In this document: piece after piece, positions 1 to 64,000 of the stretch
How the letters are laid out: every line of letters begins with the position of its first letter
Position numbering within the stretch: position 1 is the stretch's first letter
Source: Marinihelvus fidelis
GTDB taxonomy: Bacteria > Pseudomonadota > Gammaproteobacteria > Xanthomonadales > SZUA-36
Length of the DNA stretch: 64,000 bases
Assembly: GCF_008725655.1 (NCBI RefSeq)
Contig: NZ_VYXP01000002.1
Span: forward strand, 1 to 64,000
Direction: 5' to 3'
The notes under the pieces: model-generated
What the model was told of the DNA's origin: nothing
The model's input: only the letters and a program-made list of their open reading frames with translations
Database searches by the model: none
Program-made: the position numbers and the translations under genes

Positions 1-84
1 TTCCCCGGGCCGGGGGACGCTGTGGATACATCCCTGTAGGCTCATCGGCGACATCCCTGTCGCCGATGCCCCCGGCCCGGGGAA
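1..84. repeat. Structured interspersed repeat, copy 1
   Basis: A perfect 16-bp inverted repeat (1-16 with 69-84) encloses two smaller hairpins: TACATCCCTGTA at 27-38, and an 11-bp stem at 43-53/58-68 around a TCCC loop. The element has the same architecture as the copy at 184-297, in opposite orientation. The outer stem may continue left of the window, since the right arm is followed by further A residues. Confidence 0.8.
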
Positions 85-137
85 AACCCACCCCAAGCCT
101 GGTCACCCCAACAGGATCAGTGTCGCCCTAAACGACG

Positions 138-159
138 AAAGCCGCCCTGGGGCGGCTTT
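138..159 (+). terminator. Possible intrinsic terminator hairpin
   Basis: A 9-bp stem (AAAGCCGCC at 138-146 with GGCGGCTTT at 151-159) and CTGG loop lie between the two repeat copies, followed by a weak T-rich stretch. It would serve a gene left of the window transcribed rightwards. The short U tract keeps confidence low. Confidence 0.4.
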
Positions 160-183
160 CTTCATTGTGATCGCGACTTCGTA

Positions 184-297
184 GTCCCGTGGCCGGGTTG
201 GGTCAGCCCGGGACTATCGGCGGCATGGATGCCGCCGATAAGCGTACATGGATGTATTCACAGCGTGTCCCGGGCTGGCCTAACCCGGCCACGGGAC
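184..297. repeat. Structured interspersed repeat, copy 2 (inverted)
   Basis: 31-bp arms at 184-214 and 267-297 pair with two mismatches. They enclose a 12-bp hairpin at 215-226/229-240 and the small palindrome TACATGGATGTA at 245-256. Reverse-complemented, the interior matches copy 1 closely (ACGCTGTG, TACATCC, ATCGGCG blocks in the same order). It sits 15 bp past the ppiD stop, so ppiD mRNA would end in this structure. Confidence 0.85.
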
Positions 298-312
298 GGC
301 CAAGATCGCCGA

Positions 313-2244
313 TCACCCCCCCGAAGAAAGGTTGTCCTCGAAGATCTCGATGTCCGCCTGCTCCCGCAACTGCCGCACCAGCGCCCAGGCATCGAAGCTC
401 GCGGCCGCATTACCCACCATCATGCGTGCCTGGCGGGTCGCCAGCGGGCTGTCCTCGTCGACAACACCATCGACCACGGACTGCAGGGAAACCAGCGCGT
501 AGCCCGTGCCGGTCTCGACCACGGCGTCGACAGTCTCGCCTTCCGCGGGACGCTTGAGGCGAAACACGTTGCCCACCAGTGCCCGGTCGGGCGTCGCCTG
601 GCGACGCGCCGCGCTATCGACCTGCTCCAGTTCGAGACCCGCACCGGCGGCGAGGTCCTCGAGTGAAGCACCGTCTTCCAGCGAGGCCAGCAGGGCGTTT
701 GCCCGCGCCTCGGCCTCGTCACGCGCGCGCTCGGCGCGCAGGCCCGCGATCACGCCTTCACGGACGTCTTCCAGCGGCGGGATGGCGGCCGGCAGGTGCT
801 CGGCCAGGCGCACCATCACCAGGTGGTGGTCATCCAGGTCAATCGGGTCGCTGACCGAGCCCTGCAGCAGGACCAGGTCGGAGAACGCGGCCTCGACCAC
901 GTCCGGGTTCGCGGCGATACCTTCACCGCCCATGCGGCCGAACGGCCCCACGGTCTGTACTTCAAGGCCAAGGTCCAGCGCCGCGGCTTCCAGCGTGGTC
1001 GGGTCTTCGTAGATCACGTCCACCAGGCGGTCCGCCAGCCCCAGGAAAGCACGGTCAACTTCGTCTTCGCGGTACTCGGCCAGCAGGGTCTCACGGGCCT
1101 CCTCGAAGCTCTGTCCTTCGGCCTCTCGGACTTCGGTCAGCTTAATGATGTGCCAACCAAAACCGGTCTGTACCGGGTCAGACACCGGGTTTTCAGTGGA
1201 AATCTCGTACACCGCGTTCTCGAAGGCCTCGACCATGACGCCGGGCTCGATAAAGCCCAGGTCGCCACCCAGGGACGCGGAGCCGATATCATCGGAGGTC
1301 TCTTCGGCCAGTGCGGCGAAGTCTTCACCGTCACGGGCCCGGCTGGCGATGTCTTCGGCGCGTTCACGGGCCGTTTCCACGGCCGCGTCGCCGGCATCCG
1401 GCGCCACTTCGACCAGGATATGGGACACGCGACGCTGTTCCGGCGTCATGAAACGGTTTTTCTGCGCCTCGAACTGATCGCGCAGCACATCGTCATTCGG
1501 CGGCTCACCGGCGGCGACGCTGGAAGCATCAAGCTCCAGGTATTCGATGACCACCTGCTCCGGCGTACGGAACTGTTCCGAGTTGTCGGCATACCAGGCT
1601 TCGATGTCCTCGTCGCTGAACTCGGTCGATACGGCATCCATATCCGCCGGCACCATGATCGTGGCGAAACTGCGCTGCTGCTCGCTCAGGGCGACGTATT
1701 TACGCACCTCGCGGTTGGTCGCAAAACTGCTGGCCTGGATGCCGCTTGGCAGCTGGCTGACCGCCAGGTCGTTGCGCAGCTGCGCCTCGAACTGGGTGGG
1801 TGACTGGCCAAAGGCAATCAGGCGTGACTGGTAAACATCGGCGTTGAACTGGCCATCGACCTGGAACGCCGGAATGTCGCGAATCTGCTGGGCCAGGCGC
1901 TCGTCATCGACGGACAGGTTCAGGTCCGCGGCGACCTGGCGCAACAGCGTCTCGTCGATCATCTGGTCCAGGTGTTCCCGGCGCGCCACTTCGCCATCGA
2001 AGCGCGAGGCGTCAAACGCATCGCCCATCTGCGCCTGCAGGCGACGACGGTAGTCGAGGAAGCTCTGGTTGAATTCGTTGAAAGTGATTTCCTGGTCATT
2101 GACCAGCGCCACCAGGTTACCCGTGCCGGAGCTGAAGTAGCTGTTGACGCCAACGAAGGCGAACGGAATAACGAGAATACCGAGAATGACGATGGCCAGA
2201 ATGCCGGTCAGTCGATCGCGAATGGATTGCAGCATGGTCGACAA
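313..2244 (-). CDS. ppiD: Periplasmic folding chaperone PpiD (SurA-N/rotamase)
   Basis: Inner-membrane-anchored periplasmic chaperone of the PpiD family, which assists folding of exported proteins near the Sec translocon. One N-terminal membrane anchor is visible at about residues 13-33, followed by a SurA-N-like helical region to about 190. A parvulin-type domain starts near residue 270 (RRVSHILVEV) and ends near 370 (GFGWHIIKL); a long C-terminal helical region follows. At 643 residues it is close to the usual length. The frame opens with TTG at 2244; an in-frame ATG at 2235 is an equally good start, and an AGGA precedes both. The position downstream of hupB and two tRNA genes is the standard gammaproteobacterial arrangement. 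Whether the parvulin domain is catalytically active cannot be judged; it is weak or absent in E. coli PpiD. Confidence 0.95.
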   Translation of the reverse strand: MSTMLQSIRDRLTGILAIVILGILVIPFAFVGVNSYFSSGTGNLVALVNDQEITFNEFNQSFLDYRRRLQAQMGDAFDASRFDGEVARREHLDQMIDETLLRQVAADLNLSVDDERLAQQIRDIPAFQVDGQFNADVYQSRLIAFGQSPTQFEAQLRNDLAVSQLPSGIQASSFATNREVRKYVALSEQQRSFATIMVPADMDAVSTEFSDEDIEAWYADNSEQFRTPEQVVIEYLELDASSVAAGEPPNDDVLRDQFEAQKNRFMTPEQRRVSHILVEVAPDAGDAAVETARERAEDIASRARDGEDFAALAEETSDDIGSASLGGDLGFIEPGVMVEAFENAVYEISTENPVSDPVQTGFGWHIIKLTEVREAEGQSFEEARETLLAEYREDEVDRAFLGLADRLVDVIYEDPTTLEAAALDLGLEVQTVGPFGRMGGEGIAANPDVVEAAFSDLVLLQGSVSDPIDLDDHHLVMVRLAEHLPAAIPPLEDVREGVIAGLRAERARDEAEARANALLASLEDGASLEDLAAGAGLELEQVDSAARRQATPDRALVGNVFRLKRPAEGETVDAVVETGTGYALVSLQSVVDGVVDEDSPLATRQARMMVGNAAASFDAWALVRQLREQADIEIFEDNLSSGG

Positions 2245-2287
2245 AGGATCCTGTTCAGGCCTCCATCGTAACGGGAGGCTTAATAAT

Positions 2288-2313
2288 GAAAAGGGCGCCG
2301 TGGCGCCCTTTTC
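2288..2313 (-). terminator. Terminator after tRNA-Val/tRNA-Asp
   Basis: A near-perfect 12-bp inverted repeat (GAAAAGGGCGCC with GGCGCCCTTTTC) lies just past the 3' end of tRNA-Asp on the minus strand. It is followed in that direction by CATTATTA. It probably ends the hupB-tRNA transcript before ppiD. Confidence 0.65.
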
Positions 2314-2320
2314 TCAACAT

Positions 2321-2397
2321 TGGCGGAGTGGACGGGACTCGAACCCGCGACCCCCGGCGTGACAGGCCGGTATTCTAACCAACTGAACTACCACTCC
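2321..2397 (-). tRNA. tRNA-Asp (GTC)
   Basis: A 77-nt cloverleaf on the minus strand starts GGAGTGG and ends with an encoded CCA. The anticodon GTC lies in the loop CTGTCAC; the T-loop GGTTCGAGTCC is standard. It closely matches the E. coli tRNA-Asp sequence. Confidence 0.97.
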
Positions 2398-2410
2398 GTT
2401 GTTTCTTTAC

Positions 2411-2486
2411 TGGTGGGTGCTGACGGGCTCGAACCGCCGACCCTCGCCTTGTAAGGGCGATGCTCTCCCAGCTGAGCTAAGCACCC
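2411..2486 (-). tRNA. tRNA-Val (TAC)
   Basis: A 76-nt cloverleaf on the minus strand starts GGGTGCT and ends CACCA, with anticodon TAC. It begins 13 nt after the hupB stop, so it is probably processed from a hupB-tRNA-Val-tRNA-Asp transcript. Confidence 0.97.
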
Positions 2487-2499
2487 TGCAGAAGGCGCG

Positions 2500-2772
2500 C
2501 TAGTTTACTGCGTCTTTAAGCGCTTTGCCAGCCTTAAATGCAGGATTATTTGAAGCCTTGATGGTGATGGATTCACCGGTGCGCGGGTTGCGGCCCGTGC
2601 GGGCGGCGCGATGGCGAACGGTGAACGTGCCAAAGCCTACCAGGGATACCGTCTGACCGCGCTGCAGCGCGGAAGCGATCGCGTCAGTGGTCGCGTCCAG
2701 GGCGCGGCTGGCGTCCGCCTTGGTCAGGCCGGCCGAATCAGCAATCGCATCAATCAATTCAGATTTGTTCAT
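2500..2772 (-). CDS. hupB: DNA-binding protein HU-beta
   Basis: A 90-residue HU-family nucleoid protein that binds and bends DNA as a dimer. It starts [11 protein letters not shown], as HU-beta proteins do, and carries the DNABII signature around residues 46-63 ([18 protein letters not shown]) with the arm proline in RNP. The length is exactly typical. The ATG is preceded by GGAG at a good distance. Downstream of lon and upstream of tRNA-Val, tRNA-Asp and ppiD, the order is the classical lon-hupB-ppiD one. The 333-bp upstream gap suggests its own promoter, though no convincing -35/-10 pair was found. Confidence 0.97.
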
Positions 2773-3105
2773 TTTTGCACTCCATCTATCAGTGTGTGTG
2801 AAATTCTATCCAGAGGGGCTTGTACGGACTGCGGTGGCAAACGGCTACTACCAACTATGGTCTCTGTACCCGGGTATCCCTTATCCCCCGGAGCGCCTTG
2901 CAGGTCGCGGCCTGCGAGCGTGGGACGATACTAATACACCCCTTGTTGGCGGCGCAACAGCTTTCCGGCGCACCCTGGAAGGTATTGGATGAAGTAGCCA
3001 ACCCAAGCGATTCTTTTGCTTGGGAACGCGCAAAATTTCACCCTTTAAACGGCATTGAAACACCATCGGCGCGGGCCGCCAAAGCGGCCCCGCCCTGCCC
3101 AGTTT
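2773..3105. other. Intergenic region between lon and hupB
   Basis: This 333-bp gap separates the lon stop from the hupB start and must hold the hupB promoter if hupB is transcribed independently. I see a small hairpin with CCAAGC/GCTTGG arms at about 3002-3022 and a GC-rich hairpin at 3071-3093. No frame with coding character and no clear sigma-70 promoter is visible. Confidence 0.5.
3071..3093 (-). terminator. Possible lon terminator hairpin
   Basis: A GC-rich inverted repeat (GCGGGCCGC with GCGGCCCCGC) begins 13 bp past the lon stop on the minus strand. No strong U tract follows, so it may be only a stabilising 3' structure. Confidence 0.35.
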
Positions 3106-5517
<2,412 letters not shown>

Positions 5518-5577
5518 TCGGGAACCCGTATCAGGGGCCATGAGGTTTTCATGGCGCGTGAGACTCAAGAATACAAC

Positions 5578-5598
5578 ACGTCCGGACGAACCGGACGT
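5578..5598 (-). terminator. Hairpin between clpX and lon
   Basis: A perfect 8-bp stem (ACGTCCGG with CCGGACGT) and 5-nt loop, followed on the minus strand by GTTGTATTCTTG. It could be a weak clpX terminator or a leader structure for lon; the U tract is poor. Confidence 0.3.
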
Positions 5599-5658
5599 CG
5601 ATGTCATTCATATGGGCCCGTCGCGGGGGGAAATCAATTGGTGACGCGCCACGAAGCC

Positions 5659-5700
5659 GTGACGCGAGACGCGTGACGCGTGACGCGTGACGCGTGACGC
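5659..5700. repeat. Tandem heptamer array (GTGACGC)6
   Basis: Six 7-bp units, five GTGACGC and one GAGACGC, lie in the clpX-lon gap, 8 bp past the clpX stop. An isolated GTGACGC also occurs at 5641. Related arrays occur at 50301 and 51757. Confidence 0.85.
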
Positions 5701-5708
5701 GAAGCAGC

Positions 5709-6977
5709 TTAGCCGTCGGCAGCCTGCTGCTGGGAGTTTTCGTACAGCACCAGCGGTTCGGCGTCGCCTTCGATGACGGTCTCGTCGACCACCAGCTTGG
5801 AGACGTTGTCCATGGACGGCAGCTCGTACATGCTTTCCAGCAGCACGGATTCGAGGATGGTGCGCAGGCCGCGCGCGCCGGTCTTGCGGACCATGGCCTT
5901 GCGGGCAATGGCGTGCAGCGCCTCGTCACGGATATCCAGCTCGCAGCCTTCCATGTCGAACAGCAACTGGTACTGCTTGACCAGGGCGTTCTTTGGCTCG
6001 GTCAGGATGCGGACCAGCGCAGACTCGTCGAGCTCGCGCAGCGTGGCGACCACCGGCAGACGACCGACGAATTCCGGGATCAGGCCGTACTTGACCAGGT
6101 CCTCAGGCTCGACTTCGGCGAGCACTTCACCGATATCGATGCGTGCTTCCTTGGACTTCACCTCGGCGGAGAAGCCGATGCCTGACTTGGTGGAACGGTC
6201 CTGGATGACTTTTTCCAGGCCGGCGAAAGCGCCGCCGCAGATGAACAGGATCTGCGAGGTATCGACCTGCAGGAATTCCTGCTGCGGATGCTTGCGACCG
6301 CCCTGCGGCGGTACCGAGGCGATGGTGCCCTCGATCAGCTTCAGCAGCGCCTGCTGCACGCCCTCACCCGACACGTCGCGGGTGATGGACGGATTTTCCG
6401 CCTTGCGTGACACCTTGTCGATTTCGTCGATGTAGACGATACCCGTCTGGGCCTTCTCAACGTCGTAGTCACACTTCTGCAGCAGCTTCTGGATGATGTT
6501 CTCTACATCCTCGCCCACGTAGCCCGCTTCGGTCAGCGTGGTGGCGTCGGCGATGGTGAACGGCACATTGAGCATGCGCGCCAGCGTTTCGGCCAACAGC
6601 GTCTTGCCGGAACCGGTGGGGCCGATGAGCAGGATGTTGCTCTTGGCCAACTCCACTTCCTCGTCCCGACGACCGGGCTCCAGGCGCTTGTAGTGGTTGT
6701 ACACCGCGACCGAAAGCACCTTCTTGGCCTGTTCCTGGCCAATGACGTATTCGTCGAGGAAGGCGTGGATTTCCTTGGGAATGGGCAGCGACTCGCGGTC
6801 GGCGACGCCAGCGTCTTCCAGCTCCTCGCGAATGATGTCGTTGCACAGCTCGACACACTCGTCACAGATATAGACGCTGGGGCCCGCGATGAGCTTGCGA
6901 ACCTCGTGTTGGCTCTTGCCGCAGAACGAACAATAGAGAATCTTGCCGTCCGTGGAATTCTGTTCTTTATCAGTCAT
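5709..6977 (-). CDS. clpX: ATP-dependent Clp protease ATPase subunit ClpX
   Basis: AAA+ unfoldase that recognises tagged substrates and feeds them into ClpP. Its 422 residues match E. coli ClpX (424). The N-terminal zinc-binding domain has four cysteines ([18 protein letters not shown]). Walker A is [12 protein letters not shown] near residues 115-126, the pore loop [10 protein letters not shown] and Walker [10 protein letters not shown] follow, and a RGLR sensor-2 region lies near the C-terminus (GARGLRTI). Only 38 bp separate it from the clpP stop, so tig, clpP and clpX probably form one operon. A heptamer array starts just after its stop. Confidence 0.98.
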
Positions 6978-7015
6978 CTGGATTTGTACTATATCTCAAT
7001 GAAAATCCGATGTTT

Positions 7016-7651
7016 TTACGGATTCTGCTTGTCACCGCCACGGCTGTCAAGAACGCGATCGACCAGGCCGTAGTCCTGTGCTTCCGACGGACCCATGAAG
7101 TGGTCGCGCTCGGTATCACGGGCGATCTTCTCGACGTCCTGCCCGGTATGACCCGCAAGCAGCTCATTGAGTTGCTCGCGAATCTTCAGGATTTCGCGTG
7201 CGTGGATGTCGATATCGGACGCCTGGCCCTGGAAACCGCCCAGCGGCTGGTGAATCATCACCCGCGAGTGCGGCAGCGCGTAACGCTTGCCCTCCGCACC
7301 GGCGGCCAGCAGCACCGCGCCCATCGACGCCGCCTGCCCCACGCACATGGTAGAGACATCCGGCTTGACGAACTGCATGGTGTCGTAAATGGCCAGGCCC
7401 GCGGTCACTGAACCGCCCGGGCTGTTGATGTAGATATTGATGTCCTTGTCCGGGTTCTCGGACTCCAGGAACAGCAACTGCGCCACCACCAGGTTGGCGG
7501 TGTGGTCATCGATCGGGCCAACGATGAAGATGACCCGCTCCTTGAGAAGCCGGGAATAGATGTCATACGCACGTTCGCCACGGGAAGTCTGCTCGACCAC
7601 CATGGGCACCAGGTTCAGTGCGCGCGTATCCATTGCGCCGGCGTTGCTCAT
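7016..7651 (-). CDS. clpP: ATP-dependent Clp protease proteolytic subunit
   Basis: Serine peptidase of 211 residues that forms the double-heptamer proteolytic chamber docking ClpX. The catalytic Ser is in GQAASMGA (about residue 109), His in MIHQPLGG (about 134) and the acidic residue in the DTERDHFMG region. The length suits a proteobacterial ClpP with a short propeptide. Its ATG overlaps the tig stop as ATGA, indicating translational coupling. The alternative start [12 protein letters not shown], six residues in, resembles the mature N-terminal region of other ClpPs, but the coupled ATG is preferred. Confidence 0.98.
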
Positions 7652-8958
7652 AATCCCTGCCTCGATTTCGCAGCGGCGTTGATCAGCTCCTTGAAGCTGG
7701 TCGCCTCGGCGTCCACTTTAGCGTGTTCAAGCACCCAGTCAACCACCTGCTCTTCCAGCACCGAGCTTTCGACCGAGCGCAGCAGCTCCGGGTTGTTGTA
7801 GTACATCTGCACCACTTCACGCGACTGTTCGTAAGTGCTGGCCACTGATTCAATGGCTTCGCGCACCTTGGCGCCGTCGACAACGATGTCGTTCTGGCGC
7901 GCGATCTCGCTGATCAGAAGGCCGCTCTTGACGCGCTTGCCGGCCACTTCGCTGAACTGCGGCAGCAGTGCCGGATCCGGCTCGATGCCACGCTGGCGCG
8001 CCTGCGCCTGCAGCAGCTGTGCGGCTTCCTGCTGGACCAGGCCAGCAGGCACTTCCAGGTCGTCGTGGGCTTCGAGCAGCGCATTCAGGATCTGCGTCTT
8101 CAGCAGCGTCAGGCGCGCGGACTTGAGCTCGCGCTCCAGGTTCTTGCGAACCTCGACACGCATCTCGTCCATGTCGCCGCTCTCAATACCGAACGACTGG
8201 ATGAACTCGGCGTCGATTTCCGGCATGTGCTTCTCGCGGACGCTGTCAATCTTCAGTGACACGTCGGCCTTCTTGCCGGCCAGCGCGGGCTGGCGGAAGT
8301 CATCGGGGAACTTGAGCTTGGCTTCGGCCACACCACCGGCGGTGAGCTTGGCGAGCTCGGCTTCGAGCTTGTCGAAACCGGACTGGCCCATGGCGATCGC
8401 CAGCTTGGCCATGCCCTCTTCCGGCACGCGGCCGTCCTTGGTCTCGGCGGCGTACTCGATCAGCACCTGGTCGCCGTCTTTCGGCTCGCGGCTGACCTCT
8501 TCCCACTTGGCGCGCTGCTCGCACAGCGTGTTCAGCATGTCGTCGATATCACCCTCGGTGATCTCGGCGTCCATGGACTGGATCTTGATGGACGAGGCGT
8601 CAACGGTGTCGACCTCCGGCATCACCTCGATGGTGGCCGTGAATTCGAAGTCCTTGCCGGCTTTTACTTCCGGCATGGAATCGATCACCGGGTTGGCCGC
8701 CGGCTTCAGGGACTCCTGCTGGATCGCCTGCATCAGGCTGGACTCGACGGTCTTGGAGACCACCTCGTTGCGCACGGAAGGGCCAAAACGCTGCTGCAGC
8801 ACCTTCATCGGCACGCGGCCTGGGCGGAAGCCCTTGAGCTTGGCGGTCTTACCGATCTCGCGCAGGCGCGCGTCGATCTGCTGCTGCACTTCGCCGGCCG
8901 GAACCTGCACGGTCAGGCGACGCTGCAGGCCGCCGGGGTTTTCAACTGTCACTTGCAT
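7648..8958 (-). CDS. tig: Trigger factor, ribosome-associated chaperone
   Basis: Ribosome-bound chaperone and prolyl isomerase that meets nascent chains at the exit tunnel. Its 436 residues match the family (E. coli 432). The N-terminal ribosome-binding tail contains [17 protein letters not shown] around residues 44-60, carrying the family signature. An FKBP-like domain follows at about 160-245, then the helical C-terminal arms. Transcription comes from the tRNA-Leu side: the tRNA 5' end is at 9067 and its 3' end is 24 bp before the tig ATG. The tRNA may therefore be part of the tig leader transcript. Confidence 0.97.
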
Positions 8959-8982
8959 GAAATTGCTCTTCCTTCAGAAAAC

Positions 8983-9067
<85 letters not shown>

Positions 9068-9190
9068 CGAAACGGGATGATGCGTCCGCTGCCCGCCGCG
9101 ACGCCTTTAACGCAAACCGCGGTCGGAACTTCGGACTTGGGTGCGGGAACAGGACCCTGCCCCGGAGCGCGCTATTAAGTCGTTACCCGC

Positions 9191-9218
9191 ATTTTACCCG
9201 AAAAGCCGATGACGGAAC
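9191..9218 (-). promoter_or_regulatory. Possible promoter for tRNA-Leu-tig
   Basis: On the minus strand TAAAAT (9191-9196) is followed by a GCGGG discriminator. A weak -35 (GTTCCG, 9213-9218) lies 16 bp upstream. This is the only plausible promoter in the 211-bp gap between tRNA-Ser and tRNA-Leu; the -35 match is poor. Confidence 0.3.
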
Positions 9219-9278
9219 ATTGATGCCGGGCACGCGATACTGCGAAGAATTGGGGGTGTTACGGAAGATTTCAAGATG

Positions 9279-9371
9279 TGGCGGAGAGGGAGGGATTCGA
9301 ACCCTCGATACGGCTATAAACCGTATACTCACTTTCCAGGCGAGCCCATTCAACCACTCTGGCACCTCTCC
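9279..9371 (-). tRNA. tRNA-Ser (GGA)
   Basis: A 93-nt class II tRNA on the minus strand starts GGAGAGGTGCC and ends with encoded GCCA. The anticodon GGA lies in CTGGAAA, and the variable arm carries the ACGGTTTATAGCCGT hairpin. Confidence 0.96.
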
Positions 9372-9429
9372 GAAAACCTGGACCTGCTTGTAAAGAAGGC
9401 CGGAGCTTTGACACTCCGGCCCCTTTATT

Positions 9430-9505
<76 letters not shown>

Positions 9506-9511
9506 TGAAAT

Positions 9512-9588
9512 TGGGGTGGACGATGGGGCTTGAACCCACGACCGCCGGAATCACAATCCGGTGCTCTACCAACTGAGCTACGCCCACC
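9512..9588 (-). tRNA. tRNA-His (GTG)
   Basis: A 77-nt tRNA on the minus strand includes the extra 5' G (position -1) typical of tRNA-His. The anticodon is GTG in GATTGTGAT, and the 3' end ACCCCA is encoded. Confidence 0.96.
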
Positions 9589-9655
9589 ATAAAACTGTTT
9601 GTGGCCCCGGCCAGGCGAACCGGGCCGCAAAGTATAACCTTATTCGCACCGGTTG

Positions 9656-9732
9656 TGGCGCGCCCGGCAGGACTCGAACCTGCAACCGTCGGCTTAGAAG
9701 GCCGGTGCTCTATCCGGTTGAGCTACAGGCGC
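9656..9732 (-). tRNA. tRNA-Arg (TCT)
   Basis: A 77-nt cloverleaf on the minus strand starts GCGCCTG and ends CGCGCCA, with anticodon TCT in CTTCTAA. It decodes AGA/AGG, which are rare in this GC-rich genome. Confidence 0.96.
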
Positions 9733-9752
9733 ATACAAACCGGCCATCGAAC

Positions 9753-9829
9753 TGGTCGGGGTGGAGGGATTTGAACCCCCGACCCACTGCTCCCAAAGCA
9801 GTTGCGCTACCAGGCTGCGCTACACCCCG
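9753..9829 (-). tRNA. tRNA-Pro (TGG)
   Basis: A 77-nt cloverleaf on the minus strand starts CGGGGTG and ends CCCGACCA, with anticodon TGG in CTTTGGGA. Confidence 0.96.
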
Positions 9830-9854
9830 AACAAAGTCATTCTACCCACAAACA

Positions 9855-9876
9855 ACGGGCCCCGACTGGGGCCCGT
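9855..9876 (-). terminator. Hairpin between tRNA-Arg and tRNA-Pro
   Basis: A perfect 9-bp stem (ACGGGCCCC with GGGGCCCGT) around GACT, followed on the minus strand by TGTTTGTGG. It may be a partial terminator or a processing structure after the first tRNA of the cluster. Confidence 0.45.
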
Positions 9877-9885
9877 AGCAAAAAA

Positions 9886-9962
9886 TGGCGCGCCCGGAGA
9901 GATTCGAACTCCCGACCGCCTGGTTCGTAGCCAGGTACTCTATCCAGCTGAGCTACGGGCGC
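9886..9962 (-). tRNA. tRNA-Arg (ACG)
   Basis: A 77-nt cloverleaf on the minus strand starts GCGCCCG and ends CGCGCCA, with anticodon ACG (expected to become ICG). It is the first tRNA of the cluster, behind a strong promoter. Confidence 0.96.
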
Positions 9963-10008
9963 GCGGTTCGCAACATAACCATTGGAGGGTCAGGTGCGAA
10001 GGGGGCGC

Positions 10009-10037
10009 ATTATGCTTAGAGTGTCGCTTGAAGTCAA
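10009..10037 (-). promoter_or_regulatory. Sigma-70 promoter of the tRNA cluster
   Basis: On the minus strand TTGACT (10032-10037) and CATAAT (10009-10014) are separated by exactly 17 bp. A GCGCCCCC discriminator follows, as in stable-RNA promoters under stringent control. Transcription would start about 40 bp before tRNA-Arg (ACG). Confidence 0.75.
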
Positions 10038-10047
10038 CGCCTGATTT

Positions 10048-10914
10048 CTATGGGCTCGGTTCGGACTCAATTTCCAGTTGAATCACCGGGCTGTCCAGGC
10101 GGTTTGATTGGCGAACACCTTCGCCCGGCAACGTTCCAAGACTGGGTGGCGCCCCAAAACCCGCAGCCTTCGACTTGCTGTTCCCGGTGGCTGGCGACTG
10201 CTCTCTCGCCGTCAGTCGCTCGTTTGCCTGGCGGGGGGAAACCGACTCCAGGGTCACGACCTGGTCATAGGCAAGGTCTTTCTTTCTCGGCTTTCCAGCG
10301 ACCCATCGGAAGTGACGTTCACTGGCGCCGTTCATCGCAAACGTGTACGGAACAATGTGGCCATCATCCATGATCCCCTGCCCGACAACGGTGCCGTTGT
10401 CGACATCGACGAGGTAAAGGTCATTCAGCACCTTGTTCCTGTTTGAAAGGGTCGTTTCGAACCCACCTTTCGCGTTCTGGCTGATCGTGTAAAGCCCCTC
10501 CCACCCCAGCGTGATCTCGGCGTCAGGATTATTACTGGTCACAACAAAGTCCCATGAGGCCCGGCCCTGCCCCGGCGCGCGGTAGTCACTCAGGTACTCC
10601 CCGGCATGGTCACCCCATTCTTCACCACGCACCATGATGATCGCGACAGGCGCGCCATTCACGCTGGCAAAGGCAGGAATATCATGCAGGTCCTTGCCGT
10701 CCTGCCCCCCGGGAATGCGCCCGATCACACCGGACCGGTCATCAAAGTGCCCATCGTCCGTCACGGCGATGGTCTGCAGATACCACGACTTGGCCTTGGG
10801 CTCAAACTTGAACTTGGCCGCCAGCGCCGGCGCGGTCGCGACGAACATCGCAAGGAAAAGCACCGCAGCAAACAGGCCGCGCTTCGCATACATCGGAGTA
10901 GTTTCATTCGTCAT
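10048..10914 (-). CDS. Secreted protein of unknown function
   Basis: From ATG 10914 the product has 288 residues, with a signal peptide (LFAAVLFLAMFVATAPALAA) and no later membrane segment. I recognise no family. The middle is rich in short beta-strand-like stretches with Asp/Gly turns, and the last 80 residues look disordered (Ser, Pro, Gly, Arg). The frame stays open to 10962, but ATG 10914 has a purine-rich GAGTGAGGG at the right distance and gives a proper signal peptide. It starts 10 bp after the stop of the beta-propeller gene, so the two are almost certainly co-expressed and may act together at the cell surface. Confidence 0.75.
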   Translation of the reverse strand: MTNETTPMYAKRGLFAAVLFLAMFVATAPALAAKFKFEPKAKSWYLQTIAVTDDGHFDDRSGVIGRIPGGQDGKDLHDIPAFASVNGAPVAIIMVRGEEWGDHAGEYLSDYRAPGQGRASWDFVVTSNNPDAEITLGWEGLYTISQNAKGGFETTLSNRNKVLNDLYLVDVDNGTVVGQGIMDDGHIVPYTFAMNGASERHFRWVAGKPRKKDLAYDQVVTLESVSPRQANERLTAREQSPATGNSKSKAAGFGAPPSLGTLPGEGVRQSNRLDSPVIQLEIESEPSP

Positions 10915-10924
10915 CAGCTTGCCC

Positions 10925-12853
10925 TCACTCCGGTTGCGGCATTTGCAGCGCATGCGTATCAAGGCCGTTATTCACGCCGTTCTGCTCGACCTTGACCCAG
11001 AAGCCCTCGTAACCATGGATACGGTCTTCGAACGGCGGCGTACCGCCAGCCGTGATGGCGCGGTAATTCTGTCCTGAAGGAATCGTTGAATTGGGGTCGT
11101 AGACATAGAAGGTGCTCGACAGGTCATTGCTTGCATCCGCTTCCGCAAGCGTCACCACGAACCCACTCTGGTTCACATAGCGGATATCGGCCATGCGAAC
11201 AGCGCGCGGGAAAGGCATGTTGATCATCGCCCGGGCAAAATCATCGCCGCCATTCGGGTCGGTGTCTGCATCCGGCAACTCGATGATGACGGACGCCATG
11301 ATGTTGTCGACGAAGGGCGTGTTACCCGCCTGCGCCAGAAGGTAATCAGGGACAGTAAACCCGGTGCAACTGCCAATGGGCGTGTACTTTCCACCATCCG
11401 CTACGGCCAGCCAGATGGAGTACGCCGCATCCGCCGTGGTGAACATGTAGTTATCATCCAGTTGCACATAAGGCGTGGAATCTGTCACGTCTGACGGGTC
11501 GTAAAGATAGATGTCGTAATCAACACCGCCAGAACCAGCGGATGTACCAAGGTATCCGAACACGTTGGCTACCGTCTGACCGACGACATTGCACGGAACG
11601 CTTCGCTGGTAATAGGTGTACGCCGTCTCGGCATAGCCACCAAAACCGGCCGGGTATCGGTAGACGATGGCCCGGTCTTCCGCCGAATTGGCGAAGAAAA
11701 GTGATTCCCTGTCGGCGCGGATGTCGACGCCGATTTCATCAACATTGTCCCCGGCGTAATCCAGTGCCGCAGGAACATTGAATCCTACAAACGTGTAGTC
11801 GTCGTTGACGGGGTCGCGTACTGCCGTGGCCCCGACCAGGCCCGGCAACCTGCGACCATAAAAGCCGACCCCTGCACTTTGCGAAACGTCCCCACCATGA
11901 ATCCCACCAACCGTCTGCGCGAGAACGTCATAGTTTCGACTTGATGCATCGCCCGTGTTTTCCCAGACAAACGCATCGGTGTCGCTGGAAACCATGGCAA
12001 ACGCGGCGGACAGTGAAACCTCCCTGCCCACTGAATCACTGCCGCCCACTGGCAGGATATTGGTCTGTACAAGTCCGCCACCATTGAGGTGGTAGACGAA
12101 CGCTGCACCTTGTGAGTCATCGACCCCGCCTGCCCCTGTGCCCGGCGCACCGACCAAAATGTAGGGGTGATCCACGGTGACCGCGTAGCCCAGCAAATCT
12201 CCCGCAAAGGATCCTTCCCAATCGTCGACCAGCGTCAAGTCGCCTGTCCCCGTGTTATAGCTGTAGACATAGAACTTTCCTGTGTCCGCACCAGCCACGC
12301 CGTCGTGGAACGGCGCTCCGACGACTACCGTGTAGTTGGTGTCGTCGACACGGCTGATTGAAACGCTGGACCCAAACTGCGCCCCGGCCTGGTCATCCGG
12401 CGCCACTTCCATGGCCTGCAGGAAGAAATTAAAGCAATTCAATCCCCCTTCTCGCTCCCAGGCACCCAGGCTAAAGCTGAATAGCGCGATGGCGCCCCGA
12501 TCGGTCGCACCGGAGCCATCACAAAACCCCTGGTCGTCGTAAAGCGGAGTACCGACAACGAATGCCTCACCACTCAATGAACTCGATTGCCCGAATCCGC
12601 CACCCGCACAGGTTCCAGCCAAAATTGAACTGACGGTCTGGTCCAGTTCCCAGAGCATGTTGGAGTAGTTCAGGCGGTAGATCTGTAGCTCACAGGTGGC
12701 CGTGTCGGTAATGACCGCCCACTGTCCGCTGCCTGTGACTGAATCACCGCCAATACCACCGACATTTGTGAATGAATAAGGCGGGTCTGCCTGCACCGCG
12801 GTTGCGTGCATCAGCATGCCGGCGATGGCAATACCCATGAGTGGCCTGAACAT
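10925..12853 (-). CDS. Secreted integrin-like beta-propeller protein
   Basis: A secreted protein of about 642 residues with a signal peptide (IAIAGMLMHATAVQA). Residues about 30-450 contain repeated blocks such as GGFGQSSSLSGEAFVVGTP, AQFGSSVSISR...VVVGAPFHD and LLGYAVTVDHPYILVGAPG. This is the FG-GAP/integrin-alpha pattern that folds as a calcium-binding beta-propeller. The remaining 190 residues are unassigned. The frame begins at 12859 (MHM), but ATG 12853 is an equally likely start. It lies between the Tat-signal protein and a second secreted protein on the same strand. FG-GAP proteins commonly bind ligands extracellularly; no enzymatic motif is visible, so its role is open. Confidence 0.75.
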   Translation of the reverse strand: MFRPLMGIAIAGMLMHATAVQADPPYSFTNVGGIGGDSVTGSGQWAVITDTATCELQIYRLNYSNMLWELDQTVSSILAGTCAGGGFGQSSSLSGEAFVVGTPLYDDQGFCDGSGATDRGAIALFSFSLGAWEREGGLNCFNFFLQAMEVAPDDQAGAQFGSSVSISRVDDTNYTVVVGAPFHDGVAGADTGKFYVYSYNTGTGDLTLVDDWEGSFAGDLLGYAVTVDHPYILVGAPGTGAGGVDDSQGAAFVYHLNGGGLVQTNILPVGGSDSVGREVSLSAAFAMVSSDTDAFVWENTGDASSRNYDVLAQTVGGIHGGDVSQSAGVGFYGRRLPGLVGATAVRDPVNDDYTFVGFNVPAALDYAGDNVDEIGVDIRADRESLFFANSAEDRAIVYRYPAGFGGYAETAYTYYQRSVPCNVVGQTVANVFGYLGTSAGSGGVDYDIYLYDPSDVTDSTPYVQLDDNYMFTTADAAYSIWLAVADGGKYTPIGSCTGFTVPDYLLAQAGNTPFVDNIMASVIIELPDADTDPNGGDDFARAMINMPFPRAVRMADIRYVNQSGFVVTLAEADASNDLSSTFYVYDPNSTIPSGQNYRAITAGGTPPFEDRIHGYEGFWVKVEQNGVNNGLDTHALQMPQPE

Positions 12854-12974
12854 ATGCATTTTCCCGGTGTCTTCCCCGGGGTCGGTCGCCGATCCTGGCG
12901 AGACGCCCCTTTACTGATTCCTGGCGGCCATTCCCCTTGTCCGCCAACGGGGCTGTCCGCCCCGCTAATTAAGT

Positions 12975-13214
12975 CTAGTCGCTATCGCGCTCTTCCAGAT
13001 CCCTCAAAAGCGATTCGTCGTCAGCGGGACTGGTATTCGTTTCCGGCGCGCTGGGCGGCCCATTGAACTGCGCGCTGCCACGACGGGCATGGCCTGCCGC
13101 ACCAAGCGCAACCAGCGCGGGCGCTGTGTAGCTGGCCTTACGTAAAAAGCGCCGGCGGCTACTATCAATCTCCGAGTCCTCTGAGTGCGACCCGGTTTGT
13201 TTGTCGTCGGCCAC
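12975..13214 (-). CDS. Small Tat-signal protein, 79 residues
   Basis: A small protein with a twin-arginine signal: SSRRRFLRKASYTAPALVALG at about residues 18-38, matching the S-R-R-x-F-L-K pattern. A short tail follows (AQFNGPPSAPE... ending in acidic DLEERDSD). After signal removal only about 30 residues would remain, so it is either a secreted peptide or a membrane-held one. The start is GTG at 13214 with a GGGAA upstream. It lies between the HPr-kinase-like gene and the propeller gene on the same strand. I infer, without proof, that it could be the peptide substrate of the PqqD-like/kinase pair. It has no database family that I recognise. Confidence 0.7.
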   Translation of the reverse strand: MADDKQTGSHSEDSEIDSSRRRFLRKASYTAPALVALGAAGHARRGSAQFNGPPSAPETNTSPADDESLLRDLEERDSD

Positions 13215-13308
13215 GAAGTTTCCCGCAAAGTTACTGTCACCCTACTATATCGCAATTATTGTAAGGAAAGCCGCACAACGCCATAGCGATGCGACCACCT
13301 GCTTATCG

Positions 13309-14241
13309 CTATTCGACCTGCAACCAGTTAACGACCGCCGCCCGAACCTCCGGCAGACGGGCGAATGCCCTGTGATAGGTCAGGCTGGCCACTGGAACGC
13401 CGGTTTCGAGGACTTCACCGAAGCGCATCAGTGCCTGTTCGCTACTTTGTGACGTTGACGGATCCAGCGCCAGTGATTCGTGCAACAAGGCCATCAGGGC
13501 CTCGGCGCCTGTTAATCGGTCTATATGACAGCCTTCATTCTCGACGTCTTCGCCGGTCAACACGAATAGCGCCGACAATCGCTGTGAGTTTGACTCGCAG
13601 GTTTCGTGGAAAACGGCCTGCTTTTTTACTGTCCCCGAATGGACCGACGAATATCGGCTGGTGAGGCCTGGCGTACCGGGCCACAGCCGCAGCCCCGGGT
13701 AAGCGCCAATGGCTTGAACGGATTTCTCTATGGGATCCGCCTTGAGCATGATGCAGTCATCGGCCAGGACCAGCGCGCCATTCTCAGCAAACGACGCTGC
13801 GAGCGTCGATTTGCCGACCCCGGACTTACCCAGAAAGCCAACCGCACCCACATCGGGCAGCCATACTGCGCTTGCGTGCAACAGCGCACACCCCTGCGAC
13901 GCAAGCCACCGGGGAATGACCTGGTTCAGCAGCAGGTGGCGCAACAACGCGTCCTGGCAACGCTGGGTGGGAATGCAGAAAATATCGGCCTGGCGGGTGA
14001 TGACAAACGATGCAATGTCGGGATACTCGAACAGCACTTCGTCTCCAGACCTTGCCACCTGGCAGATCACCGGCTGGCCAGGATGACGCCACTGGAATGC
14101 AAGATCGAACCCGGCAGCGTCAAACCCGGATGGCGCACCCATGCGGACGCTTAAAGAAGGTGCCCCCGGGGCCGACGCCGCAGGAAGTTCGGGCAGCGGC
14201 AATTCACTCGTAAGCGGTGTGTCGAATATACGGTACTGCAA
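13309..14241 (-). CDS. HPr kinase-like ATP-binding protein (HprK-related kinase A type)
   Basis: A 310-residue protein related to the C-terminal kinase domain of HPr kinase/phosphorylase. Walker A is GKSGVGKST at residues 138-146, preceded by the typical LLHASAVWL strand (about 120-128) and followed by LADDCIML (about 159-166), where HprK has metal-binding acidic residues. The N-terminal 110 residues do not resemble the HprK sugar-binding domain. It starts 5 bp after the PqqD-like gene, so the two are translated together. HprK-like kinases beside PqqD-like proteins recur in proteobacteria as an uncharacterised set, and a distant relative phosphorylates the C-terminal serine of a lasso peptide. 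The substrate here is unknown. Confidence 0.85.
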   Translation of the reverse strand: MQYRIFDTPLTSELPLPELPAASAPGAPSLSVRMGAPSGFDAAGFDLAFQWRHPGQPVICQVARSGDEVLFEYPDIASFVITRQADIFCIPTQRCQDALLRHLLLNQVIPRWLASQGCALLHASAVWLPDVGAVGFLGKSGVGKSTLAASFAENGALVLADDCIMLKADPIEKSVQAIGAYPGLRLWPGTPGLTSRYSSVHSGTVKKQAVFHETCESNSQRLSALFVLTGEDVENEGCHIDRLTGAEALMALLHESLALDPSTSQSSEQALMRFGEVLETGVPVASLTYHRAFARLPEVRAAVVNWLQVE

Positions 14242-14246
14242 ACCGG

Positions 14247-14531
14247 TCAGTCCCGGGCAAGCAGCAATGCTTTGGCCGTCAAGTCTTCCAGCAAACGAGC
14301 GATATCGGCTTCGAGTTGCTGCCGACCTACATCAAACACATCGAACAGGCTGTCGAGCGCCTCGGCAACCGTTACCCCTGTTTCGAGTAAGGCCCAGAAA
14401 CGCGCGCCGACGGGATCAAGCCCGTAATACTCGCCCTCGGCCAGGTCGAGAATGACCAGTTCATCATGTACGGACTGTGTGCGCACTGTCGGCGCAACAC
14501 CGTACCGGGCCGTTAGATTGAGAGAGTTCAT
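14247..14531 (-). CDS. PqqD-like peptide-carrier protein
   Basis: A 94-residue protein with the PqqD fold pattern: two N-terminal strands (LVILDLAEGEYYGLD), then G-x-x-F-W-x-L-L-E (GARFWALLETG) and a helical C-terminus. PqqD-family proteins bind ribosomally made precursor peptides and present them to modifying enzymes. It is the first gene of the minus-strand set (PqqD-like, HprK-like, Tat-signal protein, propeller, secreted protein), and its 5' end faces the nucleotidyltransferase-like gene across an 81-93 bp divergent promoter region. No radical-SAM or lasso enzymes accompany it, so the peptide it would serve is not known. Confidence 0.85.
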   Translation of the reverse strand: MNSLNLTARYGVAPTVRTQSVHDELVILDLAEGEYYGLDPVGARFWALLETGVTVAEALDSLFDVFDVGRQQLEADIARLLEDLTAKALLLARD

Positions 14532-14624
14532 TCGCAGAGTCTATTCAAGTTATCGCCATCGGGACAGGTGCATATTCAGGCTAGAATCCGCCATTGAACT
14601 GATGTCAGCCTATTGAAGACCGCT

Positions 14625-15722
14625 ATGCCGCCCGATGCAAAAACGACCAGAATGCCAAGCGATGCCTGGGGCGCTATTGCCTCGGCGATCGCAGCGGCAC
14701 CGGGTCGCACATCTGCAGATGGGCAGCCAGTGGAACTCGCGCACATCGACAGCCCGGAACTGGTGTTCTTCGCGATACACCAGGGCGTCGCCGCCCTGCT
14801 TGACCAACGCCTTGCTGATGATGCCGCTACCGGCTTGAGTGAGAATTCCCGGCGGGCGCTGAGGGACGAAGCCCGACGCGACGCCGCGATGGACCTGGCC
14901 CTGAACGACACGCTGCAGAAATGTTGGCAGATACTCAAGAACAATGGCATCGACGCCCTGTTACTTAAGGGCGCCGCCCTTGCACGCACCGTTTACCCGC
15001 ATTCGCGGTTGCGTCCGCGTTGCGATACCGACATCTGGGTTCGACAAAGTGACGCACCCCGGTTAATTGGCACCTTTCGAGACGCGGGTTACACACTGGT
15101 CAATGATGACCTTGAAACCCGGTCACGGAAACAGTTCCAGGCCACCAGGGAACAGTTCCAGGGTGCGGCTTTGTGGTTTGACGTCCATCATCGGCTAAGC
15201 AATCGCCTGCATTTCATGGACGCCCTGGACTTTGATGACTGCCTGGGCAGCGCTGTTCCGGTCACAAATCCAGAACAACCACCGTTCGACGGTACCGGGA
15301 CCATCGCCGGGCAACGGATGGTTACCCTGTCCGATCCGAAGCAATTGTTACACCTTTGTATCCATCGGATCGCCCATGGCCGAAACCGTGAAAGCCAGCG
15401 GTTAATCTGGCTTTATGACATTCACCTTCTCTTTGGGCAGATGTCATCGACAGGCCGCGAAGGCTTCTTGGAACTGGCATTATCAAGGGGCCTGGGGTGC
15501 ATTTGCGGCGATGCCTTGCAGGCCTGCCAGGACGCTTTCGGCCTGGAAATCAACGCTATGTACCTCGATGCGCTGACCGCGAGGCGTAAACAGGAACCCA
15601 CGGCACGCCTGGCTAATGCATCGCCCTGGCGATGGGCCTGGGCCGACTTCAGCGGACAGAGCGGCTGGCGAGCGAAGTGGCAGTTCCTGGCCGAAGTGGC
15701 CCACAACCGCCTGCGCCGCTAG
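14625..15722 (+). CDS. Nucleotidyltransferase-like protein (NTP_transf_5 type)
   Basis: A 365-residue protein from ATG 14625 (a TTG at 14613 is in frame). The core LLLKGAALA (about 112-120) followed by RPRCDTDIWV places two Asp residues in the D-x-D position of the MNT-like fold, as in the NTP_transf_5 family. A helical region with HxxxH character follows (LCIHRIAHGR). Families of this kind sit next to HprK-like and PqqD-like genes and in polysaccharide loci; the nucleotide and acceptor are unknown. It is divergent from the PqqD-like gene and its stop abuts the stop of the next glycosyltransferase. Confidence 0.8.
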   Translation: MPPDAKTTRMPSDAWGAIASAIAAAPGRTSADGQPVELAHIDSPELVFFAIHQGVAALLDQRLADDAATGLSENSRRALRDEARRDAAMDLALNDTLQKCWQILKNNGIDALLLKGAALARTVYPHSRLRPRCDTDIWVRQSDAPRLIGTFRDAGYTLVNDDLETRSRKQFQATREQFQGAALWFDVHHRLSNRLHFMDALDFDDCLGSAVPVTNPEQPPFDGTGTIAGQRMVTLSDPKQLLHLCIHRIAHGRNRESQRLIWLYDIHLLFGQMSSTGREGFLELALSRGLGCICGDALQACQDAFGLEINAMYLDALTARRKQEPTARLANASPWRWAWADFSGQSGWRAKWQFLAEVAHNRLRR

Positions 15723-16850
15723 CTAGGCTGTAGAAAGGTCAGCATAGATCGCAAGCGTGTCATCGATGACCCGCGTATGCGTAAACCCCGCTTCGATGAT
15801 CGCCCTGCCCCGCTGTCCGTATTGACGACGCAATTCCGGATTCCCGGCCAGTTTCTGCAGGCAATCAGCCAGCGGCTCGACCGCACCCGGCGCAACGAGA
15901 AAGCCGCTTTCACCATCTTCAACCACGCCCCGGCAGCCCGGTATGTCGGTGGCGACAACCGGCAACCCACAAGCCGCGGCCTCCAGCAAAATTTTTGGCG
16001 TCCCTTCCCGGTAGGACGGCAACGCCACGACATCCACCTGCGCCAGCAACCCGGGCATGTCCTCAACATGCCCCAACAGCTTTACTCCAGGACGCCTGGA
16101 CCAACCCTCCACCTCTGAGCGGGAAAAGCTGCTGGGATTGGGCGGATATGGCTCACCGGCAATCCACAGCTTCGCGTCCACAAGGCCCTGGCGCACAAGC
16201 GCAAACGCCGCGAGCAATTCCTCCAGCCCCTTCTCCCGAAGCAGCCGCGACGCGAACAAAATCCGAATCTCGCTATCTTCACGAACCTCACTCCGCGGCA
16301 AAAATCTTTTCGTATCGACACCCGACCCTCGAACAAGCCGGGACTGCTCCGACGACACAACGCCCAACGCGACAAGCTCGTCACGATCGGCCTCATTCTG
16401 AAACACCACCGCAGTCCCCGGCCGCCGCAACTCGCGCCGAAACAGCCACTTCAAAGCCGGCCGCGCTGCCCTGGCTTTCGCGCTGTTAGAAGTAAACGCA
16501 TGACCCAACCCTGTCAAAGCCGCCACCTTGAACGGCACTCGGCAACGCCGTGCAGCAATACTACCCAGCAATACGCACACCGGCGTAAACAGGTGCACCA
16601 GCTCCGGCCGCAACGCCCGGTATGCCGCCGTGATCTCCTTCAACGCACGGCGGTTCCCCATCAGCGAAAACCCGGCCGCCGGCGCGGTGAACGTCCGAAC
16701 CCGAAACCCCTCGTCCCGCAGCTTTTCGACATATGATCCAGGCGGGCAGACCATGCTGACCTGGTGTCCCGCCTGGCGTGCGGCGCGCGCCAGGTCGAGG
16801 CGGAAGTTGTAGAGGTACCAGTCGGTGTTGGCGGTTAGGGTGATGTGCAT
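15723..16850 (-). CDS. GT4 family glycosyltransferase
   Basis: A 375-residue retaining glycosyltransferase of the GT-B fold. The N-terminal domain starts HITLTANTDWYLYNFR, and the C-terminal domain ends with the nucleotide-sugar E-x7-E motif (REGTPKILLEAAACGLPVV). No signal peptide is seen, so it acts on the cytoplasmic membrane face, adding a sugar to the lipid-linked repeat unit. It resembles GT4 enzymes of O-antigen loci, but donor and acceptor cannot be read from the sequence. It lies 18 bp past the EpsG-like polymerase on the same strand and is the last gene of the long EPS operon. Confidence 0.9.
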   Translation of the reverse strand: MHITLTANTDWYLYNFRLDLARAARQAGHQVSMVCPPGSYVEKLRDEGFRVRTFTAPAAGFSLMGNRRALKEITAAYRALRPELVHLFTPVCVLLGSIAARRCRVPFKVAALTGLGHAFTSNSAKARAARPALKWLFRRELRRPGTAVVFQNEADRDELVALGVVSSEQSRLVRGSGVDTKRFLPRSEVREDSEIRILFASRLLREKGLEELLAAFALVRQGLVDAKLWIAGEPYPPNPSSFSRSEVEGWSRRPGVKLLGHVEDMPGLLAQVDVVALPSYREGTPKILLEAAACGLPVVATDIPGCRGVVEDGESGFLVAPGAVEPLADCLQKLAGNPELRRQYGQRGRAIIEAGFTHTRVIDDTLAIYADLSTA

Positions 16851-16868
16851 GTGAGAATTGCCAGGCGG

Positions 16869-17915
16869 TTAACCGCCAAGCAGGATGCTCCTGTAAGGCA
16901 ACCAAGCGTATGCATGCTGGGCAAAATTCAACCAGACAAACTGAACCAATGCGTAACCAGCAACGACAATGACTCCAATCATTGTCTTGTTCCGTTGGAG
17001 GCCAGATACCAGCGGAAAGTGCGAAAACACCACGATTTGCAACGGGATAAGGTACAGAGAAACCCTGTCTACAGCCGTCGTTGCAAACGGAACGAGTAGC
17101 ATACAAATGACAGCGGCGACCGACATCACTCGCCATACCCCTGGAAGCGCCATCGTGTTCCGAAATGACTTCCAGTAAATCAGCATGATCATGGCTGGCA
17201 CAAAATTCATCAGCGTCCTGACATACGCGCCTTCAGACACAAACCCTACGTCAGAGACATAGGTTCGCCAAAGATGTTCGCTGTCTTCCGCAAGCATGGC
17301 ATCCCATAGACCCCAAGCAGCCAACGCCACCGACAGAAACCGGAAAGCCCTGCCTCGCCCATCTACGAATATTCCAAGGGGGATAAGGAGCACGGCGGTG
17401 CGATGAAATGTGGCCGCGAGTGCAATCAGCAGAAGGTACCGATAGAAGCGGCCTTCCCCCAAGCATGCCAGTGCCCAGAGAATCAGACCAAGCGCCACCC
17501 CCTGCCGTGTATATCCCATGGCAACGACGATCACCGCATACGGAATCGCGACGATCACGGCAAGCCAGGGATAAGGCTGGGACCTGCAGAACCGCCACAG
17601 CCCAATCGTGAACAGGACGGCACAAATCACATTAACGACCACGATGTTCCCACCGAGCTTACCCACAACCCAGTTGGTCATCGTGTATCCCGGGTCGCTG
17701 CCAATTTCACTCAATTGGCCAAAATTCGCGTGCGAAATCGTCCTGAAGATGAACTCATAAGTGACCCAGTCACCGCCGACGAAATAGCGCGTACCGATAA
17801 ACAGCGCGATCACGACAGCGAATCCATACCAGATACCCGGAGTGGGCCTCAGCGCCTGGCTTCGAGAAAGCGCCAGAAATGCCGGTATGCAAAAAAGCGC
17901 CCAGTAAGCCGCCAT
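16869..17915 (-). CDS. EpsG-type polysaccharide polymerase
   Basis: A 348-residue polytopic membrane protein with roughly ten hydrophobic segments. It has the EpsG-like feature of a conserved loop after the second segment (GTRYFVGGDWVTYEFIF), and a basic/aromatic cytoplasmic loop near the middle. EpsG proteins are Wzy-like polymerases that join repeat units on the periplasmic face. GGAGG precedes the ATG at a good distance. It lies between two glycosyltransferases on the same strand. A second ligase/polymerase candidate is at 35239-36630; which of the two polymerises this glycan is not decidable. Confidence 0.8.
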   Translation of the reverse strand: MAAYWALFCIPAFLALSRSQALRPTPGIWYGFAVVIALFIGTRYFVGGDWVTYEFIFRTISHANFGQLSEIGSDPGYTMTNWVVGKLGGNIVVVNVICAVLFTIGLWRFCRSQPYPWLAVIVAIPYAVIVVAMGYTRQGVALGLILWALACLGEGRFYRYLLLIALAATFHRTAVLLIPLGIFVDGRGRAFRFLSVALAAWGLWDAMLAEDSEHLWRTYVSDVGFVSEGAYVRTLMNFVPAMIMLIYWKSFRNTMALPGVWRVMSVAAVICMLLVPFATTAVDRVSLYLIPLQIVVFSHFPLVSGLQRNKTMIGVIVVAGYALVQFVWLNFAQHAYAWLPYRSILLGG

Positions 17916-17934
17916 TAGCTGGCCTCCACGGCAA

Positions 17935-19014
17935 TCAACTTTCTGTTTTTCCAGTCACGGCGTGCCGAAGCAGTGCGCATTGGACCACCGAGGAATACCG
18001 CCGCACGGCCACATCTCGCGCCTTGGCGGACATTTCTGCTCGCACACCCTCGTTCTCTATCACCTGAATTAACTTTTCTTCCCACTCCGTCTCGGTAGCG
18101 CACAAGAACCCCGTGACACCATCTTCGACAATATCTCGATTGGCACCCACGTCGGAAACAACGGGTACTACGCCACTGGCCATGTATTGAATAGCCTTGA
18201 AGCCGCATTTCCCTTTCGTCCAGGCGTTGTCATCCAGGGGCATGACGCCGACCCAGGCCCCTCGCAAAGCAACATGCTCGGTCGCTTCTGACCACGGGAT
18301 GCATTCGAAATCCAGCTCGGCTGACTCGGGAAACACATCGGAAATGACTTTCAGTTTAGCCCCGGTCCGCTCGATGACCTTTTCAAGCACGGGTAACAGT
18401 CTTTCAAGATACTCGAGGGTGGAAAATGAGCCGGTCCAAACGATGGTTGGCTCGCGCGTTTCGATGCCCGGGAGAAATCTGTGATGCACTTCGACTGTCG
18501 TTGGTATCACCGTTGTCGAAGCATTGAGTGCCGATGCGTAGTCGGCGAGGTACTGGTTACCCACAATGACGGCGTTCGCTTTTTTGCAGCTTTTTGTCAC
18601 TCTCGATCCAGTCGTAAGCCGATGCCTCAAGGCACCGATCCCCGGCCCCTTCAACCAGATTGCGTCATCAAACTCGTATACCTGGCGGCTTTTGCAACGC
18701 CAGGTGACGTACCGTTCGAATACAGTCAAAGCGGTGGGTGTGGAAGCCCGGTATAACCACAACACTTCATGACGGGGTGGCCGGACCAGCAACCCTATCC
18801 GTTTCGCCATTCCCCACAGAATCTGCAGCCCTTTCTTGAACACGCCGCCTTTTCGATATGAGAGATAGGCATTCCGGGTAAAGAACGGCAAAAACTCGAG
18901 CTTGTATCCAGCCTGCATAAAACAGTCCCGGTACTGCTCAACCCGATATCGGATGCCTGCCGTCGTACCAAGTGGATAGACACTGAGCACCAGTATTTTT
19001 TTCACGTCGGCCAA
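17935..19014 (-). CDS. GT4-like glycosyltransferase
   Basis: A 359-residue GT-B glycosyltransferase. It starts ILVLSVYPLGTTAGIRYRVEQY and carries, in the C-terminal half, the EATEHVALRGAWVGVMPLDD region and the GFKAIQYMASGVVPVVSDVG donor-binding loop. The usual second Glu region is weaker than in its neighbours. It starts divergently from the CapK-like gene and runs with the EpsG-like gene 19 bp downstream. Its exact sugar specificity is unknown. It is probably part of the same polysaccharide pathway as the other glycosyltransferases here. Confidence 0.85.
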   Translation of the reverse strand: MADVKKILVLSVYPLGTTAGIRYRVEQYRDCFMQAGYKLEFLPFFTRNAYLSYRKGGVFKKGLQILWGMAKRIGLLVRPPRHEVLWLYRASTPTALTVFERYVTWRCKSRQVYEFDDAIWLKGPGIGALRHRLTTGSRVTKSCKKANAVIVGNQYLADYASALNASTTVIPTTVEVHHRFLPGIETREPTIVWTGSFSTLEYLERLLPVLEKVIERTGAKLKVISDVFPESAELDFECIPWSEATEHVALRGAWVGVMPLDDNAWTKGKCGFKAIQYMASGVVPVVSDVGANRDIVEDGVTGFLCATETEWEEKLIQVIENEGVRAEMSAKARDVAVRRYSSVVQCALLRHAVTGKTES

Positions 19015-19102
19015 TTCGGGTGGATATCACTTGATGTCATTAGCAGTCGGTATACTTCATCAACCCCGCGGCGGACACGGACTTCTCGGAGTCAACCATC
19101 GA

Positions 19103-20485
19103 ATGAAGGTCGAAACGATCTACAGACACCTGCCTGTATCGGCCCAAAATCTCGCACTGTCATTTAAGGGCCACCAGTTAAAAAGGCAGCGTTTCGGCGG
19201 GCAATTTTCAGAAAGGCTCGAACTTGCGATGCAACGAACAAACTGGTCCGTCGACCGGGTTGAACAATACCAGCTCGACCAACTGAATCAGTTGCTGTCC
19301 CACGCGAAAACCAGTTCACCGTACTACGAAAATTTGCTCAAGGATTCGCCTCGAAAGTTTAGCTCGCTCTCCGAACTTGGTTCACTTCCCGTTCTCGAAA
19401 AAGCGTCACTCAGAGAACAGACTGACGCCATACGCAGCAATGCGTTTTCCAAATCTTCACTGATCAAGATCAATACCAGTGGCACAACGGGCACGCCGCT
19501 GAACCTGGGTTTTACCCCGGCCGACCTGCAAGAACGTCACGCGACACTCTACCGGTTCTACGCGTGGTACTGCATTCATCCCGGAGTGCGAAATGCACGT
19601 TTCAGCGGCAAACCGATCTTTGACAACACTCGAAACGGTCGGGTTTTCTGGAGAAAAAACGCTTCCGGCAACCAGTTGCTAATGTCGTCCTATCATTTGC
19701 ATCCCGACAATGCCTCCGCCTACCTTGAAGCATTGACATCATTCCAACCGGAACTGATGGACGGATACCCATCAATGATGTGTTTCGTTGCCCGAAAGAT
19801 CGTCGATGATGGCCGCCAGGGTTGCGTCAAGCCAAAGCTCATCATGTCGACTGCCGAGCAACTGGACCCGTCCCAACGCTCTCTGCTGGAAGAGGCGTTC
19901 CAATGTCCGGTGGCCAACTTCTACTCGTCCTCCGAAGGCGCACCATTTATCACCGAAGCCCCGAACGGTGAACTTGTAATCAATTCTGACTCGGGCGTGT
20001 TCGAATTCGTCAAACCGGGAACGGAATCGTCCGCCGGCCCCGGCGAATTCGCAGAACTCCTGGTCACCAGCTTCACCTCTTACGCTTACCCCCTGATCCG
20101 GTATCGAATTGGAGACACCGTCACCGTTCCCGAGAAGCCATCTTTTTCAAGTTTCGTGACCAGCATGCCGGTCATCGGATCGATCAACGGTCGGCGAGAC
20201 GACATTCTGTGGACGCGCCATCGCGGCGAAGTGGTCGCCCTGAATCGTATTTTTTCCAATGTTCCATCCACTATTCTGGAAAGCCAGGTCGTCCAGCAAA
20301 CGCCGGATAAAGTCCTGTTCCGGTACGTACCCGATATCAGAAATGGTTTTTCATTGAATCATCTGGATTCGATAAAACACGAAATCCTTCAACGGTTGGG
20401 GCCCGTGGAAATCAGGTGTGAATCATTCGAATCACTACCTCGGGGGGCGAACGGAAAACTCAGGGCGGTGATTCGGGAATTTTGA
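19103..20485 (+). CDS. CapK/PaaK-like AMP-dependent ligase
   Basis: A 460-residue member of the adenylate-forming superfamily close to phenylacetate-CoA ligase and the CapK proteins of capsule loci. The AMP-binding P-loop NTSGTTGTPL lies at about residues 124-133, and a second block YPLIRYRIGDTV near 340 matches the A8-type region. ATG 19103 is favoured because GGAG lies 11 bp upstream; an earlier ATG at 19031 would add an atypical leader. It is the only plus-strand gene inside the EPS locus, facing a divergent glycosyltransferase and converging on another 7 bp away. CapK homologues are presumed to activate an acyl or amino substituent, but the real substrate is unknown. Confidence 0.85.
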   Translation: MKVETIYRHLPVSAQNLALSFKGHQLKRQRFGGQFSERLELAMQRTNWSVDRVEQYQLDQLNQLLSHAKTSSPYYENLLKDSPRKFSSLSELGSLPVLEKASLREQTDAIRSNAFSKSSLIKINTSGTTGTPLNLGFTPADLQERHATLYRFYAWYCIHPGVRNARFSGKPIFDNTRNGRVFWRKNASGNQLLMSSYHLHPDNASAYLEALTSFQPELMDGYPSMMCFVARKIVDDGRQGCVKPKLIMSTAEQLDPSQRSLLEEAFQCPVANFYSSSEGAPFITEAPNGELVINSDSGVFEFVKPGTESSAGPGEFAELLVTSFTSYAYPLIRYRIGDTVTVPEKPSFSSFVTSMPVIGSINGRRDDILWTRHRGEVVALNRIFSNVPSTILESQVVQQTPDKVLFRYVPDIRNGFSLNHLDSIKHEILQRLGPVEIRCESFESLPRGANGKLRAVIREF

Positions 20486-20492
20486 TACTTCT

Positions 20493-21746
20493 TCAAGTCG
20501 CCTGCTTAGCGAGATTCCGGACGCTTGAAACGTGTCGGTATATCTTCCGGTAGGAACCCACACCCCGCTCGAGACTGAACGTTTGTTCGGCTGTTTGTCG
20601 ACAGCGACCGGACAATGACTCATCGGCTAACAATCGGGTTAACGATTGAATGAAAGTCGCTGGCTCACTCTCAACAAACTCAACGCCCACACGATTGTCC
20701 GTGATGATCCGATACACCTCCTCAATTCCGCGGTTGCTGATGACCGGCCGACCGCAGCCCAGGATTTCCCCGAGCTTCGTCGGGCAACTGCCGAGTTTTG
20801 CCAGGCCGCCTTTGAAAAACATCATGGATGCCGTTTGCTTCTGGACGATCGCGGGCATTTCTTCCGGTGCTGCCTCGAATATCTCCACCTTCTCAACCTG
20901 GCAACCTTCTTCTGCCAACCGGCGTTTCACTTCCGCATGGTCATCCCTGGTGACAATCTGCAGTCGCGCCGACGGAAACGCATCAGCCAGAGCGTTAAAG
21001 CTTCGCGCCAGAAGATCGAGCCTGAACCAGCCACTCAACACCGTACCGTTGCAGCCGAAAATCAGTTGATCACCGGGTTCGATTTTGGGGGTGAAGGCCG
21101 ACAGATCAGCACAGGTCGGAATCACGTGAATCTGCCGGCCTGCCAAAGCGATTGGATACTGCTTTTCCAAATGATCCGCAGCCGCCTTGGTCAATGAAAC
21201 AGTTTCGCCATTCATTAAGCATTGTCGCTCTAGAGAAACCAACCCCTTGTGCACTAGAGAACCCCGTTTGAGCCTCCGAGCCAAAATGAGCTCTTCCGGC
21301 CACAACGCGCGCATGTCAAAAACAAACGGAATGTCATACCGCTTGAACATCGCAAGGCCGGCCAACGCAGGAAGGTAGCTTCGCGCATGCACAATCACCT
21401 TGCCTCGCTTGTGCTCTCGACGAACCGTTGCTGCAAACTGAAACAACTGACGCAGAATGGATATCGAGCGAGGACCCTGCTCGAATGGCAGCGGTTTCCA
21501 CTCTATGCCTATTTGCCGGCAACTAAGTCTGGCGGCATCAACCTTTGCTCGATCAGCAAAATCGGCCTTCTTCTCGCAGGTCACGAGCACGATGCGGAAG
21601 TTGCTTGCCAGCGCTTGGAGATAGGCAAACACTTGTGATTGCCCCAAGGGCTCCAGTAGGCCAGTGCGGGTCAGATAAACAACAGTCAAGTCATGCTCAG
21701 AAGAAGCTGAACCCCCAAGTGCTAAACCTGAACTATGTTCAGGCAT
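20493..21746 (-). CDS. GT4 family glycosyltransferase
   Basis: A 417-residue GT-B enzyme. The N-terminal domain has LTVVYLTRTGLLEPLGQSQV, typical of GT4 enzymes that bind acceptor lipids. The donor-binding domain has the GNGTVLSGWFRLDLLARSF segment and KLGEILGCGRPVISNRGIEE, with Glu in the expected place. The start overlaps the end of the methyltransferase gene by 8 bp, so the two are coupled. It converges on the CapK-like gene. The sugar cannot be predicted. Confidence 0.87.
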   Translation of the reverse strand: MPEHSSGLALGGSASSEHDLTVVYLTRTGLLEPLGQSQVFAYLQALASNFRIVLVTCEKKADFADRAKVDAARLSCRQIGIEWKPLPFEQGPRSISILRQLFQFAATVRREHKRGKVIVHARSYLPALAGLAMFKRYDIPFVFDMRALWPEELILARRLKRGSLVHKGLVSLERQCLMNGETVSLTKAAADHLEKQYPIALAGRQIHVIPTCADLSAFTPKIEPGDQLIFGCNGTVLSGWFRLDLLARSFNALADAFPSARLQIVTRDDHAEVKRRLAEEGCQVEKVEIFEAAPEEMPAIVQKQTASMMFFKGGLAKLGSCPTKLGEILGCGRPVISNRGIEEVYRIITDNRVGVEFVESEPATFIQSLTRLLADESLSGRCRQTAEQTFSLERGVGSYRKIYRHVSSVRNLAKQAT

Positions 21747-22539
21747 TTCCGAAAGCGAGCGGCTTCACAACAATTCCTACGTACTTTCCCTCGCACTCTG
21801 TCACCCCGAACCTGGGCTTCACCTTCTCCACGAAGTTTTTGAAGGCAAAATTGTCCTGAATATCATCGGAAATGAGTATTCCGCCTGGCCTGAGTGCACG
21901 CCAAAGTAATGGGTAAGCGTACCTTCGCCCCCACCATGATTTGTCACTGTCATAGTGGCAAAGGTCAATTTGCCCATCAAATTCAGCAATCGCTTCTTTC
22001 AGGCCGTTTCGGTCAGGCTTTCGAATGATCTTCCATAACGATCTCAATCTGTCCGGAACTGCAACACCTACCCATGGTTCGTTATCCATCTTTGGATAAG
22101 GCATATCAACACTGACCAACCTGCCACCCTTATTGTGTTCCAGTGCAGCAAGGATCGCGAGTGAAGACCAGCCATATGCCACTCCAGTCTCAATGACCCT
22201 GGCAGCACCAATACGAACAACAGCTTGGGCAATCAAATCCAGATCGCCCGGCCCACCCATGCTCAATGGGCATCGAGACACTCTTTCTTTGGCCTCGGTA
22301 ACAAGAGCCTTGGGCAGCTCAAAACGACTTTCATCGTTCAGCTCCAACCCAACGCTTTCCAACACGATGTCGGCGTCTTCGGCTTGCTCATTCGCCCAAG
22401 CTGTCGCCGCGGCACGTAGTGCTGCAGAGTCATGGTTCTTTCTGAACTTGCGCAGAACCAAACCCGCCATGTGAGACCAATGGTCTGGCCTTTGAACAAA
22501 CCAAAATATCGTCTTGAACTTCTCAGCAATCGTGCTCAT
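21739..22539 (-). CDS. Class I SAM-dependent methyltransferase
   Basis: A 266-residue protein with a Rossmann-type methyltransferase core. Motif I is VIETGVAYGWSSLAIL (about residues 117-132), motif II is GGRLVSVDMPY, an acidic IDLCHYDSDKSW follows, and a later GGILISDDI strand completes the fold. The layout resembles the Methyltransf_24/CmcI-like group used on small molecules and sugars. It sits between two glycosyltransferases, overlapping one by 8 bp and sharing one base with the stop of the other, so it probably methylates a sugar or a chain end of the EPS. The acceptor is unproven. Confidence 0.85.
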   Translation of the reverse strand: MSTIAEKFKTIFWFVQRPDHWSHMAGLVLRKFRKNHDSAALRAAATAWANEQAEDADIVLESVGLELNDESRFELPKALVTEAKERVSRCPLSMGGPGDLDLIAQAVVRIGAARVIETGVAYGWSSLAILAALEHNKGGRLVSVDMPYPKMDNEPWVGVAVPDRLRSLWKIIRKPDRNGLKEAIAEFDGQIDLCHYDSDKSWWGRRYAYPLLWRALRPGGILISDDIQDNFAFKNFVEKVKPRFGVTECEGKYVGIVVKPLAFGNA

Positions 22540-23636
22540 CAGGTTGGGCCGAATAGCGTCAAATATTTATTGGCGGCGACTTCTGGGCTAAATTCAGCTG
22601 CTCGCTTTTTCAGCGCTTCAACGTCATGAGGTGCAGTTATCTGCCGCAGGATCATTTCAGCAAGCGCTCCCGGGTCATCCTGACTTACCAAAGCGCCGTA
22701 CCGGCCGTTATCAAGTATTTCAGCCGGTCCACTCATGCAATCCGTACTGACGACCGGTGTTCCATAGGCAAGCGATTCCACGATTACGTTTCCAAACCCC
22801 TCCCAACGAGACGACAAGACAAACAGGTCGGCATCGTTGTAAAAAGGCCCTGGGTCGGGCCTTGCTCCAACAAGCCGGACATATTCGCCAAGCCCCGACC
22901 GACTACACTGCGCGTTGAGCTGCGCCCTTAACTTTCCTTCGCCAATAATCAGGAGTCGCACATCCAGTCTCGCCGAGACCATGCTCATTGCATCCAGAAG
23001 CACGTCAAACCCTTTCTGGCGTTTCAGGTTTCCCACAGCCAACAACTTGGCCGCACCTCCCTGCCACCATCGAACCAGATGACGATCTTCCTCAGCAAAC
23101 TCTGTGGCGCCTGAAACCGAGATTGGGTTATGAATGACCTTCACTGACTTACTAGGCAGTCGTGCAATTTCACCAAGGCTGTCTTTGACCCCTTGCGAAA
23201 CCGCAACAACATGACCGGTAAGCGGGTAGATAAATCTACCGAGATAGCGCAGGAGCCTACGTTCGAAAGTCGTTATGGCTGGCGCCCGGCGAAAATCGTT
23301 ATGTTCACTCACAATCAGGGTTCCATTGAACCCGCTGGTTTTGCAAGCAACCGAAGCAACGCCAGTCAATGGCCACATTGCAGCCAGAAGTGCATCTGGT
23401 TGTTCCTTACGAAGGTATTGATGCAGCGGCCACCATGCTTCTCGTATTCGCGCGACATTCAAGCTTTTGACTGCAACTCCTTGAGGGACTTGTTGAAGCA
23501 AATCCCCGCGACGCTGCATCACTAGCAACTTGACTAAGAATCCGGCGTTCCTGAATTTTTCAGCTAGAGAAAGCTGAACCTTTTCCACACCACCAATTCG
23601 CAAATCAGGTAAGAGAATGGATATTTGGTAACTCAA
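22539..23636 (-). CDS. GT4 family glycosyltransferase, TTG start
   Basis: A 365-residue GT-B glycosyltransferase. The N-terminal ISILLPDLRIGGVEKVQLSL is typical for GT4 enzymes, and the donor site has SRWEGFGNVIVESLAYGTPVV with the E-x7-E pair. The start codon is TTG at 23636, whose last two bases overlap the TGA of the frame upstream (TTGA), a coupling arrangement. There is no ATG in the first 39 codons, and the fold needs the N-terminal strand, so TTG is well supported. Its stop shares a base with the methyltransferase ATG. Confidence 0.87.
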   Translation of the reverse strand: MSYQISILLPDLRIGGVEKVQLSLAEKFRNAGFLVKLLVMQRRGDLLQQVPQGVAVKSLNVARIREAWWPLHQYLRKEQPDALLAAMWPLTGVASVACKTSGFNGTLIVSEHNDFRRAPAITTFERRLLRYLGRFIYPLTGHVVAVSQGVKDSLGEIARLPSKSVKVIHNPISVSGATEFAEEDRHLVRWWQGGAAKLLAVGNLKRQKGFDVLLDAMSMVSARLDVRLLIIGEGKLRAQLNAQCSRSGLGEYVRLVGARPDPGPFYNDADLFVLSSRWEGFGNVIVESLAYGTPVVSTDCMSGPAEILDNGRYGALVSQDDPGALAEMILRQITAPHDVEALKKRAAEFSPEVAANKYLTLFGPT

Positions 23637-23920
23637 AAACTTGGGTATAAATGGTTTGATGTAAAGCCATTACAGGCGGCAATTAGAGCTTCATGAACAG
23701 AAAAAAACTCAATTGACCCCACATTCTTCAAAGCATCCAAAATTGCTAGCCTTGGTTTGGGAAACCCGATACTCAAATTCCATAGTTCTAGTTTGTCATT
23801 TAAGCAATTCAACTGCTCAGAAACGGCCAGCTCTTGACCTTTGTAGTCAAGCGCTAGGACTTTGCTTCAACCCCATTTGCTAGCGGAATTAGCTGAGCTA
23901 ATAAGTTAACTCAGGTGTAA
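23633..23920 (-). pseudogene. Remnant of an unidentified gene
   Basis: This gap holds an open minus-strand frame of about 75 codons without a usable start. It reads from KVLALDYKGQELAVSEQL to the end GFTSNHLYPSF and stops with the TGA overlapping the next gene's TTG start. A short open stretch in another frame just upstream (LLAQLIPLANGVEA) would join it by a single frameshift near 23865. The 5' end is missing before the acyltransferase stop. I do not recognise the family. A single-base sequencing error would not restore a start codon, so truncation looks real. It could also be the 3' end of a gene that entered with the AT-rich segment. Confidence 0.55.
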
Positions 23921-23921
23921 A

Positions 23922-24470
23922 TCAGTCAGGTGATAGAACTTTTACGCGCTTTGCCGGAATTCCGGCGTAAACAGCGCCACTAGCCAACCTCCCCTTCACA
24001 AGCGAATTTGCACCGACTACAACGCCAGATTCAATTTTGCTGCCTCTTAAAACCGTTACTTTCGCACCGAGCCAAACATTACTTTCAATAACAACCGGCT
24101 TGATTGCGAACTCTTGGTGGCTAATGCGGCCTTTCGAAATCGCATGATCCTGATCCCGAATCGTCACGTACTCGCCAATCAGTCCATCGTCACCGATAGA
24201 AATGGACGATTTGGCCACAACCGTAGTTCCGTGAGAAACATGAGTTCGATCACCGATGTGAATAGCCGCACCTCGAGAAACGATCATCACATTCCTGCCC
24301 AAGAACACACCTGAACCAATGTGCACTTTACCGCCATCAGTGCAACGAATTACCACCCCATTATCGACCAAGACATTGCTTGAAAAAGAGACTTGCCCTT
24401 TGGAGCAAAGCTGTATCAGCTTCCGACGAAATACGGAATTTGCTATTCGAAGAACTCGCGTTATTCCCAT
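23922..24470 (-). CDS. Hexapeptide-repeat acyltransferase
   Basis: A 182-residue acyltransferase of the left-handed beta-helix type, from ATG 24470 (an upstream ATG at 24500 would overlap the sulfotransferase by 40 bp). Hexapeptide repeats run from about residue 35 to 165 (VHIGSGVFLGRNVMI, IHIGDRTHVSHGT, IESNVWLGAKVTVL). They end in the typical YAGIPAKRVKVLS cap. This group O- or N-acetylates sugars with acetyl-CoA. The base composition is lower in GC than that of the flanking genes. It probably decorates the EPS repeat unit; the acceptor is unknown. Confidence 0.88.
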   Translation of the reverse strand: MGITRVLRIANSVFRRKLIQLCSKGQVSFSSNVLVDNGVVIRCTDGGKVHIGSGVFLGRNVMIVSRGAAIHIGDRTHVSHGTTVVAKSSISIGDDGLIGEYVTIRDQDHAISKGRISHQEFAIKPVVIESNVWLGAKVTVLRGSKIESGVVVGANSLVKGRLASGAVYAGIPAKRVKVLSPD

Positions 24471-25432
24471 GTTTGTCGCCCACGCGTCAACGGCAAACAC
24501 CCGAGCGCACTTAGCCTGTCCATGTCGTGCTGAATTGTGGCGCCCAGTATCTTTAGGACTTGCTCTCTTTCCATGCCCGTTTGTTGAAATTCGGACTCAT
24601 TGAAGTTCCGAACGATCTGTTTAAGCCGCTGTGTATTTAGTCCCAAATGTTTTGAAACACGAGAGATTCGCTTCAACCATTGTGGTGGCCTTTTGTATGC
24701 TTCTGACAGAAATAGACTTTTTGGTTTTCGAGCGACGTTAATTCTGTCAAACAGAATCCCACCTTCTGAATGCAGCCCCAAGAACTCCAGAACTTCTTTC
24801 CAGGCAGCGCTTACCGAGCCAGCCCAATCCTCCATCCACAATATTTTGACGCGCTCGCTTCCGAATATTTCAATGTAACGCTGCACTTGAGGCCCAAATG
24901 AAGCCACCTTCGAGTACTCCAGGAACCGGGAATCACGACAATGCCGAGGCACCTTCTCTCCCCGCGACCGGATCGACTCAAGTTGCAAGGCGACCTTGAT
25001 ATCAGATTGGTCTTCATCAAGATTGATCAGAAGTTGCTGGTGATACGAACGCAAGAACTCCGCATGATCACGCAGGAATATCAAAATGCGCGCGTCAGCA
25101 TTGTAGTCGAAGATATTTTTAGCACTCTCACTAGAGTACAGATACATGACTGACGCCTCTCCACGTACCGCTGCGTCCCCGGCGGTGCTAAAAAGTTGGT
25201 CATACTGTTCCTTGGACTTCACCCATCTGAAACTTTCAAAGTCGGTATTGAAATAGTGAGGTTCTTTCGGCTCTGCCATAAAAATCTCTGGATGTCTCGA
25301 CAGGTAATACCACCACGCTGTGGTACCGCACTTGGGTGCACCTACGATAAATAGGTTAGCCTTAGGCAGGGCAATACCCCACGACTGAACTGTCCACGGC
25401 GATAGTTCGTCGAATGCGAACCCAGGCAGCAA
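24461..25432 (-). CDS. Sulfotransferase
   Basis: A 323-residue PAPS-dependent sulfotransferase. The 5'-phosphosulfate-binding loop FIVGAPKCGTTAWWYYLSRH lies at about residues 28-47, and the 3'-phosphate-binding region has RSYHQQLLIN. A later VKILWMEDW segment fits the fold. The open frame overlaps the flippase gene by 71 bp, so the true start may lie closer to LPKANLF. It shares the AT-richer composition of its neighbours. It probably sulfates a sugar of the exopolysaccharide or a glycolipid; a PAPS supply must come from elsewhere. Confidence 0.88.
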   Translation of the reverse strand: MLPGFAFDELSPWTVQSWGIALPKANLFIVGAPKCGTTAWWYYLSRHPEIFMAEPKEPHYFNTDFESFRWVKSKEQYDQLFSTAGDAAVRGEASVMYLYSSESAKNIFDYNADARILIFLRDHAEFLRSYHQQLLINLDEDQSDIKVALQLESIRSRGEKVPRHCRDSRFLEYSKVASFGPQVQRYIEIFGSERVKILWMEDWAGSVSAAWKEVLEFLGLHSEGGILFDRINVARKPKSLFLSEAYKRPPQWLKRISRVSKHLGLNTQRLKQIVRNFNESEFQQTGMEREQVLKILGATIQHDMDRLSALGCLPLTRGRQTWE

Positions 25433-26660
25433 TGTTCCAAAGCAACGTCACGACGAGCGTTGCAACCGCAGCACCAAGCACTCCCAATTTTGGTACCAGA
25501 ATCAAATTTAGTACGATATTGATTGTTGCGGAAAACATAAGAACCTTTGAATACCAGGCCTGTGCGCCACTCATGATCAAAAGCAATCCTGTCAACCCGA
25601 ACCCTGTATTAATCAACTGTGCAACGATTAAGACACGCAAAGAATCGAGCCCATTAAGATAACTAGAACCAAACCAGGCCAACACATACGGGCTTGCCAC
25701 CCAGACAATCACAACCAGAATAATGGTCAGAGAAAAAGCAACTCTTGTTCCTGTTTTAATCGCAATTTGAAGCTTTGTGATCTCCCCTCGCTTCAACCAC
25801 TTGGCACACCGCGCCCCATGACTGATACCAAGTGCCGTAAGGGTGATAGCGACCAGGTCAGCGAAACGAGTAGCTAACACGTAAGCTCCGGTGCTGGATT
25901 CGTCAACCAGAAACCCGAGCATAATTACATCAACTTGACGATTGAGGACCATTGCCGCAGCAACGAACAGCAAACTAGCACACGCGAATATCCATTGATT
26001 TCGGGTTGAAGGATCAGGATATTGAAAACTCATTCCCCGACCCGCGAGGACGCCAACACAAAGCACAGCCAGAGCGATCACCGCAGCAAATAAATAGAGC
26101 GAGATTGCCAAATCGGCATCTACCTGGATACCCGATTGCCAACACGCAACGACCATCGCGACCAGCAATAGAGGCCTGAGAACACCATCAGGCCCTTGGG
26201 CGAGCAAAAACCTTTGCTCACCTTTTGCGACGCCCTTGAAAGGAGCAATGATCGAAAAAACCAAGATCAGACCGCCCACAACCAGTTTGGCTGCACCGCC
26301 AAGAGCACCCACACCTCTTTCGCCGACAGTTTGGATCATAATGTTTGCAAGACTCACCGAGCACAAAGCGAATGCCAATACTGTTATAACGCTAAATCCC
26401 ACGAGCTCTTGGCGTAGCTGGAATCGAATTGCGCGGCCGCCCTTCGCACCAACTTCGCGGAACAGAAATGTTTCAGTTCCGAATGCACCTAAAATCGACG
26501 CAATTCCGACGATACTGAGTGCATGCCCGTAGATTCCGTATTGCTCAGGAGGCATGATTTTGGCTAGTAGCAACCCTGAAAACGCCATTGCCGCGAGGGT
26601 CGCAGCCCGCAAAAGGAGACTTAGGCCAAATCCTCGCAGCTTAATCAGCCACCTCGCCAC
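25362..26660 (-). CDS. Polysaccharide flippase (Wzx-like)
   Basis: A 432-residue integral membrane protein with about 12 hydrophobic segments, of the MOP/polysaccharide-synthase exporter type. The N-terminal part has LLLRAATLAAMAFSGLLLAKIMPPEQYGIYGHALS, and the family's alternating hydrophobic pattern continues to the end. Wzx flips lipid-linked repeat units across the inner membrane. It starts 18 bp after the WbpP-like epimerase. GC content falls from here towards 23.6 kb. Specificity for the repeat unit cannot be read from sequence. Confidence 0.85.
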   Translation of the reverse strand: MARWLIKLRGFGLSLLLRAATLAAMAFSGLLLAKIMPPEQYGIYGHALSIVGIASILGAFGTETFLFREVGAKGGRAIRFQLRQELVGFSVITVLAFALCSVSLANIMIQTVGERGVGALGGAAKLVVGGLILVFSIIAPFKGVAKGEQRFLLAQGPDGVLRPLLLVAMVVACWQSGIQVDADLAISLYLFAAVIALAVLCVGVLAGRGMSFQYPDPSTRNQWIFACASLLFVAAAMVLNRQVDVIMLGFLVDESSTGAYVLATRFADLVAITLTALGISHGARCAKWLKRGEITKLQIAIKTGTRVAFSLTIILVVIVWVASPYVLAWFGSSYLNGLDSLRVLIVAQLINTGFGLTGLLLIMSGAQAWYSKVLMFSATINIVLNLILVPKLGVLGAAVATLVVTLLWNIAAWVRIRRTIAVDSSVVGYCPA

Positions 26661-26678
26661 TACTGCCGCTGCAGCGCG

Positions 26679-27692
26679 CTATGGACAAAACCAACCAACG
26701 GACTGGCGCAGCCCTTGCGTGATCAGGATTGATGGCGCGTAGCCCAACATGGACGTGATCCCCTGAATATCCGCCAACGAATGTCGGACGTCGCCTACGC
26801 GAAAACTCCGATAATTCGGCCGTTGTACCGCCGCACCTTTTACCTTTTCCACTGCATTTGCTAGCCCATCGAACAACTCATTCAAAGTCGTACGCTCACC
26901 ACAAGCCACGTTATAAACCCGATTCACCGCATCCTCGTCTGCCACCGCTGCCAACAAGTTCGCCTGCACCGCGTTATCGATATAGGTGAAGTCCCGGCTC
27001 GTCTCCCCGTCCCCATTGATGTAGACCGGCTCGCCGCGCAGAATGGCGCCGATCCACTTTGGGATGACCGCGGCGTAGGCGCCGTCCGGATTTTGGCGCG
27101 GGCCGAATACGTTGAAGTAGCGCAGGCCGATCGAGTTGAAGCCGTAGCAGCGCGCGAAGACGTCGGCGTATAGCTCGTTGACGTACTTGGTGACCGCGTA
27201 GGGTGACAGCGGCTTGCCGATGCGCTCTTCCACCTTGGGCAGCTCTTCCGAGTCGCCGTAGGTGGAGCTCGAGGCGGCGTAGGTGAAACTCTTCACGCCT
27301 TCGTCTTTTGCTGCGACCAGCATGTTCAGGAAGCCGTCGATGTTCGCGCGGTTGGTGTTGATCGGGTCTTCGAGTGACCGGGGAACCGAACCCAGCGCGG
27401 CCTGGTGGGACACGTAATTGACCCCAGCCACGGCTCGGCGGCAGTCATCGAGGTCGCGGATGTCGCCTTCGATAAACCGGAAACGGGCCCATTGTTCGGC
27501 GCTTACACATGACCGCACGTCGTCAAGGTTGTGCTGGAAACCGGTCTCAAAGTTGTCCAGGCCGACAACGGCCTGGTCCAGCGACAGCAGTTTTTCCAGC
27601 AGGTTGGCGCCGATGAAACCGGCGACGCCGGTGACCAGCCAGGTCCTGGGTGTGGCCTTCAGCGCGGATTGGACTTCTTCGTATCGGGTCAT
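26679..27692 (-). CDS. wbpP: UDP-GlcNAc C4-epimerase, WbpP/TviC type
   Basis: A 337-residue short-chain dehydrogenase/reductase that interconverts UDP-GlcNAc/UDP-GalNAc or their uronic acids. The NAD-binding motif is [15 protein letters not shown] (about 21-35), the signature ASSSTYGDS supplies the Ser, and YAVTKYVNE the catalytic Tyr and Lys. The block [19 protein letters not shown] and [19 protein letters not shown] match Pseudomonas WbpP very closely. Two base pairs separate it from the WbpO-type dehydrogenase, so both act in making UDP-GalNAcA. The length is typical. Confidence 0.93.
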
Positions 27693-27694
27693 GC

Positions 27695-28963
27695 TTACAG
27701 CCTCGCCGTTGCCCGCGTGCCGAACACGCTCTTGATGTCAAAATACACACAGTCGCCGCGTCCCCAGCCGATCAGCGACTCGGCGGACACGGCCTCAAAC
27801 TGCCTGTGTGCGACGGCGCCGATGACCGCGTCATAGCTGTCTTGCGCCGGCTCGGTCACCAGGCGTATCCCCCGCGACTGTTCAGCGCTGACCCAGGGAT
27901 CCAGCACGTCCACGTCGCACCCGGCCGCCTGCAATTCCGCGATCAACCGAAACACCTGGCTATTCCGTGTATCCGGGCAGTTTTCCTTGAATGTCAGCCC
28001 CATGACCAACACACGCGCGCCGTCAGCGGCCACACCGCGCTCGGCCATCAGCCCAACCACTTTCGAGGCCACGAAGGTGGCCATGCCATCGTTCACACCG
28101 CGCCCGGCCAGGATGATCTGCGGGTCGAAGCCGACAGCCCGCGCCTTGTGGGTCAGGTAATACGGATCCACGCCAATACAGTGCCCGCCGACCAGGCCGG
28201 GTGTGAACGGCAGGAAATTCCACTTGGTGCCGGCGGCGGCGAGCACGTCGCGGGTATCCAGGCCCAGCCGGTCGAACAGCATCGCCAGTTCGTTCACCAG
28301 CGCGATGTTCACATCCCGTTGTGTATTTTCGATGACCTTGGCGGCCTCGGCGACGCGGACGCTGGGCGCGCGGTGGGTGCCCGCGGGCACGATGGCGCTA
28401 TATAGCCCGTCGATGAAGTCCAGTGACGCGGCGCAGCAACCGCTCACCACCTTGACGATGCTTTCCAGTCGCCGCGTGCGGTCGCCGGGGTTGATGCGCT
28501 CGGGGCTGTAGCCGTACCAGAACCCTTCGTTGCTGCCGCCCCGCAGGCCGGACAACTGCTCCAGCGCCGGCACGCAGACCTCCTCGGTGGCACCGGGGTA
28601 GACCGTTGACTCGAACACCACGGTATCGCCCGGCTGCAACTGCGGGCCGATGGCCTCGCAGGCGGCGTGCAATGGCGAAAGGTCGGGCTCGTTATCCTCG
28701 GTGACCGGGGTGGGGACAGTGACGATATAGACATTGCAGTCGGCCAGTACCGCAGCCTCGTGGCCCAGGCGCGCCCCACCAATCACCGCCAATTCCTCGG
28801 CAGAGAGTTCGCCGGTTCGGTCTGATCCGCTGGCCAGTTCCGTCACCCGGCCACGGTCAAGGTCGAAGCCGGTGACTTCAAAATGCCTGGCAAATGCCGC
28901 CATCAACGGCGCGCCCACGTAACCCAGCCCGATGATGGCGATGCGAGGCAATGAATGGCTCAT
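27695..28963 (-). CDS. wbpO: UDP-N-acetylhexosamine dehydrogenase, WbpO/TviB type
   Basis: A 422-residue nucleotide-sugar 6-dehydrogenase. The NAD-binding motif [14 protein letters not shown] lies near residues 11-24, the YIVTVPTPV segment follows, and the catalytic Cys is in [16 protein letters not shown]. It oxidises UDP-GlcNAc/UDP-GalNAc C6 to the uronic acid and works with the WbpP-like epimerase encoded 2 bp downstream. Its ATG overlaps the stop of the EPS regulator gene (ATGA). The same enzyme pair makes GalNAcA for Vi antigen and Pseudomonas O6, so a GalNAcA-containing EPS is expected. Confidence 0.93.
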
Positions 28964-29295
28964 TCGCCGCCCTCCCCGTTCACTTCACGCTGCAACTGTT
29001 CGATCTCGCCCTTCAGTCGTTCGTACTCGTCCATTCTCCTCTTCAGAAAGCGCGCGGTGATGCGCGCCTTCGCCTCAATGCCCTGCGGAGTGAGCTTGTA
29101 CAGGTAGGCGCGCTTGTTCTGGCTGTTGCGGAAGTTCCGGGCCTTGACCAGGCCTTTCTCCACCAGCGCGCGCAGGCAGTAGTTGGTCTTGCCCAGGCTC
29201 ACGCCCAGGTGTTCGGCCAGCTCGCGCTGGCTGACCTGCGGGTGGCTGTCCAGGTAGCGGAGCAGCCGGAACTGGGTTTCGTTGGGATTGCTCAT
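28960..29295 (-). CDS. MarR-type EPS-associated regulator
   Basis: A 111-residue winged-helix regulator from ATG 29295. The HTH is at about residues 18-48 ([28 protein letters not shown]), followed by a wing with [10 protein letters not shown] and an acidic helical tail. It matches the MarR-EPS group found at the head of exopolysaccharide operons. It is the first gene after the ops element; its stop overlaps the next gene's ATG. Frame extension to 29355 would run into the ops site, so the later ATG is preferred. It may act on the operon promoter or a distant one. Confidence 0.88.
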
Positions 29296-29325
29296 CATCT
29301 TGAATATGCCGTGCGCGGGAATCGG

Positions 29326-29338
29326 GCACGCTACCGCC
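29326..29338 (-). promoter_or_regulatory. ops element (RfaH recruitment site)
   Basis: The minus strand reads GGCGGTAGCGTGC, identical to the E. coli operon polarity suppressor element. It lies 46 bp past the rfaH-like stop and 31 bp before the ATG of the EPS regulator gene, in the transcribed leader of the large minus-strand operon. RfaH binds this non-template sequence in a paused polymerase and suppresses termination downstream. Confidence 0.85.
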
Positions 29339-29363
29339 ACACGGTGCGTGGGCACCGCGGGTG

Positions 29364-29382
29364 GAAAAACTCTGGCGCCAGA
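29364..29382 (-). terminator. Possible attenuator after rfaH-like gene
   Basis: The palindrome TCTGGCGCCAGA, followed on the minus strand by GTTTTTCC, lies between the rfaH-like stop and the ops element. The stem is short, so termination would be weak; its position fits an attenuator. Confidence 0.3.
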
Positions 29383-29383
29383 T

Positions 29384-29884
29384 TCAGACGGCGCGTTTCA
29401 GTGCCAGCGCATCCACTTCAACCAGGGTCGATCGCCCCAGCAGGCCCAGCATCAGCATGGCCCGGGTTTCACCACAGCGCTCGGCGAGCACGCCTTCAAG
29501 CCCGGCCAGCGGGCCGGTGAAGACCTGGACACGGTCCCCTACCCGCACCGGGTCAGGAGCCAACCTGATCAGGCCGGTCGCGTCGTCCTGTCGGGACCGT
29601 AAGGCCTGGATGACTCCAGCGTCGACCTGCAACAGGGAACACCCCGTGCGCACCAGGTCAACGGCGCCGCGGGTGGAACGCACGACCGCCAGGTTCTGCC
29701 GGCCGGGCTCCGCTTGCAGGAACAGGTAACGGGGAAACAAAGGTTCAGCGCGCAGCTTCTGTCGCCGCAGCTTCTGGTACGGGTTTTCCGCCAGCGGCAA
29801 AAAGCAATCGAAGCCCTGGCGCTGCAGGTGCTCTCTCGCGACCCGTTCCTGGCGAGGCCGGGTATAGACGGCAAACCACTCCAT
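29384..29884 (-). CDS. rfaH: RfaH-like transcription antiterminator
   Basis: A 166-residue NusG paralogue of the RfaH type. The N-terminal NGN domain starts [18 protein letters not shown] and has the strongly conserved [11 protein letters not shown], matching EPLFPNYLFV of E. coli RfaH. The C-terminal domain contains the KOW region [17 protein letters not shown], ending in [16 protein letters not shown], comparable to the RfaH end. RfaH couples paused polymerase at ops sites to translation in long operons. It lies between the WecA-type transferase and an ops element 46 bp downstream, so it likely controls the adjacent EPS operon in cis. Confidence 0.9.
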
Positions 29885-29907
29885 CCATTCACCTTAGCAG
29901 GTTGTGT

Positions 29908-30963
29908 TCACTCTTTGAACATGTGTACCCGCATCCAGCGCAGGTAGGCCACGCCGGTGGCGATAAAGGCGTAGAAACGAATGCACTCGGGCACGCCGAA
30001 CCACTCCATGGCAATGCCAGCAACCATGAACCCGGCACTCAGCAACACGACTACGCCCCAGGTCTGCCCCACACTGAGCCCTGACTGCGCCAGCGCGTGG
30101 TGCAGGTGCCGGTCGTCGGCACTGAAGGCGGACCGGCCGGCCCGCCAGCGGCTGGCCATCAAGCGGGTGGTATCGAGTAATGGTAGGCCGAAAATCCACA
30201 CCGCCGTCATCGGCGCGAAGGCACGCTCCACGCCCGTGCGGCTGCCATTGCCCAGGTCGATAAAGAACCAGGCCAGCAGCAGGCCCAGCAGCAATGAACC
30301 GGAATCACCCAAAAACACCCGGGCCACGGGGTTCCATGGCAGCCGTGCATTCAGTAAAAGGAAGCCGCATACCGCACCGGCCGAAACCAGCAGGCTGGGC
30401 AGCATGTCGGCCCGGCCGCCCACGGCCGCCAGCAGTGCCATCGACAGGCAACAGAGCACAAAAATGCTACCGCTGACGCCGTCGACACCGTCGATCATGT
30501 TGAACGCGTTGATGACACCCAGCGCCGCGAAGACCGTGATGGGCACCGCCAGCAGGCCAAGATCAAGGACCCGGTCCATGAACAGGCGCCCAAAATCCGC
30601 AAGGTAGACGTCGGCGACAAAAACCATGACCAGGCAGGCCATGGTCTGCAGGCCGAACCGCACGGAAGCGCTAAGGGGCCATCGGTCATCAACCAGCCCG
30701 GTCACCATGATCAACGCACAGGCGGCTGGTAATGCCGCGGTGCCAACACCAGCCAGCGCCAGGGTCGCGAACAATCCGCCAAAGATAGCCGGGCCACCCA
30801 CCAGTGGCGTGGGCTCAATGTGTTGCTTTCTCCCGGAAGGCCAGTCCAGCCACCCGGCCCGTCGGGCGACAGGCACCAGCGCCGCCGCCATCAGCAGCGT
30901 GATCCCTGCGGCCACCCATGGCCAGTTTTCCCCTTGCAATGACATTCCACCCTCCACGTCCAT
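29908..30963 (-). CDS. MraY/WecA-type glycosyl-1-phosphate transferase
   Basis: A 351-residue polytopic membrane enzyme that starts a lipid-linked glycan by moving a sugar-1-phosphate to undecaprenyl phosphate. Family motifs are VTGLVDDRWPLS (Asp pair), NAFNMIDGVDG, FLGDSGSLLLG and the HHALAQSG motif near the C-terminus. About ten membrane segments are visible. The start may be M1 or M7. It lies 23 bp upstream of the rfaH-like gene on the same strand. The likely sugar is GlcNAc or GalNAc, consistent with WbpO/WbpP supply, but not proven. Confidence 0.9.
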   Translation of the reverse strand: MDVEGGMSLQGENWPWVAAGITLLMAAALVPVARRAGWLDWPSGRKQHIEPTPLVGGPAIFGGLFATLALAGVGTAALPAACALIMVTGLVDDRWPLSASVRFGLQTMACLVMVFVADVYLADFGRLFMDRVLDLGLLAVPITVFAALGVINAFNMIDGVDGVSGSIFVLCCLSMALLAAVGGRADMLPSLLVSAGAVCGFLLLNARLPWNPVARVFLGDSGSLLLGLLLAWFFIDLGNGSRTGVERAFAPMTAVWIFGLPLLDTTRLMASRWRAGRSAFSADDRHLHHALAQSGLSVGQTWGVVVLLSAGFMVAGIAMEWFGVPECIRFYAFIATGVAYLRWMRVHMFKE

Positions 30964-31022
30964 GTGGCCGAATTATGATGCTATATTGGGTGTTGGTCGA
31001 ACCGGTTTTTTTTGAGGCCCAG

Positions 31023-32258
31023 ATGCCCATCCGCATGAAATGCCTTTCCAGGACGCCATTGTCCGTCCTGATCGCATCCGTTCTTGTCAGCCCAGCCATC
31101 CTGGGCCAGCAGGACGCCGACCAGACCACCCTGTACACCACGGTGGACGAGAAGGCCATTTACATCCAGCAGGGCGACCGCCAGATTGACGTCAAATCGG
31201 GTGAATCTGCGGCGATCACGCGCAGCGGGCTGGAGTTTTTGGATGCCCGCCCTGCGGCGCTTAACTGGCCCTGCGGTACCGGCTACGCCGGAAATCGCGG
31301 CCAGCTCGAGACCTTTGCCCTGGACAGCCTGCCAGCAGGTGAACAGATTCGCGGTGTCGCACAGAATTTCTTCGAACAGCAGATGGTGCTCGACAGCCAA
31401 CCGCATTTTCTTGATGGCGGCTCGCATGGGGCGTTTCCTGCAGCCGAGATCGATGCGTTTGTCTCCGACGCCTATTGGTATGTCGCCGGCCCCGCTGACG
31501 CGCCACAGGCCGCGTTGCGCCCGGACACACTGATCATCGGCCTGTTCTACGGCACCGGCCAGGTCATCGTTGACACCAATCACCTGGCAGACCTGAAGGC
31601 GAAGTACGGCGACGACCCTATTCCGACACTGTTCCAGTACCACGACCAGAACGTCGTGCCGATTTCCTACTTCGGCGACGCGCCTACGCCGGGAAACATC
31701 GCCCAGGTTTATGCGGAAAACGGCATCCTGCCCGCGTCGCCGCCGGTGATCTTTGCGGGTGATCGCCATACCGACTTTGTCGCCGAAGTACTGGCCGATT
31801 CGGTCGGCGCGCCGGCGATGGGCGATATCGACCCGGCCCGGGCGGCGCAGTTGCGAAACGACCTCTCCGCCAACGGTTTCAATGGCAAGCCCATCAACCT
31901 GGCGCTGGTGCCGGGTTCCGCCCAGGTCACAGCCGATGAGCCCGAACGTCTTCGGGTTGCGGGCAACATGGGCATGCAGACCGTGCCCGCGATGTTCTCG
32001 GTCTACGACGACGAATCACACGCGCGCCACTGCGGCGTCGCACCGCCGGTGGCCGCCGCGGGTGTCATGGGCACGGAACAGGGCGATGCACCGGGCGCGC
32101 AACCCCCGACTGATCCGCCGACGGACCCGGTACTACCCCCAACCATTCCATTGCCACCGGATGCCGGCCCGCCGGATGGTCCTGACCAGCCCCCGGTGCC
32201 GCCGGAAATCGAACTGCCCGACCCGCCCCAGCCGGAACTGCCGGCCAGCGAGAACTGA
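31023..32258 (+). CDS. Secreted Pro-rich protein of unknown function
   Basis: From ATG 31023 (411 residues; ATG 31035 also possible) there is a signal peptide (LSVLIASVLVSPAILGQ). A globular region of about 300 residues with no family that I recognise follows, then a Pro-rich tail from about residue 345 (PPTDPPTDPVLPPTIPLPPD). The tail could span peptidoglycan or bind a partner. It is divergent from the WecA-type gene and converges on the FecR-domain gene across a strong bidirectional terminator. A role beside the FecR/CHASE2 pair is plausible but only inferred. Confidence 0.7.
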   Translation: MPIRMKCLSRTPLSVLIASVLVSPAILGQQDADQTTLYTTVDEKAIYIQQGDRQIDVKSGESAAITRSGLEFLDARPAALNWPCGTGYAGNRGQLETFALDSLPAGEQIRGVAQNFFEQQMVLDSQPHFLDGGSHGAFPAAEIDAFVSDAYWYVAGPADAPQAALRPDTLIIGLFYGTGQVIVDTNHLADLKAKYGDDPIPTLFQYHDQNVVPISYFGDAPTPGNIAQVYAENGILPASPPVIFAGDRHTDFVAEVLADSVGAPAMGDIDPARAAQLRNDLSANGFNGKPINLALVPGSAQVTADEPERLRVAGNMGMQTVPAMFSVYDDESHARHCGVAPPVAAAGVMGTEQGDAPGAQPPTDPPTDPVLPPTIPLPPDAGPPDGPDQPPVPPEIELPDPPQPELPASEN

Positions 32259-32285
32259 TCATGGTTCCGGCCACTGGCCGGGCAT

Positions 32286-32318
32286 AAAAAAACCGCGCCC
32301 TGGAGCGCGGTTTTTTTT
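32286..32318. terminator. Bidirectional intrinsic terminator
   Basis: The stem CCGCGC (32293-32298) with GCGCGG (32305-32310) has a CCTGGA loop. It is flanked by seven A residues on the left and eight T residues on the right, so it works on both strands. It separates two convergent genes. Confidence 0.9.
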
Positions 32319-32338
32319 GTCCCTGGAAACGTCGCGAA

Positions 32339-32824
32339 CTATTCGCTGAAGCTCGCGCCCTCTTCTTGGCAGATGGTGCCGTCGTCACACAGCAGAACCG
32401 AGAACTCGGTGCCGCGGACACCCATCAGCGCCACCGGCGTTTCCACCTTGAAGCTCTCGGGTTCAGACTTCGCCATCGCGCCGGTCAGGACGCGCAGGCC
32501 ACCTTCGACCAGGCTCAGCGTTGCCGCATTACCTTCCTGGCCGTTGTAGACGTATTCCTTGATGTCGAGGATGCTGTTCGGCGTCACCGTCACCTTGGCG
32601 CCGTCCACGAATTGCAGCACCGCAAAGCTCTTTGGCCCGGTGATGATCCGCTCTTCCTCGCTGACCCCGTCCCCGCGTTGCAGGGCGCGCCGATCGGTCT
32701 CGCGTTCGGCGAATACATCACCGCGCGAGGCCACCAGCATGGCCGTGTCGTCATCCGCGACCGCCGGGAGCGTGGCTGCCAGTGCCATGATTCCCGCGAT
32801 CAGGGTAGTGCGAAACCTATTCAT
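32339..32824 (-). CDS. Secreted FecR-domain protein
   Basis: A 161-residue exported protein with a signal peptide (LIAGIMALAATLPAVA). One FecR-type domain covers residues about 30-145 (VASRGDVFAE...ALQRGDGVSEEERIITG...VTPNSILDI...VRGTEFSV), ending in a Cys pair (LLCDDGTICQ). FecR domains of this free, non-membrane kind occur with CHASE2 sensors and OmpA-type partners. It lies 173 bp downstream of the CHASE2 cyclase gene on the same strand. It may supply a periplasmic input to that sensor; no direct evidence is available. Confidence 0.85.
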   Translation of the reverse strand: MNRFRTTLIAGIMALAATLPAVADDDTAMLVASRGDVFAERETDRRALQRGDGVSEEERIITGPKSFAVLQFVDGAKVTVTPNSILDIKEYVYNGQEGNAATLSLVEGGLRVLTGAMAKSEPESFKVETPVALMGVRGTEFSVLLCDDGTICQEEGASFSE

Positions 32825-32997
32825 TTCCCTTGTCCCTCAGCGGTGCCCAACAATAACCGCCTAATCGTTACAGTATATACCCGCCAGCGAAACTTTAGTT
32901 GGCGGCATGTGCCATGTGCTTGTCAGAAAACCGGATGCGACAAACACACCCTTACCACGACATACGGAAAATCAACCGGTTCCATATCATTCAGGGG

Positions 32998-35208
32998 CTA
33001 TTTCGAGTCGTGCGTATAAACGCCATCCCAGTCCGCTGGCGGGGGCTCCGCCCTGAACGTGCGAATGCGCTGCAGGTACATGCGGTAAAGCAACTTGTCC
33101 GGCACCTGGTCAACCAAGTCCAGCATGATGCCCTCGGCGCCATCCCAGTCCAGTGCGCGGTACAGTTTCATCGCCTGTTCGAACTGCAACAGGCGGGCGC
33201 GTTCGATGTCCGGCACCCTCGACGCCTCACCAACCACTTCGTAGATGCCAACCGGCAACCGCTTGCCCTTGACCCGGACGCGATCGATCTCGCGGTAGAG
33301 AAAGCGGTCCGCGGCGGCGTCCCGGGTGAACTCGCTGACCAGCATCTCGACCCCGTAGGCCTTGGTCAGCCCTTCAAGCCGCGACCCCAGGTTGACCGAG
33401 TCACCCAGCACGGTATACGCGCGCCGGAACCGCGAACCCATGTTGCCCACGCTCATGGTGCCGGTATTGACGCCGACACCGATCTTCAACTCGGGTTTGC
33501 CCTCCTCGACAAATGATTCGTTCAGCGCGGTCAACGCGTTCAGCATGCCCAGGCCAGCGACAATCGCGTGCTCGGCATGGTTGGCGTCGCGCAGCGGCGC
33601 GCCCCAGAACGCCATGATGCAGTCGCCCATGTACTTGTCGATGGTGCCGTGGGTCTCGTGTACAACCTCGGTCATCGGCGTCAGGAAGCGGTTCAGCAGG
33701 TCAGACAGCTCCTGTGCGTCCAGTGCCTCGGAGATGGTTGTGAACGAGCGGATATCGGTAAACAGTACCGACAGTTCCCGTTTCTCACTTTCCATCGAGT
33801 AGTGGGTCGGGTCATGCGCCATTTCCGAGACCAGATCCGGCGGCACGTATTGGCCGAACAGGTCGTTCATGTGCGAACGGCTGCGTGACTCGAAGAAGTA
33901 GCCGTAGACCATGTTGAGCAGGTAGGTACCAAACAACACGATCAGCGTGGTTGCCAGCGGCAGGACATGGAGCTTCTCGTCCCAGAGGTAGGCATTGGTC
34001 CATACCGCGGCAGTCACCATGACGATCAGCAGCAACGTGGCGTACACCGCCGACAGCACCGGCAACACCAGCGCGGCCAGCAGGCCGAAGGCCAGCACGG
34101 CGATGAGTTCCGCGGCCTGGGTATAGGCCGGTTGCCAGCGGAAGCTGTTGTCGAGAATGCCCGCCAGCACGTTGGCATGGACCTCCACCCCGGGGTAAAT
34201 CGAGCCGAATGGCGTCGATCGCAGGTCAACCAGCCCCGGGGCCGTCGCGCCGATCAGCGTGATCGAACCGGCCAGTTGTTCGGGGTTGGGCACAGTGCCG
34301 TTGATGACGTCAGTGGCCGACACGTAATTGAAACTGCCGGCGCCACCACGGTATGGCACGAGCACCGCGCCCTGGGCGTCAACGGGGATGTGCCGTTCAC
34401 CCAGAACAATGGCCTCCAGCGGCGGATAGCCTTGCAGCAACAACGGTGCGTCAACAAACACCGGCAGTGCGATGTCATCCAAGTAGGTCGACGCCATGGC
34501 CAGCGACAGCGACTCGTAAGCGTTGTTGCCGTAGGCGTGCAGCAGCGGCGCACGCCGAACGATGCCGTCCTCACCGATCAGCGGGTTGCTGATAAAACCC
34601 GCGGACCAGGCGCCCTCGGTGATCTCCGGCACATTGGCGCTGTAGCCCGTCGCGGTGGGCAGGCGGATATCGTCACGGATAGCGTCGTCGAACTCGAACG
34701 CCGCAATCGGCAGGTCGCCAGTCTCGTACTGGGCCCGTTCATCGGTATGGAAATAGAAGGCAACCACGCTGCGGCCCTGTGCCAGGGCATCGCCAAAGAT
34801 CGCGTCCCGGTCAAGCTGCGGCGAGAACCGTTCCAGTTTGCGGCTGAATGCCGGGTCCTGGCGACCAAGCTGCTTCAGCGTTTCGAGTTCGAAACTGACA
34901 TCCCGTTCCGGGAACACTACGTCGAAACCGACCACCTCGACCCCGTAGGCGTACAACTGCGAAACCAGTCGCGCCAGCTTGTCGCGCGACCAGGGCCAGT
35001 GGCCCTCGGCGTCCAGGCTGCGTTCATCCAGGGCGATGATGACGATCTTGTCATCCTTGCCGCCCGGGGCGCTCAGGCGCACCCGCGTGTCGTACAGCAG
35101 TCGTTCGAACTGCGCCACGAACGGAATGTGAATATTGCCCAGGATATGTGCCGCCAGCAGGCCGATAAGCGCCAGGGAAGACACCAGCCGGATCAGGTAA
35201 CGTTTCAA
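32998..35208 (-). CDS. CHASE2-domain adenylate/guanylate cyclase
   Basis: A 736-residue membrane-bound class III nucleotide cyclase. An N-terminal membrane anchor precedes a periplasmic CHASE2 sensor domain of about 320 residues (DDKIVIIALDERSLDAEG..., GSITLIGATAPGLVDL). Three membrane segments then lead to the cyclase domain from about residue 475 (LSVLFTDIRSFTTISEAL). The metal Asp pair lies in FTDIR and YMGDCIMAFWGAP, and the transition-state region is VLGDSVNLGSRLE. It probably makes cAMP or cGMP in response to an envelope signal. Its neighbours are the FecR protein and the O-antigen-ligase-type protein. Confidence 0.9.
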   Translation of the reverse strand: MKRYLIRLVSSLALIGLLAAHILGNIHIPFVAQFERLLYDTRVRLSAPGGKDDKIVIIALDERSLDAEGHWPWSRDKLARLVSQLYAYGVEVVGFDVVFPERDVSFELETLKQLGRQDPAFSRKLERFSPQLDRDAIFGDALAQGRSVVAFYFHTDERAQYETGDLPIAAFEFDDAIRDDIRLPTATGYSANVPEITEGAWSAGFISNPLIGEDGIVRRAPLLHAYGNNAYESLSLAMASTYLDDIALPVFVDAPLLLQGYPPLEAIVLGERHIPVDAQGAVLVPYRGGAGSFNYVSATDVINGTVPNPEQLAGSITLIGATAPGLVDLRSTPFGSIYPGVEVHANVLAGILDNSFRWQPAYTQAAELIAVLAFGLLAALVLPVLSAVYATLLLIVMVTAAVWTNAYLWDEKLHVLPLATTLIVLFGTYLLNMVYGYFFESRSRSHMNDLFGQYVPPDLVSEMAHDPTHYSMESEKRELSVLFTDIRSFTTISEALDAQELSDLLNRFLTPMTEVVHETHGTIDKYMGDCIMAFWGAPLRDANHAEHAIVAGLGMLNALTALNESFVEEGKPELKIGVGVNTGTMSVGNMGSRFRRAYTVLGDSVNLGSRLEGLTKAYGVEMLVSEFTRDAAADRFLYREIDRVRVKGKRLPVGIYEVVGEASRVPDIERARLLQFEQAMKLYRALDWDGAEGIMLDLVDQVPDKLLYRMYLQRIRTFRAEPPPADWDGVYTHDSK

Positions 35209-35238
35209 GCCTTGTGCCCCCTGCCCCTTTCGGTCCTG

Positions 35239-36630
35239 TTAGGAGTATATCGAACCGCGCCGTGACTGCGCGCAGGCAATGCCCATGATCAGGGCATAGG
35301 CCATGGCCGTGGCCGGAATCTGCAGGCTGAAGTCGACCAGCGAATGCACGGCCACAAGGACCGTGGCGGCGATGCCCAGGGCCGGGTAGACCGGGTTGAC
35401 CGAGCGCCGCCGCCAGCCGCGCAGGCAGGTCAGCAAAAGGGCCGCGATCACCGCAAACTGCGCCAGCGCCACCGGCCAGCCCAGCTCAAACAGGTTTTCC
35501 ATGTAGGTATTGTGCGCCTTGTCGAAATGCGCGCGCAGGCGCTCATCGCGGTACAGCCTGAAACTGTCGGCGAAGGTGCCGTAGCCAAAGCCCAGGGCCG
35601 GGTTGTCATCGATGCCGCCGGCCACCAGCGTGTAGGCCTCAACACGCGAGGCCATGTCCGCACCGGAACGGTCGAGCCGCTTCATCAGCCCCGAACCGGT
35701 CAGCCAGAACGTGCACACCAGCGCCGCGACGACCATCGCCACCAGCACGCGCCGGCCGGTGCTGCCACGCCAGCGCCGCCAGCCCAATGCAGACAGGAAC
35801 ACCAGCGTCGCCGCCAGGGTGGCCGCAAAGCCACCGCGCGAGCCACTCAGAAATAGCGCCGCCGACATCAGCAGCAGCATGAGCAGTGGCCGCCAGGCGC
35901 TGACCAGGAACCGCTCCAGCCGCTGCGCCAGGTCACTGGACGGCAGCTGGTAAGCCGGGTTGCGTCGCGGCGCAACGTGGCGCCAGGACAACGCCAGCGC
36001 ACACAGAAGCATCAGCCCCATCCAGGTGGCGAAGGAGTTGCGGTTGACGAAGGTGCCGCGGACCACGGTGCGGGCTTCAAATGGCCAGATACCCAGCAAC
36101 CGATCCCACTGGCCGAAACAGGCCGCCAGGCCATACCCGGCCATCACCACGCCGGCGATGGCCAGCCAGCGCACCACCCCAGCCGCACGGTTCGGGTCCT
36201 GCCCCAGTTGGAAAGCAAGGAAAAACACGAGCCCGTAGGCCGCATACCGCATCAGCGCGGTCATGCCGTCATCGGCCGCCAGGGACACGGTCATCGGAAA
36301 TTCCGAACCCGTGCCCAGTGCGCTAACGGCCAGGGACCACAATGGGTGAGCCCAGTCCGACGGCAGCCCGGCCCAAGTCTGCAGCCAGGCCCAGGCGCAC
36401 ACGAGGAGAAAAAGCACCGAGGCGACCAGCGGTGGTTGCCAGGCGCGGACCACCCGCAACAACGCCAACGCCGACCAGGCCACGCCCACCACGCCCATAA
36501 ACAGCGCACAGACGCTCCAAGACCATTCCCGGTTCGAGCCGAAGGGAATGACGGCGGCGACAACACCCAGCAGCAACAGCGCCAGGAGCCCGGCTTCCAG
36601 CCGACTGCCCTGCCCCGCGCCCGGGTTCAA
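35239..36630 (-). CDS. O-antigen ligase/polymerase family membrane protein
   Basis: A 463-residue polytopic protein with about 12 membrane segments and the Wzy/WaaL-type large periplasmic loop. It includes the conserved AHNTYMENLFELGWPVAL motif near residue 370, and the GFGYGTFADSFRLY region before it. Such proteins polymerise repeat units or ligate glycans to lipid or protein. Its start overlaps the stop of the phosphatase gene (ATGA). Together with the EpsG-like protein, the locus thus has two candidates for polymerisation; which is the polymerase is not settled by sequence. Confidence 0.85.
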   Translation of the reverse strand: MNPGAGQGSRLEAGLLALLLLGVVAAVIPFGSNREWSWSVCALFMGVVGVAWSALALLRVVRAWQPPLVASVLFLLVCAWAWLQTWAGLPSDWAHPLWSLAVSALGTGSEFPMTVSLAADDGMTALMRYAAYGLVFFLAFQLGQDPNRAAGVVRWLAIAGVVMAGYGLAACFGQWDRLLGIWPFEARTVVRGTFVNRNSFATWMGLMLLCALALSWRHVAPRRNPAYQLPSSDLAQRLERFLVSAWRPLLMLLLMSAALFLSGSRGGFAATLAATLVFLSALGWRRWRGSTGRRVLVAMVVAALVCTFWLTGSGLMKRLDRSGADMASRVEAYTLVAGGIDDNPALGFGYGTFADSFRLYRDERLRAHFDKAHNTYMENLFELGWPVALAQFAVIAALLLTCLRGWRRRSVNPVYPALGIAATVLVAVHSLVDFSLQIPATAMAYALIMGIACAQSRRGSIYS

Positions 36631-37433
36631 GCGGCTTCGGGCCCGGTCTGCAGCAGCCGCTGTTCGGTGCCTTCAAGCACCAGCGCGGTCAGCACACCGG
36701 AGTGAAACGCGCCCGTGTCGATTCCGATACGGTTCGGCAGCATTTCCGGCTCGGTGGTGATGGTATGGCCGTGAACCACAACCACGCCGTGATTGGCCGG
36801 ACTTTGCAGGAATTCATCGCGAATCCACAACAGGTCCTCGGTGTGCTGCTCATCCAATGGCACGCCAGGCCTGATTCCGGCGTGGGCAAAGAAATAGTCA
36901 CCACCGCGCCAGCTGTCGAGGCCGCTGTCCAGGAAGGCCAGGTGCGTGTCCGGCAGGTGAGCTGCCAGAGAGCGGGCCAGCTCAGGGAGCTCCTTCATCA
37001 AGGGAAACAGCGACACGTTGACGCCATAGCTGGCCAGGGTTTCGCGCCCACCGAAGCCCAGCCATCCGGCGACGTTTTCCGGGTGCTGCATGAAGTCCAG
37101 CATAGCCTGTTCATGGTTACCGCGCAGGAAAATGCGCTCGAACCCGGGCAGCGGGTCATCCAGCAGCATGTCGATCACTTCCCGGGACTGTGTGCCGCGG
37201 TCAATGTAGTCGCCCAGGTAAAGCACGTGACGCTCGCCATCGAATCCTTCGACGTCTCCAAGGATTGCGCCGTGAAGGTCTTCCAGAAGGTCGGCGCGCC
37301 CGTGAATGTCACCGATGCAGTACATCCGCGCACCGGGAACGTACCGCGGCGCAACCATGTCCCGGGCTGGACCGCCCCCGGGCGCCTGTTCCGTGGCAGT
37401 CCGCCTGCGCAGCTTATCCAGCAGGCGCTTCAA
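36627..37433 (-). CDS. PPP-type metallophosphoesterase
   Basis: A 268-residue phosphatase of the calcineurin/PPP superfamily. Metal-binding motifs are GDIHGRADLLEDL (about 42-54), YLGDYIDRGTQ, FLRGNHEQ and the later His residues in FAHAGIRPG and VVHGHTI. Bacterial relatives act as Ser/Thr or Tyr protein phosphatases or as Ap4A hydrolases. The position in a polysaccharide locus, overlapping the ligase-like gene by ATGA and the upstream hypothetical by 20 bp, suggests a link with the Wzc kinase, but this is inference. Confidence 0.9.
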   Translation of the reverse strand: MKRLLDKLRRRTATEQAPGGGPARDMVAPRYVPGARMYCIGDIHGRADLLEDLHGAILGDVEGFDGERHVLYLGDYIDRGTQSREVIDMLLDDPLPGFERIFLRGNHEQAMLDFMQHPENVAGWLGFGGRETLASYGVNVSLFPLMKELPELARSLAAHLPDTHLAFLDSGLDSWRGGDYFFAHAGIRPGVPLDEQHTEDLLWIRDEFLQSPANHGVVVVHGHTITTEPEMLPNRIGIDTGAFHSGVLTALVLEGTEQRLLQTGPEAA

Positions 37434-38145
37434 GCGATGCCTCCATCTCGTTCAGTAGCCCGGACCGCGTGGGTGCCAAAAGCTGGCGCATGGCGCCGAT
37501 ATCGAGCCGCCCCTGTGAAGCGCTATTAATGACGCCACGGCGGTCAACGGCCCAGGCCAGCGCGGTCTGGTCCAGTAACAGGGCCCGCGTATCCGCATCC
37601 AGTTGCCCAAGGTAGCGATAACCGAGCTCAAGGCGCGGCACCAGCAAGCCCGGCTCTACCCGGCCGGTGAGCATCGACATCGACAGGGACCCGGCGATCT
37701 GCCCGACAGGCACACCCAATGCCGCCTCGATCCGGGCGACCCGCAGCCATGTGGCCGGCTTGGCCGGCGCCTGCCGCAGGGTCTCCCTGGCTTCGGACAG
37801 GCTGGCTTGCAGCGCCTGGCGCTGTTCCGGTGAGCCCGGAACAGCGTCCAGTGCCTGCAGGTAGTACAGGAAACTGAGCCCCTCGTGAAAACGATAGTGA
37901 TCCAGCTGCTCCAACGCCGATTGGCCGCGCGCAAGCAAGGCATCCATCTGCTCACCGGGTCGTTCACCGGTTTCGTGAAAGCGGGCCACGGCAGCATCGA
38001 CCGGAATAAAGCGCACGGCCGCCTGCAATCGCGGCCAAGCCATGCCGGCCACCAGCGTGGCCAGCACGATCGTCAGCGAACCCAGCGCAATAGCGCGGCC
38101 AGCGGGCATGTCAGGCGAGTCGGGCATGACGGTAAAGTGTGCCAC
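37414..38145 (-). CDS. Membrane-anchored helical protein, unknown function
   Basis: A 243-residue protein with one membrane segment at about residues 17-37 (IALGSLTIVLATLVAGMAW) and then an all-helical region with Leu/Ala-rich repeats. It resembles small TPR-like proteins in polysaccharide export loci, but I recognise no named family. The 3' end overlaps the phosphatase start by 20 bp, so it belongs to the same operon as that gene and the ligase-like gene. It is divergent from the antiporter across about 94 bp. Confidence 0.65.
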   Translation of the reverse strand: MAHFTVMPDSPDMPAGRAIALGSLTIVLATLVAGMAWPRLQAAVRFIPVDAAVARFHETGERPGEQMDALLARGQSALEQLDHYRFHEGLSFLYYLQALDAVPGSPEQRQALQASLSEARETLRQAPAKPATWLRVARIEAALGVPVGQIAGSLSMSMLTGRVEPGLLVPRLELGYRYLGQLDADTRALLLDQTALAWAVDRRGVINSASQGRLDIGAMRQLLAPTRSGLLNEMEASLEAPAG

Positions 38146-38239
38146 AGCGCGACATCGCTATGGAAACCATTCGCCTTCACGGGTAGGCTTGCATGAACAC
38201 CGTTTAAACGAAGAAAAAGCGGTCACCAAGGGGACGACA

Positions 38240-40111
38240 ATGACACGACGCAGACCATTCGACTGGCGAATTGCATGGTGCGCCATCCTCCTGTTGCTGC
38301 CCTGCGCGCCCGCGCTGGCTGCCGGCGGCGACATGCCTTCACTGGTACACGACATCGGCATCAGCCTGCTGACCGCGGGCCTGATCGCGCTGATCTTCAA
38401 CCGCTTCGGCATTCCCAGTATCGCGGCCTTCCTGCTGGCGGGCATCATCGTTGGGCCCATCGGCCTTGAGCAGGTGACCGACCCGGTTAACGTCGACACC
38501 ATCGCGCAACTGGGCTTCATCCTGCTGCTGTTCCTGATCGGCCTGGAGATTGATTTCAAGAAGATCTTCGGTAGCGGCAAGGCCATTACGTTATCGGGGC
38601 TGCTGCAGTACCCGCTGACCATCCTGTTTGGCGCGCTGTGCGTGAAGTTGCTTCTGGCCCTGGGCATCGGCGCCGAACTGCTGGGCACCAGCCCGTACTC
38701 CGCGCTGTACATGGGCGTGATCATCGCCGGGTCATCCACGCTGCTGGTGATCAAGCTGTTCCAAGAGCATTTCGAACTCGATACCGAACCCGGCCGCCTG
38801 TCGCTGGGCATGCTGATCTTCCAGGATATCTGGGTGATTATCGTCATCCTAATCCAGCCGAATATCGAAAACCCCGAGGTCATGCCCATCCTGATGTCGT
38901 TTGCCGGCATCGCCCTGCTCAGCGTGTTCTCGATCATGCTGGCGCAGATGGTGTTCGAGGTCTGCTTCGAATGGATCGCCAAGAGCCCGGAACTGACCCT
39001 GACGGCGGCGCTGGCCTGGTGTTTCACCGTGGTGTTTTTCGGCGCCAATATCGACACCATCTCGGTGATGGTCTTCGATTACAACCCGCACATGGCCGTC
39101 GGCGCCGGCATGTCGGCGCTGATCGCCGGCGCCTGCATCGCCAATTTGCCCTCGGCGACCGAGGTGATCACCAAGGTCAGCGTGGTCAAGGACTTTTTCA
39201 TCACGCTGTTCTTTGTCGCCCTGGGCATCAGCATACCGGCGCCGGATGGCTGGGGCGTGCTGGTCCTGGCGGTCGCACTGGCGGTCATTGCACTGCTGGC
39301 CAGGCAGCTGGTGTTCTTCCCGCTGTTCTACTTTACCGGCGTTGACCAGCGCAACGCCCAGGTCGCGTCGATCCGCCTGGCGCAGATTTCGGAATTCGGC
39401 CTGGTGATTGCCTTCCTGGGCGTCCAGCAGGGTCACATCGGCGCCGAACTCAGTTCCGCCGTCATCTTCGCGTTTATCATCACCGCGTTGCTGACGCCGT
39501 TCCTGTACGGAAAAGCGTACGAGATCCACGCCGGCATGCAGGGCGTGCTGGAAAAACTGGGCTTCAAGGCGCCACCCGAATTGCGTGCCGAGGAAGGCCA
39601 GACCTACCAGCTGGCGCTGCTGGGCTTCCACCGCCATGCATCATCGCTGCTGTCCGACCTGCAGGACCGGGACCCGGAGCTGGTCCGCCAGACCCTGGTC
39701 GTGGATTTCAATGTCGCCATCCACCCGCGCATCGCCGCCACCGGCGCCACGGTCAAGTATGGCGACCTGAGCAATTCGGAAACCCTGCATCACATTGGCC
39801 TGGGACAGGCCCGGGTGGTGATCTGCACCATCCCGGACGACCTGCTGCGCGGTATCAGCAACCGTGAACTGGTGGCGATGGTCCGCGAAATGAACCCGGA
39901 GGCGATCATCATTGCCAACGGCATCAGCTTCGAAGAAGTTGACAAGGTCTACCTGGCTGGGGCTGACTATGTGTACATGGCGCGGTTGGAGTCTGCGGGC
40001 GCGCTGGGAGAAGCGATTGGCGAAGCGCTCTCCGATCGGATCGATGTGTTCAGGGAACGGAACATCGACCGGCACCGGCTCAAAAAAGGCAGGAATGAAG
40101 TCCTGACCTGA
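38240..40111 (+). CDS. Kef-type monovalent cation/proton antiporter
   Basis: A 623-residue CPA2-family transporter from ATG 38240, with AAGGGG upstream (the frame is open to 38042 without need). An apparent N-terminal signal-like segment is followed by 12 or so membrane segments; FLLAGIIVGPIGLEQV and FLLLFLIGLEIDFKKI are family signatures. The C-terminal region from about residue 455 looks like a TrkA-N/KTN domain, but its glycine loop reads LLGFHRHASS instead of GxGxxG. It probably moves K+ or Na+ against protons. It has no close functional tie to the glycan genes and lies in tandem with the phosphodiesterase. Confidence 0.87.
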   Translation: MTRRRPFDWRIAWCAILLLLPCAPALAAGGDMPSLVHDIGISLLTAGLIALIFNRFGIPSIAAFLLAGIIVGPIGLEQVTDPVNVDTIAQLGFILLLFLIGLEIDFKKIFGSGKAITLSGLLQYPLTILFGALCVKLLLALGIGAELLGTSPYSALYMGVIIAGSSTLLVIKLFQEHFELDTEPGRLSLGMLIFQDIWVIIVILIQPNIENPEVMPILMSFAGIALLSVFSIMLAQMVFEVCFEWIAKSPELTLTAALAWCFTVVFFGANIDTISVMVFDYNPHMAVGAGMSALIAGACIANLPSATEVITKVSVVKDFFITLFFVALGISIPAPDGWGVLVLAVALAVIALLARQLVFFPLFYFTGVDQRNAQVASIRLAQISEFGLVIAFLGVQQGHIGAELSSAVIFAFIITALLTPFLYGKAYEIHAGMQGVLEKLGFKAPPELRAEEGQTYQLALLGFHRHASSLLSDLQDRDPELVRQTLVVDFNVAIHPRIAATGATVKYGDLSNSETLHHIGLGQARVVICTIPDDLLRGISNRELVAMVREMNPEAIIIANGISFEEVDKVYLAGADYVYMARLESAGALGEAIGEALSDRIDVFRERNIDRHRLKKGRNEVLT

Positions 40112-40131
40112 AGGACAACAGGGACGACGCC

Positions 40132-40986
40132 ATGACACGGTTGGTCCAGATTACCGACACGCATATCCAGCCTCCGGGCGAGCGCCTGTACGGGCTGGTG
40201 GATACGTCGGAACACTTGCGCGCCACCATCGCGACGATCCGCAGGATCCGACCCACGCCCGACCTGGTGGTCATCACCGGCGACCTTGTCGAGCGCGCCG
40301 ATGCGGAGAGCTACGCCCATTTCCTGGAGCTGGTTTCACCGCTGGAGATGCCGGTCTACGTGCTACCCGGCAACCATGATGAGCCCGAGATGATGGCGTC
40401 CCTGCTATCGCACACCACCTGCTTTCCGGTATCGGACGATACCTTCCAGTATGCCGTCGAAATCAACGGCTTCCGTATGCTGGCGCTGAACAGTCATGCC
40501 GGTGGCAGCGAGCTGCCGGAACTCGACGGCGAGCATCTTGACTGGCTGAAAAACGAACTGCCGCGCTCGGACGCACCCACCCTGCTGGCCATCCACCACC
40601 CCCCCATGCAGACCGGCATCGAGTTTATCGACATGGGTGGCAGCGCCTGGTACCAGGGGCTGAAGACGGTGCTCGAGGGTGAGCACAACGTCCGGTTGAT
40701 CATCTGCGGCCACTGCCATACCGACCTGGTCGGCCGTATCGCCAACGTCCCCGTCTACATGTCAGGCGCGATCGCCCACCAACTGGTGGCCGCCAGGGAC
40801 ATGGACGTGGCGCCGGCGTTTGCGGCGGCGCCTGTTCCCCCGGTGCTGCACCGGCTGGTCGACGGCGAGTTTGTCAGTGGTAGCTATCCGTGGCCGGCCG
40901 ACGTCGAGGAACAGCGCATCGACCGCACTTCCAATATCGACTGGAAAGACCTGAAACTGCAGATGATGGGCTCGAAAGCGCCCTAG
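40132..40986 (+). CDS. cpdA: CpdA-like cyclic nucleotide phosphodiesterase
   Basis: A 284-residue calcineurin-like phosphodiesterase that probably hydrolyses cAMP. Metal-ligand motifs are QITDTHI (about 6-12), VITGDLVERAD, VLPGNHDEPE, LAIHHPP and ICGHCHTDLVG, all in canonical order and spacing. It follows the antiporter by 20 bp and its stop overlaps the end of the kinase gene by four bases on the other strand. The nearby CHASE2 cyclase makes a cAMP signalling link possible, but that is inference only. The length is typical of CpdA (275-285). Confidence 0.88.
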   Translation: MTRLVQITDTHIQPPGERLYGLVDTSEHLRATIATIRRIRPTPDLVVITGDLVERADAESYAHFLELVSPLEMPVYVLPGNHDEPEMMASLLSHTTCFPVSDDTFQYAVEINGFRMLALNSHAGGSELPELDGEHLDWLKNELPRSDAPTLLAIHHPPMQTGIEFIDMGGSAWYQGLKTVLEGEHNVRLIICGHCHTDLVGRIANVPVYMSGAIAHQLVAARDMDVAPAFAAAPVPPVLHRLVDGEFVSGSYPWPADVEEQRIDRTSNIDWKDLKLQMMGSKAP

Positions 40987-43244
40987 CTGTTGTAGTACTG
41001 GCCATAACGGCCGTAGTGGTAGTAGTAGCCCGAATCCCCGTAACCGAGCCGGCCATAGCGTTTCAGGTCCACCTGTTGCAGAACGATGCCGGCGATATCC
41101 GTACCCGACTTTCTCAGCTGGTCCAGCGCCGCGCGCGCGACCTTGCGCGGGGTCTTGTCCCAGCGCACCACGAACAGCGTCTTGTCGACGATGGTGCCGA
41201 TCACGCGGGCATCCGCTACCGCCATGACCGGCGGTGCATCCACCAGCACGTAGTCATAGTCCTGCTTCAGCCGCTCGATCAGCTGGCGCATGCGCTTTGA
41301 CGCGAACAGGTCCGAGGCACTGACGTAGCGCGCGTCACCGGAAAGCAGGATATCCAGGCCGCTGCCCTCGTGATGGAGCAGGAATGGCTCCACCGCGTCC
41401 TCACGGGCAATCATGTAGTCAGTCAGGCCTGCGGCGTCGGCAGGCAGCTCGAGCTTCTTCTCGATACTGGAGCGGCGCAGGTCGCCGTCGACGATGATCA
41501 CCCGGCTGCCGGTCTTGGCCAGTACAGTACCCAGGGTCAGCACCAGCGACGTCTTGCCTTCCTCCGGTACCGATGAGGTCACCTGGATGGCCTTGATCCT
41601 GGCGTCAGGGTCGGACAGCTGCAGCGCGATCTTCAGCGAATTCACCGCCTCCACGTAGCCGGAATTGTCTTTCTCGATCACGTGCTGGTGCGGCGGGATC
41701 TTGCCCTCGACGCGCGGCAACACCCCGATCGCGTGCATGCCCAGTTCCTGCTCCACCTGCTCCGGGCTGAACATGCCGGGGCTCAGCAGGTGCAGTGCAA
41801 AGACCAGTGCGCAGGCGCCAACAAATCCCAGCAGAATGATGGTAGCCAGCATGCGCCCGCGGTTCGGCCACGACGGGCTGCCCGGGATCTCGGCGCGCGA
41901 CAAGATGCGCGCGTCCGGTGTTTCCGTGCCCTCGGTACTGGAGCTCTCCTTGAAACGCCCCAGGAAGGTCTCAAACAAAGCCCGGTTGGCCGCCGCCTCG
42001 CGCTCCAGCGCCCGCAGCTGCACCGCCTCGCGATTCTGGGCGCCACTGCGTGATTCGGCTTCCCGTAGGCTGGAGCCCAGACTGGCCTCGCGCGTACGGG
42101 CGACCTCGACCTCGTTCTCCAGGCCGGTAATGATTTTCTGGATTTCTTCGCCAATGCGATTGCGGATGTCGCCGAGCTCGGCGTCCACCTGCAGCATGCG
42201 CGGGTGCTTCGGCCCGTACTCGACCGCCAACTCGGACTGGCGCCGCATCACCGCCGCCTCCTGGCTGCGCATCTCCTGGATCAGCGGAGAAGACAACACC
42301 TCGCCGGCGGTCTCCACGCCGCCGCCATCGGCGGCCACCAGCCGGTTGACCTGCGCCAGCCGCGCCTCGGCCTCTGCGCGCTCGGCCCGGGCGATGATCA
42401 GCTGGCTGTTGATGGATGACAGTTGCTCGGACAGGATGTCGCCGCGCGCGCCCTGGGTCAGGCCGTGCTCGGCACGGTACATCTCCACCGCCTGCTCGGA
42501 ATCGCGAACCTTGCGCTCCAGCTCCGCCAACTGGTCAGCCAGCCAGCCGCTCATGCGCTCCGAGGCCTCCAGCTTGGCTTCGAGTTTGTCAGTGATAAAC
42601 GCCTCGGGCAGTTCGTTGGCCACCTGCGCGGCCACCCGCGGGTCCGCGGAACGGAAACCGATCTGGATAATGTCGGTGAACTCAACCGGGGTCACGCTCA
42701 GCCGAGACAGGTAAATATCAACGGCGCGCACCATGCGCCGGCGCTCCAGCTCTTCCTCGCCGGGGGGAACCTGGATCAGTTCGCCATCGCGGGCGCCGCG
42801 CCAGCCATCCTTCCACGACTGCGGGATCCAGTGCCTGGGGTCGATCCAGTAGGCCAGGCTGAAGCCACTATCCGCCCCGCGCAGGGACGGATTGAACTCG
42901 GGATGACTGAGCAGGTCCAGTCGCTCGATGACCTTCTCTGACAGTCCCCGCGACTTCAGCACCTCGACCTCTTCCAGCGCCTCGGGCCCGAAATAGCGCT
43001 GGTAAAGCATCGAGTCGAGGTCTACCGGGCGGCTGTCATGCACACCGATCATCAACGACGAACGGGCGGTGTAGACCGACGTGAGCTGGTTAACGTGCAG
43101 GTAGCCCACCACGGCCACCAGCAGGGTCACCAGCACGATCAGCCGGCGCCGGAACCACAGCAATTGTAGGTAGTCGAGCAGTGGAAACGGCTCGGACGCG
43201 GAGGATTCCGGCAGTGAAGCGCCCTCGGGGCTTGCGGACGTCAT
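40983..43244 (-). CDS. Polysaccharide co-polymerase/tyrosine autokinase (Wzc-like)
   Basis: A 753-residue inner-membrane protein. A Wzz-type periplasmic domain lies between membrane segments near residues 35-55 and 465-485, with long coiled coils between. The cytosolic BY-kinase domain from about 540 has Walker A SSVPEEGKTSLVL, Walker A' VIIVDGDLRRS and Walker B DYVLVDAPPV. The last 25 residues carry nine tyrosines (GYYYHYGRYGQYYNS), the autophosphorylation cluster. It controls chain length and export of the EPS. It lies 12 bp downstream of the Wza-like gene. Confidence 0.93.
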   Translation of the reverse strand: MTSASPEGASLPESSASEPFPLLDYLQLLWFRRRLIVLVTLLVAVVGYLHVNQLTSVYTARSSLMIGVHDSRPVDLDSMLYQRYFGPEALEEVEVLKSRGLSEKVIERLDLLSHPEFNPSLRGADSGFSLAYWIDPRHWIPQSWKDGWRGARDGELIQVPPGEEELERRRMVRAVDIYLSRLSVTPVEFTDIIQIGFRSADPRVAAQVANELPEAFITDKLEAKLEASERMSGWLADQLAELERKVRDSEQAVEMYRAEHGLTQGARGDILSEQLSSINSQLIIARAERAEAEARLAQVNRLVAADGGGVETAGEVLSSPLIQEMRSQEAAVMRRQSELAVEYGPKHPRMLQVDAELGDIRNRIGEEIQKIITGLENEVEVARTREASLGSSLREAESRSGAQNREAVQLRALEREAAANRALFETFLGRFKESSSTEGTETPDARILSRAEIPGSPSWPNRGRMLATIILLGFVGACALVFALHLLSPGMFSPEQVEQELGMHAIGVLPRVEGKIPPHQHVIEKDNSGYVEAVNSLKIALQLSDPDARIKAIQVTSSVPEEGKTSLVLTLGTVLAKTGSRVIIVDGDLRRSSIEKKLELPADAAGLTDYMIAREDAVEPFLLHHEGSGLDILLSGDARYVSASDLFASKRMRQLIERLKQDYDYVLVDAPPVMAVADARVIGTIVDKTLFVVRWDKTPRKVARAALDQLRKSGTDIAGIVLQQVDLKRYGRLGYGDSGYYYHYGRYGQYYNS

Positions 43245-43256
43245 ACCGTCAAAGGA

Positions 43257-43811
43257 TCAAAACATGCGTTCATCGACGCGGATGATATCACCGGGTTGAA
43301 CGCGCTCGTTGACGCCCAGGCGCAGTTCCTCCTCATCCGGGTCGCCGGCGCGGGTGACATAGACAATGTCTTTCTTGGCGCGGTAGGTGTAGCCGCCCGC
43401 GATGGCAATGGCATTCAGGTAGGTCATGCCATCAACAAAGGGATAGGCGCTGGGCTGGCCGACTTCACCGATGATGTAGAACGGCCGGTAGCTGAGCACC
43501 GATACCGACACGCGGGGGTTGACCAGGTAATCCGGCTTCAGGCGACTGACCAGTTCGACCTCGAGATCAGACGCGGTCATGCCGTTGGCATCCACCTGGC
43601 CGATCAGGTGCATGGAAAACCGGCCGGAGCCATCGAGCGTGTATTCGCCGCTCAGCTCGGCCTGGTTGAAGACATTGACTTCAAGGCTGTCCCCGGGACC
43701 CAGGCGATAGTTCTCATCGACAGGGCCATCCGCCGTCTCCACGGTGGCCGCCGGGGCCAGGGAGGAAAACAACAGGAATACGATCAGCCAACACGCACGC
43801 GAAACAGTCAG
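43257..43811 (-). CDS. Short Wza-like polysaccharide export protein
   Basis: Outer-membrane polysaccharide export protein, about 184 residues. The Poly_export block YRLGPGDSLEVNVFNQAELSG is followed by one SLBB-type repeat (PFYIIGEVGQPSAYPFVDG, NAIAIAGGYTYRAKKD). It lacks the second SLBB repeat and C-terminal helix of E. coli Wza, as in many EPS systems. The first standard start (TTG 43772) would cut the signal peptide in half. The frame continues upstream to a CTG at 43811 that overlaps the beta-barrel gene's TGA and restores a full hydrophobic leader (LIVFLLFSSLAPAA). I therefore give the extended start, with moderate confidence. Confidence 0.8.
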   Translation of the reverse strand: MTVSRACWLIVFLLFSSLAPAATVETADGPVDENYRLGPGDSLEVNVFNQAELSGEYTLDGSGRFSMHLIGQVDANGMTASDLEVELVSRLKPDYLVNPRVSVSVLSYRPFYIIGEVGQPSAYPFVDGMTYLNAIAIAGGYTYRAKKDIVYVTRAGDPDEEELRLGVNERVQPGDIIRVDERMF

Positions 43812-45094
43812 AGCTCCACTCCCAGGTTCAGGAAGTAACGGTTGGTATCGTAATCGAACGTGCCCAGGTTGGCATCCTGCGACTCGCGCGTGTAGCCCAC
43901 GGTCAGCGACAGGTTGCGATTGAACAGGTAACTCGCCCCCAGGCCCCAGCGGGTCACATCGGTATCTTCCAGTTCGGTATCCGACATACCGGGGTTCTCA
44001 TAATTATTGGTCGTCCAGGACCCACGCAGGTGGAGCAGGAAGTTGGGCATGACTTCCTGTTGCACGCGAACCGAGTAGAGCTGGCTGAAATAGCCGGAAG
44101 TTCCCGGCTGGGTGGTTTCCTGTGGGCCACCGGCGAACCGGACATTGACCAGCGTGGTCTGCCGGGGTGTCCAGGTCAAGCCGGCACCCAGGTTCAGGCC
44201 GTCAACATCCTGTAGCCGGGGGTCATCATAGTCCTGCTCGGACCAGCCCAGGGACAGGTCGCCGGTCAACAGGTCCGTCATGTCCCAGGCCACGCCTACG
44301 GACACCCCGGTGCCCGACGAGTCGCGATGGTAGCCATTGTCATCAAGCGGCTGGTCATAGTCGATGTCGTTCATGCCCCAGGTCGCGAAGATCGCGGTTT
44401 CCGGGCCCAGCTGCCAGTCGCCGCGCAGGGTCAGGCGATCCTGTTCGCGGTTGCGATCCTGGTTGTCGATGACGTCACCGTCGATGGTGCGGTTGTTGTC
44501 GTAATCGAAGAAGCTGTGGTTGTAGTAAACGCCCAGCTTGAGCCGGTTAAAAACATGGTCGTAGCCGGCGCCGTAACCACCGTAGTCAAATACCGTTGGC
44601 TCAACACCAAACCGCGCATCAGGGCTGCGACGATCCTCGTGCAGGTGCATCCATTGCGCGTCGTAACTGAACCAGTCATCGCGGCGGACATCGATGCGAC
44701 CATCGAGTTGGGTCGTCCAGTCCTCGTAGTCGTTGGCGCCGTAGTCACTGTAACTGGCGAAGTCAGCCGAGGCGGAAGCGTTCAGCGCATGTCGGTTCCA
44801 ATTGCTGACCAGGTTGGCCCATGGCCGGACATGCAGGATGTCGTCATCCAGTTCGTCTTCAGGCAGGTAGAAGACGTTGTCGTTGTGCTCCCAGCCCAGG
44901 TCGACACCCGGAAACAGGTGGAAACTGCCGATACGCGCACCCACGGGCTGGTAGTCCACAGGCTTTTGCTGGATAGAGCGCTGCATGATGCCCGGATCGA
45001 AGTACTGCTGCGCGCTCGCGGCGGGCGCGACCAGCACGGCCAATAAGCCGGCCAGGCTCCACAGCCAGCGATGTCTGCAAGCGGAAATCAGCAA
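43808..45094 (-). CDS. Outer-membrane beta-barrel protein (BBP2-like)
   Basis: From TTG 45094 the product has 428 residues: a signal peptide (LWSLAGLLAVLVAPAASAQQ), then many amphipathic strands with aromatic edges, typical of the putative beta-barrel porin 2 family in EPS clusters (WEHNDNVFYLPEDELDD, ARFGVEP..., LNLGVEL end). AAGGGG lies 6-7 bp before this TTG, whereas the longer frame to 45247 gives an implausible leader. It may form the outer-membrane passage or receptor for the polysaccharide. Its stop overlaps the Wza-like reading frame. Confidence 0.8.
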   Translation of the reverse strand: MLISACRHRWLWSLAGLLAVLVAPAASAQQYFDPGIMQRSIQQKPVDYQPVGARIGSFHLFPGVDLGWEHNDNVFYLPEDELDDDILHVRPWANLVSNWNRHALNASASADFASYSDYGANDYEDWTTQLDGRIDVRRDDWFSYDAQWMHLHEDRRSPDARFGVEPTVFDYGGYGAGYDHVFNRLKLGVYYNHSFFDYDNNRTIDGDVIDNQDRNREQDRLTLRGDWQLGPETAIFATWGMNDIDYDQPLDDNGYHRDSSGTGVSVGVAWDMTDLLTGDLSLGWSEQDYDDPRLQDVDGLNLGAGLTWTPRQTTLVNVRFAGGPQETTQPGTSGYFSQLYSVRVQQEVMPNFLLHLRGSWTTNNYENPGMSDTELEDTDVTRWGLGASYLFNRNLSLTVGYTRESQDANLGTFDYDTNRYFLNLGVEL

Positions 45095-45268
45095 AATTGT
45101 CCCCTTTCTCTCATGCCATACCCGTTGTCTGTCACAGTGTGCCCCGCCGGGCGAGCGCAACATCCGGGTTGTCGCACCGCACAAGTATAGGGAATGGGGC
45201 ATACGAGATAAAGAAACACCTGCATGGTCGGTTATCATGCCCCTCACCTTCTGGACGGCGGCTTAACC

Positions 45269-46480
45269 ATGACACGCAGAATCAGCATTATTGTGCTTCT
45301 CTCCGGCCTGCTGGGTCTGAGTCCAGACGCCTTTTCGGAAGCGCTGCGTGTGGCCACGTTCAACGTCGCCATGGGACTGGACCGGCAGGGCGCACTGGCC
45401 GAAAGGCTGTCTACCGGCGAGGACCCGGGCCTGCGCGCCATGGCCGAGGTGCTGCAGCGGGTCCGCCCGGATATCGTACTGGTCAACGAATTCGACTATG
45501 CCGCGTTCACACCGGCCGCGCAGCGACTGAGTAAGCATTACCTGGCCAGGGCCCAGAAACCGGAACTCGAGCCCATTGACTACCCCTACCACTACACTGC
45601 CCCGGTCAATACCGGCGTCGGCAGCGGTCTGGATCTTGATGGCGACGGCCAGTTGAATGGCCCGGGCGACGCCTGGGGTTTCGGCCGCTTCCCGGGCCAG
45701 TACGGCATGCTGCTGCTGTCACGCTGGCCCATCGATACCGAAACCGTGCGCACGTTCCAGAACTTCCGCTGGAGCCAGTTGCCGGGCAGTGAGCCACCGG
45801 CGGCGCCCGGCGAACCCGCGTTTTACGACGACGCCACCTGGGCGGCCCTGCGGCTGAGCTCGAAAAGCCACTGGGATATCCCGGTACAGACCCCGGCAGG
45901 GACCGTCCACGTGCTGGCCAGCCACCCCACCCCGCCCGTGTTCGATGGTCCCGAGGACCGCAACGGCCTGCGCAACCGCGATGAAATCCGTTTCTGGGCC
46001 GAGTACATCGAGCCGGGTCAGGGCGCAGCACTGGTCGACGACCAGGGCGTGGCCGGCGGCCTGCCGGTCGACGCGACCTGGGTCATGCTGGGCGACCTGA
46101 ACGCCGACCCACTGGATGGCGAATCACCACCGGGCGGAATCGACCGTTTCATGTCCGCCGACTGGGTCAATCACGATTGCACGCCCGCCAGTGCCGGCGG
46201 CGTCGATGCCGCGGAACGACAGGCCGGGGCCAATGCGCGCCATCGTGGCGACCCCGCGCACGATACCGCCGATTTCGACGACCGCCATGCCGGCAACCTG
46301 CGCGTCGATTACGTGCTGACCGGTTCTGCCAGCCGGGTTAGGGACTGCGGGGTGTTCTGGCCCGCCCCCGGGGAGCCGAGTCATAACATCGTCGAGTTTT
46401 CCGATCACCGACTGGTGTGGATTGACCTGGAACCGGCCGGATACAACCCAGCCACGGATAACAGGGTGACCGAGCCGTGA
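45269..46480 (+). CDS. Secreted endonuclease/exonuclease/phosphatase-family protein
   Basis: A 403-residue exported protein with a signal peptide (ISIIVLLSGLLGLSPDAFS) and an EEP-fold domain: VATFNVAM near the N-terminus, DIVLVNEFDY with the Glu, then HVLASHPTPPV, MLGDLNADP and a final FSDHRLVWIDL, which together form the metal site. The substrate may be nucleic acid, lipid or phosphate ester; it cannot be decided. ATG 45269 is chosen over 45224 because it gives the signal peptide. It is divergent from the beta-barrel gene and its stop overlaps the SufU-like start (GTGA). Confidence 0.87.
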   Translation: MTRRISIIVLLSGLLGLSPDAFSEALRVATFNVAMGLDRQGALAERLSTGEDPGLRAMAEVLQRVRPDIVLVNEFDYAAFTPAAQRLSKHYLARAQKPELEPIDYPYHYTAPVNTGVGSGLDLDGDGQLNGPGDAWGFGRFPGQYGMLLLSRWPIDTETVRTFQNFRWSQLPGSEPPAAPGEPAFYDDATWAALRLSSKSHWDIPVQTPAGTVHVLASHPTPPVFDGPEDRNGLRNRDEIRFWAEYIEPGQGAALVDDQGVAGGLPVDATWVMLGDLNADPLDGESPPGGIDRFMSADWVNHDCTPASAGGVDAAERQAGANARHRGDPAHDTADFDDRHAGNLRVDYVLTGSASRVRDCGVFWPAPGEPSHNIVEFSDHRLVWIDLEPAGYNPATDNRVTEP

Positions 46481-46926
46481 CCGGTGATGTTGAAAGCGAC
46501 GATAGCCTGGCAGCACTGTACCGGCAGGCGGTCCTGACCCACGCGGCCGCGCCTCACGGCCAAGGCGTGGCCATCGAGGCCACTCACGAGGCTGAAGGCC
46601 ATAACCCGCTATGCGGTGACCGGGTGGTCATCCGTTTGCAAATCTTGCCGGCGGACGGGCTAGTGAAAGCGGCGGCCTTCGACGGCGAGGCCTGCGCCAT
46701 CTGCCTGGCCTCGGCGTCGCTACTCTGCCAGCACCTGCCCGGCAAGGCACAGGGCGACCTGGAAGCAATGATCGATGGTTTCTCGGCCGCCCTGGTGAAC
46801 GGCGACCACGTGATTGAGAAATGCCCGGCCTTTCTGCAGCCGATGCTGGGCGTGCGTGCCTACCCGGCTCGCATCGCCTGCGCCACCCTGCCGTGGCGAA
46901 CCGCCATCGACGCCATTACCCCCTGA
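46477..46926 (+). CDS. sufU: SufU-like Fe-S/zinc scaffold protein
   Basis: A 149-residue NifU-N-domain protein of the SufU type. The three ligand regions are NPLCGDRV, FDGEACAICLASASLL and ARIACATLPW, the standard Cys arrangement. SufU transfers sulfur from the SufS desulfurase in Fe-S cluster assembly. No other suf genes are in the window, so the rest of the pathway lies elsewhere. The start is GTG, overlapping the previous stop (GTGA). It converges on uvrB 7 bp away. The length fits the family (about 140-150). Confidence 0.88.
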   Translation: MTGDVESDDSLAALYRQAVLTHAAAPHGQGVAIEATHEAEGHNPLCGDRVVIRLQILPADGLVKAAAFDGEACAICLASASLLCQHLPGKAQGDLEAMIDGFSAALVNGDHVIEKCPAFLQPMLGVRAYPARIACATLPWRTAIDAITP

Positions 46927-46933
46927 TCCCCGG

Positions 46934-48973
46934 CTACCCGGCCAGCGGGGATTTCAGCGCCTGCTCCTTCAGCTTCGCAATACGGTCGCGTGTCGCGGCG
47001 GCTTCTTCAAACTCCAGGTTCTCGGCGTGCCTGAACATGGCTTTTTCCAGCTCGGCGATCGCCCGACCCAGTTCGGCGGCGCTCATGCCGGCATAGTTGG
47101 CCTTTTGTTCCGCCACTTTCGCCATTGCCGTGGGGGCGCGTTTCGCGCCTGGGCGGCCGTCCCGGGCGCCATCCATGACATCGGCGATGCGCTTGGTCAC
47201 GGTGACTGGCGTAATGCCATGTTCTTCGTTCCAGGCCATCTGCTTCTGCCGGCGTCGCTCGGTCTCGTCCATGGCACGACGCATGGAGCCGGTGATCGTG
47301 TCGGCATACAGGATCACGCGGCCGCGAAGGTTGCGGGCGGCGCGGCCCATGGTCTGGATCAGCGAGCCCTCCGAGCGCAGGAAGCCTTCACGGTCGGCAT
47401 CGAGAATGGCGACCAGTGAAACCTCTGGCATATCAAGGCCTTCCCTGAGCAAGTTAATGCCAACTAGCACATCAAATTCGCCCAGTCGCAGGTCGCGAAT
47501 GATCTCCACGCGCTCCACCGTGTCAATATCGGAGTGCAGGTAGCGCACCTTCACGCCGTGCTCGGACAGGTAATCGGTCAGGTTCTCGGCCATCCGCTTG
47601 GTCAGCGTGGTCACCAGCACACGGTCGCCCATCTCGACCCGGTCGTTGATCTCGGACAGCAGGTCGTCGACCTGCTCGGCCACCGGCCGGATTTCCACTT
47701 CCGGGTCGACCAGGCCGGTCGGCCGCACCACCTGCTCCACCACTTCACCGCCGGAAAGCTCCAGCTCGTAGGGCCTGGGCGTGGCGGAGACAAACACGGT
47801 CTGGCCGGCTCGCGCTTCCCACTCTTCGAACTTAAGCGGCCGGTTGTCCAGCGCGGACGGCAGCCGGAAGCCGTAGCTGACCAGGTTTTCCTTGCGCGAG
47901 CGGTCGCCCTTGTACATCGCACCCAGCTGCGGAACCATCACGTGGCTCTCGTCCAGCACCAGCAGCGCGTCCTCGGGCAGGTAATCGAACAGCGTCGGCG
48001 GCGGCTCGCCGGCCTGTCGGCCGGTCAGGTGGCGCGAGTAATTCTCGATGCCATTGCAGTAACCCAGCTCCATCATCATTTCCATGTCGTAGCGGGTGCG
48101 CTGCTCCAGCCGCTGCGCCTCGACCAGCTTGTGCGCGTCGCGCAGTTGCTCCAGGCGGACCTTAAGCTCGTCGCCGATGGCCTGGACCGCGTCCAGCACG
48201 ATCTGCCGTGGCGTCACGTAATGCGATTTCGGGTAAATGGTGATGGCGTCGAGCTTCTCCAGCATCTCGCCGGTCAGCGGGTCGAACATGGCGATGTTCT
48301 CGACTTCCTCGTCGAACAGCTCCACGCGCACCGCCTGCGCATCCTCGTCGCCAGGAAAGATATCGATGACCTCGCCACGCACCCGGTAGGTGCCACGCCG
48401 CAGTTCCATGTCGTTACGGCCGTACTGCATCTCCGCCAGCCGCCGCAGGATGCCACGCTGGTCGATGATGTCGCCGCGCCTCAGCTTCAGCACCATGGAC
48501 AGGTACTGGCCCGGGTCGCCCAGGCCGTAGATCGCCGACACCGTGGCCACAATGATCACGTCGCGCCGCTCCAACAGCGCCTTGGTCGCCGACAACCGCA
48601 TCTGCTCGATGTGCTCATTGATCGACGCGTCCTTCTCGATATACGTATCGGAGGACGGCACGTAGGCCTCGGGCTGGTAGTAGTCGTAGTAGCTGACGAA
48701 GTACTCGACGGCATTGGCCGGGAAGAACTCGCGGAACTCGCCGTACAGCTGCGCCGCCAGGGTCTTGTTCGGAGCCATGATCATGGTCGGGCGCTGCACC
48801 CGCTCGATGACATTGGCCATGGTGAAGGTCTTGCCGGAGCCGGTGACACCCAGCAGGGTCTGATGCGGCTGGCCGCCATTCAACCCGTCGACCAGGCGCT
48901 CGATCGCCGCCGGCTGGTCACCGGCCGGACGAAACTTGCTGTGGAGTTCGAAACGGCGATCAGAATCACTCAT
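46934..48973 (-). CDS. uvrB: Excinuclease ABC subunit B
   Basis: UvrB, the damage-verifying helicase-like subunit of nucleotide excision repair. From ATG 48973 it has 679 residues. Walker A is [14 protein letters not shown] near residues 38-51, the beta-hairpin [20 protein letters not shown] follows, then helicase motifs ([41 protein letters not shown]). A C-terminal UVR domain ([18 protein letters not shown]) binds UvrC. The frame stays open to 49045, but the family starts close to the [13 protein letters not shown] block. It is divergent from the aminotransferase gene. Confidence 0.98.
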
Positions 48974-49112
48974 TTTCAGGCACTTCGGGGTCGTCGGGCA
49001 GGCCAAACTTGCTATTATACCGACCGGGGGATTCGTAACCGGCACTCGCCGTGTGCCGGACCGTGTTACCTATCCATTCATTTGATGATTTACTGCATTA
49101 CAGGATCAGTCC

Positions 49113-50300
<1,188 letters not shown>

Positions 50301-50303
<3 letters not shown>

Positions 50304-50402
50304 GTAGTGAGTAGTGAGTAGTGAGTAGTGAGTAGTGAGCAAGACTCTGCACCCTCTCTGGAGGTGTTTCCACTTCTTACCACTCACTACTCACCACTCA
50401 CC
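50301..50402. repeat. Heptamer array with complementary distal arm
   Basis: Five and a half TGAGTAG units start exactly at the aminotransferase stop codon (50301-50339). After about 40 bp, CACTCACTACTCACCACTCA at 50381-50400 is complementary to the array. The RNA would fold into a long imperfect hairpin. Confidence 0.8.
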
Positions 50403-50553
50403 ATCGACCAACTTCTCGAAGCCACAAACCGAATCAATCACTCGCTTTATCCCCCGCTCGGCGACGGTCTGTCGCAGGCATGACTTTCGGCGGTAACCTA
50501 TTCGCGGTGTGAACCGTCAGAGTCCCCATACGGTTTAATCTGGGTGGGGCGCT

Positions 50554-51762
50554 TTGGCACATATCCTGGTGGGATACGAACTCGGTGGCGGGCATGGCCA
50601 CCTGCATCGCCTGTTGCCGCTGGCACGGGCGCTGCAGGGGCGCGGTCACCGCGTCACGCTGTTCCTGCGCAATATCCTGGAGAACGCGGCGCTGCTGGCC
50701 GGCGAAAAGCTCGCCGTCCTGCCGGTGCCCGACCTGGCCGCCGCCCTGCCCGGCCATGACGCCAGCGCGCCCGCGGCCAGCTACCTGGACATCATGGGCG
50801 TGGGTGGTTTCAACCATGCCCAGTCCCTGCAGACCGGGCTGATGGTCTGGAATACGCTGCTCGAACAGACCCGCCCGGACCTGGTCATCGCCGACCACAG
50901 CCCGATCCTGATGCTGGCCTGCTTCGGCCGCTACCCGGTGCTCCAGTTCGCCGACGGCTTTACCCTGCCGCCGGCCCATCGCGTGACCTTTCCCCGTTTC
51001 CGTCCGGGCGCGGCGGCGCTGGTCGAGCCGGGCCACGTGCTGGGCGTGATGCAGGCCGCGCAGCGGCATTTCGGCCTGCCGCAGCCGCAGACCGTGACCG
51101 AGCCCTTCCGCACCGCCGGCCGCCTGGTTTGCACCCTGCCCGAGCTGGATCCCTACGCCACGCACAGGCGCGACCCCGTCGTCGGCCCGGTGGCCGACCT
51201 GCCGGAACCGGTGGAGCCGCCGCCGGGCCCACCGCGTTTCTTCGCCTACCTCGACCTGGCACACCGGCCCGCCTGGTCAATGATCAAGGCGCTGCGCGGC
51301 AGCCCAATGGGTGGCGAAATCTACGCCCGCGGAATGACCGACCAGGCCGCGCGCGCCATCGAGCGCCCCGGCCTGACCGTTCACCGCGATTTCCAGCCGT
51401 TGACAGACGTGTTCGCGCGAACCCATGTCGTCCTCCATCACGGCAGCAACGGCACCTGCTGCGCGGCGCTCGCCGCCGGCCGGCCCCAGATCATCGCGCC
51501 ATTGCAGATGGAGGCTCGGCTCACCGCCGACGCGGTCGTCGCCCGCGGCTGTGGTCACCTGCTGAAATCCGGTGGCGATACACCGCAGGTCCTTGGGCAG
51601 TTGCTCCACGCCATCACCGGCGACGGCGCCATGATGAACCGCGCCCGCCAGATCGCGGAACTCATTGCACGGCGCGGCAAGTACCAGCCCACTGAGCAGG
51701 CGCTCACTCTCTGCGACAACATTCTTGAGAGTGGCGGCGCACCGCTCCCGGCTTATGGGTGA
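50554..51762 (+). CDS. MGT-type (GT1-like) glycosyltransferase
   Basis: A 402-residue GT-B glycosyltransferase of the macrolide/flavonoid UDP-transferase type. The N-terminal HILVGYELGGGHGHLHRLLP is characteristic, and the C-terminal donor site reads VVLHHGSNGTCCAALAAGRP with the His-Gly pair. It starts with TTG at 50554, with GGGTGGGG upstream. Such enzymes glycosylate small lipophilic acceptors; the acceptor is unknown and no biosynthetic genes surround it. The stop codon is the first TGA of a heptamer array. Confidence 0.85.
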   Translation: MAHILVGYELGGGHGHLHRLLPLARALQGRGHRVTLFLRNILENAALLAGEKLAVLPVPDLAAALPGHDASAPAASYLDIMGVGGFNHAQSLQTGLMVWNTLLEQTRPDLVIADHSPILMLACFGRYPVLQFADGFTLPPAHRVTFPRFRPGAAALVEPGHVLGVMQAAQRHFGLPQPQTVTEPFRTAGRLVCTLPELDPYATHRRDPVVGPVADLPEPVEPPPGPPRFFAYLDLAHRPAWSMIKALRGSPMGGEIYARGMTDQAARAIERPGLTVHRDFQPLTDVFARTHVVLHHGSNGTCCAALAAGRPQIIAPLQMEARLTADAVVARGCGHLLKSGGDTPQVLGQLLHAITGDGAMMNRARQIAELIARRGKYQPTEQALTLCDNILESGGAPLPAYG

Positions 51763-51805
51763 CGGGTGACGGGTGACGGGTGACGCGTGACGCGTGACGC
51801 GTGAC
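51757..51805. repeat. Tandem heptamer array at a stop codon
   Basis: Seven 7-bp units, four GGGTGAC then three GCGTGAC. The first unit contains the stop codon of the glycosyltransferase gene. Additional single units appear at about 51822 and 51842. Confidence 0.85.
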
Positions 51806-51876
51806 GGGGGAGGTTCCTACAGGGTGACGGGGTATTGTGCTGATGACGCGTGATTCTTTCCGGTGCAGCATGGGGT

Positions 51877-52443
51877 ATGGGTGCGAACCGTCATGGTTGT
51901 GTGCTGACCAAGCCTGGGGCTGGCGGGTTCAGTTTGCTGGAGCTCGTGGTTGTGATGGGGGTTGCGGCGATCCTGCTGGGGGCTGGCGTTCCGGCACTGC
52001 GAGACTACCTGATGGACCTGCGGATGCGCGCGGCGGTCAATGCGCTGCATGCCGACCTGGCCTATGCCCGCTCTCGCGCCGTGTTCACCGGAATCAACGT
52101 GGTCGCCTGCCCTCGCAGCGCGCCAACGGCCACGGAGTGCGCCTCGTTGCCGGAATGGCATGGCGGCTGGATCGTCTTCGACGACCAGAACGGCGACCGG
52201 GAGCGCCAGGCGTCTGAGCCCATCGGCCGGCAGGTCACGCCCTTCGACCACTTGGTCATCGAGAGTGCCGCCGCCCGCCGCAGGTTACGCTTCCTGCCCA
52301 CCGGCACCGCGCCCGGAAGCAATGCGACGATCCGCTTCTGCGACACCCGCGGCAACCCCGACGCTCGCGCCCTGGCCCTGTCCAACACCGGCCGCCTGCG
52401 CCGCATGACATCGAGCGCGCCAACGGCCATTAACTGCAATTAA
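51877..52443 (+). CDS. GspH/FimT-type pseudopilin
   Basis: A 188-residue prepilin-like protein from ATG 51877 (GTG 51850 also in frame). The type III signal GFSLLELVVVMGVAAILLG has the cleavage Gly before F and Glu at +5, followed by the usual N-terminal helix. The C-terminal globular part has paired Cys residues (VVACPRS, TECASLP) and a final AINCN, the FimT/GspH pattern. Minor pseudopilins of this group prime type IV pilus or type II secretion pseudopili. It is alone here, with no pilus genes nearby, and ends 4 bp before the tRNA-Asn promoter. Confidence 0.85.
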   Translation: MGANRHGCVLTKPGAGGFSLLELVVVMGVAAILLGAGVPALRDYLMDLRMRAAVNALHADLAYARSRAVFTGINVVACPRSAPTATECASLPEWHGGWIVFDDQNGDRERQASEPIGRQVTPFDHLVIESAAARRRLRFLPTGTAPGSNATIRFCDTRGNPDARALALSNTGRLRRMTSSAPTAINCN

Positions 52444-52447
52444 TTGG

Positions 52448-52476
52448 TTGACTCACCCCATCCAAATCTGGACAAT
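52448..52476 (+). promoter_or_regulatory. Promoter of tRNA-Asn
   Basis: TTGACT (52448-52453) and GACAAT (52471-52476) are 17 bp apart. ACCGCGC follows as a GC-rich discriminator. Transcription would start about 7 bp before the tRNA 5' end. Confidence 0.6.
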
Positions 52477-52489
52477 ACCGCGCTTCCCT

Positions 52490-52566
52490 TCCCCGGTAGC
52501 TCAGCTGGTTAGAGCGGGTGACTGTTAATCACTAGGTCGGGGGTTCAAATCCCTCCCGGGGAGCCA
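52490..52566 (+). tRNA. tRNA-Asn (GTT)
   Basis: A 77-nt cloverleaf on the plus strand starts TCCCCGG and ends with encoded GCCA. The anticodon GTT lies in ACTGTTAAT. The 3' end is followed closely by a strong terminator. Confidence 0.96.
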
Positions 52567-52571
52567 GATCG

Positions 52572-52607
52572 AAAAAGGCCTCGCGAATCTGTTCGCGGGG
52601 CCTTTTT
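52572..52607. terminator. Bidirectional terminator after tRNA-Asn
   Basis: A 16-bp imperfect stem (AAAAAGGCCTCGCGAA with TTCGCGGGGCCTTTTT) around TCTG, with A tract on the left and T tract on the right. It ends the tRNA-Asn transcript and, on the other strand, the transporter transcript, whose stop overlaps its edge. Confidence 0.9.
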
Positions 52608-54436
52608 TATATGCCGATCAGCCCGTACGAAAACGCCAACACCACGCTCAGCACGATCCACAGCAGGATAGTCAGCGGCGTCCCTACCTTCACGAAGTCG
52701 CCAAACGTATAGCCGCCGGCGTTCATGACGAGCAGGTTGGTCTTGTAGGCCATCGGCGTGACGAAGCTGAGGTTGGCGCCGAACAACACGGCGAGCACGA
52801 ACGGCTCCAGTGGCATGCCCAGCTCGGAGGCGATACCAATCGCGATGGGGGTTCCGATGACGGCGGCGGCGTTGTTGGAGACGATGTTGGTGAGGATGGC
52901 CATCATCAACATCAGCATCGACAGCACCCACGGGGCCGACAGGCCCTGGCTGGCGAACAGGAAGACCTGGGCCAGGTAGTCGGCGCCGCCAGTTTTCATC
53001 AGCGCGGAGCCCAGTGCGAGCGAGGCGACGATGATCAGGATGACCTGCGCGGACAGCGCACGGGTCACGTCCTTCCATTCCAGGCAGCGTGTGGTGACCA
53101 GGAACAGGCAGCCGAGCAACGCACTGTACGCAATCGGCATGATGCCGGCGGCGGCCAGGCCGACCACGGCGATGATCGTGAACAGCGCGACCGGCGCCTT
53201 GCGGGTGTGCGGCAGGTCGGACGTGGCGTCCAGGACCAGCAGCTCGCCGCCGCGCTTGAGCAGCGAGATCCGGCGCGCCCTGCCCTGCACCAACAGCACG
53301 TCGCTGGCCTGCAGGCGACGATTCTCCAGGCCGGGTGTCTTGAACGACACCTCGGTGCCGGAACGGTGCAGCGCGAGCAGGTCCAGGCCAAAACGTTCCT
53401 TGAAACGGATATCGCGGATCAGCATGCCATGCAGCGGTGAGCCGGCGGTCACCACCACCTCGGCAAGTTGGGCATCCCCGCTGGCCAGTTCGTCGACATC
53501 GCGGCCGCCGGCCGTGACCACCTCGGCGCCCAGCAGCGCCGTGTATTCGCGCAGCCTGGCCACCGTGTCCTGCACCTGCAGGCGGTCGCCGGCCATGACG
53601 CTGACATCGGGCAGCGGCGCGATATGCAGGCCCTTGCGCAGGATCCGTTCGATGCGAAAGTCCTCGCCGGCCTTGGCCACCACGTCGGCGACGCTGCGGC
53701 CGACCAGTGCGTTGTCCTCGTCCAGTACCAGCTCGGCCTGGAACACCCGCGACGAGGTGTCCTGTAGCGGCGGATGCCGTTCCGGGATCATCCGTGGCGC
53801 GATCAGCCACAGGTAGATCACCGCGGCGACAGCGCCAATGAGCGCCGGTCCAGCGAAGTCGAACATGCCGAATTTTTCCATGCCCATGTCGGCGGCCACG
53901 GACACCACCAGCAGGTTCGTTGATGTACCAATCGTGGTGGCCATGCCGCCCACCAGCGTGGCGAAACCCATCGGCAACAGGATGCCCGAAGTCGACACGT
54001 TACTGCGCGCGGCCGCGCCGATCAGCATGGGCAGCATCAGCACCACGATGGGCGTGTTGTTGACGAAGGCACTCAGGGCGCCGCCAATCAACAATGTCAG
54101 CAGCAGCGCCAATGCCGGGCTCCATTTCCAGAACCGGCCCAGCCGCCGGGCCACGGGCTCCAGCGCGCCCGTGCGCACCAGCGCCTGGCCCACGATCATC
54201 AGCGCGCAGACGGCCACCAGCGCCTCGTGGCCAAAGCCGTAGAAGAATTCGTGCGCGTGGATGACGCGGGTGTCGGTCTCGAACGGGAACAGCTCGAAGC
54301 CGATGGCCAGCGCCACCAGCACGAACAGCGACGACGACTCCAACGGGATCTTCTCGCGGGTGAACAGGAACAGCGCCAGGCCGGTGAGCAGCAGCACCGC
54401 CAGGGCGTGGTCATTGGGCATCGCGGGAAAGTTCAT
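52607..54436 (-). CDS. SLC13-type permease with two RCK_C domains
   Basis: A 609-residue transporter. Two blocks of membrane segments surround a soluble region (about 215-395) with two TrkA-C/RCK_C-like domains (VFQAELVLDEDNALVGRS..., AEVVVTAGSPLHGMLIRDI). Family signatures are SAFVNNTPIVVLMLP in the first half and NIVSNNAAAVIGTPIAIG in the second, the paired SNT/NNT motifs of DASS carriers. It probably carries sulfate, dicarboxylates or related anions. Given the sulfotransferase in this window a sulfate role is conceivable, but no direct link exists. It is divergent from the lipoprotein gene. Confidence 0.9.
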   Translation of the reverse strand: MNFPAMPNDHALAVLLLTGLALFLFTREKIPLESSSLFVLVALAIGFELFPFETDTRVIHAHEFFYGFGHEALVAVCALMIVGQALVRTGALEPVARRLGRFWKWSPALALLLTLLIGGALSAFVNNTPIVVLMLPMLIGAAARSNVSTSGILLPMGFATLVGGMATTIGTSTNLLVVSVAADMGMEKFGMFDFAGPALIGAVAAVIYLWLIAPRMIPERHPPLQDTSSRVFQAELVLDEDNALVGRSVADVVAKAGEDFRIERILRKGLHIAPLPDVSVMAGDRLQVQDTVARLREYTALLGAEVVTAGGRDVDELASGDAQLAEVVVTAGSPLHGMLIRDIRFKERFGLDLLALHRSGTEVSFKTPGLENRRLQASDVLLVQGRARRISLLKRGGELLVLDATSDLPHTRKAPVALFTIIAVVGLAAAGIMPIAYSALLGCLFLVTTRCLEWKDVTRALSAQVILIIVASLALGSALMKTGGADYLAQVFLFASQGLSAPWVLSMLMLMMAILTNIVSNNAAAVIGTPIAIGIASELGMPLEPFVLAVLFGANLSFVTPMAYKTNLLVMNAGGYTFGDFVKVGTPLTILLWIVLSVVLAFSYGLIGI

Positions 54437-54496
54437 CGTCGTGGCTCGCTCCGGGATAGCGCTTGCGGGACCCCGCTATTCTGTCAGAATGCGCGC

Positions 54497-55432
54497 ATGA
54501 AAACTGCCTTCAGCCTGACCCTCTGCCTGCTTGTTCTCGCCGCTGCCAGCGGCTGCGAACGCGTTGATTCCGATACCAATCCGGATATCCGTTTCCGCGA
54601 GAGCGGCCCGGTACAGAACCCGGAACTCGATGAGATCAGCGGCCTGCAGGCCAGCCTTCGGAACCCCGGCGTGCTGTGGGTGCATAACGACGACGGGCCG
54701 GCGCGCGTGTTCGCGTTGGGCGCCGATGGCAGTGACCTGGGGTACTTCGACATTCACGACGCGGTAAACGTGGACTGGGAGGACATCGCCCTGGTACCCG
54801 GCGCCCGCCGCGACCTGCTGGTGCTGGCCGATGTCGGCGATAACCATGCCGCGCGCGAGCGCACCTGGCTGTACCTGGTCGAGGAACCGAAACCCGATGA
54901 AGATGGCCGCTTCAGTGGCACCCGAGAGGCCTTTCACTGGATATCACTGAGCTACCCGGATGGGCCGCGTGACACCGAATCAATCAGCTGGGACCCGGTC
55001 GGGCAGCGTTTGCTGGTGCTGAGCAAGCGCGACCTGCCGCCACGCCTGTACGCGATCGACGCCAACACGCTGCTCACGGAAAAGGAAGCGGAGCTGGAGT
55101 TCCTGGGGGAGATCGATCGCTTCCGCGCGCCCACGGCCGCCGACAAACGCGAGTTTGGCAAGCGAACGCCCTGGGTTTCCCAGCCCACGGGCATGGACAT
55201 CTCGGCCGACGGCCGCCGTGCGGCGGTGCTGACCTATCGCAGCCTGTACCTGTTCGAACGCGGGCCGGACATGGACTGGCTGCAGGGCCTGGGCACCGAG
55301 CCGGTGGAAATCATCGGCCCGCCGGGCGCCCATGACGAGGTGGTCGGCTTTGGGTCGGACAGCGGACAACTCTGGATTGGCACCGAGGGTGAGCACCCGC
55401 CGGTCTGGGAGTTTCGTATCGGCGCTGAGTAA
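54497..55432 (+). CDS. Lipoprotein with beta-propeller-like region, unknown function
   Basis: A 311-residue lipoprotein: signal peptide with lipobox LAAASGC, so Cys is lipidated. The mature part has strands separated by D/G turns, as in beta-propeller proteins (GVLWVHNDDGPARVFAL, DLLVLADVGDNHAA, QRLLVLSKRDLPPRLYAID). No catalytic signature is visible and I recognise no named family. The ATG at 54497 is preferred to upstream in-frame ATGs because of the lipobox. It converges on ligA 6 bp away. Confidence 0.75.
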   Translation: MKTAFSLTLCLLVLAAASGCERVDSDTNPDIRFRESGPVQNPELDEISGLQASLRNPGVLWVHNDDGPARVFALGADGSDLGYFDIHDAVNVDWEDIALVPGARRDLLVLADVGDNHAARERTWLYLVEEPKPDEDGRFSGTREAFHWISLSYPDGPRDTESISWDPVGQRLLVLSKRDLPPRLYAIDANTLLTEKEAELEFLGEIDRFRAPTAADKREFGKRTPWVSQPTGMDISADGRRAAVLTYRSLYLFERGPDMDWLQGLGTEPVEIIGPPGAHDEVVGFGSDSGQLWIGTEGEHPPVWEFRIGAE

Positions 55433-55438
55433 GCGCGT

Positions 55439-58182
<2,744 letters not shown>

Positions 58183-58203
58183 TCGTTCAGGCCCCGGGTC
58201 AGG

Positions 58204-61200
58204 TCAGGCTTCAGCCATGCGGGCCGCTTCGTCGATGTCGACCTGGACCAGCCGCGACACACCGGGCTCGCGCATGGTCACACCCGACAACTGGTTGGCC
58301 AGCTCCATGGTGATCTTGTTATGAGTGACAAAAATGAACTGCACGTGTTCCGACATTTCGCGAACGATGTCGCAGAAGCGCCCGACGTTGGCATCATCCA
58401 GCGGCGCATCCACCTCGTCAAGCAGGCAGAACGGCGCCGGGTTCAGGCGGAAAATGGCAAAGATGAAGGCCACCGCCGTCAGTGCTTTTTCACCGCCTGA
58501 CAGCAGCGTGATATTGGCCACGCGCTTGCCCGGCGGCCGCGCCATCAGCGCCACGCCCGTGGTCAGCAGGTCATCGCCGGTCAGTTCCAGGTAACCGTGA
58601 CCGCCGCCGAACAGGCGCGGGAACAGCTCCTTCATGCCGGCGTTAACAGCTTCGAAGGTGTCCTTGAAGCGCGTGCGGGTCTTGCGGTCGATGCGCGCGA
58701 TGGCGTTTTCCAGCGTGGTCAGCGCCTCGGTCAGGTCCTCGTGCTGGCTGTCCAGGTACTGCTTGCGCTTCTGCTCTTCATCGAACTCGCCAATGGCGGC
58801 CAGGTTGACCGGCTCCAGGCGGGTGATGCGCTCGGCCAGGCGCTCGAGCTCCTGCTGCCAGTGGCCCAGGTCGGCATCGTCCGGCAGGCCCTCGGCCAGC
58901 TCGGCGACATCGGCCTCGAGCTGGGCCACCTGGCGCTCGTAGCTGCGCGCGCTGAGCTCGATTTCCTGCTGCTGCAGACGGGCCCGTTCCAGTTCGCTGC
59001 GCAGTTCCTCGTGCTGCTGCACGGCGCGCTGACGCTCGCCGTCGCGCTCGCGGTAATCCTCTTCCAGCGCCTGCAGGTGCTCGCGGGCCGCGCCCAGGCG
59101 CTTGTCGACCTCGGCGCGCCGCGCCAGCAACTGCTCCATCTCGGCACGGAACTCCTGCTCCGGGTCTTTCGCCTTCGCGGTCGACTCGCTGAGCGTGACG
59201 TAGCGCTGCTGCAGCTGGCCCACCTGGTTGTCCATGCGCTCCAGTGACTGGTTCAGCGAATCCAGGCTGGCGCGGCTGGAGCTGGTGCTCAGCGCCAGGT
59301 CGTGGCGATTACGGCGGGCGTTATTGGCCCGTTGTCGCGCCGCGTCGCGCTGCTCTAGTAACGACTTGCGGCGCTCGTCCAGCTCAGAGCGACCACTCTC
59401 GGCCGTGGCCATGGCGTCGACAACCTCGCTAAGCGCCTTGCGCGCCTCGCGCACCTCGGCGTCATCGGTCGCGAGCTGCGCCTTCAGCTTTTCCGTTTCC
59501 TCGGCGATGCGCTGCCCTGCCCGTTCCAGGTCGGCTCGGCGCTGGCGGGCGCCGGACAGCCGGCTCTCCGCCTGGGTCCGCTCACGGTGGGCCTCGTTGG
59601 CCTTGCCCTGCAGCGCACCGATGGCCTGCTCTCGTTCGCGCAGGCCCTGGCGCAGTTTCGCGGCTTCATCACCCAACGCCTCGCAGCGCTTGGCCAGCTC
59701 GTCGATCTTCGCCTGCAGCTCGCTGATCTCTTTCTCACGCGCCAGCATACCGGCCTGCCCGGTGGCGCCGCGCGCCACGCGCGCCCAGCCGGGACCCACC
59801 CACTCGCCCTGCGGCGTGACCGCGGAACGACCATCATCCCCGCCACTGACCTGCGCCAGGGCGTCATCCAGCGAGTCGGCCGCGTAGACGGTGTTCAGGA
59901 TGCGCGTGACCGCGTCGGGGGACTTGGCCTTCTCGGCCAGGCTACCCGGTACGGCCTTGACCTTGCCGGTCTCGCCGTCGACCAGGGTCAAGGCGGCATT
60001 TTCCAGCTCGGCCAGGCCAGCCGCCTGTGAGCCGTCGGTGACCCGCGCCTCCAGCCAATGGCCCAGCACGGTTTCCAGCGCGACTTCCCAACCCGACTTA
60101 GCCTTGATCCGGTGCAGCAGCCTGGGCGCCTGGTCCAGCGCGTGACGCTGCAGCCATTCGCGGCTCTCCTTGCTGCCTTCGCTGGCGGCCTGCAGCGCCT
60201 TCAGCGCTTCCAGCCGGCCCTGGGCCGCCATCAGCTCACGCTGCAGCGTGTTCTCTTCGCTCTCCCGGGCCTGCCGGGTCTCGCGATCGGCCGACTGGGC
60301 CTGGCGCGCGGTATCCAGTTCGGCCTGGCGCTCGGCCTCGGCCTTTGTTGCCGCCTCGACGGCCGCTTCCAGTTGGGCGATTTCGCCGTCGATGGCGGCG
60401 GTATCGGCCTCGGCCGTCTGCCCCGCCAGCGACTCGATCCGCGTGGACGCCGAGGCCATGCGCTGGTCGCGCACCTCCACGTTCGCACGCAGGCTGTCGG
60501 CCTTGCGGTTCAGCTCGTTGAATTCACGGTGATGGGCCTCGAAGCGATCCTGCCACTCGCCCACCTCGGCCTCCGTCGCGGTCAGCGCCGCATCGGCCTC
60601 GCTCTCTTCTTTCTCGGCCTCGGCCAGCCGCGGCTCCTGCTCGGCCAGCCGGCGCGTCAGCTCGGACACCTGGGCCTTGTCCAGCAACATGTGCTGCTCC
60701 AGGTCCTTCATCGACTGCTCGACCTCGTCGAACTCCTTGCGCTGGCGCTCCTGCAACTCGCGGTTGTGGGCGATCATCTGTTCCAGCCGCGCGATCTCGC
60801 CGCCCACCTCGTAGAGCTCGCCCTGCACCTCGTTCAGCGCCTCGCCGGCCTCGGCCTGGGCCTGGTGCAGCTTCTCCTGCTCGGCCTCGGCGGCACGCTG
60901 CTTCGACTTCTGTTCTTCCAGCGCCGTCTCACGCTGCGCCAGTGCCGCCTTGCCGGCCTCGGCCCGGGCATGCTCCTCGCGCCACTGCAGCGCCAGCAGG
61001 CGCAGCTCCAGCTCACGCTGCTCGGCCTTCAGTTCCTTGTAGCGCTCGGCCGCGCGCGCCTGGCGCTGCAGCCGCGACAGGTGCTTGTCGACCTCTTCGC
61101 GCAGGTCAGTCAGGCGCTCCAGGTTGTCACGGGTATGGCCGATGCGGCGCTCGGTCTCGCGGCGGCGCTCCTTGTACTTGGAAATGCCGGCCGCCTCTTC

Positions 61201-61692
61201 CAGGTGGCCGCGAATGTCCTCGGGCCGCGAGCCGACGATCTCGGAAATCATGCCCTGGACGATGATGGAGTAACCGGTGGTGCCGGCGCCGGTGCCCAGG
61301 AACAGGTCACGGACGTCCTTGCGACGGCAGCGCGTGCCGTTCAGGAAATAGGTGGAAACGCCATCGCGGGACACCTGGCGCTTGATGGCGATCTCGCTGT
61401 ATTCCGCGTACTCGCCACCCGCCTTGCCGTCGGCGTTGTCAAAAATCAGTTCGACCGTGGCGGTGCCCACCGGCTTGCGCGAGGACGACCCGGCGAAGAT
61501 CACGTCGGTCATCGACTCGCCGCGCAGCACCTTGGCCGAGCCCTCGCCCATCACCCAACGCACCGCGTCGATGATGTTGGACTTGCCACAGCCATTGGGC
61601 CCGACCACGCCCGTCAGGTTGGTCGGCGCCTTGAAAATGGTGGAATCGACGAACGATTTGAAGCCCGCCATCTTGACGGCGGTCAATCGCAT
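58204..61692 (-). CDS. smc: Chromosome segregation protein SMC
   Basis: SMC ATPase of 1162 residues, organising and segregating the chromosome. Walker A GPNGCGKSNIIDAV lies at about residues 31-44, long coiled coils (Glu/Ala/Arg/Gln-rich) flank a hinge at about 510-660, and the C-terminal head has signature LLSGGEKALTAVAF and Walker B PFCLLDEVDAPLDDANV. The length is typical. zipA starts 21 bp downstream on the same strand, so both may be cotranscribed, and queF diverges 77 bp upstream. This class usually has either SMC-ScpAB or MukBEF; this is the SMC type. Confidence 0.97.
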   Translation of the reverse strand: MRLTAVKMAGFKSFVDSTIFKAPTNLTGVVGPNGCGKSNIIDAVRWVMGEGSAKVLRGESMTDVIFAGSSSRKPVGTATVELIFDNADGKAGGEYAEYSEIAIKRQVSRDGVSTYFLNGTRCRRKDVRDLFLGTGAGTTGYSIIVQGMISEIVGSRPEDIRGHLEEAAGISKYKERRRETERRIGHTRDNLERLTDLREEVDKHLSRLQRQARAAERYKELKAEQRELELRLLALQWREEHARAEAGKAALAQRETALEEQKSKQRAAEAEQEKLHQAQAEAGEALNEVQGELYEVGGEIARLEQMIAHNRELQERQRKEFDEVEQSMKDLEQHMLLDKAQVSELTRRLAEQEPRLAEAEKEESEADAALTATEAEVGEWQDRFEAHHREFNELNRKADSLRANVEVRDQRMASASTRIESLAGQTAEADTAAIDGEIAQLEAAVEAATKAEAERQAELDTARQAQSADRETRQARESEENTLQRELMAAQGRLEALKALQAASEGSKESREWLQRHALDQAPRLLHRIKAKSGWEVALETVLGHWLEARVTDGSQAAGLAELENAALTLVDGETGKVKAVPGSLAEKAKSPDAVTRILNTVYAADSLDDALAQVSGGDDGRSAVTPQGEWVGPGWARVARGATGQAGMLAREKEISELQAKIDELAKRCEALGDEAAKLRQGLREREQAIGALQGKANEAHRERTQAESRLSGARQRRADLERAGQRIAEETEKLKAQLATDDAEVREARKALSEVVDAMATAESGRSELDERRKSLLEQRDAARQRANNARRNRHDLALSTSSSRASLDSLNQSLERMDNQVGQLQQRYVTLSESTAKAKDPEQEFRAEMEQLLARRAEVDKRLGAAREHLQALEEDYRERDGERQRAVQQHEELRSELERARLQQQEIELSARSYERQVAQLEADVAELAEGLPDDADLGHWQQELERLAERITRLEPVNLAAIGEFDEEQKRKQYLDSQHEDLTEALTTLENAIARIDRKTRTRFKDTFEAVNAGMKELFPRLFGGGHGYLELTGDDLLTTGVALMARPPGKRVANITLLSGGEKALTAVAFIFAIFRLNPAPFCLLDEVDAPLDDANVGRFCDIVREMSEHVQFIFVTHNKITMELANQLSGVTMREPGVSRLVQVDIDEAARMAEA

Positions 61693-61769
61693 GAATTGAA
61701 TCCGTTGCCCGGGAACCGTACAGTTCCCGCCCTTGAAGATTTTTTCACTTATTGTCCGGAGTGGTTGAA

Positions 61770-62159
61770 ATGACGACCCAGCCCAGCAAGGAACTCGAGC
61801 TTTTTGAGAACCCCCAGCCTGCTCGAGATTATACCATCCGAATTCACATCCCGGAGTTCACGTGCCTGTGCCCCAAAACCGGCCAGCCCGACTTCGCGAC
61901 CCTGACCATCGAGTACGTCCCCGACAAGCTCTGCGTGGAACTCAAAGCGCTGAAAATGTACATGTGGAGCTTCCGCAACGAAGGCGCCTTCCACGAAGCC
62001 GTCACCAACGAGATCCTCGAACACCTGGCCAACGCCTGCCAGCCCCGCTTCATGCGCCTGACCGCCGAGTTCTACACTCGCGGCGGAATTGATACCACCG
62101 TGGTGGCGGAGCATCGGGCCGCGGGATGGGAGGCCCCGGCGCGGGTTGACCTGCCCTAG
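61770..62159 (+). CDS. queF: NADPH-dependent preQ0 reductase QueF
   Basis: A 129-residue unimodular QueF that reduces 7-cyano-7-deazaguanine to preQ1 for queuosine synthesis. The catalytic Cys is in [16 protein letters not shown], with the proton-donor Asp in the same motif (about residues 31-43). The QueF signature follows ([20 protein letters not shown]). The ATG 61770 has GGAG 8 bp upstream; the TTG 61752 would be an unnecessary extension. It is divergent from smc, with no other queuosine gene in the window. The short length matches the Bacillus-type enzyme rather than the two-domain E. coli type. Confidence 0.93.
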
Positions 62160-62229
62160 CGGGCGGGTGACTCGTCGTTTGGGGAACAGAATTTCGCGGA
62201 TGATGCGAAGGGCGCGATGGGCATAAGAT

Positions 62230-62257
62230 TTGCCGTGTCGAGAATGGTGTCTATACT
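62230..62257 (+). promoter_or_regulatory. Promoter, possibly for a leaderless mRNA
   Basis: TTGCCG (62230-62235) and TATACT (62252-62257) are 16 bp apart. The expected start site falls at or next to the ATG at 62264, which has no Shine-Dalgarno sequence. Confidence 0.55.
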
Positions 62258-62263
62258 GACCTT

Positions 62264-62713
62264 ATGCGCATTCTTATCCTATTGACGACATTTTTGTTCA
62301 CGGGGCTTGCCTCCGCGGAAACCTTGGTACTCAGGTTTGCCAAGTTCGATCACCGGAGCGATCTCGCGGCGCTTTCGCAGGAGATGATGGCAAACGAAAT
62401 TTCCGATTCTGATGCCATGTTACGGATCAGTATCGCCTATCGATTCGAAACGATCACCGACGCCGAGGCGGCATGCAAGCTGGTTTGGGGCCCAACGGTA
62501 AATGCGTTAGCGAGCGGCACGGCCTTATCGGGCAGTTGTACTGTTTCACTGACGGGCGTTCCAACTCCGCACAGCCTGTACACGCTTCTTAAGGCAGCGT
62601 CACCTGTCGCAAAACTTTCTGAAAAACAGGCGCCGAGCTGGTCAGTTTCCCGCGAAGCGACTGCCAAAGAAACTGGCGACGCGAAGACCGGCATCAGGCT
62701 TCACGAAATCTAG
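62264..62713 (+). CDS. Small secreted protein, unknown function
   Basis: A 149-residue protein with a clear signal peptide (ILILLTTFLFTGLASAE). The mature part of about 130 residues has two Cys residues about 25 apart (AACKLVW, SGSCTVSL), possibly a disulfide, and a Ser/Lys-rich tail. I recognise no family. The start is fixed by the signal peptide. The region after the stop contains a direct repeat of CTAGAGTTG and a copy of a dispersed repeat. Confidence 0.65.
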   Translation: MRILILLTTFLFTGLASAETLVLRFAKFDHRSDLAALSQEMMANEISDSDAMLRISIAYRFETITDAEAACKLVWGPTVNALASGTALSGSCTVSLTGVPTPHSLYTLLKAASPVAKLSEKQAPSWSVSREATAKETGDAKTGIRLHEI

Positions 62714-62743
62714 AGTTGACGGCTAGAGTTGTCGATTCATATT

Positions 62744-62771
62744 TCTGCTTTCGGCCAGAAGCGGACGTCTG
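62744..62771. repeat. Dispersed repeat, copy 1
   Basis: The core CTTTCGGCCAGAAGCGGACG is shared with copies at 63137-63163 and, inverted, 63562-63586. This copy lies between two small genes. Confidence 0.7.
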
Positions 62772-62839
62772 AAATTGGCTGGCCTAAGAAGAATGTTTTC
62801 TCACCATAATCGTCAAATTCGGTTCTTGAGCGCTTGAGC

Positions 62840-63097
62840 ATGTTGGACTCTGCCACTGGAAGCAATGTTGTCGTGGAAACCGATGAAATGCATGGCCCTT
62901 ACGTGCAGCTCGGAGACTTCGATGACTACGACTTCCTTGAAGATCAACTCACAGAACGGTTTGGTATCGATTTCTTTGTATCGCCGCCCAGGGACGTAGT
63001 GGACAGTCAAGAAGGCTATCGAATCTGGTTTGGTAAACATCAAAACCCAGATTCATTGCAGATGTTGATAGACCAGATTGTTAAGCCAAACTCCTAA
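62840..63097 (+). CDS. Small acidic protein, unknown function
   Basis: An 85-residue acidic protein from ATG 62840 (TTG 62834 also in frame), without signal peptide or membrane segment. It contains paired Asp/Tyr stretches (GDFDDYDFLEDQL) and ends in a predicted helix. No family is recognised. It is flanked by two copies of a short dispersed repeat, suggesting mobile or cassette-like inheritance. Coding potential is moderate. Confidence 0.55.
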   Translation: MLDSATGSNVVVETDEMHGPYVQLGDFDDYDFLEDQLTERFGIDFFVSPPRDVVDSQEGYRIWFGKHQNPDSLQMLIDQIVKPNS

Positions 63098-63136
63098 CGG
63101 TCAGTTAGGGCCGGAAACCGCCCGTTTTCAAATGGT

Positions 63137-63163
63137 CGCTATCGGCCAACAGCGGACGTTTGA
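63137..63163. repeat. Dispersed repeat, copy 2
   Basis: The block GCTATCGGCCAACAGCGGAC matches copy 1 with a few differences. A perfect small inverted repeat (CCTAAC, 5-nt loop, GTTAGG) lies 30 bp upstream at 63093-63109. Confidence 0.6.
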
Positions 63164-63203
63164 GCAGCCCCTGGGCTGCAATTAAGCTGGATTGTTGGGC
63201 TGT

Positions 63204-63497
63204 TCACCGCAGAAGTGTGGCAACGGCCTGTCTGAACTGCTCAATCTTGGCATGATTTTGCGGCACCCCCTCTAGGTCTCCCTCCGTCAGGAAATCAGTG
63301 GCATTAGTCCAGTTACCGGAGCGGTACTGCTGTACAAATCCCCAGCCATCTTTTCCGTCCCAAACGATGCGAATAGGGTGGCTGTGATTATTGTAAGTGG
63401 CGACGGCGCTACCGAACACGTCCGGACGCAAGTCTTCAGACGTCAGCTCAGCGCCCAATTCCACAAGCATAGTTTTGAGCATCGTGTATGGGTGCAT
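63204..63497 (-). CDS. Small protein, unknown function
   Basis: A 97-residue protein from ATG 63497; the frame continues to 63590 but that stretch overlaps the repeat. It contains a Trp/Tyr-rich centre (IVWDGKDGWGFVQQYRSGNW) and a C-terminal helix. I recognise no family, signal peptide or membrane segment. It is convergent with the small acidic gene and flanked by repeat copies. Confidence 0.55.
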   Translation of the reverse strand: MHPYTMLKTMLVELGAELTSEDLRPDVFGSAVATYNNHSHPIRIVWDGKDGWGFVQQYRSGNWTNATDFLTEGDLEGVPQNHAKIEQFRQAVATLLR

Positions 63498-63561
63498 TAG
63501 CGGCCTCTCTACATTTAGTCGGCTGATGTGCGATAAATCGATAGATACGCAAAAAATATCA

Positions 63562-63586
63562 AAGGTCCGCTTCTGGCCGAAAGAAG
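63562..63586. repeat. Dispersed repeat, copy 3 (inverted)
   Basis: The reverse complement reads CTTTCGGCCAGAAGCGGACC, nearly identical to copy 1, in opposite orientation. Confidence 0.65.
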
Positions 63587-63613
63587 ACAACCCTCACGCC
63601 AAAAAATCTTCAC

Positions 63614-64000
63614 CTACCGCACATCCACCGAAAACGACTCGACCCGCAGGCGGCCCTGGCCATTGGTGATTTCTGTGCCGAGTTCGACGTCGGCGACGTA
63701 GATACCGTTGGGAAGCAGCTCGTTTTCGATGGCGTAGTTGAGCAGGACGGCGGCATCGAAATGGGCCGCCAGTGTGGATTCGGTGCGGCGAAATGCCAGG
63801 TAGACCCAGCGGTTCTCGTGCATGCCGGACATGTCTTTCCAGTCCCTGTCGACCCAGACTTCCCAGCGCGCGCCAGCGTGTTCCAGGTTGCCGGCTATCC
63901 TGCCGGCGGGACGCATGTGACGGCCGTTCTGGCTTGTCCAGATCATGACTTCGACGACGATGGACTCGGGTTTCGGCTCGGTGTTGAAGGTGTCCGTGTT
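63614..64000 (-). CDS. GH12 family glycoside hydrolase, C-terminal part
   Basis: The frame is open past the right edge of the window, so this is the C-terminal 128 residues of a larger protein. Near residue 17 of the visible part it reads VVEVMIWTSQNG, the GH12 signature that contains the catalytic Glu nucleophile. It continues with WEVWVDRDWKDMSG and WVYLAFRR, strands of the beta-jelly-roll core, and ends with YVADVELGTEI and VESFSVDVR. GH12 enzymes cut beta-1,4-glucan or xyloglucan and are secreted. The N-terminus and signal peptide lie outside the window. Confidence 0.8.
   Translation of the reverse strand, partial: NTDTFNTEPKPESIVVEVMIWTSQNGRHMRPAGRIAGNLEHAGARWEVWVDRDWKDMSGMHENRWVYLAFRRTESTLAAHFDAAVLLNYAIENELLPNGIYVADVELGTEITNGQGRLRVESFSVDVR

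Follow-up and report, generated by a model that had tools for sequence, protein, structure and literature searches.

An RfaH-like gene followed by a perfect ops element in an EPS locus of Marinihelvus fidelis, and the same arrangement in related genomes

In E. coli, RfaH serves several unlinked operons (PMC7593976). It reads the ops element through a flipped-out T6 held in a pocket of H20, R23, Q24 and R73, with K10, H20, R23 and R73 contacting the DNA, and ops bases G4, G5, A7 and G8, which are dispensable for pausing, are required for RfaH (PMC5995543). According to Wang et al. 2020, a detailed mode of recruitment was known for E. coli RfaH only (PMC7593976); a similar statement is made in two other reviews, which also discuss an ancestral recruitment in cis (PMC6391919, PMC7819879). 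In these 2019-2021 reviews, cis action is proposed to have come first, and ops reading and action in trans later (PMC6391919, PMC7819879, PMC7593976). UpxY, TaA and ActX lie in or beside the operon that they control or are thought to control (PMC7593976, PMC7819879), and LoaP adjoins its operon (PMC12691694). The RfaH clusters of Wang et al. 2020 lie beside envelope genes, with CL4 beside a helix-turn-helix regulator (PMC7593976), and a 2026 preprint finds most RfaHs that are predicted to be monomorphic inside or next to long operons, unlike the majority of metamorphic ones (PMC13015549). A conserved stem-loop has been noted in JUMPstart elements (Weinberg et al. 2010, PMC2864571).

Here, we describe a locus of Marinihelvus fidelis, found in a stretch of 64,000 nucleotides (positions 1 to 64,000 of contig NZ_VYXP01000002.1, assembly GCF_008725655.1; hereafter the window), in which an RfaH-like gene is followed by ops. 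The locus shares with E. coli RfaH/ops the fold, the DNA-reading residues (K10 appearing as Arg), an identical ops and polysaccharide genes downstream, but E. coli rfaH stands alone (as a control, the K-12 rfaH locus had no ops match with at most two mismatches in 8 kb), whereas here factor and site adjoin and the assembly yielded one of each. With the JUMPstart element RF01707 it shares a stem-loop ending 1 nt before ops in a polysaccharide leader, in a layout identical to that of E. coli rfb and of the Rfam JUMPstart model; the window stem is, however, divergent and lies 3' of the rfaH gene. No JUMPstart was found in the window at the Rfam gathering score of 35 (the leader scored 13.9 bits), which was reached by none of the 18 relatives tested, while E. 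coli rfb scored 60 bits under RF01707.

The regulator lies beside its putative operon as in UpxY, TaA and ActX, whose recruitment was called unknown in the 2019-2021 reviews, whereas in the present locus a recruitment site of a known type can be recognised; the window protein is also nearer to RfaH than to UpxY (129.9 versus 85.6 bits). LoaP binds an RNA hairpin, the leader RNA hairpin matters for its antitermination, and no specific DNA recruitment sequence is reported for it in the text of PMC12691694, whereas the window has a DNA ops and an RNA stem without a known reader. CL4 RfaHs, compared by description only, share a regulator neighbour, and the beta-RfaHs of the 2026 preprint likewise adjoin envelope operons, but in the portions of these descriptions covered no adjacent ops is mentioned. 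Our literature search, which covered mostly the main text of open-access papers, returned no report of ops beside a cis-encoded rfaH. The parts are known. Their combination was not found described: an RfaH-like gene with a JUMPstart-like stem and ops just 3' of it, occurring in the EPS loci of numerous Gamma- and Betaproteobacteria, and a natural change of a recognition base.

Table 1. Features of the EPS locus in the window (positions in the 64,000-nucleotide stretch)
Feature	Position	Strand	Evidence or remark
Weak sigma-70-like promoter candidate	30972..31000	-	before wecA-like gene; promoter scan
WecA-like glycosyl-1-phosphate transferase	29908..30963	-	PF00953 121 bits; TIGR02380 219 bits (cut-off 326)
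RfaH-like NusG paralog, 166 aa	29384..29884	-	TIGR01955, PF02357, PDB match, fold match
Terminator-like hairpin and T run, at rfaH stop, 5' of ops stem	29375..29394	-	hairpin scan
JUMPstart-like stem-loop (8 bp, 4-nt loop)	29340..29359	-	ends 1 nt 5' of ops
Perfect ops element GGCGGTAGCGTGC	29326..29338	-	exact 13-mer; R1 model 35.5 bits
MarR family EPS-associated regulator	28960..29295	-	TIGR04176 162.2 bits, above cut-off of 88
Nucleotide-sugar dehydrogenase (TviB-like)	27695..28963	-	TIGR03026 348 bits, above cut-off
NDP-sugar epimerase (TviC-like)	26679..27692	-	NF011728 500 bits, under cut-off of 760
Polysaccharide flippase-like protein	25362..26660	-	PF01943 29.6 bits, barely above cut-off
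Sulfotransferase-like protein	24461..25432	-	PF00685 29.9 bits, cut-off 22
Hexapeptide-repeat acyltransferase-like protein	23922..24500	-	PF00132
GT4 glycosyltransferase	22539..23636	-	PF13692 125 bits
Methyltransferase	21739..22539	-	PF13578 58 bits
GT4-like glycosyltransferase, end of clear run	20493..21746	-	PF13439 33 bits

The minus strand runs from the wecA-like gene through the rfaH-like gene, the stem-loop, ops and marR_EPS into the polysaccharide genes, as far as about 20493 (Table 1), with the wecA-like gene ending 23 bp 5' of the rfaH-like gene and marR_EPS starting about 30 bp 3' of ops. The earlier note had reported a perfect ops 46 bp downstream of an rfaH-like gene, in the leader of the EPS operon. 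The exact 13-mer and its place behind the gene were confirmed, at a corrected distance of 45 bp from the stop codon; the site does precede the marR and EPS genes, but it is internal to a co-directional run that includes the wecA-like gene and rfaH. The promoter candidate before the wecA-like gene is the sole promoter-like site in 27500-32500, a count in line with shuffles (0.8 expected) and no evidence of function. The terminator-like hairpin at the rfaH stop could act as an attenuator, although shuffled sequence yields such hairpins at a similar rate (2.2 +/- 1.4 expected, 4 found). The best match of the dehydrogenase was the TviB model, at 471 bits and under its cut-off of 592. Around the locus, we observed a CHASE2 and guanylate/adenylate cyclase gene (32998-35208, minus strand) and a 484-codon plus-strand ORF (19031-20485), which lacks a Pfam match, runs opposite to the flanking EPS genes and may be spurious. 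Farther away, at 13309-15722, a weakly matching HPr-kinase-like gene (under cut-offs) adjoins an NTP_transf_5 nucleotidyltransferase (PF14907, 117 bits), a pairing known from lasso-peptide clusters.

In the 3.43 Mb assembly there is a single exact copy of the 13-mer, alongside 13 one-mismatch sites, and the second-best match in the window, with one mismatch, lies at 46258 inside a plus-strand endonuclease/exonuclease/phosphatase ORF. Enrichment of the 13-mer across genomes was dropped as a line of evidence, with 17 exact occurrences in 39 family genomes against 15 for a reversed control; it is therefore the position of the site that constitutes the evidence. Eleven of these 17 belong to EPS loci that contain rfaH, marR or both, and three of the remaining six are in-frame Gly-Gly-Ser-Val codons within clear ORFs (L175-L177). 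From the control rate, we estimated the probability of an exact match on the right strand in the rfaH-marR gap by chance at about 5e-6.

All 13 one-mismatch sites of the genome lie within stop-to-stop frames of at least 203 codons, but the true site too lies in a long frame, of 194 codons, in this GC-rich DNA, which makes a dismissal of the former on the basis of frames weak. The score of a covariance model of stem plus ops (R1) is a better test for telling a true ops from one-mismatch sites. Under R1, which was built from 34 leaders including that of the window, the window site was the best in the genome at 35.5 bits (E 1.4e-7), followed by a site at 20.8 bits. A search of 41 genomes, run with stricter filters and at most 150 candidates per genome scored, gave 21 matches at E<1e-3 among the scored candidates, 20 of them in rfaH and/or marR loci and the last at a contig end (G053). 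Five of the six stray 13-mers were scored and reached 17-23 bits, the sixth genome (G023) being outside this search.

We extended the analysis to relatives of the rfaH-like gene by searching an alignment of 21 RfaH-like proteins against 84,980 named genomes and taking the best 80 of 365 relatives, a sample biased toward proteins that resemble the one in the window. An RfaH gene was placed in each of the 80; readable sequence extended 300 bp past its stop codon in 71 loci and 300 bp ahead of its start codon in 79. Among these best 80, an ops 12-mer with at most one mismatch followed rfaH within 300 bp on the same strand in 39 of 71 loci (31 exact), against 0.08 loci expected from dinucleotide shuffles. 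By contrast, no such 12-mer was found on the opposite strand within 300 bp after rfaH (0/71), or within 300 bp upstream of rfaH on either strand (0/79). This positional conservation refutes a chance occurrence of the 13-mer, a reading suggested by the genome-wide match to the reversed control and one to which we attach a negligible probability. It also shows that regulator and site, whose adjacency the earlier note had pointed out, form a recurring unit.

The distance from the rfaH stop codon to ops in the 39 loci has a median of 73 bp (range 44-242) and is at most 62 bp in 17. In a gap of this size, a stem-loop of 20-30 nt leaves little space for a further promoter unless it lies within the rfaH coding sequence, and ops is therefore probably carried on the rfaH transcript. 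The 39 loci belong mainly to Gammaproteobacteria (24, of which 16 are Lysobacterales) and Betaproteobacteria (10), in a set with many MAGs and a few doubtful labels. Within the same best 80, ops lay 0.7-1.7 kb 3' of rfaH in a further seven of the 71 loci and within 2.5 kb upstream in two (L097, L139), and no ops with at most one mismatch was found within 2.5 kb downstream of rfaH in 25. In 22 of these 25, the fetched stretch also contained no marR_EPS, and one of the 25 (L149) has a T6C variant of ops. In L104-L109, an RfaH-like clade keeps the reading residues, with neither ops (at most one mismatch) nor marR in the fetched stretch, which for L104 held less than 300 bp 3' of rfaH. Distant RfaH-like proteins are encoded in two genomes of about 1 Mb (L087, 6521-7012; L088, 3491-3985), and 44-61 bp beyond their genes comes TGCGGTAGCCTGT, which differs from ops by G1T and G10C.

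A second view was taken from the side of MarR_EPS. TIGR04176 was found above its cut-off in 10 of 39 family, 36 of 398 order and 43 of 369 class genomes, these sets overlapping. The 80 MarR loci comprise 79 over the cut-off and one just below it (L091), L021 being left out as having no MarR match, and they share genomes with the rfaH-side set (e.g. L013 and L093). Within 400 bp upstream of marR, 33 of the 80 (25 exact) had a 13-mer match with no more than one mismatch, and in 16 of the 33 no rfaH stood directly before the site. This frequency and the terminator-like hairpin after rfaH in the window would fit a reading in which ops acts chiefly on marR_EPS, by pausing or attenuation in the marR leader, with the RfaH-like protein incidental. 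We regard this as very unlikely: among the 39 ops-positive loci of the rfaH-side sample, marR_EPS lies on the 3' side of rfaH in 15, on the 5' side in 13 and elsewhere in three, and in eight none turned up in the stretch fetched; in the 13 loci with marR upstream, ops comes after rfaH instead. As ops follows rfaH with marR on either side, it tracks the 3' end of rfaH and not the 5' end of marR. On the MarR side, no ops with at most one mismatch was found within 400 bp upstream in 47 of 80 loci, and in several of these (e.g. L040, L046, L061, L065, L073, L085) ops lies 3' of an rfaH that follows marR. In the 22 loci with rfaH directly 5' of marR, 17 have ops and four the T6C variant, one (L090) having neither.

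The stem-loop was then compared across all 77 distinct ops sites collected, none of them chosen for its stem. In 56 of the 77, a 5-bp stem with perfect pairing (G-U included) ends exactly 1 nt 5' of ops, whereas 59 other offsets in the range 0-59 gave 4-25. A second stem score peaked at the same place, with a mean of 15.5 over offsets 0-2 and values of about 10-13 at the others (Wilcoxon p 1.9e-10, an optimistic value given that the sites are related), and shuffling of single leaders gave p<=0.05 in only 20 of 77. Covariation was assessed in 34 of the 77 leaders, picked after their stems were seen and aligned by MAFFT with a few misplaced rows kept. In these, a 9-bp stem had 88.2% of its cells paired, a figure biased upward by the selection for a visible stem; shuffles gave 68.5%, and sliding the stem gave 26-47%. 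Stem cells changed on both sides numbered 60 against 23.4 in shuffles, and the covariation score was 0.539 against 0.245, neither value being reached in 500 shuffles of these picked leaders; pairs with changes on both sides (7 of 9) were little above shuffles (mean 6.0, with 25 of 500 reaching 7). G-U pairs are common in the stem, which points to RNA. The E. coli ops pause has been described as distinct from hairpin-stabilised pauses (PMC11001881) and hence lends no support to a role of the stem in pausing. In one relative (G012, contig C88, L231), four stem-plus-ops elements lie on one strand of a single EPS locus with two marR_EPS genes, two of them 5' and two 3' of rfaH.

The RfaH-like protein found its best NCBIfam model in RfaH (TIGR01955, E 8e-38), at 129.9 bits and under the curated equivalog cut-off of 144.5, and for this reason we call it RfaH-like. 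It scored 85.6 bits with UpxY (cut-off 100, missed), 44.7 with LoaP (cut-off 125, missed) and 32.9 with NusG, and it matched PF02357 at 67 bits and E. coli RfaH in the PDB at E 3e-18. By PF02357, the assembly encodes two NusG-family proteins, this one and a NusG-like one. Positions 10, 20, 23, 24 and 73 carry Arg, His, Arg, Gln and Arg, and thus the residues predicted to read ops are kept, with Arg for K10; R73 is replaced in many ops-bearing loci of relatives (e.g. L091, L080, L061). R138 is an autoinhibition residue of RfaH, and it is kept in the window protein, as are E48 and I93, while F130 is Leu. E48, I93 and F130 are described as residues of autoinhibition in PMC7593976.

An AF2 model built from 71 sequences shows an NGN domain and a beta-barrel KOW domain (mean pLDDT 88.8, pTM 0.69), and the best PDB fold match is 8phk_P (E 1.5e-11), an RfaH fully recruited at an ops-paused complex. 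This model would suit a constitutively active, NusG-like RfaH that loads in cis without reading ops, which would serve as a pause giving it time. Such a reading also gains from the preprint, in which RfaHs predicted to be monomorphic lie mostly by or in long operons and those tested were ops-independent (PMC13015549). However, a model from 10 close relatives has an alpha-helical CTD, at low confidence (pLDDT about 40-60), and the bases that E. coli RfaH requires and pausing does not (G4, G5, A7 and G8) are invariant in 76 sites collected with one mismatch allowed anywhere. A change of T6 to C also accompanies a change of its contact residue, as set out below, and we consider loading without ops reading improbable.

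In ops-bearing relatives, residue 20 is His, Asn or Gln outside one clade, and the tree shows 19 changes of this residue among the rows that have an ops. In that clade (f11, a Lysobacterales family), the EPS-linked RfaH carries Cys20, and ops carries C6 in all seven readable Cys20 loci (L029; L149, identical to L035; L036; L041; L221-L223), as the single change GGCGGCAGCGTG in L029 and L221-L223 and with one further change in the other three. In an eighth f11 genome (G102), a contig end cuts the locus and the ops region is unreadable. T6 goes with His, Asn or Gln at residue 20 in all 63 other loci. A tree of 107 rows places a single change of base 6 and a single origin of Cys20 on the same seven rows (SH-aLRT 94); as this is one evolutionary event, the pairing is suggestive of a joint change of an ops base and its contact residue and is not statistical proof. 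Five f11 genomes (G048, G057, G065, G096, G102; L216-L220) carry a second RfaH with His20 and Glu24, and no ops was found after this paralog in the four with a readable flank.

The analyses above bear on the source of the protein that acts at the site. In 14 genomes, marR and ops occur with no rfaH adjoining in the fetched flank. In nine of them rfaH lies elsewhere, more than 100 kb away on the same contig (G127, G071, G528, G502) or, in draft genomes, on another contig (G111, G064, G614, G579, where the copy carries an in-frame stop, and G606), and so these lone sites are probably also served by a distant rfaH. In four others (G004, G012, G046, G485) rfaH lies within 15 kb of marR and ops, and in G589 only a NusG-like protein, and no rfaH, was found. 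In three loci (L048, L079, L139) ops precedes marR-rfaH, so that rfaH itself lies downstream of the site. As judged from gene arrangement, ops is not confined to use in cis across relatives. In the M. fidelis assembly itself, with one factor and one strong site found, the pair looks dedicated. The dedicated cis-acting unit proposed in the earlier note is thus supported as regards one factor, one strong site and the kept reading residues, but less so as regards action in cis only, given the distant rfaH in nine of the 14 genomes; that the unit could travel with the locus is a suggestion of that note.

Our preferred reading, which we hold to be likely, is that an RfaH-like factor made by the EPS operon itself loads at the ops of its own transcript and carries polymerase through the EPS genes. 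RNA polymerase would transcribe the wecA-like gene and rfaH, form the RNA stem-loop and pause at ops. The RfaH-like protein would then recognise the flipped-out T6 and adjacent bases of the non-template strand and bind polymerase. By displacing NusG and Rho and coupling ribosomes, it would allow the long run from marR_EPS through the sugar, transferase and flippase genes to be transcribed to its end. What the data show directly is the gene order, its conserved position and strand, the constant place and covariation of the stem, and the joint change of ops base 6 and residue 20 in one clade; the pausing, loading, exclusion of NusG and antitermination in this scheme are inferred from E. coli RfaH. 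Counting against the reading are the loci in which no site was found (25 of 71 on the rfaH side, within 2.5 kb downstream, and 47 of 80 on the MarR side, within 400 bp upstream), the three loci with rfaH behind ops, the two with sites within 2.5 kb upstream of rfaH, the replacement of R73 in many ops-bearing loci, the single origin of the Cys20/C6 pairing and the two differing models of the CTD.

In a variant of this reading, differing in the source of the protein, the factor would be an RfaH of the usual kind, working in trans, whose gene lies within the target locus by circumstance; rfaH would precede ops only to avoid runaway feedback, and the adjacency would reflect linkage. The likelihood of this variant falls a little short of even. 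It accords with the distant rfaH genes described above, with a second ops about 13 kb from rfaH in G004 and the four sites in one locus of G012, with the conservation of E48, I93 and R138, and with the seven of 71 loci (among the best 80 of 365) in which the nearest ops comes 0.7-1.7 kb after rfaH. Against it, the bias toward 44-242 bp, with marR on either side, is tighter than a place anywhere before the structural genes would need, and the three loci with rfaH behind ops run contrary to the avoidance of feedback. A bolder extension of the preferred reading, which we offer as speculative and consider rather unlikely in full, is a self-loading cassette, in which ops is kept behind its own rfaH so that fresh RfaH may be caught by the transcribing polymerase or the next one on the template. 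Such a cassette would be a living intermediate between cis-acting NusG paralogs and a trans-acting RfaH, one that already reads ops, and the one recoded clade (T6C/Cys20), with its His20 paralog, would provide natural orthogonal RfaH/ops pairs.

Collectively, these findings place operon-encoded RfaH-like factors with conserved reading residues beside a textbook ops, which makes the question of cis versus trans action testable at a defined site. The clade in which an ops base and its contact residue have both changed supplies a natural pair with which specificity can be tested, and the rfaH-ops arrangement bears on how NusG-paralog helpers find their targets.
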